Shown: piece by piece, positions 1 through 64,000 of the stretch
Position numbering within the stretch: position 1 is the first letter of the stretch
Layout of the letters: every line of letters begins with the position of its first letter
Source: Dyella sp. C11
Lineage (GTDB): Bacteria > Pseudomonadota > Gammaproteobacteria > Xanthomonadales > Rhodanobacteraceae
Direction of reading: 5' to 3'
Length of the DNA: 64,000 nt
NCBI RefSeq assembly: GCF_003121485.1
Contig: NZ_QAVX01000001.1
Span: 496,001-560,000 of the forward strand
Program-made: the position numbers and the translations under genes
Notes under the pieces: generated by a model
Databases searched by the model: none
Told to the model about the DNA's origin: nothing
Seen by the model: the letters and a program-made list of their open reading frames with translations, nothing else

Positions 1-1176
1 GGCGGCCTGGTGGGCGCCAGTCTGGCGATTGCCCTCGATGCGGCCGGGATCGAAGCCGTGATGGTCGAGGCGGCGGCGCCGCGCATCGGCGACCAGCCCA
101 GCTACGACGAGCGCAACCTGGCGCTGGCCCGTGCCACCGTGAATGGGCTCACGTCCATCGGTGTGTGGAAGCATGCGCAGGCGCAGGCCACACCCATCCA
201 GCACATCCATGTGACGCGCGCCGGCGAGTTCGGCAGCGTGCAGATGGACGCCGCTCGCCATCACGTCGACGCACTCGGCTGGACCCTGCCTGCGCGCGAA
301 CTGGGTGCGGCGTTGCTGCGTCGCCTCGACGAATGCACGCGCCTGCGCCGACTCGCGCCCGCTCGCGTGGAATCGATGGAGCCTTTGGTCGATGGCTGGC
401 GCGTGCGCATTCGTGCCGGCGAGGAGACGATGGAGATCGATGCGTCCCTGCTGGTGGGCGCCGACGGCACCGCGTCGTCCGTGCGCGAGCGCCTGGGCAT
501 CGACGTCGATCGCCATGACTACAAGCAGACGCTGTTCGTCTGCACCATAACGCCTGAGCGCGATCACGCGCACCGCGCTTACGAGCGATTCGCAGACAAC
601 GGTCCCATCGCCGTGTTGCCGTTGGCAAGCCGTCGCTGCGGCCTGGTGCTTACGGTGCCGCAACACGACGCCAAGGCGATTGAAGCGATGGACGATGATG
701 CATTCGTCGCCTTCGCTCAACAGCGTTTCGGCTGGCGCCTCGGTCGCCTGAGTCGACCCGGCAAACGGCACCCGTATGCCATCCAGCGCGTGGCTGCGCG
801 TTCACTCGTGTCCAATCGTGCCGTGCTGGTAGGCAACGCTGCGCAGACCGTTCACCCCATCGGTGCGCAGGGTTTCAACCTCGGGTTGCGCGATGCGTTG
901 ACGCTCGCCGAATTGCTTGCCGGTGCGCCGGACCCGGGTTCGGATGAATTGCTTGAACGCTATGCGGCGCGTCGCGCCCCCGATCGCGAAGGCACCATGG
1001 CGATGAGCCACGGCCTGGTCCAATTGGCCTGCCTGCAACAGCCCTTGCTCGCACCCTTGCGATCGATGGCCATGCTGGCCTTCGATCGCATACCGCCCTT
1101 GCAGCGCCTGATGGCGCGCCGAGGCATGGGCTTCCGCGGCGAACCGCCGACTGCCGTGCTGGAGCGATTGCCTTGA
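1..1176 (+). CDS. ubiH: 2-octaprenyl-6-methoxyphenol hydroxylase UbiH, 5' truncated by window edge
   Basis: This is an FAD-dependent aromatic hydroxylase of aerobic ubiquinone synthesis. The frame is open from base 1 and already reads the second half of the Rossmann GxGxxG motif (GGLVGAS), so only about 10-20 N-terminal residues lie outside the window. The NADPH/FAD 'DG' motif is visible (LLVGADGTASSVRERLG). The C-terminal FAD motif reads GNAAQTVHPIGAQGFNLGLRD. The GNAAQ form, rather than GDAAH, is characteristic of UbiH within the UbiH/UbiI/UbiF family and is the main reason for this call. It overlaps the next hydroxylase by 4 bases (TTGA), which suggests translational coupling and a ubi operon. 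Confidence 0.9.
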   Translation, partial: GGLVGASLAIALDAAGIEAVMVEAAAPRIGDQPSYDERNLALARATVNGLTSIGVWKHAQAQATPIQHIHVTRAGEFGSVQMDAARHHVDALGWTLPARELGAALLRRLDECTRLRRLAPARVESMEPLVDGWRVRIRAGEETMEIDASLLVGADGTASSVRERLGIDVDRHDYKQTLFVCTITPERDHAHRAYERFADNGPIAVLPLASRRCGLVLTVPQHDAKAIEAMDDDAFVAFAQQRFGWRLGRLSRPGKRHPYAIQRVAARSLVSNRAVLVGNAAQTVHPIGAQGFNLGLRDALTLAELLAGAPDPGSDELLERYAARRAPDREGTMAMSHGLVQLACLQQPLLAPLRSMAMLAFDRIPPLQRLMARRGMGFRGEPPTAVLERLP

Positions 1177-2396
1177 ACGCGACGCTTTCCTCACGCCAGG
1201 AATCCTCGCGCCGCCGCGGACCTGCATTGGACGTTGCCGTGGTCGGCGGCGGTATGGTCGGCGCGGCAACGGCGCTTGCGCTGGCGCGTGCCGGTTTTGC
1301 CACCGCACTTGTCGAGGCGCGTGCACCTGCGCCGTGGTCTCCCGATGACGACGTAGACCTGCGCGTAGTGGGCCTGGCGCCATCGTCCGTCAGCCTGCTC
1401 GATGAACTGGGCGTATGGACGGCCATTCGCCAGTCGCGGGTGAGTCCGTATGCGCACATGCATGTATGGGATGCGGAAAACGGGGCGGCCATCCATTTCG
1501 ATGCCGCCAACGAAGGCCGCAACCTGCTCGGCTACATCGTCGAGAACAACCTCGTGCAGTGGCGGCTGTGGCAGGCGCTGGACGCAGCGGGCGTGCGACG
1601 TCTTTGCCCGGCGCAGGTCAGCGGATACGAAGTGCTGGAAGATCGCGTGCAGCTGACCCTCAGTGGCGCAGAGACCGATGCGATCTCCGCGAAATTATTG
1701 GTCGCTGCCGATGGTGCCGCTTCGCCGTTGCGCGCCATGGCTGGCATCGAGACGCATGGCAGGGATTACGCACAGCGCGGCGTGGTTGCGCACGTGCAGA
1801 CGGAGCGCCTGCATGAAGGCACCGCGTGGCAGCGCTTCCTGAGCACGGGACCGCTCGCCCTGTTGCCGCTGGCGGATGGTCGCTGTTCCATCGTGTGGTC
1901 GCTGCCGGACAGCGAAGCGCAGCGTGTGCTCGCCCTCGATGACGAGGCGTTCTTCCACGAACTCGGTGTCGCCAGCGATTTCCGTCTTGGCCGCGTCACC
2001 GGCGCCACGGCGCGTGCCGCCTTTCCGCTGCGATTGCAGTTGGCTGAAACTTATCAGGCAGAGCGCTTCGTGCTGCTGGGCGATGCGGCGCACGCCGTGC
2101 ATCCATTGGCAGGGCAGGGCGTGAATCTCGGGTTGCGTGATGTCGTTGAGCTGCGCGACACGCTGGCCAACGCCCGAGACGGCGGCAGTGACATCGCTGC
2201 CGCCCACGTCTTACGCCGGTACGCTCGCCGACGCCGCAGTGCGGACACCATGGATGCCATGGGTTTCGACACACTGGCACGCATCTACAGCTGGCAGTCC
2301 ATGCCGCTGGTGGCGGCGCGCGGATTGGGCGTTCGCCTGATCGACAAACTGTCACCCATCAAACGCAGACTCGCGGAACACGCCGCCGGTCTGTAA
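1173..2396 (+). CDS. ubiI: UbiI/UbiF-type ubiquinone biosynthesis FAD hydroxylase
   Basis: This 407-residue paralogue of the preceding gene is a second FAD monooxygenase of the ubiquinone ring-hydroxylation series. It has an N-terminal Rossmann motif (VVGGGMVGAATALALARAG, about residues 25-43), a DG motif (LLVAADGAASPLRAMAGI) and the FAD motif GDAAHAVHPLAGQGVNLGLRD. The GDAAH form favours UbiI (C5) or UbiF (C6) over UbiH; which carbon it hydroxylates cannot be read from sequence. The start is TTG at 1173, overlapping the ubiH stop. GGAG lies at 1161-1164, and no ATG precedes the Rossmann motif, so the rare start is well supported. Confidence 0.87.
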   Translation: MNATLSSRQESSRRRGPALDVAVVGGGMVGAATALALARAGFATALVEARAPAPWSPDDDVDLRVVGLAPSSVSLLDELGVWTAIRQSRVSPYAHMHVWDAENGAAIHFDAANEGRNLLGYIVENNLVQWRLWQALDAAGVRRLCPAQVSGYEVLEDRVQLTLSGAETDAISAKLLVAADGAASPLRAMAGIETHGRDYAQRGVVAHVQTERLHEGTAWQRFLSTGPLALLPLADGRCSIVWSLPDSEAQRVLALDDEAFFHELGVASDFRLGRVTGATARAAFPLRLQLAETYQAERFVLLGDAAHAVHPLAGQGVNLGLRDVVELRDTLANARDGGSDIAAAHVLRRYARRRRSADTMDAMGFDTLARIYSWQSMPLVAARGLGVRLIDKLSPIKRRLAEHAAGL

Positions 2397-2429
2397 TCGT
2401 TCAAGACATCGCAACAAGGAGAGGACGTC

Positions 2430-3218
2430 ATGCGCATCGCCCGTCTTTGCAGTCTGCTTTTGCTTTCAGGGTTCGCCTTCGCCGCGCAGGCGAAGATGGT
2501 GGAGAAGCCGGTCGAGTGGACGCAGGATGGCACCACGTTCCACAGCGTGCTGGTCTATGACGATGCCGTCACCACCAAGCGCCCGGCGCTGGTGATGGTG
2601 CCGAACTGGTATGGCGTCAACGACGGTGCCATCAAGAAGGCCGAGAACATCGCCGGCAAGGATTACGTGATTCTTGTCACCGACATGTACGGCGAGAAGA
2701 TCCGGCCCACCAGCGACGATCAGGCCAAGGCTGCGACCAAGCCGCTGTATACGGATCGTGCGTTGATGCGCAAGCGCATCGACCTGGCGTTGGATCAGCT
2801 GAAGGCGCAGGCGAAGACCGCGCCCATCGATGTCTCCAGGCTGGCCGCCATCGGCTTCTGTTTCGGTGGTTCGGCGGTGCTGGACCTGGCGCGCAGCGGC
2901 GCCGATGTGGCGGCGGTGGTGTCGTTCCACGGTGGCCTGGCCACGGATGATCCGTCGCTGGCCAAGAACATCAAGGCGCGCGTGCTGGTGATGAACGGCG
3001 CAGACGACAAGGGCACCATGCCCGATGCCGACAAGTTCATGGACGAAATGCGTGGAAGCAAGGCCGACTGGCAATTCGTGGTGCTGGGCAATGCCGTGCA
3101 TTGCTTTACGGAAACCGACCAGCACAGTCCGGGTTGTGCCTACGACGATCGCGCCGCGCAGCGCAGCTATCGCCTGATGCACGATTGGCTGAAGGCGGCT
3201 TTCAGCAATACGCCGTAA
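2430..3218 (+). CDS. exported dienelactone hydrolase family protein
   Basis: This is a 262-residue alpha/beta hydrolase. The N-terminus has a Sec signal peptide (MRIARLCSLLLLSGFAFAAQA), so it should act in the periplasm. The nucleophile elbow is GFCFGG with Cys144, as in dienelactone hydrolases, instead of Ser. The likely partners are Asp192 or Asp193 (NGADDKG) and His224 (GNAVHCF), which completes a Cys-Asp-His triad. Its substrate is unknown; the family cleaves lactones and esters. The start follows a strong AAGGAGAGG ribosome site. A 33-base gap separates it from the ubi genes, and a strong terminator follows it, so it may end their transcript. Confidence 0.85.
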   Translation: MRIARLCSLLLLSGFAFAAQAKMVEKPVEWTQDGTTFHSVLVYDDAVTTKRPALVMVPNWYGVNDGAIKKAENIAGKDYVILVTDMYGEKIRPTSDDQAKAATKPLYTDRALMRKRIDLALDQLKAQAKTAPIDVSRLAAIGFCFGGSAVLDLARSGADVAAVVSFHGGLATDDPSLAKNIKARVLVMNGADDKGTMPDADKFMDEMRGSKADWQFVVLGNAVHCFTETDQHSPGCAYDDRAAQRSYRLMHDWLKAAFSNTP

Positions 3219-3230
3219 AGGTGAAATGAA

Positions 3231-3260
3231 AAAGGCGCGCCATTGGCGCGCCTTTTTTTT
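3231..3260 (+). terminator. Rho-independent terminator after the DLH gene
   Basis: A perfect hairpin with arms AAAGGCGCGCC and GGCGCGCCTTT and a 3-base loop is followed by a run of eight T. It begins 12 bases after the stop of the dienelactone hydrolase gene. Confidence 0.93.
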
Positions 3261-3300
3261 GCGATGCATGCGGAATCTCGCCTCATCGATTGTTCCCCTT

Positions 3301-3420
3301 ACCGTCATTCCCGCGAAGGCGGGAATCCAGCGACGTTGGCTTTTGCCATGAAAGGCGCAGGACGACCGGCCCTTCGGCCGTTGAAAAGCGTCTCCCGCCT
3401 TCGCGGGAATGACGGTGAGG
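3301..3420. repeat. paired GTCATTCCCGC-type palindromic repeats
   Basis: Two 24-base arms (3301-3324 and 3393-3416) are perfect inverted copies of one another. Each arm also contains its own small stem, CCCGC/GCGGG. About 68 bases of spacer separate them. Related but diverged copies occur at 11377-11500 and 30750-30785, so this is an interspersed REP-like family. The 3261-3527 gap holds nothing else that I recognise. Confidence 0.75.
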
Positions 3421-3527
3421 AATATTTACGGCGGTGAGGAACGTTCGCGAGGGCGCGGAACATCCGCGCCGGCATGTGCTATTCAGTGCGTTGTCGAATT
3501 TTCACCGCACGCGACAGTGTGCACTTC

Positions 3528-4529
3528 TTAGAACGAACGCTGCACCGAATAATCCGCCAGCGTCGCCATTGCGTCGCGCCACGGCGAATCGGGCAGTGCA
3601 CGCAACGCATCGCGCGCGGCATCCGCGTGCATCACGGCGCGTTCGTGGGTGCGTTCAAGCGCACCGGAATCGCGGATGGCGGCGATGATGCGGTCGAGCG
3701 AATCCAGGCCGCCGTGTTCGATGGCGTGGCGCAGCGACTGCTTCTGTTCGGCATCGGCGCGCTGCAGTGCGTAGATGAGCGGCAGGGTGGGTTTGCCTTC
3801 GGCAAGATCGTCGCCGATGTTCTTGCCGAGCGTGTCGGCATCGCTGACGTAGTCGAGCAGGTCGTCGGCGATCTGGAATGCGTAGCCCAGCTGCATGCCG
3901 TAGCGACGCAGCGCAGCGCATTGTTCCGCCGGCAGGCCACCCAGCAAGCCACCCAATTCCGTGGCGGCGGCGAACAGCACGGCCGTCTTGCGTTCGATGA
4001 CGTTGAGGTAGGCAGCTTCATCCACGTCGGCGTTGCCGATATTCAGAAGCTGCAGCACTTCGCCTTCGGCGATGGTGTTGGTGGTGTCGGCCAGGATGCG
4101 CATGATGCGCATGTCATCCAGCTCCACCATCATCTGGAACGAACGCGAGTAGAGAAAGTCGCCCACCAGCACGCTGGCGGCGTTGCCCCACAAGGCGTTG
4201 GCCGTCTTGCGGCCGCGGCGCAGGTCCGACTCGTCCACCACGTCGTCGTGCAGCAGGGTGGACGTGTGGATGAACTCGATCACCGCGGCCAGCTTGATGT
4301 GGTAATCGCCACGGTAGCCCGCCGCGTTGGCGGCCAGCACGTGCAACATCGGGCGAAGTCGCTTGCCGCCGCCGGCGATGATGTGGTCGGCGATCTGGTT
4401 GATCAGCACCACATCCGACGACAGGCGCTGGCGGATCAGGGCATCGACCCGGTGCATGTCTGCGGCGGCGAGCCCTCGAACGGCGGCAAAGTCGGCAGAA
4501 CGGGGGATGGCGGCTTGGGTCGTGGTCAT
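3528..4529 (-). CDS. ispB: octaprenyl/polyprenyl diphosphate synthase
   Basis: This is a trans-prenyltransferase that makes the isoprenoid tail of ubiquinone, of 333 residues as is normal for the family. The first aspartate-rich motif is DDVVD at 95-99, followed by a basic stretch (RRGRK). The second is DDLLD at 222-226. Substrate binding is supported by GGGKRLRP at 53-60. The frame is open further upstream, but ATG at 4529 begins the conserved sequence and lies about 20 bases downstream of a good -10 box at 4557-4562, so I chose it. The chain length (C40 or another) cannot be read directly. It is functionally linked to the ubi genes at the window start. Confidence 0.92.
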   Translation of the reverse strand: MTTTQAAIPRSADFAAVRGLAAADMHRVDALIRQRLSSDVVLINQIADHIIAGGGKRLRPMLHVLAANAAGYRGDYHIKLAAVIEFIHTSTLLHDDVVDESDLRRGRKTANALWGNAASVLVGDFLYSRSFQMMVELDDMRIMRILADTTNTIAEGEVLQLLNIGNADVDEAAYLNVIERKTAVLFAAATELGGLLGGLPAEQCAALRRYGMQLGYAFQIADDLLDYVSDADTLGKNIGDDLAEGKPTLPLIYALQRADAEQKQSLRHAIEHGGLDSLDRIIAAIRDSGALERTHERAVMHADAARDALRALPDSPWRDAMATLADYSVQRSF

Positions 4530-4556
4530 GAGGCGGTCGTAGCGTCGTATCGGGCG

Positions 4557-4585
4557 ATTATAGAGAGAAGTGGGCGGCAGAAACC
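4557..4585 (-). promoter_or_regulatory. candidate promoter of ispB
   Basis: On the minus strand a perfect TATAAT (4557-4562) lies 28 bases upstream of the ispB ATG, with a poor -35 region around 4580-4585. The position excludes the longer upstream reading of ispB. Confidence 0.45.
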
Positions 4586-4605
4586 GCCGCGACACGGCAC
4601 CACGG

Positions 4606-4632
4606 TTGGTTTTTTGGGGCCAAACGTATAAT
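4606..4632 (+). promoter_or_regulatory. candidate promoter of the MFS gene
   Basis: TTGGTT (4606-4611) and a perfect TATAAT (4627-4632) are separated by 15 bases. The predicted start of transcription lies about 15 bases before the MFS ATG. It faces away from the ispB promoter, so the 125-base gap is a compact divergent control region. Confidence 0.5.
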
Positions 4633-4654
4633 CCGCGACTCAAGCGGCCCTTTT

Positions 4655-5881
4655 ATGAAGCCATCAGTGAACAAACTGTCCCCCCTTGACCGACGCAGTG
4701 CGCTGACCCTGGCCTGTGTGATCAGCCTGCGGTTGTTCGGCCTGTTCCTGATCATGCCGGTGTTTTCGCTGTATGCGCAGCAGATGCCCGATGCGACGCC
4801 TTTGTTGATCGGGCTGGCGCTGGGCGTATATGGCCTGGGGCAGGTGCTGCTGCAGATTCCCCTGGGCCTTCTGTCTGATCGCATCGGCCGCAAGCCGGCC
4901 ATCACGCTGGGCCTGCTGGTGTTTGCCGTGGGTGGCGGGGTAGCCGCCTTGTCGCACAGTCTGCTGGGCATCGTCATCGGCCGCGCCTTGCAGGGTATGG
5001 GCGCCGTGGCTGGCGCGGGTACGGCCCTGGCGGCGGACCTGACACGACACGAAAACCGTAGCAAGGTCATGGGCATCATCGGCGTGTCCATCGGTATGGC
5101 CTTTTTGCTGGCGTTGATCCTGGGGCCGCCGCTGGAGGCCGTCGCCGGATTGCCGGGTCTTTTCGCCGCCACTTCGCTGCTTGCTTTGGCGGCTCTGGTT
5201 CTCTTGTGGCTGATCGTGCCCACGCCGGCACAGGCATCGGCGCCGGCAGCGGCCACGTTCGCCAGCGTGCTGTCGATGTTGCGTGACGGACGCATGCTGG
5301 TGCTCAACGGGTCGGTATTCTTTCTGCACATGTTGTTGACGGCCAGCTTCGTGGGCTTGCCGCTGCTGCTGGCCGACCGCCTCCATTTGCCCGCGAGCAG
5401 GCATTGGGAGCTGTATCTGCCGGTGATGGTGATTGCCGCCTTTGTGATGGGCGCCTTCCTGCATCGCATGCGGGATCTGGCGCAAAGCCTGCGCATGGTG
5501 GCCGTGTGTGTCGTGGCCACGGGCCTGGGGTTGCTTGGTTTTGGCTGGTCGGGCGACCACGTGGCGGTGCTGGGTGTGGCCGCCGCCGTGTTTTTCTCGG
5601 CGTTCAACCTGCTTGAGGCGGCGCTGCCCAGCCTTGTCTCCCAGCTGGCACCCGGCGCGCGTCGCGGCGCCGCGATGGGGGCGTATTCGACCAGCCAGTT
5701 CCTCGGGGCGTTTGTCGGCGGCGCGGTGGGCGGCATCGCGCTGGGGCGTCTGGGTCCGGACGGCGTTTTTCTCTGCGCCGCCACGCTGACCTTGCTCTGG
5801 CTGCCGCTGGTACTGGTGGGTGCACGCCGTATCGGCCAGGTCGATGCCGGCCCGATGGCGGGCGCCGTGCCGGAAGCGTGA
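4655..5881 (+). CDS. major facilitator superfamily transporter, drug-efflux type
   Basis: This 408-residue inner-membrane protein has about 12 hydrophobic segments. MFS motif A lies between TM2 and TM3 (GLLSDRIGRKPA, near residue 75). A glycine-rich TM5 region resembles antiporter motif C (GPPLEAVAGLPGLF). The overall pattern resembles the YajR-like group but without the extra C-terminal cytoplasmic domain. The substrate is unknown; proton-driven efflux is the family expectation. It is divergent from ispB, followed by 137 non-coding bases, and has little ribosome-site complementarity before its ATG. Confidence 0.85.
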   Translation: MKPSVNKLSPLDRRSALTLACVISLRLFGLFLIMPVFSLYAQQMPDATPLLIGLALGVYGLGQVLLQIPLGLLSDRIGRKPAITLGLLVFAVGGGVAALSHSLLGIVIGRALQGMGAVAGAGTALAADLTRHENRSKVMGIIGVSIGMAFLLALILGPPLEAVAGLPGLFAATSLLALAALVLLWLIVPTPAQASAPAAATFASVLSMLRDGRMLVLNGSVFFLHMLLTASFVGLPLLLADRLHLPASRHWELYLPVMVIAAFVMGAFLHRMRDLAQSLRMVAVCVVATGLGLLGFGWSGDHVAVLGVAAAVFFSAFNLLEAALPSLVSQLAPGARRGAAMGAYSTSQFLGAFVGGAVGGIALGRLGPDGVFLCAATLTLLWLPLVLVGARRIGQVDAGPMAGAVPEA

Positions 5882-6018
5882 TGGTGTGCGGAAGTGCCGG
5901 GTGAGCCCGTAGCGGGCCGTGTTTCAACGCGCGAGAATTCACCCGAAAGTCGATTGTTTTTGCGAACGCCAGCCCCAATGATCGTGGAGCTGGGAGGCAT
6001 CACCGGTCGAGGTCTGCC

Positions 6019-6990
6019 ATGGCTCACCACATCATCGAGTTGATCGCTCAATACGGCCTGCTGTTGGTGTTCATCAACGTGCTGGTCGAGCAGGCCGGGG
6101 TCCCCGTTCCCGCCGTTCCCACCATGATCGTCGCCGGCGCCCTGGCGTCGACGGAACGATTGCCGCTGGCTGGTGTGGTAGCCGTCGCGGTGCTGGCCTG
6201 CCTGCTGGCCGACCTGGCCTGGTATGCGGGTGGGCGCCACTTCGGCGGTGGCGTGATGCGCACGCTTTGCCGCATTTCCCTGTCACCCGATTCCTGCGTA
6301 AAGCAATCGGAACTGCGCTTCCAGCGCTGGCGCGGTGGCGTGCTGCTGGTGGCCAAGTTCATCCCCGGATTGTCCACGGTGGCACCGCCGCTGGTGGGCG
6401 CCATGGGTTTGCGGGTGGCGCCGTTCGTGCTGTTCGACGGGCTGGGTTCGCTGATGTGGGTGGCCGTGGCCGTGAGCCTGGGTTACATCTTTGCCAGCCA
6501 GATCGATGCCGTCATGGTGGCCTTGGCCAACGCGGGCAGCGTGGCGCTCATGTTCCTGGGCAGCCTGCTCGCAATCTACATCACCATGAAATGGTGGCAG
6601 CGCCACCGTTTGCTGCGCACGCTGCGCATGGCGCGCATCACCGTACAGGAACTCAACGACGCCGTGGCCGGTGGTCGCAATCCCGCCATCGTCGATGTGC
6701 GCTCCGAAGCGGCGCGGATTATCGACGCGCGCATCATTCCCGGCGCCTTGCTCGCCGACGTGAACAGCGTCGACCGTATCGTCGATGCCGTGCCGCTGGA
6801 CGCGGAGCTGGTGATCTACTGCACTTGCCCGAACGAAGCCTCCGCCGCCGTGGTGGCCAAGGCGTTGATGACGCGTGGCTACAAGCGCGTGCGCCCGCTG
6901 CTTGGCGGATTGGATGCGTGGGATGCGGCAGGCTATCCCGTGCTTCGCGCACCGGCTGCGGAAGAAGGCGTGGTTTCCCACGCGATCTGA
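6019..6990 (+). CDS. DedA-family membrane protein fused to a rhodanese domain
   Basis: The protein has 323 residues. Residues 1-190 form a DedA/SNARE-associated (VTT) membrane domain, with the family signature around FIPGLSTVAPPLVGAMG (114-130). DedA proteins act in lipid-carrier recycling and membrane homeostasis. Residues 205-310 form a rhodanese-like domain on the cytoplasmic or periplasmic side: IVDVRSEAA, and an active-site loop with cysteines at 268 and 270 (YCTCPNEAS), followed by GGLDAWDAAGYPV. The cysteine in the loop position suggests that the domain may still carry sulfur or sense redox state. The fusion is known in proteobacteria, but its role is not established. Confidence 0.88.
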   Translation: MAHHIIELIAQYGLLLVFINVLVEQAGVPVPAVPTMIVAGALASTERLPLAGVVAVAVLACLLADLAWYAGGRHFGGGVMRTLCRISLSPDSCVKQSELRFQRWRGGVLLVAKFIPGLSTVAPPLVGAMGLRVAPFVLFDGLGSLMWVAVAVSLGYIFASQIDAVMVALANAGSVALMFLGSLLAIYITMKWWQRHRLLRTLRMARITVQELNDAVAGGRNPAIVDVRSEAARIIDARIIPGALLADVNSVDRIVDAVPLDAELVIYCTCPNEASAAVVAKALMTRGYKRVRPLLGGLDAWDAAGYPVLRAPAAEEGVVSHAI

Positions 6991-7005
6991 GTAAACCGGG
7001 GTGTT

Positions 7006-7087
7006 GTGGGAGCGCACCCTCTGCGCGACGGCCATTTGCGGCTCGCCCCACGCTCATCGCAGTCGCGCACAGGGTGCGCTCCCATAG
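7006..7087. repeat. GGGAGCGCACCCT inverted repeat
   Basis: Arms TGGGAGCGCACCCT (from 7007) and AGGGTGCGCTCCCA (to about 7086) are perfect inverted copies flanking about 50 bases. GTGGGAGCGCACC...-type elements are widespread short palindromic repeats in pseudomonads and xanthomonads. The location just downstream of a gene and upstream of kdp fits a REP-like element. Confidence 0.65.
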
Positions 7088-7105
7088 CACCGGAGCGCCC
7101 TGGTG

Positions 7106-7137
7106 AAAATTTTTACGGTTTCTATACGGGGGGCGAG
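7106..7137 (+). promoter_or_regulatory. candidate KdpE-type operator upstream of the kdp genes
   Basis: An A/T tract (AAAATTTTTACGGTTTCTAT, running into ACGG) precedes a G-rich block about 75 bases before the first kdp-associated start. The E. coli KdpE site is likewise a T-rich tract with TATAC/TTTAC elements next to a C/G block. This is a resemblance only; no footprint can be inferred. Confidence 0.35.
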
Positions 7138-7211
7138 GAATTCGCTACCCCTTTCTTATGCGCCGATTCCGACACTACGCCTCGTCAACTGAGACGGTGA
7201 GTCGGATTTCG

Positions 7212-7304
7212 ATGGACGCCATTTATCTCCTTTTTTCGATCGTGCTTTTTGCGGCGACGCTCGGCTTTCTGCTGATCTGCGACCGCCTGGGCCGCCGTCC
7301 CTGA
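7212..7304 (+). CDS. 30-residue single-span membrane peptide upstream of kdpF
   Basis: The ORF encodes 30 residues beginning MDAIYLLFSIVLFAATLGFL and ending in CDRLGRRP. It has one hydrophobic span and a basic C-terminus, so it should be an inner-membrane peptide with its tail inside. It lies 66 bases before kdpF in the same direction, downstream of the putative kdp control region. It does not match the KdpF signature, so it is not simply a duplicate. No family was recognised. Its size and topology suggest an accessory peptide of the K+ pump, but this is inference. Confidence 0.5.
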   Translation: MDAIYLLFSIVLFAATLGFLLICDRLGRRP

Positions 7305-7370
7305 CGAGCGCCTGCCATCCGCGCCGGTGATCGGGAGCCGGTGCGCGACCTTCCCTCGGGAGATCCATCC

Positions 7371-7463
7371 ATGAACGCGTTCTACATCGTGGCTGCCGTG
7401 ATTGCGGTGGCCCTGACGGGCTATCTGTGCGTGGCCCTGCTCAAGCCGGAGTGGTTCGAATGA
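7371..7463 (+). CDS. kdpF: K+-transporting ATPase subunit KdpF
   Basis: This is a 30-residue, one-span peptide with the typical KdpF ending [14 protein letters not shown]. KdpF is a small lipid-like stabiliser of the KdpFABC complex. A GGGAG site lies 7 bases before the ATG, and the stop overlaps the kdpA start by 4 bases (ATGA). Confidence 0.88.
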
Positions 7464-9262
7464 CTCCGTTTGATATTTTCCAGGTTGTCCTTTTTCTCGG
7501 TGTGCTGCTTGCGCTGGTGAAGCCCGTTGGCGCTTACATGGCCCTGGCTTTTGCCGATACGACCAACGGCGTGAATCGCGTGGGTGGCAAGGTCGAGCGC
7601 GTGCTCTATCGCCTTGCCGGCGTGCGTGCGGACGAGCAGATGAGCTGGCGCCGCTATGCCATCGCCATGCTGGTGTTCAACCTGCTGGGCGTGTTTGCCG
7701 TGTATGCGTTGCAGCGCCTGCAACAGTGGCTGCCGCTGAATCCGCAACACTTCGGCGCGCTGACGCCGGATCTGGCCATGAATACCGCCATCAGCTTCGC
7801 CAGCAACACCAACTGGCAGGCCTACGGTGGCGAAAGCACCATGAGCTACCTCACGCAGATGCTGGGCCTGGCCGTGCAGAACTTCCTGTCGGCGGCCACG
7901 GGCATCGCGGTGTTGCTGGCTGTGATTCGCGGCTTTACGCGTCGCAGCGCCGACAGTGTGGGCAACTTCTGGGTCGATATGACGCGTTGCACGCTCTACG
8001 TGCTGGTGCCGTTTTCGCTGGTGATCGCGCTGCTGCTTTCGTCGCAGGGTGTGGTGCAGAACTTCAAGAACTATGTCGACGTGCCCCTGGTGCAGAACAC
8101 CACGGCCGTGGAAACCGTGAAGGACGCTGCGGGCAATACCGTGAAGGATGCCCAGGGCAAGGACGTGACCAGGTCGAGCACGGTCACCACGCAAACCCTG
8201 CCGATGGGCCCGGCCGCTTCGCAGATCGCGATCAAGCAGCTCGGCACCAATGGTGGTGGTTTCTTCAATGCGAACTCGGCGCATCCGTTCGAAAACCCGA
8301 CACCGTTCAGCAATTTCATCGAGATGCTGGCGATCTTTTTGATTCCGGCGGGACTTTGCTACACGTTCGGCAGCATGGTGGGCGACCGCCGCCAGGGCTG
8401 GGCGATTCTCGCCACCATGCTGCTCATTTTTGTTCCGCTCGCTTTCGGCGCCATCGCTGCCGAGCAGGCCGGCAATCCGGCACTGCATGGACTGGCCGTC
8501 GATCAGCAGGCTTCCGCGCTGCAAGCCGGCGGCAACATGGAAGGCAAGGAAACACGCTTTGGCATCGCCGCCAGTGGCCTGTTTGCCACGGTCACCACGG
8601 CAGCTTCGTGCGGCGCGGTGAACGCCATGCACGACTCGCTGACGCCGCTCGGCGGCCTGGTGCCGATGTGGCTGATGCAGCTGGGCGAAGTGATCTTCGG
8701 CGGTGTGGGTTCCGGTCTGTACGGCATGCTGGCCTTTGCCGTGGTCGCGGTATTCATTGCCGGCCTCATGGTGGGACGCACGCCCGAATACCTGGGCAAG
8801 AAAATCGAAGCGCACGAAATGAAGATGGCGAGCCTCGCCGTGCTGGTGCCGTGCGCCCTGGTGGTGATTTGTACCGCCATTGCCGTGATGACGCCGGCTG
8901 GCGTGGCGGGCATCGCCAACCCGGGTGCGCATGGCTTCAGCGAAGTGCTCTACGCAGTGACTTCCGCGGCCAACAACAACGGCAGCGCATTCGGTGGACT
9001 TTCGGCCAACACGCCGTTCTGGAACGTGTTGCTGGCCGTGTGCATGTGGTTGTCTCGCTTCCTGCTGGCCGTGGCCATGCTCGCCATGGCCGGGTCGCTG
9101 GCCGCCAAGCGCCACGTGCCGCCCTCTGCCGGCACGCTGCCCACGCACACGCCGTTGTTCGTGACCTTGCTCGCCTGCGTGGTGATCGTGGTGGGTGCGC
9201 TCACCTTCCTGCCTGCGCTGGCGCTTGGCCCCATCGCTGAATTCCTGATGTCGGTGCGCTAA
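7460..9262 (+). CDS. kdpA: K+-transporting ATPase channel subunit KdpA
   Basis: This is the 600-residue potassium-selective subunit of the KdpFABC pump in the inner membrane. The four selectivity-filter repeats can be recognised: [44 protein letters not shown] and [13 protein letters not shown]. About ten membrane spans are evident. The start is the ATG that overlaps the kdpF stop; an upstream in-frame extension would overlap kdpF and was rejected. The operon is normally induced by KdpDE at low external K+ or under osmotic stress. Confidence 0.96.
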
Positions 9263-9284
9263 GCGCGCAACGAAGGATTGATCC

Positions 9285-11366
9285 ATGACCATGAATCACA
9301 CCCATGTCCACGGGGTTCGCAGCTTCGACCGCGCCCTGATTATCCAAGCCATCGCGGATTCGTTCCGCAAGCTGTCGCCGAAGCAGCAGTTCCGCAATCC
9401 CGTCATGTTCGTCGTGTTCGTGTGCAGTGTGCTCACCACGTTGCTTTGGGTGCAGGCGCTGACGGGGCACGGCGAAGCGCCTACCGGTTTCATCTTCTGG
9501 GTGACGATCTGGCTGTGGTTCACGCTGCTGTTCGCCAACTTCGCCGAAGCACTGGCCGAAGGTCGCGGCAAGGCGCAAGCCGCTGCGCTGCGTAGTTCGC
9601 GCAAGGACGTCGTGGCCAAGCGCCTGGCGTCGCCTCACAAGGATGCTGCGATCACGTTCACGCCTTCGTCTGAATTGCGCGTGGGCCACCATGTTCTGGT
9701 GGAAGCAGGCGATCAGTTGCCGGGCGATGGCGAAGTGGTGGTGGGCGCGGCCAGCGTTGACGAAAGCGCCATCACAGGTGAGTCCGCGCCGGTGATTCGT
9801 GAGTCCGGTGGCGATCGCAGCGCTGTCACAGGCGGTACTCGCGTGCTGTCGGACTGGCTGGTGGTTCGCATCACGGCGAACCCGGGCGAGAGCTTCCTGG
9901 ATCGCATGATCTTGATGGTGGAAGGCGCATCGCGCCGCAAGACACCGAACGAGATCGCACTCACCATTCTGCTGGCGAAGTTCACGCTGATCTTCCTGCT
10001 GGCCTGCGCCACGTTGCTGCCGTATTCCATCTACAGCGTACAAGCCGCGGGTGCGGGCAACCCGATCACGCTTACCGTGCTGATCGCGCTGCTGGTATGC
10101 CTGATTCCCACCACGATTGGTGCGCTGTTGTCCGCCATTGGCATTGCCGGCATGGACCGCATGATCCGCGCCAATGTCATCGCCACGTCGGGGCGTGCGG
10201 TGGAAGCCGCGGGTGACGTGGATGTGCTGTTGCTGGACAAGACCGGCACCATCACGCTGGGCAATCGCCAGGCCGTGAATTTCCTGCCGGCACCGGGCGT
10301 GGACGAGGCCACCCTGGCTGACGCCGCGCAGCTGGCCTCACTCGCCGACGAAACACCCGAAGGCCGTAGCGTGGTGGTGCTCGCCAAGGAGCGCTTCGGC
10401 ATCCGCGAGCGCCAGCTGGAAGATGGTCATGCCGAGTTCGTGCCCTTCACCGCGCAGACCCGCATGAGTGGCGTGAACATTGGCGAACGCCACATCCGCA
10501 AGGGTGCACTGGATGCGGTAGAGCGTTACCTGGAATCGAACGGCAGCCATCTGCCGCCGCTGGTGAAGCGCATGGCGGAAGACATTGCGCGTCGCGGTGC
10601 CACTCCGCTGATCGTGACCGAAGGCACGACGGCGCTGGGCGTGATCGAACTGAAGGACATCGTGAAAGGCGGCATCCGCGAGCGCTTCGCCGAAATGCGC
10701 CGCATGGGCATCAAGACCATCATGATCACGGGTGACAACCCGCTGACAGCTGCAGCGATTGCCGCGGAAGCAGGTGTGGATGATTTCCTCGCCGAGGCCA
10801 CGCCGGAAGCGAAGCTCAAGCTCATTCGCAAGATCCAGGCCGAGAACCGATTGGTGGCGATGTGCGGTGACGGTACCAACGATGCCCCGGCACTTGCCCA
10901 GGCAGACGTTGCCGTCGCCATGAACACCGGCACGCAGGCCGCGAAGGAAGCCGGCAACATGGTGGACCTCGATTCCAACCCCACCAAGCTCATCGAAGTG
11001 GTGGAGATCGGCAAGCAGATGCTGATCACGCGTGGCTCGCTTACCACGTTCTCCATTGCCAACGATGTGGCCAAGTACTTCGCAATCATTCCGGCGGCGT
11101 TCGCCACCACGTATCCGGCGTTGAATGCGCTCAACGTGATGAAGCTGGCCACGCCGCAGAGCGCGATTCTTTCAGCGGTGATCTTCAATGCGTTGATCAT
11201 CATCTTCCTCATCCCGCTGGCACTGAAAGGCGTGAAGTACCGCGCGCTGGGTGCCGGTGCGCTGCTTCGCCGCAACCTGCTGGTTTATGGGCTGGGCGGC
11301 ATCGTGGTGCCGTTCGTGGGCATCAAGGTGATCGACATGTTGCTCGTTCTTTGCGGACTGGCCTGA
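9285..11366 (+). CDS. kdpB: K+-transporting P-type ATPase subunit KdpB
   Basis: This is the 693-residue catalytic ATPase of the Kdp pump. The phosphorylation motif is DKTGTIT with Asp318. The actuator motif is TGES, and the hinge is [17 protein letters not shown]. The CPx-like metal motif is absent, as expected for this class. AAGGATTG provides the ribosome site, 22 bases after kdpA. After it the operon is interrupted by a REP-like repeat, a small ORF and a porin gene before kdpC, an arrangement unlike the compact E. coli kdpFABC. Confidence 0.96.
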
Positions 11367-11376
11367 TCCTCATTCC

Positions 11377-11500
11377 CGTCATCCCGTCATCCCGTCATCC
11401 CGTCATCCCGGCGTAGGCCGGGATCCAGAAGCCGCTGTGGAAGGTTTTCGCGAAAGGCACGCGCTTCCGTTACTGGATTCCCGCCTGCGCCGGAATGACC
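11377..11500. repeat. GTCATCCC tandem array plus palindromic repeat arms
   Basis: Four direct copies of the 8-mer GTCATCCC (11378-11409) run into the left arm of a repeat (CCGGCGTAGGCCGGGATCCAG). A diverged right arm, TGGATTCCCGCCTGCGCCGGAATGAC in part, lies about 55 bases downstream. It belongs to the same family as the element at 3301. It sits inside the kdp gene cluster, 10 bases after kdpB. Confidence 0.7.
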
Positions 11501-11543
11501 GGTGAGAGTCACGGCGTCAAACCTCAATCCCGGAGTCTTTGCC

Positions 11544-11744
11544 ATGCAAGTACTCAAGCTTTCCGTTTCGCTTCCTGACGACACTCACCCGGACATGGAG
11601 CTTCGTCTTTCGTCCGACGACTCGTCCTGCGATGTGGTGATCGCGCTGCCGACGCAAGGGCGTCCACGCGTGCAACCACGCGACACCGAGGCGCCGCACA
11701 GCGAACACGATGACTACGTGCTCGGCGGTTACGCCGGCATCTGA
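11544..11744 (+). CDS. small hypothetical protein inside the kdp cluster
   Basis: This is a 66-residue soluble, acidic protein starting MQVLKLSVSLPDDTHPDMEL and ending YVLGGYAGI. There is no signal peptide or membrane span. CCGGAGT lies 7 bases before the ATG. It is placed between kdpB and a porin gene, in the same direction. Codon use is like its neighbours, with third-position G/C rich. I do not recognise a family, and it may be a lineage-specific member of the operon. Confidence 0.5.
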   Translation: MQVLKLSVSLPDDTHPDMELRLSSDDSSCDVVIALPTQGRPRVQPRDTEAPHSEHDDYVLGGYAGI

Positions 11745-11824
11745 ATACCAGGCCGCACGGTCGCGGCCCCACACAACCATCACAAAAAAAGGACGGCTCA
11801 CCCGAGCCGGTTTCAGGAACACCC

Positions 11825-13318
11825 ATGATGTCCAAGAAGGTTCTTTCGTTCGCGCTGTTGCTTGCTCTTGCTCCTGCCGGCGAAGCCGCTGCGTCCGCTG
11901 CGCCGCTCGCCAGCACCGACGTGGCCCCTGCCGGCACGCTTGCCGATGGCCAGGCCGCTGCGCCGGCCGCCGCGAGTGACGACTGCTCGCAGGGCTTCTT
12001 CTCCCGCCTTGGTGCGGCTTATCGCAAGGACGCTCAGCCAGTCGATCCCAATGCACCGGTCGCACCGCGCCGCGCCATGGATGCACCGCTGGATGCCCCG
12101 CCGTTCCCGAACGGCGAGTGGCAGCTGGGTGGCGTGGCCGCGCCGATTGGCGTGCCGGTGGCCTATGGTCAATACCCGCTGCAGAAAGCGCTGTTGTGCA
12201 CCAAGCTCGGCAACTGGATGAAGCGCAACCGCATTGAAGTGAACGGCTGGATCAATCCGTCGGCCAACGTGAGCTCGTCCAGCTTCACCAACTATCCGCT
12301 GTCCTATGCCACGCGCCCGAACCGGGTGGAATTCGACCAGCTCGTGCTCAACATCACGCGCGTCGAAGACACCGTGCAGACCGACCACATGGACTGGGGT
12401 TTCAATATCTCCACGTTGTATGGCTACGACTACCACTACACGGTAAGCAAGGGCATTTTCAGCAACCAGCTGCTCAACAACCCCAATTCGAACGGTCCGC
12501 TGCCGGGCAAGGTCTACGGCGTCGATCCGATGCTGTTCTATTACGACCTGTACATTCCTTCCATTGCCGAAGGCATGGTGGTTCGCATCGGACGCTACCT
12601 GTCGCTGCCGGATATCGAGGCGCAGTTCTCGCCGCAGAACTACCTGGTGACCCACTCGATTCTCTACACGGTCGATCCGTACACGCAGACCGGCATCATG
12701 ACCACCACGCGCCTGAGCCAGCAGTGGACGCTGCAGCTCGGCATCAACGCCAGCAACGACACGGCGCCGTGGAACCACTCCGCGCGCCCCACGCTGCAAG
12801 GCTGCGTGCGCTGGGTGTCCAAAGACAACGACGACATGCTTTACCCCTGCATCAATAGCTGGAACACCTCGGACTACAACTACAACAACGTGCAGATGTA
12901 CGTGATGACCTGGGGCCATCGCTTCAGTTCGTCGGTGCACATGCAAACCGAGGCCTACTACATGTATGGCCGCAACATCCCGGGCTTCGGACCGGATGGC
13001 GAGCCGGGCGTGGTGGCGTCGTCGCCCTATCCAGGCAAGGCGGGCGAATACGGCGCGGTGAACTACCTGAACTTCGAGTTGAACAGCAGCAACATGCTCA
13101 CGTTCCGCAACGAGTTCTACAACGACCAGAAAGGCCAGCGCACCGGCTACGCCACCAAGTACAGCAGCCACACGCTGGGCCTGACGCATTGGGTGTCGTC
13201 GGACCTGGAGATTCGACCTGAGCTGCGTTACGAGCATTCATACGACGTGAATGCGTACAACGGCGGCAAGAAGAACTACCAGGCCGTCGCCATCGTCGAC
13301 GCTATCCTTCACTACTGA
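11825..13318 (+). CDS. outer-membrane beta-barrel porin (BBP2/OmpL-like) of the kdp operon
   Basis: The protein has 497 residues, with a Sec signal peptide ([21 protein letters not shown]) and an Ala-rich linker. A long stretch of alternating aromatic and polar residues follows, typical of beta-strands (for example [20 protein letters not shown]). The C-terminus ends IVDAILHY, an aromatic terminal residue as recognised by the Bam complex. It resembles putative beta-barrel porin-2 proteins that occur with kdp genes in several proteobacteria. It probably lets K+ or a counter-ion through the outer membrane. It is 10 bases from kdpC, which suggests co-transcription. Confidence 0.75.
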
Positions 13319-13328
13319 GGTAACCGCC

Positions 13329-13898
13329 ATGGGCAAGCTCATTCGCAGCGCCATTGTGATGCTGCTCCTGATGACCGTGATCACCGGCGTGGCCTATCCG
13401 CTGGCAGTCACGGGATTGGCGCAGGTGCTGTTCCCGTCGCAGGCGAACGGCAGCCTGATCGTGAAAGACGGACGGCCCATCGGCTCATCGCTGATGGGCC
13501 AGTCCTTCGACGATCCCCGGTATTTCTGGGGACGTCCGTCGGCCACCACACCGCAGCCGAACAACGGCACCTCGTCGACGGGTTCCAACCTTGGCCCGAC
13601 GAACCCCGCGCTGACCGACGCCGCAAAACAGCGCATCGATGCGTTGCACGCGGCCGATCCGGGCAACGCGGCGCCGATACCGGTGGATCTGGTGACGGCA
13701 TCCGGCAGCGGTCTCGATCCGGACATTTCGCTGGCCGCAGCGGACTATCAGGCGGCGCGAGTGGCCAGGGCGCGCGGCCTGAGCACATCGCAGGTCAAGG
13801 CGATGGTGACCATGGCAACCACGGGAAGGCAATTCGGCGTGCTGGGTGAGCCGCGCGTCAACGTGCTCAAGCTCAACCTCGCACTCGACGGTCGGTGA
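13329..13898 (+). CDS. kdpC: K+-transporting ATPase subunit KdpC
   Basis: This 189-residue periplasmic subunit is anchored by one N-terminal span ([21 protein letters not shown]). Family motifs include [19 protein letters not shown] and [11 protein letters not shown], and the C-terminal region near [17 protein letters not shown]. KdpC stabilises the complex and increases ATP affinity. The start follows GAGGTAACC. Confidence 0.94.
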
Positions 13899-13910
13899 CG
13901 TCGTTTTTCT

Positions 13911-13948
13911 CCCTCTCCCCTCCGGGGAGAGGGTCGGGGTGAGGGGAG
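13911..13948. repeat. CCCTCTCCCC hairpin between kdpC and kdpD
   Basis: Perfect 10-base arms CCCTCTCCCC and GGGGAGAGGG with a 3-base loop are followed by GTGAGGGGAGGG. A T5 run precedes the hairpin instead of following it, so on the plus strand it is a poor terminator. Elements of this sequence are common interspersed palindromes in related genomes. It may lower read-through into kdpDE. Confidence 0.55.
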
Positions 13949-14042
13949 GGTGCTCGCGACAGCATGGCTAGCCAACTCTTTTGCACTTCCGGTACACGAA
14001 TGCACGTCCTACCCTAAACACCTATCCACCCAAGCGGCCTCC

Positions 14043-16709
14043 ATGTCCGAACCCTCCCGCGAAGCACGCGCCGACGCCTTGCTCGAATCCGTGCAGGAAG
14101 AGCGCACGCGCCGCCTGAAGATCTTCCTCGGCGCCGCACCGGGCGTGGGCAAAACCTACGCCATGCTCTCCGCCGCGCGCGAGCTCAAACGGCAAGGCAT
14201 CGATGTCGTGGTGGGCCTGGTCGAAACACACGGCCGGCAGGAAACCGCCGCGCTGCTGGAGGGCCTGGAGCAGCTTCCGCGCCGTAAGGTGAACTACAAG
14301 GGTCGCGACTTCACCGAGTTCGACCTTGACGCCGCGCTTGCCCGCAAGCCGGACATCATCCTGGTGGACGAGCTCGCGCACACCAATCTGCCGGGCGGTC
14401 GCCACGAGCGTCGTTGGCAGGACATCGCGGAGCTGCTGGAAGCGGGCATCGAGGTCTATACCGCGCTCAACGTGCAGCACCTGGAGAGCCTCAACGACCA
14501 GGTGCGGCGCATCACCAACGTCACCGTGCGCGAGACCGTGCCCGATGCATTCCTCGACCGCGCCCGCGACATCGTGCTGGTGGATCTTCCACCGCGCGAA
14601 CTGATCCAGCGCCTCAAGCAGGGCAAGGTGTACGTGCCCGAGACGGCGACGGCCGCACTCGACTCCTTCTTTTCGCCGACCAACCTGGTGGCATTGCGCG
14701 AGCTGGCCGTGGATACCGTTGCCGGTCACGTCGACAGCGACCTGCGCGAACACATGCTGGCGCGCGGCGGCGCCATGCCGGTGCGGCGTCGCGTGTTGGC
14801 CGCCATCGATGGGCATTCGCAAAGCGAATACCTGGTGCGTATCGCGCGTCGGATAGCAGAGCGTCGTGGTGCGCCATGGAGCGTGGCTTTCGTCGATACC
14901 GGCGCGGCGCTGGACAAGGCGCGCCAGGAGCGCGTGGACGCCGCGATGCGGCTGGCGCGGCGCCTTGGTGGCGATACGGTGGTGTTGCGTGGGCACGCCA
15001 TCGCGGACGAACTGATTGCGCACGCCGATCGCGAAGGCATTGGCCAGATCATCCTGGGGCGCACGCGCGAACGCCCGCTGGCACGCATGCTCGGCCGCTC
15101 GCTGACGCAGCTGCTCCTGCGGCGTGGCGCGCACCTGGAACTCACCATCATCGCCACACCGGCGGAACGCGCGAAGTCGCGCCTGCGCCTTCGCATGCCG
15201 GGCGGTGCGGGTCGTCGGGGTGAATACATCTACGCCACGCTGGCCACGCTGGTGGCTTTTGGTCTTTCGTTCATCGCGGATCGCTATCTTTCCGTCGCCA
15301 ATCTCTCGCTGATCTTCCTCACGGCGGTGTTGGTGGTGGCGGTGCGTACGCGCATGGCGGTGGCGGTTTACACGGCGCTGTTGTGCTTCCTCGGCTACAA
15401 CTTCTTCTTCGCGCCGCCGCGCTACACGTTGATGATCGCCAACTTCGACGACGTACTGGCGGTATGCCTGTTCCTCGTCGCGGCACTGGTGGCGAGCCGC
15501 CTGGCCACCAAGCTGGCCAGCCAGGTGGAATCGTTGCGCATGGCACACGCGCAGGCCCGCGCGCTGCTCGCGTTGGGCCAGCGTCTCTCCACCAGCACGG
15601 ATGCGGAAGGCATTCGCCGCGTCGGCGCGTCGGCGCTGGCGCATGTGCTGCGTTGCGATGTGGCGATGCTGGCGCGCGATGCCAGTCAGGTGTTGCGCGT
15701 GGTGGCGGCCGCGCCGCGCGAATTCGACTTGACGGCACAGGACATGGGGGCGGCAACCTGGAGCGAGGAGCACGCGGAACAGGCCGGACGCTACACCGAC
15801 ACGCTGCATGCGGCGCCGTGCTGGATGCTGCCGCTGGGCAGCGACAACAATCACCTGGGCGTGGCGGCGTTGCGCTTTCCGCCAGGGCAGGGCGAGCCGT
15901 CCACCGATGAACGCAGCCTGGCCCTGACGATGGTGCAGGACATCGGGCAAGCATTGCAGCGTGCGCGACTTGCCGAAGAACTGGAAGGCGCTCGCGTGCA
16001 AGGCGAAACAGAGCGGCTGCGCAATGCGCTGCTGTCTTCCGTATCTCATGACCTGCGCTCGCCACTCGCCTCGATGATCGGTTCTGCCGGCACGCTGCTG
16101 AGTTACGGCGATCAATTGCCGCCGGAAGAGCGGCGCGAACTGCTCGACGCCATTCTTGGCGAAGGCCAGCGCCTGGATCGCTACATCCAGAACCTGCTGG
16201 ACATGACCCGTCTTGGTCACGGCACGCTCAAGCTCAATCGCGATTGGGTGGACGTCGCTGAAATCGTCGTGGCTGCCACCACGCGCCTGCGCAAGCTGTT
16301 TCCCGACCTGAAGGTCGATACGGTGATGCCGCCGCAAACGTTGCTGCTGTACGTGCATCCCGCGCTGATCGAACAGGCGCTGTTCAACATCCTGGAGAAC
16401 GCCGCGCGCTTCTCGCCGCCAAACGAAGCCGTGCGCGTGATGGCGCGAGCCAAGGGCGAGCAGGTGCAGATCGATGTGGTCGATCGCGGGCCCGGCATCC
16501 CCGAGGACGAGCGCGCGCGCATCTTCGACATGTTCTATTCCGTCTCGCGGGGCGATCGCGCACCGCAGGGCACCGGCCTGGGCCTCGCCATCTGCCGCGG
16601 CATGATCGGCGCGCACGGCGGCAGCGTGGAGGCCTTGCCGGGCGACGGCGTTGGCACCACCATTCGCATCACCCTGCCGTTGCCGGCGCCGCCCACGAAT
16701 GCCGTATGA
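14043..16709 (+). CDS. kdpD: osmosensitive K+ sensor histidine kinase KdpD
   Basis: The protein has 888 residues. The N-terminal KdpD domain carries a Walker A motif (GAAPGVGKT, 30-38) and DELAHTNLPGGRHERRW. Next come a universal-stress-protein domain (about 250-375), a four-span DUF4118 membrane domain (about 395-490), a GAF-like region and a HisKA domain with the phosphorylated His669 (SVSHDLRSPL). The ATPase domain has the N box (NILENAARFSP) and G boxes (DRGPGIPEDE, GTGLGLAI). It senses K+ limitation and phosphorylates KdpE. The ATG at 14043 fits the family N-terminus; the longer upstream frame would run into the repeat. It overlaps kdpE by 4 bases. Confidence 0.95.
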   Translation: MSEPSREARADALLESVQEERTRRLKIFLGAAPGVGKTYAMLSAARELKRQGIDVVVGLVETHGRQETAALLEGLEQLPRRKVNYKGRDFTEFDLDAALARKPDIILVDELAHTNLPGGRHERRWQDIAELLEAGIEVYTALNVQHLESLNDQVRRITNVTVRETVPDAFLDRARDIVLVDLPPRELIQRLKQGKVYVPETATAALDSFFSPTNLVALRELAVDTVAGHVDSDLREHMLARGGAMPVRRRVLAAIDGHSQSEYLVRIARRIAERRGAPWSVAFVDTGAALDKARQERVDAAMRLARRLGGDTVVLRGHAIADELIAHADREGIGQIILGRTRERPLARMLGRSLTQLLLRRGAHLELTIIATPAERAKSRLRLRMPGGAGRRGEYIYATLATLVAFGLSFIADRYLSVANLSLIFLTAVLVVAVRTRMAVAVYTALLCFLGYNFFFAPPRYTLMIANFDDVLAVCLFLVAALVASRLATKLASQVESLRMAHAQARALLALGQRLSTSTDAEGIRRVGASALAHVLRCDVAMLARDASQVLRVVAAAPREFDLTAQDMGAATWSEEHAEQAGRYTDTLHAAPCWMLPLGSDNNHLGVAALRFPPGQGEPSTDERSLALTMVQDIGQALQRARLAEELEGARVQGETERLRNALLSSVSHDLRSPLASMIGSAGTLLSYGDQLPPEERRELLDAILGEGQRLDRYIQNLLDMTRLGHGTLKLNRDWVDVAEIVVAATTRLRKLFPDLKVDTVMPPQTLLLYVHPALIEQALFNILENAARFSPPNEAVRVMARAKGEQVQIDVVDRGPGIPEDERARIFDMFYSVSRGDRAPQGTGLGLAICRGMIGAHGGSVEALPGDGVGTTIRITLPLPAPPTNAV

Positions 16710-17398
16710 CCTCCGCTGCGCGTGTCCTGGTCATCGATGACGAGGCGCAGATCCGCAAATTCCTTGACATCGGGTTGCGTGCCGAAGGCTACGAGGTGCT
16801 GCTTGCGGCGAACGCGGCCGATGGCCTGGCGCTGGCCGCCACGCGTTCGCCGGATCTGGTGATCCTGGATATCGGCCTGCCCGATCGCGAAGGCCACGAC
16901 GTGCTGGCCGAGTTGCGCCAGTGGACGCACGTGCCGGTGATCATGCTGTCCGTGCGCGATGCGGAAAGCGAAAAGGTGAAGGCGCTGGACGCGGGCGCCA
17001 ACGACTACGTGACCAAGCCGTTCGGCATCCAGGAATTGATGGCGCGCCTGCGCGCGCTGCTGCGCAATCGCCAGGGCGAGCCCGAGTCCACGCAGCGTTA
17101 CGACGACGGCCAATTGGCCATCGATCTCTCGCGTCGCGAGGTATCGCTTGAAGGCACGCCGTTGTCGCTCACGCGCAAGGAGTACGCCGTGCTTGCGCTG
17201 CTGCTGCGCCATGCCGGGCGCGTGGTGACACAACAACAGTTGTTGCGAGAGATCTGGGGCGCCACCCACACCCACGACAGCCATTACCTGCGCATCGTGG
17301 TGGGCAAGCTGCGCCAGAAGCTGGGCGACGACCCGGCCACCCCCCGCTGGCTCAAGACCGAGCCTGGGGTGGGCTACCGCTTCCTCGGCGGGGCATGA
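16706..17398 (+). CDS. kdpE: KDP operon response regulator KdpE
   Basis: This is a 230-residue OmpR-family regulator. The receiver has acidic residues at 11-12, phospho-acceptor Asp55 (VILDIGLPD) and KPF. The C-terminal winged helix contains TRKEYAVLALLLRHAGRVVTQQQLL and the terminal YRFLGGA. It is expected to activate kdp transcription when phosphorylated by KdpD, with which it overlaps (ATGA). Confidence 0.95.
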   Translation: MTSAARVLVIDDEAQIRKFLDIGLRAEGYEVLLAANAADGLALAATRSPDLVILDIGLPDREGHDVLAELRQWTHVPVIMLSVRDAESEKVKALDAGANDYVTKPFGIQELMARLRALLRNRQGEPESTQRYDDGQLAIDLSRREVSLEGTPLSLTRKEYAVLALLLRHAGRVVTQQQLLREIWGATHTHDSHYLRIVVGKLRQKLGDDPATPRWLKTEPGVGYRFLGGA

Positions 17399-17627
17399 CC
17401 TCCACGGGTGTCGCGGCTCGTGAGAATCCTTAGTGGTCTGATTCCCGGACTTTTTTCGTCCCCGGCCCACGTTTGGGCGGGGCGAAAGCGGTCCGGATTC
17501 ACGGTTCCCCGGCACAGGTCAATCCTGTTTTCCCCAGCCGGGGCGCGGTTATGATGGCCGCCGGACCAACATCCCGGTGCTGACTGCCCCAGAACGCAGC
17601 GCCGGCTCACAGAGGACATCTCAATCC

Positions 17628-18197
17628 ATGGCACGTGGCATCAACAAAGTCATCATCGTCGGCAACCTCGGCGCCGATCCGGAAACCCGTTACACCGGCA
17701 ATGGCACCGCCATTACCAGCATCCGCATCGCGACCTCCGAGAACTGGACCGACAAGCAGAGCGGCGAAAAGCAGGAACGCACCGAGTGGCACCGCGTGAA
17801 GCTGTTCGGCCGCCTGGCTGAAATCGCCGGCGAATACCTGAAGAAGGGTCGCCAGGTTTATATCGAAGGTTCGCTGCGCACCGACAAGTACACCGACAAG
17901 GACGGCGTTGAGCGCTTCAGCACCGACATCATCGCTGCCGAAATGCAGATGCTTGGCGGCGGCGAAGGTGGAGCAGGCGGCGGTGGCGGTGGCGGCAACT
18001 ACCAGCGCTCGCAGGGCGGCGGCGGTGGCCAGCGCCAGGGTGGCTACAGCGGCGGCGGTGGTGGCAACCAGCGCGGTGGCGGCGACAACTACGGCGGCGG
18101 CTCGCGCGGTGGCGACAACTACGGCAACCAGCAGCAGCGCCAGTCCGCACCGCCGGCACAGAACAACAGCTTCGACGACGACGATATCCCGTTCTAA
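17628..18197 (+). CDS. ssb: single-stranded DNA-binding protein
   Basis: This 189-residue protein covers ssDNA in replication and repair. The OB fold spans residues 1-110 ([34 protein letters not shown]). It is followed by a long Gly/Gln/Asn-rich flexible linker and the acidic tip FDDDDIPF that docks partner proteins. The linker is longer and more repetitive than in E. coli but within the normal range. ATG at 17628 is the conserved start; the frame is open upstream but without similarity. The 229-base upstream gap contains a TATGAT box at 17550-17555. Confidence 0.96.
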
Positions 18198-18233
18198 ACG
18201 GTGCATATCTCCAACGGGAAGAGAAAACCCAGG

Positions 18234-18266
18234 AAAAGGCCCTCATTTCGAGGGCCTTTTTTTTTT
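18234..18266 (+). terminator. Rho-independent terminator of ssb
   Basis: Arms AAAAGGCCCTC and GAGGGCCTTTT with a 5-base loop run into ten consecutive T. It lies 37 bases after the ssb stop. Confidence 0.95.
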
Positions 18267-18390
18267 ATGGTGTGATGTCGGATTTTTTGACGGGGCCAAG
18301 TCTTAGCCGCTACCAAATGTCGGTTGGCATCGGAAGGGCCATGGCAAGGTCGTTGAGTTCGAGAGAGCGTGACGAATCCGAGCGATGTCT

Positions 18391-19335
18391 TTAGCGGCGG
18401 GCCCTGTATCTTGCAGCCTTTCTGGATCGAATAGCGGTCGATGTGTCGTCGTTGTCGTCCCAATCTTTGATCATGTCCTGGGCCATGGTCATAAAGGCGC
18501 GTACTGCTGCAGAGCAATAGGCATTTCGACGACGGAGCAATGCGGCGCGCCGCGTTTCCAATGCGGGCTGCAGTTTCACTGCAGTGAGCCCGGCGCAGAC
18601 AATGTTGGCCGGAAGAAGCGTTCCCAGATCGGTGTTGCGCACGATCTGCACCAACGCCTCGATGGAATTAGCTTCCACCACAATCTTCGGTCGAAGGTCT
18701 TTGCTCCGGAAATATTGATCGGCAATCCTGCGCGTGGAAAAGGACGCATCCAGAAGAGCCAGATCCATGTGTGCCAACTCTTTGGCCGTGATCATGGCTT
18801 TGCGCATTTTCGTGTGGTGTTTGCCTACGATCAGCGTGGGGCGCTCGTTGTGAAGTGGTGTCACTTCGATATCTTCTGATGGAAGGTCGCCAAAGCCCAC
18901 GCCGAGATCCAGCTCGTCATCTCGCAGCAATGGCTCGATGGCTTTCTGCGGTGCCACCCGGATCGTCACCGCGATGCCCGGATAGTGCTTTCGAAAGCGT
19001 TGCAGCAATGGGCCGATCAGATACGTCGCCGCACTCATGGTCACGCCCAGTCGCAGCGATCCGGTGGAAAGGTCCGCCACGTCACGTACGGCGCGTGAGG
19101 CCTGTTCGAGTTCTGCCAGTGCGCGTCCGGCGTGTTGCAGATAAATCGTGCCCATATCTGTCGCGCAGATTTTGCGGCCCGAGCGATCCAAAAGCTGTGC
19201 ACCCACGCGTTCTTCCAGTTCCTTGATCTGTTGCGACAGAGCGGGCTGTGAAACGTGTAGCGCCTGTGCCGCACGCGTAAAGCTCCCGTGATCGACGACA
19301 GCCTTGAGGTAACGCACGTGGCGAAGGCTGGTCAT
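18391..19335 (-). CDS. LysR-family transcriptional regulator
   Basis: The protein has 314 residues. The N-terminal winged helix-turn-helix reads HGSFTRAAQALHVSQPALSQ, followed by the linker helix and a periplasmic-binding-like effector domain (GSLRLGVTMSAATYLIGPLL, ANSIEALVQIV). The C-terminal 25 residues are unusually basic and Ser/Arg-rich. It is divergently transcribed from the FAH-family hydrolase gene at 19509, the usual arrangement for a LysR regulator and its target. The effector is unknown; an aromatic or keto acid breakdown product is a reasonable guess given the neighbour. Confidence 0.88.
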   Translation of the reverse strand: MTSLRHVRYLKAVVDHGSFTRAAQALHVSQPALSQQIKELEERVGAQLLDRSGRKICATDMGTIYLQHAGRALAELEQASRAVRDVADLSTGSLRLGVTMSAATYLIGPLLQRFRKHYPGIAVTIRVAPQKAIEPLLRDDELDLGVGFGDLPSEDIEVTPLHNERPTLIVGKHHTKMRKAMITAKELAHMDLALLDASFSTRRIADQYFRSKDLRPKIVVEANSIEALVQIVRNTDLGTLLPANIVCAGLTAVKLQPALETRRAALLRRRNAYCSAAVRAFMTMAQDMIKDWDDNDDTSTAIRSRKAARYRARR

Positions 19336-19337
19336 CT

Positions 19338-19353
19338 ATAAGTCCTGGGTTAT
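19338..19353. promoter_or_regulatory. candidate LysR operator ATAA-N8-TTAT
   Basis: The dyad ATAA(GTCCTGGG)TTAT contains a T-N11-A-type core and begins 3 bases upstream of the lysR start. Bound regulator there would repress its own gene. A partly matching GGACACTTAT lies about 25 bases further, so two half-sites may exist. Confidence 0.35.
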
Positions 19354-19508
19354 GGATGTCGTAAGAAATGGGTCTTGGACACTTATACGCCGGCGCCGTA
19401 GCTTTTTCACCAGGCGAGCCCCGAAGTGCCTCGTCGAAAGCCTCAGCCATTCAACCCTCGTGCGTTCCAGCAACACGGAACGCAGCCAAGACCACTGGAG
19501 AATTGACC

Positions 19509-20333
19509 ATGCAACAGTTTGCGCGCGTTCTCACCAGCAACGGCGTTGTCCCTGTCATCGTGAAGGATGGCAATCACCTTGACCTTCGCCCCCTCCTGCC
19601 CGACATCACTCCGGATGCCATCGCGAGCGGCCTGCTCGACAAGGTGGATACGACGGGCTTGTCTCCCATCCAGGGCGAATTCACCTTCCTTGTACCGATT
19701 GCCGGCATTCGCCAGATCGCAGCCACGGGCTTCAACTACCGCAAGCACATCGAAGAATTCAAGATGACACCGCCGACCGAGCCGGAGGTTTTCCTGAAAG
19801 CCATCACGTCGCGGTCCGGTCCCAGCGATGCGATTTCCCGCGGCCCCAACCCCAACGTGAAGCTCGACTGGGAAGTTGAACTGGGCATCGTGGTCCGACG
19901 CGAAGCGACCGACATCACCGCTGACGAAGCGCCCAATTACCTGTTCGGCTATGTCTGCATTAACGACGTGTCCGATCGCGACACGCAGGTCGATGCGCAG
20001 AAGCAGCAGCACTTGGTACGTGCCAAATCGCGCCCTGGTTATTCGCCGGTCGGCCCCTATCTGACCACCGGTATTGATGGCATGAATGTGGATGTCTGGA
20101 CCAAGCTCAACGGCAAGTATGAGCAGCAGGGGAATACCAGTGACATGCTCTTCTCGATTAACGAGATGCTGGCCTACTTCTCGACGCACATGACACTACT
20201 GCCCGGCGACATCCTGGCCACTGGCACGCCCCCTGGTGTCGGCTTCGGCAAGAACCGCTTCATGCAGGTGGGCGACGTACTTGAGTGCGGTATCAGCAAC
20301 CTCGGGTCTCAGCGCCACGACATTCTGCGTTGA
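19509..20333 (+). CDS. fumarylacetoacetate hydrolase family protein
   Basis: This 274-residue soluble enzyme has a C-terminal FAH fold that hydrolyses or decarboxylates beta-keto acids. Recognised motifs are GFNYRKHIEEF (73-83), KAITSRSGPSDAI, the metal-binding DWEVELGIVV with Glu122 and Glu124, INDVSDRD, RAKSRPGYSPVGPYL, and GDILATGTPPGVGFGK. The start follows GGAGAATTGACC. The frame is open about 47 codons upstream without family similarity, so the ATG at 19509 is preferred. It is divergent from lysR. Exact substrate (fumarylpyruvate, acylpyruvate or another) is not determined. Confidence 0.88.
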   Translation: MQQFARVLTSNGVVPVIVKDGNHLDLRPLLPDITPDAIASGLLDKVDTTGLSPIQGEFTFLVPIAGIRQIAATGFNYRKHIEEFKMTPPTEPEVFLKAITSRSGPSDAISRGPNPNVKLDWEVELGIVVRREATDITADEAPNYLFGYVCINDVSDRDTQVDAQKQQHLVRAKSRPGYSPVGPYLTTGIDGMNVDVWTKLNGKYEQQGNTSDMLFSINEMLAYFSTHMTLLPGDILATGTPPGVGFGKNRFMQVGDVLECGISNLGSQRHDILR

Positions 20334-20388
20334 CCATAGGCGACGCGGTCGCTCGTCTGTCTTTCATTTCCCCCACGCCCGAACGACC

Positions 20389-20414
20389 TCGCGGCGATCC
20401 GCGCATCGCCGCGA
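20389..20414. other. GC-rich hairpin downstream of the FAH gene
   Basis: Perfect 10-base arms TCGCGGCGAT and ATCGCCGCGA with a 6-base loop lie 55 bases after the stop. There is no T tract, so termination is uncertain. Nothing else was recognised between 20334 and 20604. Confidence 0.4.
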
Positions 20415-20604
20415 CGGTGGCTTGCATCGATCTGTCGAGACTCTTCTATGGCATCGCCAACTTATTGGACTATCGCCCTGGAAGGAGTTGTACACGCTTG
20501 CCGCCATCGCACCGGTGTCCATCGTTCTTCGCTTTTCCGTCCGGAGGCCAGAAAACCTGCGCCTTCAACTGAAGGACGCGTCACTTTGAATGGGATCCGC
20601 AACT

Positions 20605-20853
20605 ATGAAAACCACCTGTGTTTCGACCGTCCTGATCGCTTCGCTTGCTGTTATCAGCAGCTCGGTGTCCGCCACGCCTGCTTCGACCACCGCAAGCAAG
20701 ACGTCGTACGCCTCGGCCACGCCGTGCCATCGCTCCCACGAAGACAATGCACAAGGCAGCCGAATCAACGGCCGCGCTGACTGGGATGTCGACTATCCAT
20801 CTCAGCTTGCGCCACAGACACCTGGCTCGACTCATCACCATGCCCCGCGCTGA
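20605..20853 (+). CDS. small putative exported protein
   Basis: The ORF has 82 residues. The first 23 look like a Sec signal peptide (MKTTCVSTVLIASLAVISSS, cleavage after SVSA). The mature part is short, Ser/Thr/His-rich and without recognised domain (RINGRADWDVDYPSQLAP). The ribosome site is weak (GGGATC). It ends 24 bases before the convergent NTF2-like gene. It could be a spurious ORF, but the signal peptide argues for a real one. Confidence 0.4.
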   Translation: MKTTCVSTVLIASLAVISSSVSATPASTTASKTSYASATPCHRSHEDNAQGSRINGRADWDVDYPSQLAPQTPGSTHHHAPR

Positions 20854-20876
20854 GCGGTCCCTCCGACGCGTGCGAG

Positions 20877-21260
20877 TTACGCCGTACGCTCCACCCATTG
20901 CGCACGCCAGGCGGGCGCATCGAACGGATCGGCGAAGTACTGCGTCTCATGCGATACCTTGCCATCGCGGAATGCCATGATGCTGACGGTAAATGCGCGT
21001 TTGCCCTGGTAGTCGATGGTGTACTCCGTGACCCAGAGATCTCCTTCGCCTTGTATGCGCCGCACCTGGAATCCGGATGGCTTGCCCGGATGGTGGCTGC
21101 GCAGGGCTTGCAGGTTGTGCTTGCCGTGGATGACTTCGCCTGACTGCGGGTATTCGCAGATGGCATCGTCGTGATAGATGTCGTGCTCGGCGGCTTGATC
21201 ACCTGCCGCTGAGGCGGCCCAGTGGGCGTCGAGGGCGGCTCGGATGCTTTGCGCGTTCAT
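20877..21260 (-). CDS. NTF2/SnoaL-like domain protein
   Basis: This 127-residue protein has the cone-shaped NTF2-like fold pattern: an N-terminal helix (IRAALDAHWAASAAGDQAAE), YHDDAICEYPQSGEVIHGKH, then strands with WVTEYTIDYQGKRAFTVSIM and the ending HETQYFADPFDAPAWRAQWV. Such proteins are ligand-binding or isomerase-like, and no catalytic role can be assigned. It is a single gene, convergent with the small exported ORF and divergent from the AAG glycosylase gene. Confidence 0.8.
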   Translation of the reverse strand: MNAQSIRAALDAHWAASAAGDQAAEHDIYHDDAICEYPQSGEVIHGKHNLQALRSHHPGKPSGFQVRRIQGEGDLWVTEYTIDYQGKRAFTVSIMAFRDGKVSHETQYFADPFDAPAWRAQWVERTA

Positions 21261-21410
21261 GGCTGGCCTCTGTGCATTCGTGGCCGAAAGGGAACGTACG
21301 GCATTGCATCACGATCAGGGTGAGGCGAGCGTTGAGGGCGTCCCTTGACCGCAGGGAAACACGCATGGCGTCTAGAATGCCGGCGCTGTGGAGCGAGCCG
21401 GAGCTGACGG

Positions 21411-22031
21411 ATGCGCAAAAAGACCCAACGGTTGGATGGCTGGCCGGGTGCAGTCGTTTCGAGGCGATTCTTCGAACGTCCCGCAACCACCGTTGCGCCG
21501 TTACTGCTCAACAAGATCCTCGCCTGTGCCGACGGACGAGCTGGCCGTATCGTGGAAGTGGAAGCGTATGCGGGCTCGGTGGATCCGGCGGCGCATACGT
21601 ATCGCGGCAAGACGCCGCGTAATGCAGTGATGTTTGGCCCGGCTGGGCACATGTATGTGTACTTCACCTATGGCATGCATTGGTGCGCCAACTGCGTGTG
21701 CCGGCCGGCGGGTGAGGGTGTGCTTATCCGTGCGCTCGAGCCGCTGCTCGGCCTGGACAAGATGCGCGGCCAACGTCCCTGGGGAACCATGGATCGCGAG
21801 CTCTGCCGCGGCCCCGCGCGTCTGACGCAGGCGATGGGCATCAACGGCGAGCAGAACGGGATCGATCTGGTCGGTGCACTCGATGGTTATGCCATTGTCG
21901 ATGACGGCGTGGCGCCACCGAAGCATCTGGCGGGTACGCCGCGCGTGGGCATACGCGTGGGTGTCGATTTTCCGTGGCGCTGGCGGGTGCCGAACAATCG
22001 CTATGTGTCGGGTCCGGTCGCCACGTCGTGA
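21411..22031 (+). CDS. DNA-3-methyladenine glycosylase (AAG/MPG family)
   Basis: This is a 206-residue base-excision repair enzyme that removes alkylated purines, hypoxanthine and ethenoadenine. It aligns in pattern with human AAG: catalytic Glu51 in VEVEAYAG, Tyr53 for base stacking, His62 in AAHTYRGKTPRN, then GHMYVYFTYGMHWCANCV and GPARLTQAMGI. The start is ATG at 21411 with GGAG upstream. It is tail-to-tail with the mug gene, 21 bases apart. Confidence 0.92.
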   Translation: MRKKTQRLDGWPGAVVSRRFFERPATTVAPLLLNKILACADGRAGRIVEVEAYAGSVDPAAHTYRGKTPRNAVMFGPAGHMYVYFTYGMHWCANCVCRPAGEGVLIRALEPLLGLDKMRGQRPWGTMDRELCRGPARLTQAMGINGEQNGIDLVGALDGYAIVDDGVAPPKHLAGTPRVGIRVGVDFPWRWRVPNNRYVSGPVATS

Positions 22032-22052
22032 GCTGCTGCGCGCGTTGGATGC

Positions 22053-22565
22053 TCAGCGCTTGCGCGTTGCCTGATGGAGCGCGTGGTACGCCTCGACCAG
22101 CTGTTCGAGCGAGAACGCCCGATTGCGTCCGCTGGGATTGGGCAGCACCCATGCGCGCGAACCGCCAAAGGCCTCGGCCTGCAAACCCCATGCGACATCG
22201 TGGCGGCCGACCAGCGCCGCGTACGCCACCTTTCCCAGGAAGGCGACCGTGCGCGGCGCATAGTGTTCGACCCTGGCGGTAAAGCCTGCTGCTTCGGACA
22301 GGAAGTCGGCACGCGTCAGTTCATCGGCACCTGCCGTCGGGCGTCTCACCACGGAGGTGATGCCACAGCGATATTCGAGCAGGCGGCGATCTTCTTCGGC
22401 GCGAAGCACCTCGGGTGTGAAACCGGCGAGGTGGAGCACGCGCCAGAAGCGATTGCTGCGGCCGGCAAAATGATGGCCGGTGGTCGCGGCAAGCAAGCCG
22501 GGGTTGATGCCGCAGAACAGCACGGCGAGATGCGGGGCGATGACGTCGTGAAGCGTGTCAGGCAT
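22053..22565 (-). CDS. mug: G/U mismatch-specific DNA glycosylase Mug
   Basis: This 170-residue member of the uracil-DNA glycosylase superfamily (TDG/Mug family) excises uracil and ethenocytosine opposite G. The active-site motif LFCGINPGL carries Asn21 in place of the aspartate of UNG. The second motif, VLPNPSGRNR, supplies the wedge that enters the helix. Length equals E. coli Mug. It is convergent with the AAG gene, so two lesion-specific glycosylases sit side by side. Confidence 0.92.
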   Translation of the reverse strand: MPDTLHDVIAPHLAVLFCGINPGLLAATTGHHFAGRSNRFWRVLHLAGFTPEVLRAEEDRRLLEYRCGITSVVRRPTAGADELTRADFLSEAAGFTARVEHYAPRTVAFLGKVAYAALVGRHDVAWGLQAEAFGGSRAWVLPNPSGRNRAFSLEQLVEAYHALHQATRKR

Positions 22566-22628
22566 GACGTTCCGCGCAATGGCGGAATGGCAGCTGATGC
22601 ATGCAGAAGCTCTCCTGTGGCGAACTCT

Positions 22629-23258
22629 TCATCCGGTGATGATCGTTACGGCCTTTTGAGCGAGTTTGCGCAGATCCTTTTTCGATGTTCCCGCACGTGC
22701 GCGGATGGCAATGGTGTGCATCGTCGCGGAAGCGAGCAAGGCGAGTGCGCCCACATCCGCGTCCTTGGCCAGTTCACCCTTGTCACGAGCCATGCGCAAC
22801 CTGCCTTCGAAACACGCGTCGAGTTTGCGAAGGCCGTTCCTGACGATGCCTTGGATTTCGCCATCATCTGCGGCTTCGGTGATGGCCGTGCCGAGCACAA
22901 AACATCCCCGTGCGTTACCTTCGCCAGAAAAATAGATGGCCAACGCTGCCTCGTAGACGCGCATCAGCGCATCCTTCAGTGAGTGATCACCCTTCAGGGC
23001 ATCGTGCATCACGCTGGACTTCATGTCCCAGTAATCGACCAGCGTCCGCACATAAATCGCGTGCTTGTCGCCGAAGGCTGCCCGCAAGCTTGGCCGATTC
23101 ATGCCGGTCGCCGCGCTGATGTCATCGAGTGATGTGCCTGCATAACCAGCCTTCCAGAAAGCATCCGTGGCCTGGCGAAGGGCGACGTCTGGTTCGTAGG
23201 CACGGGGACGGCCGCGCGGCCTTATCACCAGATCATCTTTTTTTGTACTTTCTCGCAT
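22629..23258 (-). CDS. TetR-family transcriptional regulator
   Basis: The protein has 209 residues. The N-terminal helix-turn-helix spans about residues 20-65 (ALRQATDAFWKAGYAGTSLD, AATGMNRPSLRAAFGDKHAIY). The C-terminal ligand domain has the pattern ARGCFVLGTAITEAADDGEI, found in the TetR subgroup that controls oxidoreductase genes. A basic segment (RPRGRPRAYEP) precedes the DNA-binding domain. It is divergent from the aldo/keto reductase and probably represses it. Confidence 0.88.
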   Translation of the reverse strand: MRESTKKDDLVIRPRGRPRAYEPDVALRQATDAFWKAGYAGTSLDDISAATGMNRPSLRAAFGDKHAIYVRTLVDYWDMKSSVMHDALKGDHSLKDALMRVYEAALAIYFSGEGNARGCFVLGTAITEAADDGEIQGIVRNGLRKLDACFEGRLRMARDKGELAKDADVGALALLASATMHTIAIRARAGTSKKDLRKLAQKAVTIITG

Positions 23259-23282
23259 AAAAATATCGACTCCGGGTCTTCA

Positions 23283-23299
23283 CTTGAATATTATTCGAG
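23283..23299. promoter_or_regulatory. candidate TetR operator
   Basis: The palindrome CTTGAATATTATTCGAG has a perfect 11-base core (GAATA-T-TATTC). It lies 25 bases upstream of the tetR start in the AT-rich gap shared with the aldo/keto reductase, so one bound dimer could control both genes. Confidence 0.5.
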
Positions 23300-23437
23300 A
23301 TGGAACAAAATTAAAATTGGCCTTTCATGGCGGCGGCCCACGGCAATCCGCCTGCTACAGACCGCCAGCGAACGCACCCCCGGGCACGCGTTGAGTCACA
23401 GCGCGCGGCCCATTCACTCCATTCCGGAGTCATCGAC

Positions 23438-24376
23438 ATGACTACTTCGTCAACTTTTGCAGACACCAGGATTCCGCTGGCAGGTGGCCAACAAGGCATG
23501 CCAGCTGCCGGATTCGGCACGCTGATCCCCGATCCTGTTGCGGCCAAGCGTGCTGTCAAAGCGGCGCTTGAGACCGGTTTTCGCCATATCGATGCCGCCG
23601 AGGCCTATCGCAACGAGGATGTGGTGGGTGCAGCCATGCAGGAGTCGTTCGCGGCGGGCGTGGTTCGGCGCGAAGAACTGTTCGTCACCACCAAGCTGTG
23701 GAACAACAACCACCGCCCCGAGCGCGTAAGACCCGCGCTTGAAGCAAGCTTGCGTCGCCTGCAGCTGGATCATGTGGATGGCTACCTTATCCATACGCCG
23801 TTTGCGTTCCAGCCGGGCGATGAACAGTACCCGATGGGTGGCGACGGACAACCCATCTACGACGATGGCGTCACGCTGCTGGAAACCTGGCAGGCGATGG
23901 AGCAACTGGTGGACGAGGGCAAAACCCGTTTCATCGGGCTTTCGGATATTCGCCTGGACAAGGTGAAGGAGATCTACGCTGCTGCCCGCATCAAGCCAGC
24001 CGTGGTGCAGGTGGAAAGCCATCCCTATCTACCGGAGTGGGAGCTGTACGAATTCTGCAGGGAACATGGCATCGTGTTGCTCGTGTTTGCTCCGCTTGGA
24101 CACGGCATGGAGCCACGGGTGGTAAACGATCCCGTGATCGTCGATATCGCACGCCGCATGAACAAGACGCCGGCGCAGGTGGCGCTCGCCTGGGCGGTGC
24201 AGCGTGGTACGGCGTTCCTCACCACCTCGACCAACCCCGATCATATTCGGGAAAACTTCGACATCTCGGTCTTGCCGGACGATGCGTTTGAGGAGATGCA
24301 ACACGGCATCACCACGCGAGTGCGATTGAATCAGGTGGTGGAAACCGGGTTGCCCGGCTTCATTCCACGGGGCTGA
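23438..24376 (+). CDS. aldo/keto reductase
   Basis: This 312-residue cytosolic NADPH-dependent oxidoreductase has a (beta/alpha)8 barrel. The catalytic tetrad is Asp52 and Tyr57 (HIDAAEAYRNED), Lys86 (VTTKLWNNN) and His119 (GYLIHTPF). Nucleotide-binding elements appear later (VFAPLGHGM, TPAQVALAWAVQRG). The loop after His119 is slightly longer than in bacterial 2,5-diketogluconate reductases. The start follows CCGGAGT. It is probably regulated by the divergent TetR protein and may be a reactive-aldehyde or xenobiotic reductase; the substrate is not known. Confidence 0.92.
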   Translation: MTTSSTFADTRIPLAGGQQGMPAAGFGTLIPDPVAAKRAVKAALETGFRHIDAAEAYRNEDVVGAAMQESFAAGVVRREELFVTTKLWNNNHRPERVRPALEASLRRLQLDHVDGYLIHTPFAFQPGDEQYPMGGDGQPIYDDGVTLLETWQAMEQLVDEGKTRFIGLSDIRLDKVKEIYAAARIKPAVVQVESHPYLPEWELYEFCREHGIVLLVFAPLGHGMEPRVVNDPVIVDIARRMNKTPAQVALAWAVQRGTAFLTTSTNPDHIRENFDISVLPDDAFEEMQHGITTRVRLNQVVETGLPGFIPRG

Positions 24377-24508
24377 TTGCGGCGGCTCTTGGCCTCTTTC
24401 CGGCGCCGGCCTGGATCGCGCAGAGGCAAGCACTCATGACCGTCGCGCCGATAGCCAGTTCGTTCAGGGGTTCAATGCTCCGTCGCCCTGCAGTTCATTC
24501 GTGAACCT

Positions 24509-24757
24509 TCAATAGTGAAGGTTCAATTCCTCGACATTCGGCCGGTTGGACTCATACCACTCCTGGAATTCTTCTTCGCTCAATTCATCGGGAGCGTAGA
24601 CCGCCACTTCGTCCCATACGCGATGCGTCGGCCTGGGCAGGCGTGGGCCGCCGCGCAGCGAGAACGTGATGCCATTCCGCTCGATCAGCTCGGGTGCATC
24701 ATCACGTTGCTCGCGTTCCACAGCGTTGTGCGCGATCAACAGGATGGCTGAAATCAT
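24509..24757 (-). CDS. small hypothetical acidic protein
   Basis: This is an 82-residue soluble protein. It contains FSLRGGPRLPRPTHRVWDEV followed by an acidic helical tail (DELSEEEFQEWYESNRPNVEEL). A strong AAGGAGCG site lies 3 bases before the ATG on the minus strand, so I consider it real. No family is recognised. It is a single gene between the AKR and YihY genes. Confidence 0.6.
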   Translation of the reverse strand: MISAILLIAHNAVEREQRDDAPELIERNGITFSLRGGPRLPRPTHRVWDEVAVYAPDELSEEEFQEWYESNRPNVEELNLHY

Positions 24758-24904
24758 GGGTCGCTCCTTCTTGGCTCCAGGCCTCAGTTAGAGCCTTATT
24801 GCTCATAAACGCAAGCCATGTGCTTGTGGTCTGTTGCCACGGGCCTGCGTTGTGCACGCACTTCTTCCACAAGTAGTCCACTTGGCGGGTGCTATTGCTC
24901 GGCC

Positions 24905-25819
24905 ATGTCCGCCCTGCGCAAATTCTTCACGGTGATCCGCTCGACCGTCGATGCATTCGCCGACGATGAGTTGCTTACGCGGGCGGCGGCGCTTTCATTT
25001 TATGCGGCGCTTTCGCTTGCACCGCTGCTGTTGCTGCTGGTGTGGGCGGTGTCGATCGTGCAGCCGGACTGGATTGGCGGGGTCACGCAGATGCTGGCCA
25101 CCGTGGTCGGCGAGGGAGGCGCGGTAGCGATCAACGACGTATTGGATGCGGTGAAGGGCAGGACCTTGTCCGGCAACGTGGCGAGCATCATCAGCATTGG
25201 TATCACCGTCTTCAGCGCAACCGCCGTGTTCGCGCAGTTGCAGGGCACGCTCAATCGGGTGTGGCGGGTGAAGCCCAAGCCGGGCGCGGCCATCGGCGCA
25301 TGGCTGCGGGCTCGTGCGCACGCGGCGGCGTTGCTGGAGGGCCTGGGTTTCCTGCTGGTCATTTCGTTTGTCATCAGCACGGCGATCCGCTCCGTCATCC
25401 ACGGCCAGGGCGAGCTGTGGACAGCGCTCGGTGCCACCAGCGGATTGATCGTGTTGTTCGTCGCCTTCTGCGCCATCTACAAGGTGTTGCCGGACGCGCT
25501 GGTGGATTGGTCCGACGTGATGCTGGGCGCGGCGATCACCAGCCTGTTGCTGCAACTGGGCCGCTACGTGATCGATTTCTATCTTGAGCGCGCCAAGGTG
25601 GGCAGCGCTTACGGTTCCGCCGCGGGCCTGGTGGTGCTGCTCACGTGGATGTACTACTCCGCGGTGGTGGTGCTGACCGGTGCCTCGTTGACGCGTGCGC
25701 TGGCCGATGCGTACGGCAAGCCTATCCGTCCCAGCATGCACGCCGTGGAATTTTTGCCGGGTGAGGTGGAAGTGCCACCGGACGACGCACACGATGACCG
25801 CTCCAGCGGAGCGCCTTGA
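24905..25819 (+). CDS. YihY/BrkB-family inner-membrane protein
   Basis: The protein has 304 residues with about six membrane spans. Family hallmarks are DELLTRAAALSFYAALSLAPL near the N-terminus, FAQLQGTLNRVWRVKPKPG after the second span, and YGSAAGLVVLLTWMYYSAVV near residue 245. YihY proteins are putative exporters or channels of unknown function (earlier misnamed ribonuclease BN). The ATG at 24905 begins the family similarity; the upstream frame is unsupported. It is convergent with the gluconokinase gene, 4 bases apart. Confidence 0.88.
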   Translation: MSALRKFFTVIRSTVDAFADDELLTRAAALSFYAALSLAPLLLLLVWAVSIVQPDWIGGVTQMLATVVGEGGAVAINDVLDAVKGRTLSGNVASIISIGITVFSATAVFAQLQGTLNRVWRVKPKPGAAIGAWLRARAHAAALLEGLGFLLVISFVISTAIRSVIHGQGELWTALGATSGLIVLFVAFCAIYKVLPDALVDWSDVMLGAAITSLLLQLGRYVIDFYLERAKVGSAYGSAAGLVVLLTWMYYSAVVVLTGASLTRALADAYGKPIRPSMHAVEFLPGEVEVPPDDAHDDRSSGAP

Positions 25820-25823
25820 CGCG

Positions 25824-26333
25824 TCAGTTACGCCACCAGGCGTCGACGTCCTCGGCGATGCGCGGCAATGCATCGGTGGCATCCACGACGAGCACATCCG
25901 GTTCGCCGATGGGCGGCTCCAGATCGCGAAACTGGCTTTCCACCAGCGTGGCCGGCATGAAGTGGCCCTGGCGTGAGCCAACGCGCGCGGTGGCAGCCTC
26001 GGGTGACAGCGAGAGATAGACGAAACCGAGGCGCGGCACGGCAGCACGCAGCGTGTCCCGGTAGCGTTGCTTGAGCGCGGAGCAGGTAAGCACCACACGC
26101 TCGTTGGCGGCCCACGCGGCGGCCAGTTCACCGGCCAGTTGTTCCAGCCAGCCTTGCCGATCGGCATCGGTCAGCGGCATGCCGGCGGCCATCTTTGCGA
26201 CGTTGCTGGCCGGGTGGAACACATCGCCTTCGATAAGGCGCGCGCCGGTGCGTTCGCACACGGCACCCGCCACGGTGCTCTTGCCACAGCCGGCGACACC
26301 CATCACCACGATGGCGCGCATGTCATGCCTCAT
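25824..26333 (-). CDS. gntK: gluconokinase
   Basis: This 169-residue P-loop kinase phosphorylates gluconate to 6-phosphogluconate. The Walker A motif is GVAGCGKST (12-20). Family motifs include EGDVFHPASNVAKMAAGMPLT (in part the substrate region), VLTCSALKQRYRD and FVYLSLSPE, followed by GHFMPATLVESQF. Of three possible starts I chose ATG at 26333 because GAAGGA precedes it by 6 bases. It sits 39 bases downstream of a sugar dehydrogenase gene in the same direction, which could supply an aldonate. Confidence 0.88.
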   Translation of the reverse strand: MRHDMRAIVVMGVAGCGKSTVAGAVCERTGARLIEGDVFHPASNVAKMAAGMPLTDADRQGWLEQLAGELAAAWAANERVVLTCSALKQRYRDTLRAAVPRLGFVYLSLSPEAATARVGSRQGHFMPATLVESQFRDLEPPIGEPDVLVVDATDALPRIAEDVDAWWRN

Positions 26334-26372
26334 GGATTGTCCTTCCCTGGTCATGCGGCATAGCGTACGCGC

Positions 26373-28049
26373 TTACTTGCCCTGGTAGCTCACGCGCCAG
26401 ATCACGTTCGATCCATCGTCGCTCACCAGCAGCGAGCCATCGTGGGCTACGGTGATGCCGACGGGGCGCCCCCATACCTGGCCGCTCGGCAGCGTAAAGC
26501 CGGTGAGGAAGTCCTCGTACTCGCCGCTTGCGCGGGCGGTGCCGTGACGTGGCACGCGTATCACTTCGTAGCCCACGCGCACCGAGCGATTCCATGAGCC
26601 GTGTTCCGACGCAAAGATGTCGCCGCGATACTCGTCGGGAAACTGCGCGCCGTCATAGAACGTGAGCTGCAGCGAAGCATTGTGCGGATGGAGCAGCACA
26701 TCCGGCACGATGGTCTTGCTGCCCAGTTCCGGGTGCTTGCCGGCGTGGCGCGGATCCTGATGGTTGCCCATGTACCACCACGGCCATCCGTAGAAGCCAC
26801 CTTCCTGCACATGCGTGATGTAGTCGGGCACCAGGTTGTCGCCCAGGCCGTCGCGCTCGTTCACAGAACACCACAACTCGCCGCTTTTCGGATCGACGGC
26901 GAGGCCCACGGCGTTGCGTATGCCGCTGGCGTAGATGTGCATGTCCGAACCGTCCGGCTTGAACACCAGGATGTCGGCGCGGTTCTTTTCTTCCGGGTGC
27001 GTATCCGCATCGTCCACGTTGGATTTCGAGCCCACGGAGACGTACATGCGCGAGCCGTCCGGTGAAAAGGCGATGTCGCGCGTGGAGTGGCCGCCGTCGC
27101 TGTGCGGCAGGTCCGCGATGTGTTCGGGCTTGCCCGAGGCCTGCACGTCGCCATCCTTGTAAGCGAAGCGAACGACGGCATCGGTGTTGCCCACATACAT
27201 CCATTGCGGATGTTGGGCGGGGTAGAACGCGATGCCGAACGGCTGCTTGAGCCCCGTGGCGAAGACGTGCGTTTCTTTCGGACGGCCATCCGGCGTGATG
27301 CCGCGGAACATCGTGATGCGTCCGGCCTTCGTTTCGGCCACGAAGACGTCGCCGTTGGGCGCGGTGCGGAGCAGGCGCGGGTTGTCCAGCCCCGTAGCAA
27401 ACAGTTCCACCTTGAAGCCGGGCGGCGCCTTCGGCCACACGTTGTCGGGGCGCGCCACCAGCTGGGGTCCGTTGCCCGCCGATGTGGTCGCGTAGGGCTT
27501 GGGCAGATCGGCTACGGTGATCTTGCGGCTGGTGCCGGGCGACTCGTAGCGGAAATCCGTAAACGGCGGTGTGGGTGCGGGCCAGTCACCCGGCGTCATG
27601 GATGCCACGGCCTTCGGCGCGCTGGCGTCGGCTTTGCCGGCATCGAGCGACTGCAGGTAGCTCACCAGCTTCCAGCGCTGGTCTTCCGTCAGGCTGCTCC
27701 ACGCCGGCATGCCGTTGGGAACGTCGCCCTGGGTAATGAACCAGAACAGCGCGCCCGGCGTCGCTTTCTTTACACCTGCGCTGGCAAGCGGGGGAACGTT
27801 GCCATTCCCCTGTGCGGATGCGCCGTGGCAGCTGGCGCAATACGTCCCGTACAAGGTCTTGCCGTCGCCGACGGCGTTCGCCTGATTGGCATTGGGGTTG
27901 CGCAGGTCATCCGTGGATGCGGGCGCATGGTGGAAGCGTGGGTTGTCGTCCTGTCCGTGCGCATGCAGCGAGATCAATCCGGCGCAGGCACCGATGACGG
28001 CTAACGACATCGCGTAACGACGTGCCCCTGCATGCAAGCGACGCTTCAT
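26373..28049 (-). CDS. cytochrome c-fused sorbosone/glucose dehydrogenase-like protein
   Basis: This 558-residue protein is expected in the periplasm (hydrophobic N-terminal export segment about 13-32). Residues 60-135 form a class I cytochrome c domain: heme motif CASCH at 71-75 and a distal Met114 (NGMPAW). A six-bladed beta-propeller of the L-sorbosone/soluble glucose dehydrogenase group follows (GFKVELFATGLDNPRLL, PFGIAFYP, SPDGSRMYVSVGSKSN, YASGIRNAVGLAVDP, GQVWGRPVGI). Members use PQQ or an unknown acceptor to oxidise sugars and pass electrons to heme. ATG 28049 is chosen because GAGG precedes it. It lies downstream of a LacI-type operator at 28208. Confidence 0.85.
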   Translation of the reverse strand: MKRRLHAGARRYAMSLAVIGACAGLISLHAHGQDDNPRFHHAPASTDDLRNPNANQANAVGDGKTLYGTYCASCHGASAQGNGNVPPLASAGVKKATPGALFWFITQGDVPNGMPAWSSLTEDQRWKLVSYLQSLDAGKADASAPKAVASMTPGDWPAPTPPFTDFRYESPGTSRKITVADLPKPYATTSAGNGPQLVARPDNVWPKAPPGFKVELFATGLDNPRLLRTAPNGDVFVAETKAGRITMFRGITPDGRPKETHVFATGLKQPFGIAFYPAQHPQWMYVGNTDAVVRFAYKDGDVQASGKPEHIADLPHSDGGHSTRDIAFSPDGSRMYVSVGSKSNVDDADTHPEEKNRADILVFKPDGSDMHIYASGIRNAVGLAVDPKSGELWCSVNERDGLGDNLVPDYITHVQEGGFYGWPWWYMGNHQDPRHAGKHPELGSKTIVPDVLLHPHNASLQLTFYDGAQFPDEYRGDIFASEHGSWNRSVRVGYEVIRVPRHGTARASGEYEDFLTGFTLPSGQVWGRPVGITVAHDGSLLVSDDGSNVIWRVSYQGK

Positions 28050-28175
28050 GGCTGATCCTCGAAACATTCGGGAAAAGAAGCTGCGGATGGATGTCCGTCA
28101 AGTCGAGCGCTGAAAGCGTGACGACGGCGTGGAAACACCATCACCATGTTTCATGGAAAACATGACAAGCATGGC

Positions 28176-28206
28176 GCAAGGCGAGCATGTTGAGTGCTCG
28201 CCTTGC
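28176..28206 (-). terminator. strong hairpin downstream of the GH92 gene
   Basis: Perfect 12-base arms GCAAGGCGAGCA and TGCTCGCCTTGC with a 7-base loop lie about 80 bases after the GH92 stop. No clear T run follows on the minus strand, so it may act in transcript 3'-end stability or partial termination between GH92 and the dehydrogenase. Confidence 0.45.
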
Positions 28207-28207
28207 A

Positions 28208-28221
28208 TGACAACTTTGTCA
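28208..28221. promoter_or_regulatory. LacI-type operator TGACAACTTTGTCA
   Basis: The palindrome TGACAA-CT-TTGTCA has perfect 6-base arms. It lies about 160 bases upstream of the cytochrome c-dehydrogenase start and matches in type the operator at 37880 upstream of the TonB receptor. LacI-family regulators of sugar use in xanthomonads bind TGNCAACGTTGNCA-like sites. Confidence 0.55.
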
Positions 28222-28287
28222 CTTGCCTCCCGCGAGGTGGAGCCGGGAAGATGACCGGCTACGCCCGTGCAAGGGTGTGCTGCTGCG

Positions 28288-30708
28288 TCAGCCAACCTGT
28301 TCGCTGGCCGACTTGCCGTAGCTCGGTGGACGATCCGCCGGCGATGCACCAAAGGCCGTGTTCGGCTTGTCGCCCATCACGAAAAGCAGCGTGCCGCCAG
28401 CTGTGAGTTCGGCATGGCTGATCCAGCTCTTCGTCCACGGCTTGCCATTCCACGTCACGGACTGGATGTACGGACGCCCCTTGCCGTTGCCCTGCGTCTG
28501 CACGACCAGTTGCTTGCCGCCCGGTAGCTGCATCTGGGCGCGATCGAGCAGCGGGCTGCCGAACACATAGTGCGTGCTCACCGGGTCGACCGCGTACAGG
28601 CCCATGGCGCTCATCACATACCACGCGCTCATCTGGCCGCAATCCTCGTTGCCGGGCAGGCCGTCGGGTTCGGCGCGATACATGGTTTCCAGCAGCATGC
28701 GCACGCGTGCCTGCGTCTTGTAGTGCGCGCCGGTGTACGCGTAGAGGTAGGGCATGTGGTGCGCGGGTTCGTTGCCGAAGGCGAATTGGCCCACCATGCC
28801 GGCGATGTCCGGCGGCGCGTCGGCGGGCAGCTCGGCGTCGGTGGTGAACAGCTCGTCCAGCTTCTTCTCGAATTTGTCCGAGCTGCCGAACAGCTTCATG
28901 TACGAATACACGTCGTGCTGGTTGAGGAAGGTGGCCTGCCACGCGTTCGATTCGGTGAAGTCGCGCCACTTCTTGGAGTGCCCGATGGCAGTTGGATCGA
29001 ACGGTTCCAACCACGTGCCGTCGCTGCCACGCGGGCGCACGAAGTTCATGGTCTTGTCGAAGACGTTGCGGTAGTTCTGCGAACGCGCCTTCAGCGCCAC
29101 GGCGTCGTCGTGATGGCCGAGTTGCTCGGCGTAGTGCGACATCACCCAGTCGTCATAGGCGTATTCGAGCGTCTTGCTGACCGCTTCGCCTTCCACGTCG
29201 CTGGGGATGTAGCCACGCTTGCGGTATTCGGGCAGGCCGAAGTAATCGTCTTCCATCGCGCGCTTGCGGAACACCGGCCACGCAGCGGCGTAGTCGATGC
29301 CGGTGAAACCCTTGGCCTGCGCTTCGGCGATGACCACGGCGGAGTGGTAGCCGATCATGCACACCGTTTCGATGCCCTGCAGCGGCCACACCGGCGGACC
29401 GGCGGGGCTTTCCTGCGCCATGCGCACCAGGCCATTGACGATATCGGGCACGCGCTCGGGCTGATAAAGCGTGAACAGTGGGTGCTCGGCGCGGTACGTA
29501 TCCCACAGCGAATAGGTGCTGTAGTTGTGCTCGCCCTTCGGCAGCTGGTGCACCTTCATGTCCATGCCGCGATAACGGCCATCCACATCGCTGAACAGCG
29601 TGGGCGCAAGCATGGTGTGGTAGAGCGCGCTGTAGAAGGTCCGCGTGACGTTGTCGTCGGTCGATTCAATGCGGATGCGAGCGAGTTCCTTCTCCCACGC
29701 CGCCTCGGCAGCCGCCTGCACGCCGTCGAAATCCCACGCGGGAATTTCCGCGGACAGGTTGCGCAGCGCGCCTTCCACGTCCACGCCGGAAATACCGACC
29801 TTCACCAGCAGTGGTGCATCGTCGAGCCGGTCGTAGAACAGCGCGGCCTTGAGGTTGGTGCCGTTGGCCTGCGCGCTGCCATCCGCCAGTGCCTTGTCGT
29901 CGGAGTACAACGTGCCGCGCTTGAACGGGCGCGAGACTTTCATGGCGAAATAGATGTGGCGACCGTTCGCCCACTGGTGTACGCGACGGCCGCCCACCAG
30001 GGTGTCGTTGCCGATCAGCTTGAGTTCGGCGTCGGTGACGCGGGTCGGCGTCTTCGGGTCGTCATGAAAGCCGTGCTGGAAATCGACCAGCAGATGCGCT
30101 TCGCCCGATTGCTGGAACGTATAGCGATGAATGCCGGCGCGTTCGGTGGCGGTGAGCTCGGCGAGCACATGGCTGTCGGTGAGCTGCACGCAGTAATAAC
30201 CCGGCCGTGCCTGTTCGCCGGTGTAGTGCGAGCGATACCCCTTGATGCCCGTCTTGTAGCCCTTGGGCGCCGCGCCCTTGCCCGCGTGCACACCGTCGTA
30301 GCGGGACGTGTAGTTCACGCCGTCGTAGTCGCGGTCGCCGGGTTGCAGCAGCACGGGGCCCATGGCGGGCACCACCAGCACGTCCAGCATGTCGGCGGCG
30401 CCCGTGCCGGACAGATGCGTGTGCGAGAAGCCCATGATGGAACCGTCGCCCTGGTGGTAGCCGGAGCTGCCGTCCCACTGCGAGTCGTTGGTGTCCGGAC
30501 CCAGCTGCATCATGCCGAAGGGCATCGTGGGGCCGGGGAACGTATGGCCGTGGCCGCCGGTGCCGACGAACACATCCACGTGGCGTGACACGGCATCAGC
30601 CAGCGCGGTTTTCTTTGCGGGTGCGGCGAACGTAGGCAGCGTGCTGACACTGCTGCCCAGAGCGGTGAAGGCGGCCAAACCTTGCAGAAAGCGTCGGCGC
30701 GAAACCAT
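28288..30708 (-). CDS. GH92 family alpha-mannosidase
   Basis: This 806-residue exo-acting alpha-mannosidase (GH92, mostly alpha-1,2 with Ca2+) should trim mannan or N-glycan high-mannose branches. The N-terminus is a Tat signal (SRRRFLQGLAAF). Family motifs are VDVFVGTGGHGHTFPGPTMP, GFSHTHLSGTGAAD, LWDTYRAEHPLF, RGYIPSDVEGE and GNEPAHHMPYLY, and GNEDCGQMSAWY at the (alpha/alpha)6 core. The ATG at 30708 is supported by AAGGAG 5 bases before it and by the twin-arginine motif directly after. It belongs to the minus-strand mannoside locus, 111 bases after GH125. Confidence 0.92.
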   Translation of the reverse strand: MVSRRRFLQGLAAFTALGSSVSTLPTFAAPAKKTALADAVSRHVDVFVGTGGHGHTFPGPTMPFGMMQLGPDTNDSQWDGSSGYHQGDGSIMGFSHTHLSGTGAADMLDVLVVPAMGPVLLQPGDRDYDGVNYTSRYDGVHAGKGAAPKGYKTGIKGYRSHYTGEQARPGYYCVQLTDSHVLAELTATERAGIHRYTFQQSGEAHLLVDFQHGFHDDPKTPTRVTDAELKLIGNDTLVGGRRVHQWANGRHIYFAMKVSRPFKRGTLYSDDKALADGSAQANGTNLKAALFYDRLDDAPLLVKVGISGVDVEGALRNLSAEIPAWDFDGVQAAAEAAWEKELARIRIESTDDNVTRTFYSALYHTMLAPTLFSDVDGRYRGMDMKVHQLPKGEHNYSTYSLWDTYRAEHPLFTLYQPERVPDIVNGLVRMAQESPAGPPVWPLQGIETVCMIGYHSAVVIAEAQAKGFTGIDYAAAWPVFRKRAMEDDYFGLPEYRKRGYIPSDVEGEAVSKTLEYAYDDWVMSHYAEQLGHHDDAVALKARSQNYRNVFDKTMNFVRPRGSDGTWLEPFDPTAIGHSKKWRDFTESNAWQATFLNQHDVYSYMKLFGSSDKFEKKLDELFTTDAELPADAPPDIAGMVGQFAFGNEPAHHMPYLYAYTGAHYKTQARVRMLLETMYRAEPDGLPGNEDCGQMSAWYVMSAMGLYAVDPVSTHYVFGSPLLDRAQMQLPGGKQLVVQTQGNGKGRPYIQSVTWNGKPWTKSWISHAELTAGGTLLFVMGDKPNTAFGASPADRPPSYGKSASEQVG

Positions 30709-30749
30709 GGTGACTCCTTGGAAGGTGCGGATGCTGGAGTGACTGTTGC

Positions 30750-30785
30750 CCGTCATCCCTGCGAAAGCAGGAATGACGGTGAGGG
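30750..30785. repeat. GTCATCCCTGC palindromic repeat
   Basis: Arms CGTCATCCCTGC and GCAGGAATGACG (one mismatch, 4-base loop) match the family seen at 3301 and 11377. It sits between the GH125 and GH92 genes and could protect or attenuate their transcript. Confidence 0.6.
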
Positions 30786-30819
30786 ATATGAGTGCTTGGG
30801 CGAGAGTTCGCGCACGCGT

Positions 30820-32259
30820 TCAGAGCGTGCGCAGCACGGCGGGCTGGCGATCAGCCAATTCGACGATCAGCTCGCCGAACAAGGTGTTGGCCCAGGCGAA
30901 CCACGTGCGCGTGAAGTTCTTCGGGTCGTCCTGGTCGAACGACTCGTGCATGAAGCCGGTGCCGGCGTGCGTGCTCTTGAGCCACGCCAGGCATTGCGCA
31001 ATCTCACGCGTGTCGTTGGTGGTGAACGCACGCATCATGATCGACATTGGCCAGATCATGCGCAGCCCTTCGTGCGGACCGCCCACGCCTTCGGCGGCGC
31101 TGCCCTTGAAGAAGTAAGGGTTGCGCATGCTCCAAACCTGCGCGCGCGTGCGCTGGTAGCGCGCGTCGTCCTGCGCACAGGCGCCGAGATAGGGCAGGGC
31201 AAGCAGGCTGGGTACGTTCGCATCGTCCATGAACAGCTGGTTGCCGAAGCCATCCACTTCGTAAGCCCAGTAGTCGCCGGCATCACTGTGGATCACACCG
31301 TGGGTGTCGGCTGCGCGCTGGATTTCGTCGGCCAGTGCCACGCAGTCGCTGGCGGTGGTTTCATCGTGGCGTATCGCGCGAAGCATGTCCGCGAGCTGGC
31401 GCAGGCTGGTCACCGCGAACAGGTTGCCGGGGATGTTGAACGGATACACCGTCGCGTCATCCGAGGGACGGAACATCGCGTGGATCATGCCGACGGGCTT
31501 CGTCGGATTGCCGTGGCCGAGCAGGAACTGCGACTCGGTGGGGCGCGGCGATGTGCGCTGGAACTGATACGGGCCAGGGCCCTCCTTGCGCTGCTGTTCG
31601 CGGAACGTCTTGAGCACGATGCGCATCGCGTCATGCCAATCGTCATCGAATGCGCTGCTGTCGCCGGTGGCTTTCCAGTAGCCGTGCGCCAGGCGGATCG
31701 GGTAGCACAGCGAATCGATTTCCCACTTGCGCTCGGCCACGCCGGGCTTCATGTCAGTGATGTCGTGCTGCGCCCAGTCCAGGTTCGACTTGGCCGCGGG
31801 GTCCGGCATGAAGGCATTGGCATAAGGATCGATGCGGATACAGCGTGCGTGGCGATGGATCAGGCCACGGAACAGCTGTTGCAGTGCCTTGTCCTGCTTC
31901 GCCAGTTGCACGTAGGGCCATACCTGCGCGGACGAATCGCGCATCCACATCGCATCGATATCGCCGGTGACGATGAAGGTATCGGGCTTGCCGTCCAGTG
32001 TGCCGACGTTGACGGTGGTGTCCAGCGTGTTCGGGAAACAGTTCTCGAACATCCACGCCAGTTCCGGATCGGCGATGCGGGCCTTGGTTTGCGCCAGCAG
32101 CTTTTCCACGGCCGCGCTGGTGAACTTGCGCTTGCCAACGGGCGGACGCTGGCTGACGAAGGAGGCCTTGCCGGCAGCGGCGATCGCGCCGTTGGAAAGC
32201 AGCGAGGCAGCGGGCGCGAGCGCCATCCATTTGAGCAGGTTGCGACGGGTGGTGATCAC
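30820..32259 (-). CDS. GH125 family exo-alpha-1,6-mannosidase
   Basis: The protein has 479 residues. It begins with a Tat signal (TTRRNLLKWMALAPAASLL). The GH125 (former DUF1237) core is shown by TVNVGTLDGKPDTFIVTGDI, DAMWMRDSSAQVWPY, RIDPYANAF, KWEIDSLCYPIRLAHGYWK, FNIPGNLFAV and GLRMIWPMSIMMRAFT. Members release alpha-1,6-linked mannose, for example from N-glycan cores or yeast mannan backbones. The start is GTG, overlapping the GH2 stop by 4 bases (GTGA), so the two are translationally coupled. Confidence 0.92.
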   Translation of the reverse strand: MITTRRNLLKWMALAPAASLLSNGAIAAAGKASFVSQRPPVGKRKFTSAAVEKLLAQTKARIADPELAWMFENCFPNTLDTTVNVGTLDGKPDTFIVTGDIDAMWMRDSSAQVWPYVQLAKQDKALQQLFRGLIHRHARCIRIDPYANAFMPDPAAKSNLDWAQHDITDMKPGVAERKWEIDSLCYPIRLAHGYWKATGDSSAFDDDWHDAMRIVLKTFREQQRKEGPGPYQFQRTSPRPTESQFLLGHGNPTKPVGMIHAMFRPSDDATVYPFNIPGNLFAVTSLRQLADMLRAIRHDETTASDCVALADEIQRAADTHGVIHSDAGDYWAYEVDGFGNQLFMDDANVPSLLALPYLGACAQDDARYQRTRAQVWSMRNPYFFKGSAAEGVGGPHEGLRMIWPMSIMMRAFTTNDTREIAQCLAWLKSTHAGTGFMHESFDQDDPKNFTRTWFAWANTLFGELIVELADRQPAVLRTL

Positions 32260-34895
32260 TTGGCAGTCTCCGGTTGCACGGCATCCACGAGCGAAGTCAT
32301 TTTCAGGGCGGCTTTCAGGCTCGCCACGTCAGCACCGCTGTTCACGGCGATATCCACGTGCTCGCCGGGCAACAGGTCGAAGGCATTCATGGAAAGGTGC
32401 GCATCGAGCTTGCCAAAGTCGATCCACACCCCGCGCGCGAGACGCCTGGCGCTGATGCGCAGCGTGTTGCCGTCGTCGCGCCATTCGGCCTTCAGGCCCG
32501 GCTGGCGGGGAAGAGCCAATGTCTTGGCCACGTCGAAGTAGAGCAGGTGATGCGCAATGACGTTGCCGTTCTCGATGACGTCGAAAGAGGCAACGGTGTT
32601 GGCGGGTCGTGCGCTGTGCAGCAGCTGCGCGTCGCTGAACTCCCCGACGTTCGTGCTGCTCAGCGCCGCACCATCGACAGGCTTGCTCTGCTCGCTGAGC
32701 ATCTTGCCGTTCATGTCGTAGACGCGCGTGCGCAGCGTTGCCTGGAAAGGCGTGGTGCGGTCCGAGACCAGGTGAAGCGTGGTCTGTCCGTTCCGGCGGG
32801 TGGGTACGATGTCCACCGGCGCATAGAAGCGCTTGGCGTGGAACTGCAAGGCCTTCCAGCGACCGTAGTAGTCGATGCTGGACCACGACGGTCCCGGCCA
32901 CACGTCGTTGAGCTGCCAGTACAGCGATCCCATGTTTTGCGGGCGCGCGCTGCGCAGATGCTCGGCGGCCAGCTCGATACCTTCGGCCTGCATCAGCTGG
33001 CTGAGATATACGAATGAGGCGAAGTCTTTCGGTTCGCCGTAATTCGCGCGGATGTAGAGCAGCAGGCGGTCGTTGCCGTTGCCGTTGGCAAACTTCTGGT
33101 GCGCGCGCATCACCGGCGAGTTCGGCGCCATGTCGGCCGCTGTCGCGAAGCTCTCGATGGTGGCCATCACCGGGAACGATTGCAGGCCGTACTCGGACTG
33201 GAAGCGCGGCGTGATGTCCAGGTAATGATCGATGGGCTCGGAACCGGACCACACCTTCCAGTAGTGGTAGTCGCCGTCGTTGAGCACGTTGGCTTCACCG
33301 TCGAAATCCGTGCTGGGCGAGCTGGCCCAGTAGGGTACGTCGGGATCGTTGTCCTTAACCACCTTGCGCAACGTGTTGCCGAACAGCTCGCGCATGCCGT
33401 TCTCGATGCGCTGGCGCTCGTCCGCGCTGATCGACTTCTTGAAGTCTTCGCGATCCGGCCAGGATTCCCAGCCCGTCTGCACTTCGTTGTTGCCACACCA
33501 CAGCACGATGCTGGGGTGGTTGCGCAGGCGGCGCACCTGTTCCTCCGCTTCCACGCGCGAGTTGCCCAGGAATTCGTGGTCGTACGGCGTAATCGCGCCG
33601 CCGAACATGAAGTCCTGCCAGATCATGATGCCGAGCTGGTCGGCCATGTCGTAGAACGCGTCGCTCTGGTAATAGCCGCCGCCCCACATGCGCAGCATGT
33701 TCATGTTGGCGTCGCGCGTGGAGGTGAGCAGCTGCTTCAGCTGCTCGGGCGTGGTTCGCTCGGGGAAGCTGTCGGTCGGGATAAGGTCCGCGCCCTTGGC
33801 GAAGATCGGCACGCCATTCACCACGAAGGCGAAGCCGCGGCCCCACTGATCGTGATCGCGTTTCAGCTCGACGCTGCGCAGGCCGGTATTGCGATCGGCG
33901 CTGACCAGCGTGCTGCCTGCGCGGGTCACATCGACATGGAAACGGTAGAGGTTCTGCTCACCGTAACCCGCGGGCCACCAGCGTTCGGGCTTGGCGATGG
34001 CGAAGGGCACGTGCAACGCGTTGTCGCCGGCGGTGAGCGTGACATCCTGGGACATCGAGCCGGTGCTGCCATCGGGCGCGGTCCAGTTCACGTTGACGCG
34101 AGCCGGGCCGGCCTTGCCTGCCTGAAGCGTGACATCGGCGGCGAGCTGTGCGTTGTCGGCATCCACATGCGGCTGCGCGATGTGGAAATCCTGCAGGCGC
34201 GCATCGGTCCAGCTTTCAAGGTTTACAGGCTGCCAGATACCCATGGTGACGAAGCGCGGGCCCCAATCCCAGCCGTACTGGTAGTTGGCCTTGCGGACGT
34301 AGTTGGATGTCTGTCTGCCCTTGGGCTCATCGCCGAAGGCCGTGTCGAATTCGCCGGGAAGGGCGTATGGCTGAATCAGCAGCCAGGGCTGCAGCTTCGC
34401 GATGGGGGAATGCAAGTGCACGGTGAGCGTGTTGCTGCCTGCGTGCAGGATCTTCTTCACCGGCAGGCGCCACTGGCGGAACATGTTGCCGGTCTTCAGC
34501 AGCGGCTTGTCGTTGAGCACGATGTCGGCAAAGGTGTCCACGCCGTCGAACACCAGATCCACGTGGTCCTGCTTCAGCGTGGCGGCGTCGACGTCGAAGG
34601 TGAGCTGGTAGTCCCACTCGCCCAGGCCGATCCATTGCAGTTGCGCTTCGTTGTCGCGGTAGAACGGGTCGCCGATGTTTCCTGTCGTCAGCAGGTCGGT
34701 CTGCACGCTGCCGGGCACCTGTGCGGGCGGCCAGTTCGTCTGGTCCGCGTGCTGGGCGGCCAGCGCCGAGTCGGGTACGAGCCGGAACTGCCAGCCGGTG
34801 TTCAACGGCGTGACGGTGGCGGAAGCCAGCGTGAGTGCCGGCGCAAACGCGAGGGCGGCCAGCAGGCCAAGAGACAGACGGGTCGGCGTTAACAA
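32256..34895 (-). CDS. GH2 family exo-beta-mannosidase
   Basis: This 879-residue secreted enzyme removes beta-mannose from non-reducing ends, such as Man-beta-1,4-GlcNAc cores. It has a Sec signal (LSLGLLAALAFAPALTLASA), a jelly-roll domain, Ig-like domains and a TIM barrel. The acid/base is Glu471 (WCGNNEVQTGW) and the nucleophile Glu568 (FQSEYGLQSFP). YGWDWGPRFVTMGIW is characteristic of the mannosidase subgroup. The start is TTG with GGAG 9 bases upstream, and no ATG exists near the signal peptide. A strong terminator sits 70 bases upstream, so transcription may need its own promoter. Confidence 0.92.
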   Translation of the reverse strand: MLTPTRLSLGLLAALAFAPALTLASATVTPLNTGWQFRLVPDSALAAQHADQTNWPPAQVPGSVQTDLLTTGNIGDPFYRDNEAQLQWIGLGEWDYQLTFDVDAATLKQDHVDLVFDGVDTFADIVLNDKPLLKTGNMFRQWRLPVKKILHAGSNTLTVHLHSPIAKLQPWLLIQPYALPGEFDTAFGDEPKGRQTSNYVRKANYQYGWDWGPRFVTMGIWQPVNLESWTDARLQDFHIAQPHVDADNAQLAADVTLQAGKAGPARVNVNWTAPDGSTGSMSQDVTLTAGDNALHVPFAIAKPERWWPAGYGEQNLYRFHVDVTRAGSTLVSADRNTGLRSVELKRDHDQWGRGFAFVVNGVPIFAKGADLIPTDSFPERTTPEQLKQLLTSTRDANMNMLRMWGGGYYQSDAFYDMADQLGIMIWQDFMFGGAITPYDHEFLGNSRVEAEEQVRRLRNHPSIVLWCGNNEVQTGWESWPDREDFKKSISADERQRIENGMRELFGNTLRKVVKDNDPDVPYWASSPSTDFDGEANVLNDGDYHYWKVWSGSEPIDHYLDITPRFQSEYGLQSFPVMATIESFATAADMAPNSPVMRAHQKFANGNGNDRLLLYIRANYGEPKDFASFVYLSQLMQAEGIELAAEHLRSARPQNMGSLYWQLNDVWPGPSWSSIDYYGRWKALQFHAKRFYAPVDIVPTRRNGQTTLHLVSDRTTPFQATLRTRVYDMNGKMLSEQSKPVDGAALSSTNVGEFSDAQLLHSARPANTVASFDVIENGNVIAHHLLYFDVAKTLALPRQPGLKAEWRDDGNTLRISARRLARGVWIDFGKLDAHLSMNAFDLLPGEHVDIAVNSGADVASLKAALKMTSLVDAVQPETAK

Positions 34896-34964
34896 GGCAA
34901 GGCGCTCCGTTTCTTGCAGAAGAGCTTCTTATCGCACAGGCGGCAGAAGCGGTCATCGTTCCCC

Positions 34965-34993
34965 AAAAAAATCGGGCGCCACAAGGGCGCCCG
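34965..34993 (-). terminator. Rho-independent terminator of the TonB receptor gene
   Basis: On the minus strand arms CGGGCGCC and GGCGCCCG with a 5-base loop are followed by A then seven T. It lies 13 bases after the receptor stop and 70 bases before the GH2 start. Confidence 0.9.
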
Positions 34994-35005
34994 TAAGTGG
35001 GGGGC

Positions 35006-37642
35006 TTACAACTTGAAACCCAGGTTCAGTGTGTAGGTACGTCCGTTCTTGTACGCGTTGAGCGGTTCGGCCGGCGTGTTGTTGTAGACGAAGTACGTCT
35101 CGTCCAGCAGGTTGGTGCCATCCAGCGACACGCGCATGTGATCGTTGATCTGGTAACCGATCGATGCGTCCAGTTCGCGGAAGATGCCGGTGATCTGCGA
35201 GGACTGCAGCTGCGCGATCTGCGTGAAGTACGACGAGCGCCAGCTGTAGGTCACGCGTGCGCTCCACGGCCCGTGCTCGTAGTACGGCGTAAGGTTGAAC
35301 GCGTTCTTGGAGTTGTACGGCAGCGGGAACGAGTTGCTGGTGTCTGCATCCGAGTAGGTGTAGTTGGCCAGCAGGCCGAAACCGTAGGCGTAGTTGCCCT
35401 GGTAGGTCAGCGACACGCCCTTCACCTTGGCGACGCCGGCATTCACCGGAATCTCCATCGAGTAGCTCGCATCCTGCAGCGTGGTCAGGTCGAAATGCGT
35501 CTGCTGCACGTTGGTGTTGAGGATGTAACCGGAAATGCGGCGATAGAACAGTTCCGCCGACAGCAGGCTGTTTTCGCTGAAGTACCACTCGGCCGAGGCG
35601 TCGTAGTTGGTGGACTTGTACGGCTTCAGGTCCGTGTTGCCACCGGAACCCGTGAGCGTGCGGTCATCCAGGGCCACGTACGGCGTCATTTCCTGGTAGC
35701 GCGGACGGGCGATGGTCTTGGCGGCGGCGAAGCGCAGCGTCACGTCTTCCATGGGGTCGTACGCAATGTTGAACGACGGCAGCCAGCCGCTGTAGCTGCT
35801 GCGCTTGTCCACGGGTGCGTACACGTTCTCGCCGACGGAGTTGTAGCCCGTCACCGTGTCGCGCGTGTGGTAGTAACGCGCACCGAAGTTGCCACGGTAG
35901 TTGTCGCCGCCGAAATCACCCTGCACGTAGAACGCGCGGTTCTGTTCGGCAATGGCGTAGGTGGCCTTGGGGTCCATCGGCGCGCTGGTATACAGCGACT
36001 GCACGTAGTCCTTGAGTGCGCCCGGGCTGATCGTGGTCCAGTCGGCCATGCTCGACGTGGCGTTCAAGCCCGAGAGATAACCGCTCGGCGTGCCGCCACC
36101 GGCCAGATCGGCCAGCGAAACGCCCGAGCCATCCGGCGAAGGGATCAGCGCGGCGTAGCCGGTCTGTCCGTTGTAGTGGTTGCTCGCCTTGATGCCGAAT
36201 TCGATTTCGTTGAGCGGCCCCAGCGCCAGGTCGTGGTTGAAGTCGGCCTGGAAGTAGCGCTCCTTGTCGAAGCTCGGCGCATAGCTGAAGCCGGCGCCGT
36301 GCGCGAGCATCGTGCTGGGATCGTTCGGCGAGTTGAAGTTGATCTGCGGGTTCTGGCCGGCGAGGTTCCAGTTGTAGCCACCGAAGCCCTGGAACTGCAC
36401 GTTGTAGATGCCCTGCGAACCACCGCTGGAACTGGTGTAGCCCAGCTGGCTGGACGCATTCCAGCCGTTGCCGTGCCAGTCTGCGCGCAGCTGCGCCGAA
36501 CCCGTATTGACCTTGGATTCGCGCTCGTAGCCGTCGAGATACGTCGGGGCGTCGGCGCCGTACGAACCGCTGGTGGCCACGCCGTTGGTGAAGTTGAGCG
36601 CCGTGGCATCCGGTGCGCTGCCGGACCAGTCGCCGTAGTGGCTCTGGTTGAAGTTGTTGAACTTCTCGGTGACGTACAGGCCGGTGAAGTTCAGTTCGAA
36701 CGCTTCGTTCGGCTTCCACTGGATGCCGGTGGACACGCCATCACGCTTGCGCTCCTGCTCGAACAGCGCCGTGTTGATGGCGGTGGGGTACACGCCCGTG
36801 GTGCCGGGCGGCACCACCGTTGGCGAGAACTGGTGGCCCGGGTCGGTGTCGGTGGGATCGTTCGCGCGCTGGTAGCCGAAGATCTCGGTGCCTTCGCGCT
36901 GGATGGTGCGATCCGAATGCATCACCGAACCGAGGATGCCGAACGTGTGGTCGTCGTTCTTCCAGCTGTAGAGCAGCGAACCCTGCGGCTCGCCCTTGTC
37001 GGCGCGGTCGTTGTACTGGTAACCGAGGTTGCCGGTAAGCGTGTTGGCGGGCAGATCCAGCGGACGACGCGTGTTCACGATCACCGTGCCGCCAATGGAG
37101 CCTTCATCGATGCGCGCCTGCGGTGTCTTGTAGACCTCGGCGGTGCCGATGATCTCCGAGGTGAGCAGGCTGTAGTCGAACGAGCGGCTGTCCGGGTTGT
37201 TCGGGTCGGACGTCCAGTTGGTGGAAGCCAGCGTCTGGCCGTTGAGCAGCAGGCGGTTGAGCGCCGGGTCGGTGCCGAGGATGCTGACCTTGTCGCCTTC
37301 GCCGAAATTGCGGTCGACGCTGATGCCGGGCAGGTGCGACAGCGATTCGGCCACGTTGGTATCGGGGAACTTGCCCACGTCTTCGGCGGAAATCGCATCG
37401 ACGATGGAGTCGGAATTGCGCTTGAGATCCAGCGACTTCTGCAGGCTGGCGCGAATGCCGGTGACGGTGACACCTTCCAGCTGTTGCGCCTTGTTCGGAT
37501 CGACCGTGCTCGGCTGGGCGCTGTTGTTCTGCTGCGCGGCGTTCTGCGGCGGATTGCTGCCTGCGTCCTGTGCCATGGCCGACGCGCTGGCGATCAACGC
37601 TGCGGCCATGCCCATCCAAAGTGCGTTCTTGCGATAGATCAC
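35006..37642 (-). CDS. TonB-dependent receptor, Xanthomonas/Caulobacter type
   Basis: This is an 878-residue outer-membrane receptor for oligosaccharide uptake. It has a signal peptide (ALWMGMAAALIASASAMAQ), a Gln/Asn/Pro-rich linker, a TonB-box-like EGVTVTGIRASLQKSL, and the plug with ISAEDVGKFPDTNVAESL, the hallmark of the TonB-Xanth-Caul group. The 22-strand barrel ends in a typical terminal strand (YTLNLGFKL). I chose GTG at 37642 because AGAGAGG lies 5 bases before it and the signal peptide follows directly; an open extension upstream has no similarity. Location beside three mannosidases suggests mannosides as the ligand. Confidence 0.9.
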   Translation of the reverse strand: MIYRKNALWMGMAAALIASASAMAQDAGSNPPQNAAQQNNSAQPSTVDPNKAQQLEGVTVTGIRASLQKSLDLKRNSDSIVDAISAEDVGKFPDTNVAESLSHLPGISVDRNFGEGDKVSILGTDPALNRLLLNGQTLASTNWTSDPNNPDSRSFDYSLLTSEIIGTAEVYKTPQARIDEGSIGGTVIVNTRRPLDLPANTLTGNLGYQYNDRADKGEPQGSLLYSWKNDDHTFGILGSVMHSDRTIQREGTEIFGYQRANDPTDTDPGHQFSPTVVPPGTTGVYPTAINTALFEQERKRDGVSTGIQWKPNEAFELNFTGLYVTEKFNNFNQSHYGDWSGSAPDATALNFTNGVATSGSYGADAPTYLDGYERESKVNTGSAQLRADWHGNGWNASSQLGYTSSSGGSQGIYNVQFQGFGGYNWNLAGQNPQINFNSPNDPSTMLAHGAGFSYAPSFDKERYFQADFNHDLALGPLNEIEFGIKASNHYNGQTGYAALIPSPDGSGVSLADLAGGGTPSGYLSGLNATSSMADWTTISPGALKDYVQSLYTSAPMDPKATYAIAEQNRAFYVQGDFGGDNYRGNFGARYYHTRDTVTGYNSVGENVYAPVDKRSSYSGWLPSFNIAYDPMEDVTLRFAAAKTIARPRYQEMTPYVALDDRTLTGSGGNTDLKPYKSTNYDASAEWYFSENSLLSAELFYRRISGYILNTNVQQTHFDLTTLQDASYSMEIPVNAGVAKVKGVSLTYQGNYAYGFGLLANYTYSDADTSNSFPLPYNSKNAFNLTPYYEHGPWSARVTYSWRSSYFTQIAQLQSSQITGIFRELDASIGYQINDHMRVSLDGTNLLDETYFVYNNTPAEPLNAYKNGRTYTLNLGFKL

Positions 37643-37864
37643 GCGTACCTCTCTCTGCAACGACAGTGCGTTGGCTGAGCCGTGGGACAGCGCGTGGGGA
37701 CACGCTGTCCGTGAGTTTTTCGGCACAAGTTCGCCCGCATCGCCTGCTGGCAATGGCTGGGTTCGTGCCGTGATGAACATCGAAGGGGCCGGCGGGGGTC
37801 TGGGAACCGGTCAGACCCCGCGCCGGGCCACTGGCATCGTGTGGGGCAGCCAGCGGACTCGGTC

Positions 37865-37894
37865 ATTCTTGAAGTCCGCTGATAACGTTGTCAA
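37865..37894 (-). promoter_or_regulatory. promoter of the TonB receptor gene
   Basis: On the minus strand a perfect TTGACA (37889-37894) and AAGAAT (37865-37870) are 18 bases apart. This implies an mRNA leader of about 215 bases before the GTG at 37642. Confidence 0.6.
37880..37893. promoter_or_regulatory. LacI-type operator TGATAACGTTGTCA
   Basis: This 14-base near-perfect palindrome has the central AACGTT typical of LacI-family operators. It overlaps the TTGACA box of the receptor promoter, so a bound repressor would block RNA polymerase. The matching site at 28208 marks the other end of the locus. Confidence 0.65.
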
Positions 37895-37971
37895 CAGAAA
37901 ATTTCACTCGATCTAAAGAAATTGACTGTTGTCTAATCTATTGAAATAAAACAGTTAATTGACGCCGCCAA

Positions 37972-37988
37972 ATATTGCATCGCAATAT
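37972..37988. promoter_or_regulatory. palindrome ATATTGC-ATC-GCAATAT
   Basis: A perfect 7-3-7 inverted repeat lies in the AT-rich part of the control region, about 270 bases before the sigma factor gene. It is probably a binding site for a dimeric regulator; which one is unknown. Confidence 0.4.
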
Positions 37989-38258
37989 GAAAAGCGACAC
38001 TTTTGAATCGATCCAAGAACGCAAGCCCGAGCGGCCGATTCCCCTGGCGTCGGGAAACGTCGGTGCCAGCAGGCTTTCGCGCCGAGAACGCCCCGGACGC
38101 CGGGTCGGGTGGTGGGGAGGAACCGTTTTGTTGCAATGCACCGCAAAGTGCTGCGGTTTGCGCCGGTCGTTTCACGAAGCCGTCATAACGCCCACCTAGT
38201 CTGCCGGCCCGACTTGGCGCCGTAGCCTTCCTCGGCAAACGCGGTGGATGGAGGCGAG

Positions 38259-38774
38259 GTGCGTGAAAAGCATGGGGCATGGTCGGCGTTGTTCGCGGAG
38301 AAGGGCGCGACGCTAAGCAAATATTTCCTCCGGCGCGTGTCGCACCGCTGGGACGCGCAGGACCTGGTGCAGGAGGTCTATCTGCGCCTGCTGCGCATCG
38401 GGCCGGACGATGCGGCGAACATCCGCAGTCCCGAGGCTTACCTGTTCACCGTGGCCGCGAACCTGGTGAAAGAGCACGCCGTGCTTCGCCAGCAGCAGCC
38501 CTTGGGCAGCGATGAGCTGGATCAGGTGGTGGAACAGCTGGTGGCGCCCACCAACGTCGAAGCGGACATGGACAGCGCGCTGCGCAGCGAGCGTCTGGGC
38601 GTGTTGATCGACCGCCTGTCGCCCAAGTGCAAGGCCGTGCTGATCATGCATTACCGCGACGACATGTCGTATCGCGACATCGCCGAGTGCATGTCCATTT
38701 CCACGAACATGGTGAAGAAGTACATCGTGAAAGGCTTGGCGGCGTGCCGGCAAAGGATGGCCGACTATGAATGA
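38259..38774 (+). CDS. FecI-type ECF sigma factor
   Basis: The protein has 171 residues. Sigma region 2 is YFLRRVSHRWDAQDLVQEVYLRLLRI, followed by SPEAYLFTVAANLVKEHAVL. Region 4 is LSPKCKAVLIMHYRDDMSYR, with the DNA-reading helix around ISTNMVKKYIVKGL. The FecI subgroup serves iron or nutrient receptor genes. I prefer GTG at 38259, which has GGAGG 4 bases upstream; a GTG at 38244 is the alternative. It overlaps the anti-sigma gene by 8 bases. Its expected target is the STN receptor gene downstream. Confidence 0.88.
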   Translation: MREKHGAWSALFAEKGATLSKYFLRRVSHRWDAQDLVQEVYLRLLRIGPDDAANIRSPEAYLFTVAANLVKEHAVLRQQQPLGSDELDQVVEQLVAPTNVEADMDSALRSERLGVLIDRLSPKCKAVLIMHYRDDMSYRDIAECMSISTNMVKKYIVKGLAACRQRMADYE

Positions 38775-39882
38775 TTCCACGCAGTTCGATGCCGCGCGCC
38801 AGGCGCGACGCATCACCGAGCAGGCGGTGTCCTGGTACATCGAGCAGCAGGAACCGCTGAGCGAACGCCAGCGCGTGGCCTTCCTCAACTGGTTGCGCGC
38901 GTCGCCGCGTCACGTGGCGGAGTACTTCGCCGTGGCGCAAATGCACGGTGACTTCAAGGCTGCCGCCGCACTGAAGACCATCACGGCCGAGCAGCTGGTG
39001 GAACAGGCGGGCCGCGACAATCCGGTGGTGATGTTCCCCTTGATGGGACCCGCCATGCGCAAGGAACCCGCGCCACGCACGGGTCGCACGCATCGAGCGC
39101 TGAAAGCGGTGGCAGGCGTGGCCGCTGCGGTGGTGATGGCGTGGCTGGGCACGGATTACTGGCGCGCGTCGCGCGGCAACATCGAGCAGATGTATCAGGG
39201 TGACGTGGCTTCGGTACGTTCGCTGACCCTGCCCGATGGCACCCTGGTGCAGCTGGAGCAGGGCGGCGCCATTCACGTGCATTTCGATGGCCGCTACCGC
39301 CGCATCGAGGTGGTGCGCGGCAATGCGCTGTTCGATGTGGGCAAGGACGCGAAACGGCCCATGTTCGTCAGCGTGGGCGGCCACGTGCTGCAGGACATCG
39401 GTACGGTGTTTGACGTCAAGCGCGATGCGGGTGGAGACACGCTCACGGTCATCAGCGGTCGGGTGCGCGTGCTCGATGCGCCAGCCTCCGCACTCAAGGG
39501 CATGGACCTGCCCTTGCTCGATGGCGTCGTTGTGGCCGACCTCACCGCCGGCCAGCAGATTTCGATGGGCGCCACGCAGGTGGGCACGAAGCAGCCCGCG
39601 CAGATCGCCAAGGTCACCGCCTGGCTGCCCAGCGAGATCCGCTTCCAGCATGAGACCATCGGCAATGTCGCGCGCCGCTTCAATGCGTATACCAGCAAGC
39701 CCCTGGTGATCGACAACGCCACCATTGCAGATGAACGCATCAGCGGCATCTTCCACGCGAACAATCCCCAGGCGTTTGCTGCGTATCTGGCGACGCTGCC
39801 GGATGTGCGCGTGATCGACGAGAGCGATCGCGTGCGTGTGGTGGCGTCGAATCAAACGGCAATAAAAGCGGATCGACTGTAA
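38767..39882 (+). CDS. FecR-type anti-sigma factor/sigma regulator
   Basis: The protein has 371 residues. The N-terminal cytoplasmic DUF4880 domain (ITEQAVSWYIEQQEPLSERQ, FLNWLRASPRHVAEY) binds the sigma factor. A single membrane span lies at about 112-128. The periplasmic FecR domain follows (RSLTLPDGTLVQLEQGGAIH, GRYRRIEVVRGNALFDV). The C-terminal STN-like part contacts the receptor signalling domain (LPSEIRFQHETIGNVARRFN). It is coupled to the sigma gene by overlap and upstream of its partner receptor. Confidence 0.9.
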   Translation: MNDSTQFDAARQARRITEQAVSWYIEQQEPLSERQRVAFLNWLRASPRHVAEYFAVAQMHGDFKAAAALKTITAEQLVEQAGRDNPVVMFPLMGPAMRKEPAPRTGRTHRALKAVAGVAAAVVMAWLGTDYWRASRGNIEQMYQGDVASVRSLTLPDGTLVQLEQGGAIHVHFDGRYRRIEVVRGNALFDVGKDAKRPMFVSVGGHVLQDIGTVFDVKRDAGGDTLTVISGRVRVLDAPASALKGMDLPLLDGVVVADLTAGQQISMGATQVGTKQPAQIAKVTAWLPSEIRFQHETIGNVARRFNAYTSKPLVIDNATIADERISGIFHANNPQAFAAYLATLPDVRVIDESDRVRVVASNQTAIKADRL

Positions 39883-40010
39883 GAAAAGATTCATGCAATT
39901 GGCGGTACCCGGTTTCGCATCGATGGGCTCTTCAAAGGTATAGGCCGGCAAAAGATGCATCTGCATCGCGTGTCGGCCATTCCTTTACCCCACTCAGAGC
40001 TTCTCCCCAC

Positions 40011-42809
40011 ATGCGTAATCGTTTGGCCTTCCAAATTGCTCTCGCGCTTGGCGTCTGTCTGCCGCTTTCCTCGTTCGCACAAGCGCCTTCGGCCGTGCAC
40101 ACCACGGCCATCGCCGCGATGCCACTCGCCAAAGCCCTGGAGAATTTCTCGCACGAAGCGGGGATGCAGGTGGTCTATGGCTCGGAGATTCCCGACACCA
40201 TCCGCAGCCCTGGCGCAGACGCCGGACTTGCGCCGGAAGCGCAGCTGCACCAGCTGCTGGCGGGCACGGGCCTCACCTATCGCCTCGTCACGCCCAACAC
40301 GGTGTCGATCGTCCCGGGAAACGTGGCAGCCAATGCGGGCAACCCGGCCTCCGCTGCGGTGACGACGGCCGGTAACACGGACTCCGCATTGGCCAGCGAA
40401 ACGATGGCGGCTTCGGGCAGCAACAAGAGCGCCAAGGATCTCGACCAGGTGGTGGTCACTGCGCGTTCGGGCGTGGATGAACGCACCAAGGCGCAGACCA
40501 GCTACTCCATCACCACCATCGACGAGGATCGCCTGCGCATGCAGAACCCGACATCCGTCACCGAGGCCATGAAGTCGGTGCCGGGTTTCTGGGTGGAAGC
40601 CTCCGGCGGTGAGGCCAGCGGCAACATCCGTGCACGCGGTATTCCGGTGGACGGCTTCGGCTCGGTGAACCTGCTGGATGACGGCATTCCCGTGCAGCAC
40701 GACCCGGCGCTGGGTTACCTCAATGCCGACCAGGCGTTTCGACTGGATGAAACCATCGACCACATTGAAGTGGTGCGCGGTGGTCCGTCGTCGATCTTCT
40801 ATTCGAACGCACCGGCGGGCGCGATCAACTTCATTCCGCGTGCAGTCGGCGATTCGGCGGAAGGCCTGGTGAAATACACCGTGGGCAACTACGGCCTCAA
40901 TCGTCTGGACTTCTGGTACGGCACGCCCATCGGCGATGGTTGGAAGCTGAGCGCGGGCGGTTTCTATCGCCAGGACAACGGCATCCGCAGTCCGGGCTTT
41001 ACCAACGATCAAGGCGGTCAGTTGCGCGCCACGCTGTCCAAGCAGTTCGAGGAAGGCAGCATCAGTTTCGACATCAAGCGCCTCGACGACAAGGTGGCGC
41101 TGGACCTGGGCATTCCGATGTACCGCAATGCCAGCGGTGATCTGGTGGCCGTGCCGGGCTTCAACGGCAACTACGGCACGCTGGCCGGGCCGGAAACCGA
41201 ACACGTGCAGATGATCCAGGGCAACGGCAGCCTGTACAACTTCGACAACAGCGACGGCACGCAGGTCAAGCGCACGCAGTTCACCACCAAGTTCGACTAC
41301 AACCTGGGCGATGGTTGGAAGATTGCCGAAGACCTGCGCTACAGCGATACCGACACCGTGCGTAACGGCGTGTATCCAAATGCAGTGCAGACCACATCTG
41401 ACTTTTTCACCACGGCCAAGACGCAGCTCGCCAAGTACTACCCCAATGCCGCGGGCATGCAGCTGCAATACGTGGACAATGGACAGGCGTACAACGCCAG
41501 ACCCAACAACAACCTGATCGTGACGGGCGGCTTGCGTGGCATCACCATGCCGGTGAACGAATTCACCAGCAACACGCGCCTGATGCGCAAGTTTGAACTG
41601 GGCGACCAGACGCACGACGTCACGTTCGGCTACTACTACGCGCACTTCAACCAGAGCTTCGAACGCTATTCGTCCACCGCCATCCTCACGGCCACCGACA
41701 ACGCACGCCTGCTGGACGTGGTAGCCGTGGACGCCAACGGCAATGCGCTGGGCAAGCTCACCAATGGCGGCATCTACGGTTACGGTTACGAGTGGGCGCA
41801 CGCCAGCGGCACGTCCAACACCAACGCGTTCTATGCCTCCGACGAGTGGCAGGTGAACGATCAGCTGCGCATCGATGGCGGTGCACGTTGGGAGCGTGTG
41901 AATACCACCGGCTGGACCGAGCTGTCGCAGAACGTGAACCTCGGCACGCCGCCCACCAGCAACATCCTCACCGGCAGTGGCCAGTACGTCAGCTATGACC
42001 ACAGCTTCAACAAGCTGGGCTGGACGCTGGGCGCCAACTACCAGTTCAGCGACCACCAGGGTGTGTTTGCGCGATACACGTCCACGTTCCGACTGCCCAA
42101 CCTGAGCTCCTACATCACCACGCCGACGGCTACGCCGATCACGCAGACGATGATCCTGCCGGAGATGGGCTACAAGTACAGCAACCGCTACATGGATGCG
42201 TACGCCACGCTGTTCTACACGAAGTACAACAACGTCAGCTTCAGCAACTACGTATTCGATCCGAACACGGGCGTGTCCACGCCGCAGACGGGTTATGCCA
42301 ACACGGAAACCTACGGCCTGGAACTGGAAGGCACGTTCTATCCGTCCAAGTGGTTCGACGTGCAGTACACCGCCACCATCCAGGACCCCAAGTACAAGGG
42401 GCTGACCTATACCACCGTCACTGCCGGTGCGCCGGTGCTGCTCGACTACGACGACAACCAGCTCATCCGCGTGCCGAAGAACAGCTTCCGCGTGGTGCCC
42501 GGCGTGAACCTGCTGGACGACAAGCTGCGCCTGCAGATGTCCTACGAGTACGAAGGTCGCCGCTACGTGGACACGGCCAACTCGGTGGTGTTGCCGCAGT
42601 ACCACACTATCGGGTTGAGCGCGCGCTACCAGATGACGCCCGAGCTGTCGTTCTTCTTCTACGCCGACAACCTCAACAACTCGCTGGGCCTGACCGAAGG
42701 CAATCCGCGTGCGGGTGAGCTGGCCAGCAGCGATGCGACCAAGAGCGTGTTCATCGCGCGCCCCTTGCTTGGCCGCTCGTTCCGCGCCTCGGTCATGTAC
42801 CGCTTCTGA
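40011..42809 (+). CDS. TonB-dependent signal-transducing receptor with STN domain
   Basis: The protein has 932 residues. After the signal peptide (LAFQIALALGVCLPLSSFAQ) comes a secretin/TonB N-terminal (STN) signalling domain at about 33-105 (AMPLAKALENFSHEAGMQVV). Then come the TonB box region (DLDQVVVTARSG), the plug (MKSVPGFWVEASGGEASGNI, HIEVVRGGPSSIFYSNAPAG) and a beta-barrel ending in FRASVMYRF. STN receptors transmit ligand binding through FecR to FecI. The ligand is unknown; the linked PHP hydrolase gives a hint of a phosphate- or ester-containing compound. A 128-base gap precedes it and may hold the sigma-dependent promoter. Confidence 0.92.
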   Translation: MRNRLAFQIALALGVCLPLSSFAQAPSAVHTTAIAAMPLAKALENFSHEAGMQVVYGSEIPDTIRSPGADAGLAPEAQLHQLLAGTGLTYRLVTPNTVSIVPGNVAANAGNPASAAVTTAGNTDSALASETMAASGSNKSAKDLDQVVVTARSGVDERTKAQTSYSITTIDEDRLRMQNPTSVTEAMKSVPGFWVEASGGEASGNIRARGIPVDGFGSVNLLDDGIPVQHDPALGYLNADQAFRLDETIDHIEVVRGGPSSIFYSNAPAGAINFIPRAVGDSAEGLVKYTVGNYGLNRLDFWYGTPIGDGWKLSAGGFYRQDNGIRSPGFTNDQGGQLRATLSKQFEEGSISFDIKRLDDKVALDLGIPMYRNASGDLVAVPGFNGNYGTLAGPETEHVQMIQGNGSLYNFDNSDGTQVKRTQFTTKFDYNLGDGWKIAEDLRYSDTDTVRNGVYPNAVQTTSDFFTTAKTQLAKYYPNAAGMQLQYVDNGQAYNARPNNNLIVTGGLRGITMPVNEFTSNTRLMRKFELGDQTHDVTFGYYYAHFNQSFERYSSTAILTATDNARLLDVVAVDANGNALGKLTNGGIYGYGYEWAHASGTSNTNAFYASDEWQVNDQLRIDGGARWERVNTTGWTELSQNVNLGTPPTSNILTGSGQYVSYDHSFNKLGWTLGANYQFSDHQGVFARYTSTFRLPNLSSYITTPTATPITQTMILPEMGYKYSNRYMDAYATLFYTKYNNVSFSNYVFDPNTGVSTPQTGYANTETYGLELEGTFYPSKWFDVQYTATIQDPKYKGLTYTTVTAGAPVLLDYDDNQLIRVPKNSFRVVPGVNLLDDKLRLQMSYEYEGRRYVDTANSVVLPQYHTIGLSARYQMTPELSFFFYADNLNNSLGLTEGNPRAGELASSDATKSVFIARPLLGRSFRASVMYRF

Positions 42810-42820
42810 TGACGTTTGGA

Positions 42821-42856
42821 CTCCCGTGCGTCGCTCCGCATGGCGACGCACGGGAG
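42821..42856 (+). terminator. perfect 14-base hairpin between receptor and PHP genes
   Basis: Arms CTCCCGTGCGTCGC and GCGACGCACGGGAG are perfect complements with an 8-base loop. Only GGTTTCTCC follows, so it may be a partial terminator or mRNA stabiliser within the operon. It lies 12 bases after the receptor stop and 27 before the next start. Confidence 0.55.
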
Positions 42857-42883
42857 GGTTTCTCCTGTATCGGAAAGCACGCC

Positions 42884-44413
42884 ATGAAAGAACACGATCG
42901 TTACTCCGTTCACTTCCTCGGGTTGGTCGCCCTGTGGCTCGCCATGCTGGGCGTGGCTTGCGCGACGGATACCGCACCCGATGTCGTACTGCATGGCCAG
43001 CTGCAGGGCAGCGACAACCATACCTATCGCGAGGTGCCGTTCCAGGTGCCGGCGGGTGTGAACCGCATCACCGTGCAGTTCGAATACAGCGGCCGCGACG
43101 AACACACCACGGTGGATCTTGGGCTGGAGGGGCCGGAAGGTTTCCACGGCCAGCAGGGCTTGCGTGGATGGACGGGCGGTAGCAAGCAGCTCTTTACCGT
43201 GGGAGCCGTGGATGCCACGCCGTCGTTCGCGCCGGGGCCCATCCCGGCGGGACGTTGGTCGCTGCTGCTCGGCATACCCAATATCCGCCCGTCGTCCAAG
43301 GCAGACTTCACCGCGAAGATCTGGTTTGGCCATCCCGGCGATCCCGCGTGGTTGCCGACGGTGCTCAACCCGCCGTTGCACAAGGGGCCGGGCTGGTATC
43401 GCGGTGATCTTCACATGCATGGCGCGCATAGCGACGGCAGCTGCCCGACGCAGAGCGGTGATGCGCGCGCGCCATGTCCGCTTGTCTTCACGGTTGAGGA
43501 TGCCGCCAGGCGTGGACTCGACTTTATCGCGCTGAGCGACCACAACACCGTGTCGCAGGCCAACGACATTCGCGAGCTGCAGCCTTACTACGATCGGTTG
43601 CTGCTGATCCCTGCACGCGAAATCACCACGTTCCAGGGGCACGCCAACCTGTTTGGCACCACGGAGCCGCTGGATTTCCGCCTCGGCAGCGCCACGGTCC
43701 CTGATTGGAATACCTTGCTGACCCGCGCTGCCGCGTTGCACGGCGTGCTTTCCATCAACCATCCCATCCGCCCGAACGACGAAACCTGCATGGGCTGCGG
43801 CTGGACGCCGGAAAAGCCCGTGGACATGCACCTGGTACAGGCCATTGAGGTCGTCAACGGCATGGATGCACTGAGCCCCACCTACAGCGGCATTCCCTTC
43901 TGGCAGGAACAGTTGAGCAAGGGCTTCCATCTCACCGCCATTGGCGGCAGCGACAACCACAACGCGAAAGTGCCGCTACCCATGCCGGGTGGAAGTACGG
44001 CGATCGGTCTCCCGACCACCGTCGTGCACGCCAGCGACTTGTCGATGAAGGCCGTGCTCGACGCCATTCGCGAAGGCCACGTGTTTGTCGATGTGCAAGG
44101 TAGTCGCGACCGCCTTTTCGACATGACGGCACAGCAGGGCCATCAATCGGCAGGCATGGGCGATGCGTTAGGTGCGCCCGCCGGCAGCGTTGTTCACGTC
44201 ACCTTGCATGCAAGCGCCATGAACGGCGCGCATGTCGAAGCTATCGTGGACGGGAAGACCTATTCGCCGAAAAACGACTTGGCCATCCAGGGGGCGGCAC
44301 AGGCGCTGACATTCGATTGGCCCAGTGATGGCAAGCGCCACTGGATTCGCGCCAACGTGCGCGGGGCCGACAACGCGCTGTGGGTGGTGGGCAATCCGAT
44401 CTATATCAACTGA
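42884..44413 (+). CDS. exported PHP-domain metallohydrolase (CehA/McbA-like)
   Basis: The protein has 509 residues. The N-terminal hydrophobic segment (VHFLGLVALWLAMLGVACA) exports it. A beta-rich N-terminal domain (residues 30-160) precedes the PHP domain. Metal-binding motifs are GDLHMHGAHSDGS with His177 and His179, FIALSDHNTV, SINHP and GGSDNHN. PHP enzymes hydrolyse phosphate esters; the CehA group hydrolyses carbamate or other esters. It is the last gene of the sigma/anti-sigma/receptor set, and probably processes the ligand. The frame is open before 42884 but would run through the hairpin, so the ATG there is chosen. Confidence 0.85.
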   Translation: MKEHDRYSVHFLGLVALWLAMLGVACATDTAPDVVLHGQLQGSDNHTYREVPFQVPAGVNRITVQFEYSGRDEHTTVDLGLEGPEGFHGQQGLRGWTGGSKQLFTVGAVDATPSFAPGPIPAGRWSLLLGIPNIRPSSKADFTAKIWFGHPGDPAWLPTVLNPPLHKGPGWYRGDLHMHGAHSDGSCPTQSGDARAPCPLVFTVEDAARRGLDFIALSDHNTVSQANDIRELQPYYDRLLLIPAREITTFQGHANLFGTTEPLDFRLGSATVPDWNTLLTRAAALHGVLSINHPIRPNDETCMGCGWTPEKPVDMHLVQAIEVVNGMDALSPTYSGIPFWQEQLSKGFHLTAIGGSDNHNAKVPLPMPGGSTAIGLPTTVVHASDLSMKAVLDAIREGHVFVDVQGSRDRLFDMTAQQGHQSAGMGDALGAPAGSVVHVTLHASAMNGAHVEAIVDGKTYSPKNDLAIQGAAQALTFDWPSDGKRHWIRANVRGADNALWVVGNPIYIN

Positions 44414-44691
44414 GTCGCTTTCCTTCACTGCTGTCAGCGGCCGTCGCCTTCACCTATCCATCACGTCGCTGCATTTTTTCCTGCGAAAACTTCGCCAATC
44501 GATCCGGTGAGGCGGGAAGTTCGGTAATTTTGCTTAGACCCTGTACGTAGTCTCTCGAATTGTCACTGAGCCCTAAATCCGCGACCGTGAGTAACGGTGC
44601 GCACTGTCTCTGCGTGCCTTGATCAGAGCGGCTGCGCGGGACACGTCCCGCGCCCTGGTCGCCACGGAATGGATTCATCGGGAGCAGCGGC

Positions 44692-45735
44692 ATGCAAGTT
44701 TCAAGCGTCCCTGGCGTGGCCAGGGCAGGGGAAAACCGTCGACACACTAGGTCTTGGGTGTGGCTGTGCCTGCTCGCGCTGTTTGCGTGGGCCAACGTGT
44801 CACTGGCTGCGCAAGATCCTCTGCCGTCGTGGAACGACGGCAGCACCAAGCAGCAGATCGAGAATTTCGTCCACAAGGTGACCACCACGGGCTCACCCGA
44901 CTTTGTCGCGCCGGAAAAGCGCATTGCCGTGTTCGACAACGACGGCACCTTGTGGGCCGAGCAGCCGGAGTATTTCGAAGGCTTCTTCGCGCTGGATCAG
45001 GTGAAGGCGATGGCACCGCAGCACCCGGAATGGAAGACCACCGAGCCGTTCAAATCCGCGCTGGCAGGTGACATGAAGGGTCTTGCTGCCACCGGTGAAA
45101 AGGGGGCGCTCGAATTGGTGGTCGCCACGCATTCGGGCATGACCACCGATGAGTTCGCGCGGAACGTGAACCAGTGGGTTTCGACCGCCCGCCACCCCAA
45201 GACGCATCGCGTATTCACCGAGATGGTCTACCAGCCGATGCTGGAGTTGCTGCACTACCTGCGCGACAACGGCTTCAAGACATACATCGTGTCGGGTGGC
45301 GGCCAGGACTTCATGCGCGCCTGGGTTCCCGCCGTTTACGGCATTCCGCCCGAGCAGATTGTCGGCAGCCAGGGCGAGTTGAAGTACGAGATGCAGAACG
45401 GCGCCCCGGTACTGGTGAAGCTGCCCACCGTGGCGCTGGTGAATGACGGCCCGGGCAAGCCCGTGGGTATCCAGCGCGCACTCGGCGTGAAACCCATCTT
45501 CGCCTTCGGCAATTCCGATGGCGATCAGCAGATGCTGGAGTGGACGGTCTCCGGTGACGGCGCACGCTTCGCCGGCATCGTTCATCACACGGACGCGGCG
45601 CGCGAGTGGTCATACGACCGCAATTCCAGCATTGGAAAGCTCGACAAGGCACTCGATGAGGCTACGGCCAAGGGCTGGACCGTGGTGGACATGAAGAATG
45701 ACTGGAAAGTGATCTACCCCGCTGAAAAGCAGTAG
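44692..45735 (+). CDS. exported HAD-family phosphatase
   Basis: The protein has 347 residues. A signal segment (SWVWLCLLALFAWANVSLAA) lies after a 20-residue basic N-terminus. HAD motif I is FDNDGTLW with Asp82 and Asp84. Motif II is in YIVSGGGQDFMR, and motif IV is FAFGNSDGDQQML. It resembles phosphoserine-phosphatase-like periplasmic HAD proteins that commonly neighbour sulfatases. The substrate is unknown. GGGAGC lies 6 bases before the ATG. The 278-base gap upstream (44414-44691) has no recognised gene or motif. Confidence 0.85.
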   Translation: MQVSSVPGVARAGENRRHTRSWVWLCLLALFAWANVSLAAQDPLPSWNDGSTKQQIENFVHKVTTTGSPDFVAPEKRIAVFDNDGTLWAEQPEYFEGFFALDQVKAMAPQHPEWKTTEPFKSALAGDMKGLAATGEKGALELVVATHSGMTTDEFARNVNQWVSTARHPKTHRVFTEMVYQPMLELLHYLRDNGFKTYIVSGGGQDFMRAWVPAVYGIPPEQIVGSQGELKYEMQNGAPVLVKLPTVALVNDGPGKPVGIQRALGVKPIFAFGNSDGDQQMLEWTVSGDGARFAGIVHHTDAAREWSYDRNSSIGKLDKALDEATAKGWTVVDMKNDWKVIYPAEKQ

Positions 45736-45834
45736 CGAAGAAGGCGGCGCAGCCTGTAGTGCGCCGTTGCGGAATGAATGATGTGGTCATCGTTGGCTGC
45801 CTTGCGCAGTCGTGAAACACATGAGGAGGTTCCC

Positions 45835-47502
45835 ATGTTTCGCCCGTGGCAGCGCAGCAGATTGTTGACATCCCTAAGCACGGTAGTCGCGACGGCATTG
45901 CTCGTCGTCGCTGCCGTGACTCTTCAACCGCCGGTGGCCAAGGCTCAGCCCGCGCAGGACCAGAGCCAGGACCAGAGCGACAACGGCAAGCCCAACATCC
46001 TCGTCATTTTCGGCGATGACGTGGGCCAGTCGAACATCAGTGCGTATTCGATGGGTCTGGTGGGCTATCGCACGCCCAACATCGATCGGATCGCCCGCGA
46101 GGGCATGATCTTCACCGACTATTACGCCGAGAACAGCTGTACGGCGGGCCGTTCGACCTTCATTACCGGCCAGACGGTATTGCGCACCGGTCTTTCCAAG
46201 GTCGGCATGCCGGGTGCAAAGGCGGGTCTGCAGGATCGCGACGTCACCATCGCGCAGGCGCTGAAGGGGCAAGGCTATGCCACGGCGCAGTTCGGCAAGA
46301 ACCACCTGGGTGACCGCGACGAATTCCTGCCGACCCGGCACGGCTTCGACGAATACTTCGGCAACCTCTACCACCTGAACGCCGAAGAAGAACCCGAGCG
46401 CCCGTATTGGCCGTCGAACGATCCCAACTTCCTCAAGGTGTACAACCCACGCGGCGTGATGCACACCTTCTCGGACGGCAAGATCCAGGATACCGGCCCG
46501 CTCAACGTCAAGCGCATGGAAACGATTGACGACGAAACCACGGGTGCCGCGATCGGGTACATCCAGAAGCAGGCACAGGCCAAGCAGCCGTTCTTCGTGT
46601 GGATGAACTTCACGCGCATGCACATCTTCACGCACGTGCGTCCGGAGTACATCGGCAAGGCGGGCCTGGGTAAAGGCCACGAATACGCCGACGGCATGTG
46701 GGAAATGGACCAGAACGTCGGCAAGCTGCTGAAGACGCTGGACGATGCGGGTATCACCAAGAACACCATCGTCATCTTCACCACCGACAATGGCCCGAAC
46801 TTCTTCACCTGGCCGGACGCCGCCAACACGCCGTTCCGCAGCGAGAAGGACTCCAACTGGGAAGGTGCCTTCCGCGTGCCGGCCATGATCCGCTGGCCGG
46901 GCCATATCCGTCCCAACACCGTGAGCAACGCGCTGATGTCGGGCCTGGACTGGTTCCCGACCCTGGTGGCGGCCGCTGGCGAAGGCGACATCGTCAACAA
47001 GCTGTTGCATGGCGACAGCATTGGCGGAAAGTCGTTCAAGGTGCATCTGGATGGCTACAACTTCCTGCCCTATTTGACGGGAAAAACGAACGTCAGGCCA
47101 CGCGACGAGTTCTTCTATTTCGACGATGACGCCGAACTGGTCGCCGTGCGTTGGGACCCGATGGAGCCCGGTGCGACCGTGCCTGATGCATGGAAGGCCG
47201 TATTCTGCGAGCAGCGCGCTCCGGGTGGTTTGCAGATCTGGATGGAACCGTTCACCTGCCTGCGCTTGCCCAAGCTCTACAACTTGCGCATGGACCCGTA
47301 CGAGCGTGCCGACATTGGTCCGACCACTGGCTACTACCGCTGGGAGACGGAAAATGCGTATGTCGCCATCGAGGGCAATATGCGTGCGGCGCGGTTCCTT
47401 GCCACGTTCAAGGACTATCCGCCGAGCCAGACGCCTGACTCGTTCACCATCGACAAGGCGGTCGAGGCCATGAAGGAAGACTTGCGCAAGCAAGGTAAAT
47501 AA
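45835..47502 (+). CDS. exported arylsulfatase-family protein
   Basis: This 555-residue sulfatase has a signal sequence (about 11-37). Metal-binding acids are at FGDDVGQSN (Asp61, Asp62). The maturation motif is SCTAGRSTFITGQ, with Cys102 to be converted to formylglycine. The proline of the canonical C-x-P-x-R is Ala here, a variant known in bacterial sulfatases. Other motifs are QFGKNHLGD and FTTDNGPN. An AGGAGG ribosome site lies 5 bases before the ATG at 45835. A formylglycine-generating enzyme or anSME is not encoded in the window. A 99-base gap separates it from the HAD gene, and a terminator follows. Confidence 0.9.
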   Translation: MFRPWQRSRLLTSLSTVVATALLVVAAVTLQPPVAKAQPAQDQSQDQSDNGKPNILVIFGDDVGQSNISAYSMGLVGYRTPNIDRIAREGMIFTDYYAENSCTAGRSTFITGQTVLRTGLSKVGMPGAKAGLQDRDVTIAQALKGQGYATAQFGKNHLGDRDEFLPTRHGFDEYFGNLYHLNAEEEPERPYWPSNDPNFLKVYNPRGVMHTFSDGKIQDTGPLNVKRMETIDDETTGAAIGYIQKQAQAKQPFFVWMNFTRMHIFTHVRPEYIGKAGLGKGHEYADGMWEMDQNVGKLLKTLDDAGITKNTIVIFTTDNGPNFFTWPDAANTPFRSEKDSNWEGAFRVPAMIRWPGHIRPNTVSNALMSGLDWFPTLVAAAGEGDIVNKLLHGDSIGGKSFKVHLDGYNFLPYLTGKTNVRPRDEFFYFDDDAELVAVRWDPMEPGATVPDAWKAVFCEQRAPGGLQIWMEPFTCLRLPKLYNLRMDPYERADIGPTTGYYRWETENAYVAIEGNMRAARFLATFKDYPPSQTPDSFTIDKAVEAMKEDLRKQGK

Positions 47503-47550
47503 GCCCAAGTACTCCGTGGCGGCGTGCCGTCGTGGAAATAGCGTTCGCAG

Positions 47551-47582
47551 CTGCCCGCCTCGCGCGGGCAGTCTGCTTTTTT
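47551..47582 (+). terminator. Rho-independent terminator of the sulfatase gene
   Basis: Arms CTGCCCGC and GCGGGCAG with a 5-base loop are followed, after 5 bases, by six T. It lies 48 bases after the stop. Confidence 0.75.
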
Positions 47583-47897
47583 GGCACTCGTTTTTTCCGG
47601 TCTCCATGAGGTGGCGTGGCGCCGCTTGCGCAAACGTCGGCAGCGCAAGGTTAGAGGTAAGGGTAAGGTCACCCATGACGCCGACCTACGCTTCATGGAA
47701 CGGATGATGCGGTTGGGAAATACGGAGACGATGACGCGGAAAGGCAGGGCAGATAGCCGACCCCGCGGATGTCGAAGGAAGCGGTTGGCGATGCACCATC
47801 CGTTTCCTGTTCCGAAGAATCCTTTCTTACTTAAGTATGGCTTTCGCGCGTGGATTCCTCTCTATACTCCGATGACATCCTGTTACGCGCGAGTTCC
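47583..47897. other. intergenic region before the MFS/aminopropyltransferase gene
   Basis: I see no convincing gene. Open frames here are Arg-rich and lack ribosome sites. A TATACT box at 47863-47868, 30 bases before the next ATG, is a candidate -10 element without a clear -35. Confidence 0.45.
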
Positions 47898-50420
47898 ATG
47901 CCTGCCATGAAGCCTCCCCGCGTTGGAAAACATGCCTTCGTGCCCGTACCGGTCGCCTCGCCGATGGCGCGATGGGCTGCTGCGTTGCTATTGGGGTCGG
48001 GCGCGGCATCGTTGGTATATCAACTGCTCTGGATCAAGCAGCTCTCGCTGGTGGTGGGTGTGGAGGTTTACGCCGTCACTATCGCGGTGAGCGCGTTCTT
48101 TGCCGGTCTCGCGCTCGGTGGCGCGTGGCTGGGGCGCGTGGCGGATCGCCTGGCGCATCCCCTGCGCATGTATGCGTGGCTTGAAGTGACCATTGCCGTG
48201 CTTGCCATCGCATGCACGGTTGCGCTCGCACACAGTGCTTCGCTGTTCGCCAACCTTGAGCAGCATGTTGGCGTGGCTGCGTGGTTGCTACCGTTTGTGC
48301 TGGTCGGTGTGCCCGCCATTGCCATGGGCGGAACGTTGCCGGTGCTGGTGCGCGCAAGCGCGGGCAGCAGCGTAGCTGCCACGGGTGGACGCTTGTATGC
48401 CGCCAATACGGCGGGTGCCATTGCCGGTGTATTGATTGCGCCTTTCCTGCTGATACCCGCGCTGGGTGTGCTGGGGGCTGCGCTGGCTGCTGCCGCCGTG
48501 AACATTTTGCTGGCGCTGGTGGCGTGGCTGCTGCGTCGCCGGGAAGCATCGTTACAGGTGGCCGAGAGTGTTGATCGCACCGCGACACATCGCCTGGCCC
48601 GCCTCGCGCTTGTTCTCTATGCCGTGGCCGGTGGCATTGCCCTCGGTTACGAGGTGATCTGGTCGCAGACGGTGGTTCAGTTCATGAGCACGCGCACGTT
48701 CGCGTTTGCCATGATGCTGGCGGTGTATCTGCTGGGCCTGATGCTGGGCAGCGTCGTCTACGCGCGCTTCGCCGACCGTGTGCGCGATGCATGGCTGGCT
48801 TTTGGCGTACTTATCGCCATGGCGGGTCTGGTGGCGCTGTTGCAGGTGAGTTTCCTTGGCGGCTGGTTGCCTGCATGGCAGGGTTATGCCGCGAGTGCTG
48901 TGACGTCGCTGACAGGGAGTCGCATGGCGGCGATGTGCGCGCGCTTCGCTGTTGCCGCGCTGGCCATGGTGTTGCTTCCGACGATGCTGCTTGGTGCGGC
49001 TTTCCCGGCGGTGCTTCGCCTTGCCGCGCAACGGGATCGCAGCGGCCAGGGCGTGGGTGCGGCAGTGGCGCTCAATACCTTGGGCGGCATCGCGGGCACG
49101 TCGTTGACCGGCTTCGTGCTGGTGCCGGCGTTTGGACTGGTGCGTTCGCTGGCGTTGCTGGCCATCGCGGCGTCTGCGGTTGGCCTGATCGCCGTCTTTG
49201 CCGGTTCGACGTCTCGCGGAAAGGCACGCTGGGTGGTTGCCGCCATGGGGGCGTGTGTCGTTCTGGCGGGGGTACTGCCGCCACCGCAGAAATTCGCCCA
49301 GTTGCTTTCGCAATCGCGCGGCGGTGACCTCACCTATTACGAAGAAAGTCGCGGCGGCACGGTGGCGGTGTTGGCGCAAGGGCAGGGCGACAACCGCTTC
49401 CATCGTTTGTACATTCAGGGCGTATCCAACTCCGGCGATACGCTGCCATCGCAGCGGTACATGCGTCTGCAGGCATTGCTGCCGCTGATCATCCATCGCA
49501 GCGAGCCGCGTTCGGCGTTGGTCATCGGTTTCGGCACGGGCATTACCGCGGGTGCGTTGTCGCAGTATCCGGGCCTCACGACGCGCGTGGTGGCTGAGTT
49601 GCTGCCAGCGGTGGTTCGTGCGGCGCCGCAGTTTCAAGGCAACTATGCAGCGAACCGCGATCCAGGTTTGGAGATTCGCCTTCGTGATGGTCGTCGCGAA
49701 TTGCTTGCCAGCAACCAGACCTACGACATGATCACGCTGGAACCACCGCCGCCCTCGGCAGCAGGCGTGGTGAACCTGTATTCGCGCGATTTCTATCAGC
49801 TGGCGGCCAGGCGGCTCGCACCCGGCGGCATTCTCGCGCAGTGGTGGCCCATTCCTACCCAGAACGACGAGGACTCGCGCGCCATGGTGCGTGCGTTCCT
49901 GGATGTGTTTCCGCACGCCACGCTGTGGACCACCGAGCTGCACGAGATGCTGCTGGTGGGTTCGATGGAGCCGATCGAACTTGACGCCCCGGAGATCGAG
50001 CGGCGCTTCAACCAGCCAACCGTGGCCAAGGCGTTGGGTGACGTGGGCGTGGCGACGCCGGCGGCGTTGCTTGCCACCTGGGTGAGCGATCGCGCGGGGC
50101 TGGAGACTTATGCGGGCAACGTGCCGCCGGTGACCGACGATCACCCGAGCATTGAATACGCCACCTGGGTACGTCGCAATGAAATCGTGCGCGTGCTGCC
50201 AGAGCTTGTCGCGCTGCGAACCGAGCCGCCGTTGCGTGGCGCCAGCCCCGAATTGATCGAGGCGATGCATCGGCAGCGCGATGTGCTTTTCACGTTCTAC
50301 GCCTCCGGCCTTGCCGCCTACCAGGGTGATCGCGACCAATGGTCCGAAGCATTGGGGCTGGTGATGCAAGCCGATGGGCAGAACCCGTACTACCGCTGGA
50401 TTGCCGGTGGCGGTCCGTAA
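47898..50420 (+). CDS. fused MFS-like/spermidine synthase-like protein
   Basis: The protein has 840 residues. The N-terminal half (about 20-450) is membrane-embedded with about 12 spans (LLLGSGAASLVYQLLWIKQL is typical). The C-terminal half is a SAM-binding aminopropyltransferase fold: YYEESRGGTVAVL, LYIQGVSNSGDTLPSQRYMR, VIGFGTGITAG and RLRDGRRELLASNQTYDMI. In true spermidine synthases the acidic D-S-T/S-D-P loop follows. Here, at about residues 608-620, it reads TLEPPPPSAAGV, so both catalytic aspartates are missing. Calling it a spermidine synthase would therefore be unsafe. It is 31 bases from the moxR gene and is likely in the same operon. Starts at 47898 and 47907 are both possible. Confidence 0.85.
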   Translation: MPAMKPPRVGKHAFVPVPVASPMARWAAALLLGSGAASLVYQLLWIKQLSLVVGVEVYAVTIAVSAFFAGLALGGAWLGRVADRLAHPLRMYAWLEVTIAVLAIACTVALAHSASLFANLEQHVGVAAWLLPFVLVGVPAIAMGGTLPVLVRASAGSSVAATGGRLYAANTAGAIAGVLIAPFLLIPALGVLGAALAAAAVNILLALVAWLLRRREASLQVAESVDRTATHRLARLALVLYAVAGGIALGYEVIWSQTVVQFMSTRTFAFAMMLAVYLLGLMLGSVVYARFADRVRDAWLAFGVLIAMAGLVALLQVSFLGGWLPAWQGYAASAVTSLTGSRMAAMCARFAVAALAMVLLPTMLLGAAFPAVLRLAAQRDRSGQGVGAAVALNTLGGIAGTSLTGFVLVPAFGLVRSLALLAIAASAVGLIAVFAGSTSRGKARWVVAAMGACVVLAGVLPPPQKFAQLLSQSRGGDLTYYEESRGGTVAVLAQGQGDNRFHRLYIQGVSNSGDTLPSQRYMRLQALLPLIIHRSEPRSALVIGFGTGITAGALSQYPGLTTRVVAELLPAVVRAAPQFQGNYAANRDPGLEIRLRDGRRELLASNQTYDMITLEPPPPSAAGVVNLYSRDFYQLAARRLAPGGILAQWWPIPTQNDEDSRAMVRAFLDVFPHATLWTTELHEMLLVGSMEPIELDAPEIERRFNQPTVAKALGDVGVATPAALLATWVSDRAGLETYAGNVPPVTDDHPSIEYATWVRRNEIVRVLPELVALRTEPPLRGASPELIEAMHRQRDVLFTFYASGLAAYQGDRDQWSEALGLVMQADGQNPYYRWIAGGGP

Positions 50421-50451
50421 TCCACACCGAGCAGGGAGCCGCGAGGACACC

Positions 50452-51432
50452 ATGAGCGCACGAGATACCATTGCGACACTGCAGGCGCGGATGGAGGAAT
50501 CCATCATCGGCCAGCGCGACCTTATCCGTCAGATGATCGTCGGCCTGCTGGCCAACGGTCACCTTCTGTTGGAGAGCCTTCCCGGGCTGGCCAAGACGCG
50601 CGCGGTGAAGAGCATGGCGAAGAACCTGGATGCGGATATGCGCCGCATCCAGTTCACGCCCGACCTGCTTCCGTCGGACATCACCGGCACCGAAGTGCTG
50701 CACCAGCAGGGCGGGCAGAACGTGTTCCAGTTCCAGCCGGGACCGATCTTCGGCAACGTCATCCTCGCCGATGAAATCAATCGCGCACCGGCCAAGGTGC
50801 AGGCGGCCCTGCTGGAGGCGATGGAGGAACGCCAGATCACGGTCGCCGGCACCACGCACAAGATGCCCGATCTGTTCATCGTGATGGGCACGCAGAACCC
50901 CATCGAGCAGGAGGGAACCTATCCGTTGCCCGAAGCCCAGCTGGATCGCTTCCTGATGAAGGTGCTGGTGGATTATCCGGATAAGGACAGCGAAATCGGT
51001 GTGCTCGAACTCGTACGCGGCGAAGAGGTGGGTGCCTCGGCATCCAAGGGCACCGAGTCGCGCGCGCCTATCGAACCCGCCAGCGTGTTCGATGCACGTG
51101 GGGAAATCCATGCGATACATGTGGCGCCCGCCATCGAGCAATACGTGATGGCGCTGGTCGATGCGACGCGGCATCCGGCCAACTACGACAAGCAACTGGC
51201 CACATGGATCCAGGTGGGTTCCAGTCCGCGCGGCGGCATTTCGCTGGAGCGAACGTCGCGCGTCCATGCATGGCTGGAAGGCCGCGACCACGTCACGCCG
51301 GACGACGTGCGCGCGATGGTTCATCCGGTGCTTCGCCACCGCATCATTCTTTCGTACGACGCCAGTGCCGAAGGCGTTCATGCCGATCAGGTGATCGACA
51401 AGATCCTGGAACTGGTGGCGGTGCCGGCCTGA
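50452..51432 (+). CDS. MoxR-family AAA+ ATPase
   Basis: This 326-residue cytoplasmic ATPase acts as a chaperone with VWA-domain partners. The Walker A segment is ESLPGLAKT (41-49), of the MoxR GxPGxxKT kind. Walker B is VILADEINRAPAKVQAALLE. Sensor 1 is FIVMGTQNPIEQEGTYPLPE, and the C-terminal lid includes SSPRGGISL. MoxR ATPases assemble metal cofactors or membrane protein complexes. It is the first of six genes in the canonical order MoxR, DUF58, DUF4381, VWA, VWA/TPR, BatD. GAGG precedes the ATG. Confidence 0.93.
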   Translation: MSARDTIATLQARMEESIIGQRDLIRQMIVGLLANGHLLLESLPGLAKTRAVKSMAKNLDADMRRIQFTPDLLPSDITGTEVLHQQGGQNVFQFQPGPIFGNVILADEINRAPAKVQAALLEAMEERQITVAGTTHKMPDLFIVMGTQNPIEQEGTYPLPEAQLDRFLMKVLVDYPDKDSEIGVLELVRGEEVGASASKGTESRAPIEPASVFDARGEIHAIHVAPAIEQYVMALVDATRHPANYDKQLATWIQVGSSPRGGISLERTSRVHAWLEGRDHVTPDDVRAMVHPVLRHRIILSYDASAEGVHADQVIDKILELVAVPA

Positions 51433-51442
51433 GGCCCGTGCG

Positions 51443-52393
51443 ATGACTGACGTGGCCGCAGGCGATATCGGTACGGTGTATGTCACTCCCGCGCACCTGG
51501 CGCGCATGGAGTACGACGCACGCCGCCTGCGCGCCACGCCGCATCGACCGCATCACAGCATCCTTGCCGGACGGCATGCGTCGCGCCTGCGTGGGCGCGG
51601 ACTCAATTTCGAAGAAATACGCGCCTACGTGCCGGGCGACGATCTTCGCCATCTCGATTGGAAGGCATCGTCACGCGTGGGGCACGCGCTGGTGCGTTCG
51701 TATACCGAGGAGCGCGACCGTCCCGCGTTGTTCGTGGTGGATCAGCGCATCTCCATGTTCTACGGCACGCGTCGCGCGATGAAATCCGTGGTGGCGGCGG
51801 AGGTGGCGGCGTTGTGTGCGTGGATGTCGTTCCAGGCCGGCGATCGGGCCGGCGCCGTGGTGTTCGACGACAACCACATCGAAAGCATTCGCGCGCATCG
51901 CAGTCGCTCGCGCGTGCTGTCGATGCTGGGAGCGTTGGCGCGCAGCAATCAGTCGTTGCATGCGGACAGTCCCGTGCGGGTGAACCCGGGACAGCTGGAT
52001 GCCGCGTTGCGCTCGGCGCTTCATCTGGCAACGCACGACTACCTGGTCTGCATCGTCAGTGATTTTCTGGGCGCGAACGAGACCACGCTTCAGCTCATCC
52101 GGGAACTGGCCACACACAACGATGTGGTGGCTGCGCTGGTGTTTGATCCTTCGGCGCGGTCCGTGCCCAGTGGCGGCAAGATCGTCGTGACCGAAGGTGA
52201 GCTTCAGGTGGAGCTGGACTTCGATCGAAAAAATATCCGCGAGCCGTTGAGCGCGATGTTCGACGAGCGCCTGAAGCAGACCGTGGATCTGGTGCAGCGC
52301 TGCGGCGTACCCATGCTCGCCATCGACACGGAGCAGCCGACGCTGTTGCAGGTGGGGCGTTTGCTGGGTCATTTCGCGCTGCGGGGGAGGTAG
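51443..52393 (+). CDS. DUF58 domain protein
   Basis: The protein has 316 residues. The DUF58 signature is RGRGLNFEEIRAYVPGDDLR, continuing HLDWKASSRVGHALVRSYTEERDRP in part. A VWA-like fold follows (PALFVVDQRISMFYGT, HDYLVCIVSDFLGANE). It is soluble, with no membrane span, unlike many longer DUF58 proteins. DUF58 proteins are partners of MoxR. A 10-base gap separates it from moxR. Confidence 0.88.
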   Translation: MTDVAAGDIGTVYVTPAHLARMEYDARRLRATPHRPHHSILAGRHASRLRGRGLNFEEIRAYVPGDDLRHLDWKASSRVGHALVRSYTEERDRPALFVVDQRISMFYGTRRAMKSVVAAEVAALCAWMSFQAGDRAGAVVFDDNHIESIRAHRSRSRVLSMLGALARSNQSLHADSPVRVNPGQLDAALRSALHLATHDYLVCIVSDFLGANETTLQLIRELATHNDVVAALVFDPSARSVPSGGKIVVTEGELQVELDFDRKNIREPLSAMFDERLKQTVDLVQRCGVPMLAIDTEQPTLLQVGRLLGHFALRGR

Positions 52394-52396
52394 CGC

Positions 52397-52900
52397 ATGC
52401 TCCTGTTTCCCGCCAAGACGCCCATGGCCTCGATCGCGGATCTCAAGGACATTCCCGCGCCCGCTCCCGTGTCGTACATGCCGCAAGCGCCGGGCTGGTG
52501 GGTGGTCGGCGGACTGTTGCTGTTCGCGTTGCTGGTGTTTGCAGTGCTGAAGCTGCGGACATGGTGGCGCAATCGTTACCGCCGGGAAGCCCAGGCTGAG
52601 CTTGCCCTCATCGAACAATCCCTCAACGACACGCGCACACGGCCCGAAGCACTGGCCGCCCTGCCTGCGCTGGTGAAACGCACGGTGCTGGCCTGGGCAC
52701 CGCGAACGACGGTGGGGCCGATGAGCGGCGACGCCTGGCTTCGCTATCTCGACAGCACCTATCCGAAGGGTGGCTTCGTGCAAGGACCCGGTCGCCATCT
52801 CGACACACTGGCTTACGGGCACGGCGACATTGGCAAGGGCGAACTCGCAGCGCTGTTGACGTTGCTGCATCAATGGATCGATGACCATGTTGCAGCTTGA
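52397..52900 (+). CDS. DUF4381 single-span membrane protein
   Basis: The protein has 167 residues. A short Pro-rich N-terminus (LKDIPAPAPVSYMPQAPGWW) leads into one membrane span at about 36-54. A cytoplasmic helical domain follows (RREAQAELALIEQSLND, LVKRTVLAWAPR). Proteins of this DUF occur in MoxR/VWA operons and are thought to be part of the membrane complex. It is 3 bases after the DUF58 stop and overlaps the next gene by 20 bases. Confidence 0.82.
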   Translation: MLLFPAKTPMASIADLKDIPAPAPVSYMPQAPGWWVVGGLLLFALLVFAVLKLRTWWRNRYRREAQAELALIEQSLNDTRTRPEALAALPALVKRTVLAWAPRTTVGPMSGDAWLRYLDSTYPKGGFVQGPGRHLDTLAYGHGDIGKGELAALLTLLHQWIDDHVAA

Positions 52901-53909
52901 GCATCCCTGGCTGCTGACCTTGCTGCCGCTGCCTTTGCTGGTGTGGTGGTTGCTGCCACCCTATGGCGAACGCACGCGTGCCATCCGCGTACCGTTCTTC
53001 GACGAACTGGCGCAGGCGACCGGGCAAACACCGGCGCGCGGCGCGGTGGTGCTGCGGGGCAATTGGTTGCGCCGTGTGCTGGCGCCGCTGTGCTGGGTGC
53101 TGGTGGTGCTGGCGCTGGCTGGCCCGCAACGGTTGGAGCCGCCCATCGAGCGCACCGAATCAGCACGCGATCTGCTGCTGGCCATTGACCTGTCGGGTTC
53201 CATGGCGACGCCCGACTTCCTGGATCCGCAAGGCGAGCGTATCGATCGCCTGAGTGCAGTGAAAGGCGTGGTGGATGACTTCATTGCCCATCGCACCACC
53301 GATCGCATCGGTCTCATCGTCTTCGGTACCAATGCGTTTCCGCAGGCGCCGCTCACGCTCGATCACACTGCCGTTCGGGAATTGCTGGATGAACTTCGCG
53401 TGGGCATGGCCGGTGAACAGACAGCCATCGGTGACGCCATCGGCGTGGCGGTGAAGATGACCGAGCACTCGCAACAGCGCGAGCGCGTGTTGATCCTGCT
53501 CACGGACGGCAACGACACGGCGGGCCGCATTCCCGCGGAAAAGGCTGCCGAGATCGCCAAGGCCAGTCACATCGTGGTCGACACCATCGGTATCGGCGAC
53601 CCCCATGCCAAGGGCGAGAACCGCGTGGATCTGGACGCGCTCAAGCGCATCGCCGTGGCCACCGGTGGACGCAGCTTCCGCGGCGAGAACCGCGAACAAC
53701 TGGCCGACATCTATGCGTTGCTCGATCGCATGACGCCGAGCAAGGTGAAGCATTCCATCTTCCGTCCCAAGGTGAAGCTCTACTACGTGCCGCTGGGTGC
53801 GGCGCTGCTTCTGATGCTCGCTTATCACCTGCTGATGCTGGGCGTGCTGTCGCCGCTGGCGCGTCGTCGCACGGCATCCACGCTGGCCCCTGGCGAGCAG
53901 GGAGGCTGA
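52881..53909 (+). CDS. VWA-domain membrane protein, BatA-like
   Basis: The protein has 342 residues. Two N-terminal membrane spans (about 8-26 and 66-81) flank a short loop, a VWA domain follows (100-290), and another span lies near 295-315. The metal-ion-dependent adhesion site is intact: DLSGS at 103-107, then the Thr and Asp motifs (GEQTAIGDAIGVAV, ILLTDGNDTAG). The VWA domain is therefore probably periplasmic and metal-binding. A second ATG 6 bases later is an alternative start. Confidence 0.9.
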   Translation: MTMLQLEHPWLLTLLPLPLLVWWLLPPYGERTRAIRVPFFDELAQATGQTPARGAVVLRGNWLRRVLAPLCWVLVVLALAGPQRLEPPIERTESARDLLLAIDLSGSMATPDFLDPQGERIDRLSAVKGVVDDFIAHRTTDRIGLIVFGTNAFPQAPLTLDHTAVRELLDELRVGMAGEQTAIGDAIGVAVKMTEHSQQRERVLILLTDGNDTAGRIPAEKAAEIAKASHIVVDTIGIGDPHAKGENRVDLDALKRIAVATGGRSFRGENREQLADIYALLDRMTPSKVKHSIFRPKVKLYYVPLGAALLLMLAYHLLMLGVLSPLARRRTASTLAPGEQGG

Positions 53910-53910
53910 G

Positions 53911-55530
53911 ATGGATCAAGGCTTCCATTTCATCCGGCCGCTGTGGCTCCTGCTGTTGCCGCTGGGGCCGTTGCTGCTGTGGTGGTGGCAGCGGCGCAAC
54001 GATCCGCTGCAGCGCTGGAAAGGCATGATCGCCCCGCACCTGCTCACGCATCTCGTCGTGGGTGGCGGGCAGGGTTGGCGGCCTCGGCCGATCCATCTGG
54101 TCTGTGCCGTCATCGTTATTGGCAGCATCGCCTGTGCCGGGCCGACGTGGGAGCTGGAATCGCCACCGTTCGCGGAAGACCGTGCGCCCATGATGGTGGC
54201 GGTGGACCTGTCCCCTGCGATGAATGCCATGGATGTATCGCCGACACGCCTGGAGCGTACCAAGCAGAAGGTGCGCGACCTGATGGCGTTGCGCGCCGGC
54301 GGCCGTACCGGTCTTATCGTCTACACCAATACGGCGCACATGGTGTTGCCACCTACTGACGACGCCGCGCTGATGGAGATGTTCCTGTCAGCGCTGAGCA
54401 CCGATCTGCTTCAGGCCAGGGGGCAGAATGCGGGGGCGGCGCTTGCCGTGGCCGATCGCCTGCTGAATGCGGAGCCCGATCCCGGCACCATCGTGTTCTT
54501 CACCAGCGGGTTCGACGACTCGCAGATTCCCGCCTTCGTGGCGCATCGTCAGCATTCGCGGCAACAAGTGCTGATGCTGGCGGTGGGCACCACGCGCGGT
54601 GGGCCGCTGCGTGCAGCGAACGGTTCGGTGCAGACCGGCACGGATGGTTCGCCAGTAGTTGCCAAGCTCGATGACGATGCGCTGCAACGGCTCGCGTCGC
54701 AGGCGCATATACCACTCGCGAGCATCACCTCAGGCAACGATGACATGCAGTGGGTGCAGCGCGAAGCCGTGCATCACCTGAAGATCGTGAGCGACAAGGC
54801 GAATACGCACTGGAAGGAATACGGCTATTACCTGTGCTATCCCCTCGTGCTGATCGCCTTGTTCTGGTTCCGCCGAGGCTGGATGGTGCGCTGGGTGTTC
54901 GTGCTGGGTTTCGTCGGACTGGGGGCCATGCCGGCGCCGGCCGCCGCGGCGGGTTGGAACGTGGCCGACTGGTTCTTCACTCCTGACCAGCAGGGCCGCT
55001 GGTACTACGAACACCGCGACTTCGCCAAGGCGGCGGAGCATTTCCAGGATCCGGCCTGGAAGGGATGGGCGCTCTACCAGCATGGCCGCTATGACGATGC
55101 GCGGAAGATCTTCGAAACATTGCCGGGCCCGGATGCCAAGTTCATGACGGGTAACAGCTACGCGCACCAGTTCCAATACGAAGAGGCCAAGGACGCCTAC
55201 AACGAAGCGTTGCGCATGAAGCATCCCTTCCCGGAAGCGGAAGCCAACCTGCGCCTGATGGTGCAGCTGATGAAGCAGCGCGAGAGCGTGCCGCCCGAGG
55301 ACGAAGACGACGAATACCGGCCGGACGAAGTGAAACAGGACAAGGAAGGCGCGAAGGGCAAGGGCACCACGAAAGTGATGGGCAAGCGCTCGGTGCAGGT
55401 GCCCGCCGATGTATGGATGCGCAACCTCAGCGTGTCGCCCGCGGATTTCCTGCGGACCAAGTTCAGTATCGAGAGTGGACAGCCGCCGCCGTCTGCGCCC
55501 GCGCCGGCATCGTCGGGAGCGAGGCCATGA
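53911..55530 (+). CDS. VWA- and TPR-domain membrane protein, BatB/BatC fusion-like
   Basis: The protein has 539 residues. Spans at about 11-27 and 61-77 precede a VWA domain (95-290). Two more spans follow (about 310-350). A TPR region lies at 365-455 (WYYEHRDFAKAAEHFQDPAW, FQYEEAKDAYNEALRMKHPF), and a charged Lys/Glu-rich tail carries PPEDEDDEYRPDEVKQDKEG. The MIDAS reads DLSPA (99-103) rather than DxSxS, so metal binding may be lost. It combines the roles of BatB and BatC. It is 1 base after the preceding gene and overlaps batD-like by 4. Confidence 0.88.
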   Translation: MDQGFHFIRPLWLLLLPLGPLLLWWWQRRNDPLQRWKGMIAPHLLTHLVVGGGQGWRPRPIHLVCAVIVIGSIACAGPTWELESPPFAEDRAPMMVAVDLSPAMNAMDVSPTRLERTKQKVRDLMALRAGGRTGLIVYTNTAHMVLPPTDDAALMEMFLSALSTDLLQARGQNAGAALAVADRLLNAEPDPGTIVFFTSGFDDSQIPAFVAHRQHSRQQVLMLAVGTTRGGPLRAANGSVQTGTDGSPVVAKLDDDALQRLASQAHIPLASITSGNDDMQWVQREAVHHLKIVSDKANTHWKEYGYYLCYPLVLIALFWFRRGWMVRWVFVLGFVGLGAMPAPAAAAGWNVADWFFTPDQQGRWYYEHRDFAKAAEHFQDPAWKGWALYQHGRYDDARKIFETLPGPDAKFMTGNSYAHQFQYEEAKDAYNEALRMKHPFPEAEANLRLMVQLMKQRESVPPEDEDDEYRPDEVKQDKEGAKGKGTTKVMGKRSVQVPADVWMRNLSVSPADFLRTKFSIESGQPPPSAPAPASSGARP

Positions 55531-56879
55531 GGGTCTGGCTGCTGTGCATGCTGGCGTTGCTGGCCATGGCGGCACATGCGGAACAGCCGGCATCTTCGTC
55601 CTCGGCTGCTGCACCGCCGCTGCCCATTCGCGTGCGCGTCCACCAGGAGCCTGCGGGCGCCCTGATGCAGGGTGAAACCACACGCATCGTGGTGGACCTG
55701 CTCACCACCGACTTCTTCACCGATGCTCCCGTACTGCCCGAGTTGCACGTGGATGGCGCCTATCTTTCGCTGTCCGACGAAACACCCGGCCACCTGGTGG
55801 AAACCGTGGATGGCCAGACGTGGTCTGGCGTATCGCGCACGTATCTCATCACGCCGTTGATGTCGGGCGAGATGGACATACCCTCGTTCGAGATTGCGGC
55901 CCACCTTGGCGCGCAGAGCACACCCGTCACGGTGCAGACGCAGCCGCTGACGCTGAAGGTGCGCGCGCTGGTGTTGCCGGCGGGTGTCACCGAGGCATTG
56001 ATTGCGCGCTCGCTGACCGTCACGCAGACCATCACGCCCAAGGACGAGGGCCTGCATGTGGGCGACACGGTGACCCGCCGCATCGAGATCACCGCCGAAG
56101 GCGCACCCGCGATGATGCTTCCGCCCACCACGTTCGCCGTCGTGGATGGATTGACGCTGTATCCCGCATCCCCGGTGGTGCGCGATGCGGTGGACAATCA
56201 TGGCGGGTTTGTTGGCGGCAATCGCGTGGATACGGCGAGCTATGTGATCGATCATCGCGGTCGCTACACGTTGCCGCCGCTCACCGTGCGCTGGATGGAC
56301 AGCCGCACCCGCGAGTGGCGCGAGAGCACGGTCCCTGCGGTGCAATTCCATGCCTGGTGGGGCTCGCCGGACAAACCGCGCTTTGCGCTGCCGCAACAGG
56401 GTTTCATGCCGCGGTTGATCGAATGGCTGTCCAGTGATGTGGGCATCGCGGTGATGGTGCTTGCGGTGCTGGCATGGCTGGCCTGGTACTTCCGAACCTG
56501 GTGCGTGAAGCAATGGCGTGCGTGGAAGGCCTGGCGTTATCGCCGTCGTCATTCGGAGCGCGTGGCGTTCCATGCAGTGACGCGGCGGCGTCACGCGACG
56601 TCTGCCAGAGCCGTATCCGACGTCGTGGATGCCTGGGTGCGACGTGCAGCGGAAGACGGTGCGCCGCCCAGTATCCATGAATGGGCCGACCGTTTCGGCG
56701 ATGAACGGCTGCATGCCCAATGGAACGCCGTGCAGGACACGCTGTACGGAAAGGGCGGCGCCGCATGGTCTGCTTCGGAGCTCGTCGATGCGCTTGTGTC
56801 GGTGCGAAAGCAATGGAAGCACGCAGGCCGGCGATGGCAGCCGCAGGCGGCACTGCCACCGTTGAATCCCGCGTCGTGA
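55527..56879 (+). CDS. BatD-like exported beta-sandwich membrane protein
   Basis: The protein has 450 residues. It has a signal peptide (MRVWLLCMLALLAMAAHAEQ), then Ig-like beta domains with the BatD pattern (RVHQEPAGALMQGETTRIVV, ITPLMSGEMDIPSFEIAAH, GLHVGDTVTRRIEITAEGAP). A membrane span is at about 310-330. A basic cytoplasmic tail follows (WRAWKAWRYRRRHSERVAFH). BatD proteins are partners of the VWA proteins in MoxR operons. The start overlaps the previous stop (ATGA). Confidence 0.82.
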   Translation: MRVWLLCMLALLAMAAHAEQPASSSSAAAPPLPIRVRVHQEPAGALMQGETTRIVVDLLTTDFFTDAPVLPELHVDGAYLSLSDETPGHLVETVDGQTWSGVSRTYLITPLMSGEMDIPSFEIAAHLGAQSTPVTVQTQPLTLKVRALVLPAGVTEALIARSLTVTQTITPKDEGLHVGDTVTRRIEITAEGAPAMMLPPTTFAVVDGLTLYPASPVVRDAVDNHGGFVGGNRVDTASYVIDHRGRYTLPPLTVRWMDSRTREWRESTVPAVQFHAWWGSPDKPRFALPQQGFMPRLIEWLSSDVGIAVMVLAVLAWLAWYFRTWCVKQWRAWKAWRYRRRHSERVAFHAVTRRRHATSARAVSDVVDAWVRRAAEDGAPPSIHEWADRFGDERLHAQWNAVQDTLYGKGGAAWSASELVDALVSVRKQWKHAGRRWQPQAALPPLNPAS

Positions 56880-57018
56880 TCACCGGGTTTCCCGGGCATC
56901 GTGCGACGTTCACGGCGCCATCGCATGCGCCCGCTACCATGCCCGCGCATGCCGGCAGAACACAACGCCCCAGGAAGGGGTGCACAACATTCGAGCGGTG
57001 GGCACCGGGGAGAGAGGG

Positions 57019-59487
57019 ATGGGTCGTTCCAGAAAGAGCCATGGCAAACGCTCTGGCAAGGCTGCGCCTGCGCGGCCGACGCCGGCAGCATCGCCGTCCG
57101 GCGAGCGACGCCACCTCTGGTGGTTGCCGCTGGGCGTCGCCGTGCTGGTGCTGGTGTTGCTGGGCTTCTGGTGGCTTCGCATGCCGTCGCCGGGCGTTGC
57201 CACCACGCCCGTGGCATCGGTGGCAACGGCGCCCACGCCGGCATCGCCGGCATCGCCGGCACTGCCACCTGCACATTACGTGGGCGCCCAGGCGTGCGCC
57301 TCATGCCATGCCAAGGAAACGCAGGCCTGGCAACAATCCCATCATGCGTTGGCCATGCAGGTGGCGGACGACAAGACCGTCGAAGGCCATTTTGATGGCG
57401 CGTTGAAGCAGGATGGTTCGACCGCCAGCTTCCTCAAGCGCGATGGCAAATACTTCGTGAAGACGGATGGCCCCGATGGCAAGCCCGCCGAATTCGAAGT
57501 GAAGTACACCTTCGGCGTGTATCCCCTGCAGCAATACCTTGTCGCCTTTCCCGACGGACGCCTGCAGACGCTGCGCACGTCCTGGGATGCACGCCCCGCT
57601 GCCGAAGGCGGCCAGCACTGGTTCAACATGTACCCCGGCGACCACATCGATGTGCACGACACGCTGCATTGGACACGCCTGAACCAGAACTGGAACTACA
57701 TGTGCGCGGATTGCCATTCCACGAACGTGCAGCGCAATTACGATCTGGCGAGCAATACGTTCAAGACGCAGTGGAACGAGATCAACGTGGCCTGCGAAGC
57801 CTGTCACGGACCAGGTTCACGCCACATGGAATGGTCCAATGCAAGCGAGGAAAAGAAGCGCGCTGATCCGTCGATGGGACTGACCATCGCGCTGAACGAA
57901 CGCAAGGGCGTGCACTGGATTCCCAACCCAGCGACCGGCAATCCGTCACGCAGTGCGCCCATGGATTCACATCGCGAGGTGGAAACCTGCGCGGTCTGTC
58001 ATTCGCGCCGGGGCATCATCGCCAAGGACACGGCGCCCACCGGGCGCCTGATGGACACGCACGATCCCACGCTGCTGGTCGAAGGTCGCTACCACGCCGA
58101 TGGCCAGCAGCTGGACGAGGTGTACGTGTATGCCTCGTTCCTGCAGAGCCGCATGTACGCCAAAGGCGTGACGTGCAGCGACTGCCACGACCCACACACT
58201 GGCCAGACGCGCGCGCAAGGCAATGCGTTGTGCGAAAGCTGCCATACGCCAGCCGTGTACGATACCGCCGCCCACCACATGCACAAGGAAGGCAGTGCAG
58301 GCTCGCAGTGCGTGGCGTGCCACATGCCGTCGAAGAATTACATGGTGATCAACGCACGCCCGGATCACTCCATTCGCGTGCCGCGGCCAGACCTCACGTT
58401 GCAGTACGGCGTGCCCAACGCCTGCGCCAACTGCCATGCCGACAAGGGCGCGCAGTGGGCAGCCGATGCCATCGCCAAGGCGCATGGGCCCGAGCGCAAG
58501 GGTTATCAACACTTCGTCGAGGCACTGGATGCCGCGCGCCACGGGAAGCCCGGTGCGGCAGCGCTGCTCACCACGCTGGCAGCCGACGCGACGTCGCCGA
58601 TCATTGCCCGTGCCACCGCCGTCAACGAGCTCAGTCACTACGCGAGCCCGGATGCGGTGCCGACCATCCAGTCTGCGCTGGGCGATGCCGATCCACTCAT
58701 GCGCGTTGCCGCACTGGATGCCTTGCTCGCCTTTCCGCCGGAAGTCCGTGGGCCCATGGCTGCGCCGCTGGCCGACGATCCCGTGCTTGATGTGCGGGTG
58801 AAAGCGGGCCGCGCGTTGGCCAGCGTTCCCGATGCGCAGCTCAATGCCACGCAGCGCGAACAACGCGACCGCGCCTTTGCGATCTATCAGCAGTCGCAGG
58901 AGGCCGTGGCCGATCGTCCGGAGTCGCACTTCGACCTGGGCATCGTCGACATGGAGCGCGGCGATACCGCGGCGGCCGAACAGGCGTTCCGCCAGGCGCT
59001 GAAGCTGCAACCGGATTTCGTGCCGGCGTACATCAACCTGTCGGACCTGTATCGCGGAACAGGGCACGAAGCGGAAGCGGAAAACACCATCGACGAAGGC
59101 CTGAAGACGGTGCCGAACAATGCCAGCCTGCTGCACGCCAAAGGGCTTTCGTTGATTCGCCAGAACGAAGCGCAGGAAGCGTTGCCGTGGCTCGAACGCG
59201 CACACCGTGCGGAGCCTTCCAACGCACGTTTCGCCTATGTGTACGGCGTGGCGCTGAATTCCGCGGGCAAGGTCGATCAGGCACACCAGGTGTGGGAAGC
59301 CAGCTTGCTCAACGCACCGTACGACCCCTCGCTGCTCTACGCGCTGGCCGGCGCCGAACGCGACGCGGGCCACAAGGACAAGGCGCGCGAATATGCCGAA
59401 CGCCTGGTCGCCGTGGCACCGCGTTCCCGCGATGCGCAGGAGCTTCTGCAGAGCCTGGGCGGCAGCTCCATGCCCGCCTTCCACTGA
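57019..59487 (+). CDS. octaheme cytochrome c with HEAT-like and TPR repeats
   Basis: The protein has 822 residues. A basic N-terminus and one membrane span (about 34-53) anchor it to the inner membrane facing the periplasm. Eight CxxCH heme motifs follow between about 92 and 475: CASCH, CADCH, CEACH, CAVCH, CSDCH, CESCH, CVACH and CANCH. Next come HEAT-like helices (about 500-610; ARATAVNELSHYASPDAVPT) and TPR repeats (about 630-810; HFDLGIVDMERGDTAAAEQA). Such multihaem proteins accept or pass electrons, or hold oxidoreductase activity. GGGGAGAGAGGG precedes the ATG. It lies 139 bases after the BatD-like gene. Confidence 0.9.
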   Translation: MGRSRKSHGKRSGKAAPARPTPAASPSGERRHLWWLPLGVAVLVLVLLGFWWLRMPSPGVATTPVASVATAPTPASPASPALPPAHYVGAQACASCHAKETQAWQQSHHALAMQVADDKTVEGHFDGALKQDGSTASFLKRDGKYFVKTDGPDGKPAEFEVKYTFGVYPLQQYLVAFPDGRLQTLRTSWDARPAAEGGQHWFNMYPGDHIDVHDTLHWTRLNQNWNYMCADCHSTNVQRNYDLASNTFKTQWNEINVACEACHGPGSRHMEWSNASEEKKRADPSMGLTIALNERKGVHWIPNPATGNPSRSAPMDSHREVETCAVCHSRRGIIAKDTAPTGRLMDTHDPTLLVEGRYHADGQQLDEVYVYASFLQSRMYAKGVTCSDCHDPHTGQTRAQGNALCESCHTPAVYDTAAHHMHKEGSAGSQCVACHMPSKNYMVINARPDHSIRVPRPDLTLQYGVPNACANCHADKGAQWAADAIAKAHGPERKGYQHFVEALDAARHGKPGAAALLTTLAADATSPIIARATAVNELSHYASPDAVPTIQSALGDADPLMRVAALDALLAFPPEVRGPMAAPLADDPVLDVRVKAGRALASVPDAQLNATQREQRDRAFAIYQQSQEAVADRPESHFDLGIVDMERGDTAAAEQAFRQALKLQPDFVPAYINLSDLYRGTGHEAEAENTIDEGLKTVPNNASLLHAKGLSLIRQNEAQEALPWLERAHRAEPSNARFAYVYGVALNSAGKVDQAHQVWEASLLNAPYDPSLLYALAGAERDAGHKDKAREYAERLVAVAPRSRDAQELLQSLGGSSMPAFH

Positions 59488-59491
59488 CGAG

Positions 59492-60787
59492 TCAGCGAGG
59501 CGGCGACCGGGCGTCGTCGCTTCGCAGCGGCAACACCAGCATCGCCTCGAAGCCACCGGCGGGAAGGTTGCGCAGCAACAGCCTGCCGCCGTGCTGTGCC
59601 GCGATGCGGCGCGTGCTGGCCAGTCCAAGGCCGTTGCCGACGGCATCGCTGCGGGCCTCGTTGCCGCGGAGGAAAGGCTCACCAAGCCGGTTGAGGAGAT
59701 GCTCCGGCACGCCGGTGCCGTGATCCGTGATCACGCAGCGAGCCTCGTTGCCGGCAACCACGAGCGATGCGCCATACGGCGCGGCGCCGTGGCGCATGGC
59801 GTTGCGCATTAGGTTGTCGATGGCGCGCCGCAGTGCCATGGGCTTGCCGAGGATGCGCACGTGCTCCGGTACGTCCACCTGCCACGTGTTGGCATCCACG
59901 TCGTTGAGCGTGGCCAGTTCGCGCAGCAGCGCGGCAAGGTCAACCGGACTGGTGCTTTCCTCGCTGCCGTCGCGCACGTAGGCGATGAATTGCGCACTGA
60001 GTGCATCGATGGCTTCGATGTCGCTCACCAGACCTTCGCGCAGGGATGGCTCGATGGAGGCGCTGGAGAGTTCCAGTCCCAGGCGAAGACGTGCCAGCGG
60101 TGTGCGCAGATCGTGCGAGATGGCGGCCAGCATGACATCGCGCTCGCGTGCATTCCGGCGTACATCCGCTGCCGCCATGCCGAGGGCAGCATTGAGCTCC
60201 ACCAGTTCCCCTGCGGCGCCATGGGGCAGATCCGGTGGCGGCGTGCCGCCGACGACGGATGGCGCGGCATCGGCCAGCCGTTTGAGCGGCTGCGTAAGGC
60301 TGCGCGCGTAGGACGCCGCCAGCAGCAATACCACCAGCGTGGAAAGCAACACGGTGAGCAGCGTGCTTCGTACCAGCGGCGCGCGCCATTCTTCGAAAGG
60401 AATGCCAATCCATCCCTGACCGGGCTCGCGCGCGATCAACCACAGCATGGGTTGGCGCCAGCCGGAAATCTGCACGTTGCGATCGGGCAGGCGAGTGCGA
60501 AGCTGATCGCGCACATGGCGCAGCAACGGCATCGAGGGTTCACGACTGGCCGGTGGCGCCGCACGGTGCTCGATGCCCAGCGCGGTCAGTGCGGCATCGC
60601 CCCGGCCTTCCTCAAGCAGCGTGTCTGCCGCCGTCACCTGCATGGTGAGCACGCGCGCCGTGTAGTCGCTGGCGACACCGCTGCCGGTCACGCGCAGCGC
60701 GAACATGGCGATCAGCAACACCAGGCAGGCTGTGCCGATCAACAGCCACACCAATCGCGTGAACAAGCCCGTGGATGCCGCGCTCAC
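59492..60787 (-). CDS. sensor histidine kinase (EnvZ/RstB-like)
   Basis: The protein has 431 residues. Spans at about 9-30 and 138-158 bracket a periplasmic sensor domain of about 107 residues. Next come HAMP, HisKA with phospho-accepting His225 (AAISHDLRTPLARLRLGLEL), and the ATPase domain (NLMRNAMRHG, ITDHGTGVPE, GNGLGLAST). The start is GTG, overlapping the response regulator stop by 4 bases (GTGA). Its stop lies only 4 bases from the stop of the octaheme gene, facing it. Confidence 0.9.
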   Translation of the reverse strand: MSAASTGLFTRLVWLLIGTACLVLLIAMFALRVTGSGVASDYTARVLTMQVTAADTLLEEGRGDAALTALGIEHRAAPPASREPSMPLLRHVRDQLRTRLPDRNVQISGWRQPMLWLIAREPGQGWIGIPFEEWRAPLVRSTLLTVLLSTLVVLLLAASYARSLTQPLKRLADAAPSVVGGTPPPDLPHGAAGELVELNAALGMAAADVRRNARERDVMLAAISHDLRTPLARLRLGLELSSASIEPSLREGLVSDIEAIDALSAQFIAYVRDGSEESTSPVDLAALLRELATLNDVDANTWQVDVPEHVRILGKPMALRRAIDNLMRNAMRHGAAPYGASLVVAGNEARCVITDHGTGVPEHLLNRLGEPFLRGNEARSDAVGNGLGLASTRRIAAQHGGRLLLRNLPAGGFEAMLVLPLRSDDARSPPR

Positions 60788-61506
60788 AGCGGTGCTCCGT
60801 CGGGCACGAACACATAACCGTGGCCCCAGACTGTCTGCAGCCAGCGCGGCTGGCGCGGGTCGTCTTCAATCAGTCGGCGCAGGCGGCTCATCATCACGTC
60901 CATGCTCCGATCGAATGCATCGTGCTCACGGCCGCGGGCCAGGCTCATCAACTGGTCGCGTGTCAGCGGTTGGCGCGGGCGTTTCACCAGTGCCGCCAAC
61001 ACGGCGAATTCGCCGGTGGTGAGTCGCAGCGCTTCGCCGTTGCGCAGCAGTCGCCGCGTATCCAGCTCCAGCACGAAAGCGCCGAAGCTGACATTGCCAC
61101 CGTCGGGTTGTGGTGCGCCGAGGGCCGGACGGCCGCGGCGGAGCACCGCGTTGATGCGCGCCACCAACTCACGCGGATTGCCTGGCTTGGGGAGGTAGTC
61201 GTCGGCGCCGATTTCCAGTCCTACGATGCGGTCGATCTCGTCGCCGCGCGCGGTGAGCATGATCACCGGCGTGACCACGCCCTGGCCGCGCAGGCGACGG
61301 CAGATGGAAAGCCCGTCTTCGCCCGGAAGCATCAGGTCCAGCACGATCAGGTCCACATGCCGGCGCGCCAGTTCCTTGTCCATCTCGCGACCGTCGCCGG
61401 CCACGTGAATCGTGAATCCCTGCTGCTCCAGGTAACGCTGCAACAGGTCGCGCAAGCGACGGTCGTCGTCGACGATCAGCACGTGCGGGGTGGCGTTGGT
61501 GTTCAT
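60784..61506 (-). CDS. OmpR-family response regulator
   Basis: The protein has 240 residues. The receiver domain has acidic residues 13-15 (VDDD), phospho-acceptor Asp57 (IVLDLMLPGEDG), Thr86 and Lys107. The usual KPF is KPG here (LPKPGNPREL). The winged-helix DNA-binding domain spans about 135-235 (LTTGEFAVLAALVKRPRQPL, WLQTVWGHGYVFVPDG). It is coupled to the kinase gene and divergent from the secreted-protein gene at 61684. Confidence 0.92.
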   Translation of the reverse strand: MNTNATPHVLIVDDDRRLRDLLQRYLEQQGFTIHVAGDGREMDKELARRHVDLIVLDLMLPGEDGLSICRRLRGQGVVTPVIMLTARGDEIDRIVGLEIGADDYLPKPGNPRELVARINAVLRRGRPALGAPQPDGGNVSFGAFVLELDTRRLLRNGEALRLTTGEFAVLAALVKRPRQPLTRDQLMSLARGREHDAFDRSMDVMMSRLRRLIEDDPRQPRWLQTVWGHGYVFVPDGAPL

Positions 61507-61683
61507 GGCGCGATTCTGCCGCGGCCGGGGAAGCGCGGCGAGCCCATTTGTAACGAGATGTTTCCAGCGCCGCCGGCCGCAACATTCTTTTGCATTCCCT
61601 TGCGAAGCCGATACGACTGGCCGTGGGCGGGGCGGGAGCATGGCCTCGGGCCCATGGCCTTCTTTCCACCATCGGAGAACACC

Positions 61684-62286
61684 ATGCAGAAGATCATCGT
61701 GATGACCGGACTGGCAGTCTCCCTCTTCGTCGCCTCGACCTTGCCCGCCGCAGCGGCCGGCCGTTTCGCAGCACGCGGCATGCTGGCGCAAGCCAATGGC
61801 GGCACCGTGAGCGAGCACGTCGCAGGATTCCGCGGTCCCCGTGGCGCCGAAGGCGTCCATGGCCGCCGCACCATGACGGACGGCCAGGGCAACGCCGCCA
61901 CGGCCAGTGCAGGTGCATGGCGTGGACCCCTTGGCGGCACGGCGGCCCGGGCGGGGGAAACCAGCCGCAGCAGCGACGGTTCTTGGCAACATCAATCGGG
62001 CTTTGCGGCGAACGGACCGAACGGCGGCAGCGTGCGCAGCTCCGGCAGTGCCAGCGGCAATGGCCAGGGTGATGCGAGTTTCCAGCGCCAGACCACGGCC
62101 AGCGGAACACGCGGCACCTACGATGGCACCACCAGCGGCGCGACGGGCCAGGGCGTGACGCATACGACCCAGGCGACGGGGAAGAACGGCGACACCTATG
62201 ATGGCCAGACCACGGTGAGCAAGAACGGCGTGACCCATTCCGGCAGTTGCACCAACGCCAGTGGGCAGTCGATCACGTGTCCGTAA
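61684..62286 (+). CDS. exported Gly/Ser/Thr-rich repetitive protein
   Basis: The protein has 200 residues. It has a clear signal peptide (IIVMTGLAVSLFVASTLPAA). The mature chain is Gly-, Ser- and Thr-rich with irregular repeats like GSASGNGQG and GTRGTYDGTTSGATGQGVT, and two cysteines near the end (SGSCTNASGQSITCP). It has no enzymatic motif. The repeats recall secreted low-complexity or surface proteins; I do not know its function. GGAGAACACC precedes the ATG at 61684. It is divergent from the two-component system, which may control it. An in-frame extension upstream exists but has no ribosome site. Confidence 0.75.
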   Translation: MQKIIVMTGLAVSLFVASTLPAAAAGRFAARGMLAQANGGTVSEHVAGFRGPRGAEGVHGRRTMTDGQGNAATASAGAWRGPLGGTAARAGETSRSSDGSWQHQSGFAANGPNGGSVRSSGSASGNGQGDASFQRQTTASGTRGTYDGTTSGATGQGVTHTTQATGKNGDTYDGQTTVSKNGVTHSGSCTNASGQSITCP

Positions 62287-62308
62287 GGCGCCCGGCGAGG
62301 AGATGGCC

Positions 62309-63133
62309 ATGAAGGTTTGCCGTGGGTTGTTCACCTGCCTGCTTTTGCTATGCGGCCTGGGTGCCGTCCATGCGATGGATGTGCGGCATGACGTGCCTTA
62401 TGGGGCGGCACCGCAACAGCGTATGGACGTCTATCTTCCGTCGCAGCCCCGCGCGGCTCCGGTCATCGTGATGGTGCACGGCGGCGCATGGATGATCGGC
62501 GACAAGTCGAACCGTGGCGTCGTGGAGCCCAAGGCAACGCACTGGACGCAGGCAGGCTATGTGTTCATTTCCATCGACTACCGCATGCTGCCGGAGGCCA
62601 ATCCGCTGGAGCAGGCCAACGACGTGGCGGATGCGCTGGCCTACGTGCAGAAGCACGCACGCGACTGGGGCGCCGATCCCTCGCGCGTGGTGTTGATGGG
62701 ACATTCCGCGGGAGCGCACCTGGTGGCGCTTCTGTCGGCATCGCCATCCATGGCTACCTCGCGTGGCGCCACGCGCTGGCTGGGCACGGTGTCGCTGGAT
62801 AGCGGCGCCATCGATGTGCCAGGCATCATGAATTCCCCGCATGCGCGTCTTTACGATCGCGCCTTCGGCAGCGATCCCGCGCAGTGGCGGCAAGCGTCGC
62901 CACTGGATCGCCTGGATCGCGACGGGTTGCCCATCCTGCTGGTGTGCTCCAGCAAGCGGATGGAATCGTGTCCGCACAACCGTTCCTATGCGGCAAAGGC
63001 GCAGACGTTGGGTGTGCGGGCCAGCGTATTGCCCGAGCCACTGACGCACGGCGACATCAACGCGACGCTGGGCGAGCCCGGTGGCTACACCGATGCCGTG
63101 GATGCGTTCCTGCGCAGCCTGGGTCTTCCCTGA
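62309..63133 (+). CDS. exported alpha/beta hydrolase (carboxylesterase/HSL-like)
   Basis: The protein has 274 residues. It has a signal peptide (GLFTCLLLLCGLGAVHA). The oxyanion motif is HGGAW (57-61), and the nucleophile elbow is GHSAG with Ser133. A late acidic residue and the histidine in PLTHGDIN complete a typical triad. It is of the BD-FAE/esterase group, acting on short-chain or feruloyl-type esters, substrate unknown. GAGGAG lies 7 bases before ATG 62309. It follows the secreted repetitive protein by 22 bases, in a likely two-gene operon. Confidence 0.85.
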   Translation: MKVCRGLFTCLLLLCGLGAVHAMDVRHDVPYGAAPQQRMDVYLPSQPRAAPVIVMVHGGAWMIGDKSNRGVVEPKATHWTQAGYVFISIDYRMLPEANPLEQANDVADALAYVQKHARDWGADPSRVVLMGHSAGAHLVALLSASPSMATSRGATRWLGTVSLDSGAIDVPGIMNSPHARLYDRAFGSDPAQWRQASPLDRLDRDGLPILLVCSSKRMESCPHNRSYAAKAQTLGVRASVLPEPLTHGDINATLGEPGGYTDAVDAFLRSLGLP

Positions 63134-63143
63134 AACGGCGCGA

Positions 63144-63557
63144 TCAGCGCCGGTCCAGCGAGTATTTGCCCGGTCCCGCTATGCACAGCAGCAACAAGCC
63201 GCCGGCAATGCTGACGTTCTTGTAGAAGTTGATCATGGCTCCGATGCGCTCGGGGTCCACCATGTTCCAGAACTGGTGGCCGATGATCGCCGCCGCGAGC
63301 GTATACAACGCCAGCACGATGGCCAGCGGCCGCGTGTAGAAACCGACGGCAATGGCGATGCCGACGAAAAACTCCATGATCACGGCGATGGCCGCCGATA
63401 CCGCCGGCATGGGAACACCCACCGATCCCATGTACGCCACCGTGGACGAGAAGCTCAAGAGCTTGCTCCATCCGAAGATGACGAATAGGACCATCAGCAG
63501 AAGGCGGGCGAGAAGCAGCATGCCGTCCCTGCTGCCTGCCAGTAACGTATAACGCAT
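63144..63557 (-). CDS. DoxX-family membrane protein
   Basis: The protein has 137 residues with four membrane spans. Family signature: LLARLLLMVLFVIFGWSKLL and FFVGIAIAVGFYTRPLA, then AIIGHQFW and FYKNVSIAGGLLLLCIAG. DoxX proteins are linked to quinone-dependent thiol or redox homeostasis in the inner membrane, but single members are often of unknown role. It is convergent with the alpha/beta hydrolase, 10 bases apart, with a CGGCGC/GCGCCG hairpin spanning the junction. Confidence 0.87.
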   Translation of the reverse strand: MRYTLLAGSRDGMLLLARLLLMVLFVIFGWSKLLSFSSTVAYMGSVGVPMPAVSAAIAVIMEFFVGIAIAVGFYTRPLAIVLALYTLAAAIIGHQFWNMVDPERIGAMINFYKNVSIAGGLLLLCIAGPGKYSLDRR

Positions 63558-63689
63558 GGTCGTTCTCCCATGACTCTACGTGAGGCTCTGGGCACGCAGG
63601 CAACGGCCCGCGCGGATCGCGCCGGCAACAGCACGGTCGACCACACTATATGCCTGTAAGCGGCCAAGGGTGCAGCCGCATGTCGCGAT

Positions 63690-64000
63690 TCAGGCGTCTT
63701 CGGGAATGTCGCTCTTGTAACGATCGGCAGCGACACTAAGCGAAAGCTCGGGCGCCATGCGTCGGCGCGCTTCGTCGAAGCGGTTCCATTCGTCGATGTC
63801 GGGCAACGAAGGAATGGTGACGACCTCGCCCATGTCGTAGCCGGCGAGCGCGGCATCCACCATTTCGTCCACTTCCATGATCATGTGCGCGGGAATGGCA
63901 TCGAGTCCGCCGGACTGACCCCAGATCTCCGTGCGCGTCACACCCGGAAGCACGCATTGCACGCGAATGCCGCGCGCGGCCACTTCCTTGTTCAACGCGA
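63690..64000 (-). CDS. short-chain dehydrogenase/reductase, C-terminal part only
   Basis: The frame is open to the window end, so the N-terminal part, including the cofactor and YxxxK motifs, is missing. What is seen (ALNKEVAARGIRVQCVLPGV, then TRTEIWGQSGG) is the segment after the catalytic helix of SDR enzymes, where the P-G-x-x-x-T motif contacts NAD(P). It ends in SVAADRYKSDIPEDA. It is upstream of and codirectional with doxX, 132 bases away. The substrate cannot be judged. Confidence 0.82.
   Translation of the reverse strand, partial: ALNKEVAARGIRVQCVLPGVTRTEIWGQSGGLDAIPAHMIMEVDEMVDAALAGYDMGEVVTIPSLPDIDEWNRFDEARRRMAPELSLSVAADRYKSDIPEDA

Follow-up and report, generated by a model that had tools for sequence, protein, structure and literature searches.

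The window, by which we mean the whole 64,000-nucleotide stretch of Dyella sp. C11 DNA that was analysed, carries a gene for an octaheme c-type cytochrome with a helical-repeat arm. Upstream of it lie genes for an arylsulfatase, a HAD-type hydrolase and a CehA/McbA-type metallohydrolase, as well as a block of MoxR and Bat genes (Table 1). This last block comprises MoxR, DUF58, DUF4381, BatA, BatB and BatD-like genes, some of these names being provisional. The cytochrome gene follows the sulfatase gene at a distance of 9.5 kb, and a terminator-like hairpin behind the sulfatase gene (at 47550) suggests that the two are on separate transcripts. Further upstream (38244-42809) are genes read by eye as ECF sigma, FecR and TonB-receptor-like, whose position ahead of the CehA/McbA, HAD and sulfatase genes points to a cluster for regulated uptake. 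The original prediction for this DNA made no mention of the sulfatase, which proved to be the recurrent partner of the cytochrome.

Table 1. Features of the cytochrome locus, in window positions.
Feature	Position	Strand	Basis or remark
CehA/McbA-type metallohydrolase, start approximate	42884..44413	+	NF038032 E 8.5e-78
Exported HAD-type hydrolase	44692..45735	+	HAD in 16/88 loci
Arylsulfatase, 555 aa, proposed client	45835..47502	+	PF00884 E 7.6e-54; G000 match at C11:541991-542980
Sulfatase signature CTAGR, residue 102 the cysteine for conversion	46138..46152	+	Motif reading
Fused MFS/spermidine synthase	47850..50420	+	Between sulfatase and cytochrome only in Dyella, 3/88 loci
MoxR, DUF58, DUF4381, BatA, BatB and BatD-like genes	50449..56879	+	Adjoining only in Dyella, 3/88 loci
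Octaheme c-type cytochrome with HEAT and TPR repeats, 822 aa	57019..59487	+	Translation, Pfam, relatives, AlphaFold2
Lone hydrophobic segment behind basic N-terminal tail, likely inner-membrane anchor	57112..57174	+	Sequence, by eye
Eight-heme core, OcwA/MccA fold, residues 83-492	57265..58494	+	Profile and fold comparison
Heme 2 motif CADCH, residues 229-233, candidate active-site heme	57703..57717	+	Inferred: aligned with five-coordinate OcwA heme 2
HEAT-like repeats, ~residues 493-605	58495..58833	+	Pfam, AlphaFold2
TPR repeats, ~residues 606-815	58834..59463	+	Pfam, AlphaFold2, fold search

Architecture and conservation of the cytochrome

Translation and Pfam confirmed what had been read from the DNA, a chain of 822 residues with eight CxxCH motifs, HEAT-like repeats and TPR repeats. 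The first residues of the CxxCH motifs are 93, 229, 259, 324, 386, 405, 431 and 469, and every one of the 16 cysteines lies inside one of them. TPR families matched far over their cut-off and HEAT_2 barely so (29.4 vs 27.7 bits), with further matches to Cytochrome_C554, Cytochrome_C7 and Paired_CXXCH_1. There is only one hydrophobic segment, near the N-terminus (~residues 32-52). AlphaFold2 gave a model for residues 80-822 with 81 aligned family members (mean pLDDT 93.8, pTM 0.93).

Relatives of the cytochrome were found at E 0.001 in 31/61 related genomes, a count that includes a more distant subfamily, and in 147 plasmid records. In all, 448 genome stretches held a relative, and the best 80 of these, together with 8 plasmid loci picked from 20 among the 147 records, made up the 88 loci analysed below. 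All of the 80 genome relatives (best 80 of 448) have eight CxxCH motifs at a near-constant spacing of ~137/30/60-70/62/19/26/38, with a third gap that reaches 91. This near-fixed arrangement shows that the eight-motif architecture is not due to chance. The motifs are conserved in homologues; a lack of such conservation had been proposed as a sign against electron transfer. An earlier set of open reading frames (n = 37) contained 36 sequences with eight motifs and one (L025) with seven. A shorter octaheme subfamily within the same order (L028-L034, in G034, G044, G047, G049, G055, G056 and G058) likewise has eight CxxCH motifs but differs in heme spacing, and has a sulfatase nearby at 0/7 loci.

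Outside the motifs, histidines 109, 217, 269, 393, 419, 422 and 450 are each kept in at least 80 of the 81 sequences aligned. With eight hemes and seven such histidines, one heme may lack a distal histidine. Methionines 379 and 442 are invariant in the same 81 sequences, and methionine as a heme ligand is likewise conceivable. Mean conservation is highest in the heme core (0.65), compared to 0.51 in the TPR and 0.49 in the HEAT region, and the core holds many invariant polar residues. The conserved motifs, and the arm seen by Pfam and AlphaFold2, support the view taken at the outset of a heme redox protein with docking-type repeats. Current annotation describes members of this widespread family merely as 'tetratricopeptide repeat protein' or 'multiheme c-type cytochrome'.

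Structural relatives of the heme core

Fold searches with the full-length cytochrome matched only TPR and other helical-repeat proteins, and the heme core was therefore folded separately (mean pLDDT 92.8, pTM 0.88). Its closest match was OcwA (PDB 6i5b), a nonaheme reductase on the Thermincola cell surface, which shares the fold (VIA Z 21.1, 319 aligned residues; Foldseek E 1.7e-12) and is also related by sequence profile (E 2.4e-21). Hemes 1-4 of the cytochrome align with OcwA hemes 1-4, and hemes 5-8 with OcwA hemes 6-9. The cytochrome lacks an equivalent of OcwA heme 5, the NrfA-type site, in keeping with eight motifs rather than nine hemes. The two also differ in that the cytochrome has its HEAT-TPR arm where the OcwA type has a three-helix bundle, and in the sulfatase neighbours.

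Other multiheme proteins matched less closely. MccA, the octaheme sulfite reductase (4rkm, 4rkn), has eight hemes too and gave a VIA Z of 9.4 over 280 residues. The undecaheme cytochrome of Carboxydothermus ferrireducens (6qvm; VIA Z 13.6 over 272 residues, profile E 2e-10) differs in having more hemes and in being listed as an S-layer cytochrome. NrfA-type enzymes scored ~Z 5-6 (VIA). Cytochrome c554, NrfA and octaheme nitrite reductase, which had been suggested as fold relatives, were indeed matched, but at a greater distance than OcwA and MccA. HAO, an octaheme enzyme with a P460 cross-link and a fold of its own name, was not among the listed best fold matches, and its absence there is no evidence against kinship.

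MccA has copper-binding cysteines at its active site and holds one heme by a long-spaced Cx15CH motif, and in NrfA and octaheme nitrite reductase the catalytic heme sits on CxxCK. In the cytochrome we found no MccA-type copper-site cysteines, no Cx15CH motif and no CxxCK motif, as the eight CxxCH motifs use up every Cys. By superposition, the modelled heme core is of the OcwA/MccA type. OcwA has nine hemes with open sites at hemes 2 and 5, and its heme 2 is a five-coordinate active-site heme (PMC6703420). The same paper places the active site of MccA at heme 2, gives it no counterpart of OcwA heme 5, and describes both proteins as catalytic. Heme 2 of the cytochrome (C229) is a candidate active site because it aligns with this five-coordinate, active OcwA heme.

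Genes that recur beside the cytochrome

A relative of the window sulfatase lies within ~10 kb of the cytochrome gene in 44/88 loci, and in the other 44 no such relative is within reach. In 27 genomes hand-picked from the 80 genome loci, 15 had a sulfatase near the cytochrome, compared to 1.02 expected from sulfatase counts, and none of 200,000 simulations reached 15. Annotated plasmid neighbourhoods had an arylsulfatase nearby in 7/7. The HAD hydrolase, where present (Table 1), accompanies sulfatase and cytochrome. Proteins with DUF1254/DUF1214, DUF2092 and DUF3604 also recur by the cytochrome, in 5-6 loci each (for example L133:12325-13833, L070:8322-9107 and L042:12671-14761, respectively).

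The MoxR, Bat and DUF58 genes flank the cytochrome in 3/88 loci, all of them in Dyella. Assembly by the MoxR system, which the original prediction had drawn from the BatD-like neighbour, is thus left unsupported. At the loci without a sulfatase, the neighbours (71 proteins examined) had no family in common, and one extra sulfatase was found among them. Comparison of these loci also showed no candidate-maturase family, besides the cytochrome itself, that recurs near the cytochrome gene.

Sulfatase maturation in the host genome

FGE, the formylglycine-generating enzyme of the SUMF1 type (PF03781), uses a cysteine pair and copper/O2 chemistry, while anSME is a radical-SAM sulfatase-maturating enzyme (TIGR03942) with a CxxxCxxC motif. 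Type I sulfatases require formylglycine, for whose formation PMC3920027 describes two systems, FGE and anSME. PMC6189696 likewise attributes it to FGE or anSME, and mentions an additional maturation system in E. coli, the enzyme of which had not been identified.

The Dyella sp. C11 genome encodes at least three sulfatases with a Cys motif. It has three PF03781 proteins, all without the catalytic cysteine pair of FGE. Two of them look EgtB-like by eye, and the third joins TPR repeats to an FGE-like domain (L051, G000:C2:109940-110761). The genome gave no match to anSME.

Distribution of the cytochrome, FGE and anSME

Within Dyella, the cytochrome was present in 15/20 genomes and the sulfatase in exactly those 15. 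Among the 61 related genomes, where the comparison covered the cytochrome and the FGE motif (no mismatch allowed), 20 have a close sulfatase. Eighteen of these have the cytochrome without the FGE motif, one (G048) has FGE without the cytochrome, one (G054) has both and none has neither. Weaker sulfatase matches show Cys motifs in four genomes with the cytochrome (G038, G040, G051 and G059), and no sulfatase signature in six cytochrome-free ones (G027, G031, G034, G039, G044 and G050).

A second sample comprised 299 genomes of the phylum and overlapped slightly with the first, as it also contained Dyella sp. C11 and several of its 61 relatives. Here 30 genomes had the cytochrome, 53 the sulfatase (E 1e-30), 53 the FGE motif and 15 an anSME over the curated cut-off. 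FGE absence was judged by one motif pattern with one mismatch tolerated, and a few FGE calls may be due to chance because a reversed control pattern matched ~13/299 genomes. Left out before counting were seven genomes with only sub-cut-off anSME matches, one sub-cut-off match in G223, and one hit to the FGE pattern, in G225, whose sequence does not look like FGE. Cytochrome and sulfatase co-occur strongly (both in 25 genomes, cytochrome only in 5, sulfatase only in 28, neither in 241; p 4e-17). In G102 and G301, which have the cytochrome, a sulfatase was found neither in the genome at E 1e-30 nor in the ~20 kb around the cytochrome gene.

The 53 sulfatase genomes divided into 15 with the cytochrome only, 20 with FGE only, 5 with anSME only, 6 with cytochrome and anSME, 4 with cytochrome and FGE, and 3 with none, these last having only weak sulfatase matches. 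A close sulfatase occurred in 41/299 genomes, and none of the 41 was without a candidate (the cytochrome alone in 13, FGE alone in 14, anSME alone in 4, the cytochrome plus anSME in 6, the cytochrome plus FGE in 4). Within the 53 sulfatase genomes, cytochrome and FGE tend to exclude one another (both in 4, the cytochrome and no FGE in 21, FGE and no cytochrome in 20, neither in 8; Fisher p 7.8e-5). The effect persisted with each genus counted once (p 0.0076) and was not significant with each family counted once (p 0.10), and descent therefore accounts for part of this avoidance.

A shared gene slot and its sulfatases

We scored the genes near close sulfatases, meaning those listed at E 1e-100 or better with about four candidates scored per genome, an incomplete list of at least 77 genes. 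A candidate lay within 12 kb of 44 of these: the cytochrome for 20, FGE for 17 and anSME for 7. No listed gene (0/77) had two kinds of candidate within 12 kb, and 33/77 had none. G152 and G275 each have one sulfatase by the cytochrome and another by anSME. On an R. leguminosarum plasmid one sulfatase adjoins the HAD and cytochrome genes, with a further sulfatase near FGE, and in G192, a genome with both cytochrome and FGE, the sulfatase adjoins FGE instead. A tree of 67 sulfatases implies 15 changes of partner, at least 12 of them forced by well-supported branches.

The sulfatases linked to the cytochrome were all Cys-type, both in this balanced set (20/20) and in a wider one (50/50 scored, from 57 matches of which seven fragments were left unscored for Cys/Ser). 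Those linked to FGE were Cys-type in 17/17, and those linked to anSME were Ser-type in 5/7. Ser-type (STAGR) kin directly adjoin anSME genes in G241, G279, G359, G339 and G365 (L234-L236, L239 and L240). The cytochrome-linked sulfatases span subfamilies (CxAxR of ~530 aa and CxPxR of 800-900 aa), and four Dyella genomes (G002, G003, G007 and G011) have a second CTAGR sulfatase copy near the first.

As c-type heme proteins assemble outside the cytoplasm, exported clients would be expected if the cytochrome were a maturase. By a hydrophobicity heuristic, a signal-like N-terminus was present in 20/20 cytochrome-linked sulfatases, compared to 14/17 of those linked to FGE. It was present in 42/50 of the wider set, where start codons and edges are less certain.

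Discussion

We consider it fairly probable that the cytochrome, as an octaheme oxidoreductase anchored in the membrane and facing the periplasm, takes over from FGE or anSME the maturation of Cys-type sulfatases. To the fuller proposal we give an even chance: a new formylglycine system free of O2 and SAM, in which the cytochrome oxidises the cysteine of an exported sulfatase in the periplasm and has been swapped repeatedly with FGE and anSME. Genome comparison supports substitution for FGE/anSME more firmly than it does the predicted heme chemistry: what the data show is the linkage of the genes, their complementary distribution, the common gene position, the restriction to Cys-type sulfatases and the fold. 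Counting against the proposal are the loci and sulfatase genes without a linked partner (44/88 and 33/77), the reliance on one motif for FGE absence, the lack of significance at family level, the four genomes with both cytochrome and FGE (among them G192), and the cytochrome without a sulfatase in G102 and G301.

How might such a maturase work? The sulfatase would be exported by its signal peptide, as the hydrophobicity heuristic supports, and the HEAT-TPR arm would keep the unfolded client next to the heme core. The cysteine of the CxA/PxR signature could then bind at the open face of heme 2, a site suggested by the OcwA alignment. Loss of two electrons and two protons would give a thioaldehyde, to be hydrolysed to formylglycine and H2S, while the remaining hemes would pass the electrons to a periplasmic acceptor; with the electrons drained in this way, O2 would not be required. 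We know of no precedent for heme oxidation of a thiol to a thioaldehyde. Among the open-licence PMC papers listed we found none linking a multiheme cytochrome with sulfatase maturation, and the sole one with both formylglycine and a c-type cytochrome was a review (PMC5573963).

Alternatively, the cytochrome could be a redox enzyme of the sulfatase pathway that acts on the sulfatase product, or on a compound imported by the same cluster, which we think unlikely. Its linkage with sulfatases and the exported HAD hydrolase would fit, as would the catalytic nature of OcwA and MccA and the abundance of invariant polar residues in the heme core. However, such an enzyme predicts neither FGE or anSME in the same slot nor a lack of Ser-type clients, and the several sulfatase subfamilies among the partners argue against one common product. 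The HEAT-TPR arm might instead point to a helper only, a chaperone or electron sink for a maturase encoded elsewhere, and the additional maturation system reported for E. coli (PMC6189696) would be in line with this. We judge this improbable, as no other candidate-maturase family recurs and the neighbours at sulfatase-free loci are mutually unrelated.

The close match to the OcwA fold would also suit a general OcwA-type conduit or terminal reductase whose linkage to sulfatases is accidental clustering. The excess of sulfatases at 15/27 loci over the 1.0 expected, and a distribution complementary to FGE and anSME, leave this idea with only a slim chance. Finally, the gene order in Dyella was the basis for a docking platform assembled by MoxR/Bat, as originally predicted, to which we give very little credence. 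Such assembly was rejected because these genes adjoin the cytochrome in so few loci, all from Dyella.

If our maturase reading is right, it would add a sulfatase maturation system that uses heme chemistry instead of copper/O2 or radical SAM, and would place maturation in a new compartment, the periplasm. Dyella and similar bacteria, which use Cys-type sulfatases while lacking FGE and anSME, would thereby be accounted for. The reading would also give a function to a widespread cytochrome family and perhaps a tool to install aldehyde tags. The fold is known; the system and role would be new, depending on the role being right. No description of the HEAT/TPR-octaheme architecture or of this role was found in the open-licence PMC papers searched.

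Compared to FGE, the cytochrome occupies the same slot by the same sulfatase family and, like FGE, is linked to Cys-type sulfatases only. The two are unrelated in sequence: PF03781 was not among the listed Pfam matches of the cytochrome (best 25 of 31), and with no non-heme Cys it lacks the catalytic cysteine pair. In addition, FGE, unlike the cytochrome in the balanced set, is also linked to clients without a signal-like N-terminus (3/17). The enzyme anSME takes the same slot elsewhere (7/77 listed genes) and is likewise unrelated, as the radical-SAM CxxxCxxC motif is impossible in a protein with no non-heme Cys. In contrast to those of the cytochrome, its linked sulfatases are mostly Ser-type (5/7).
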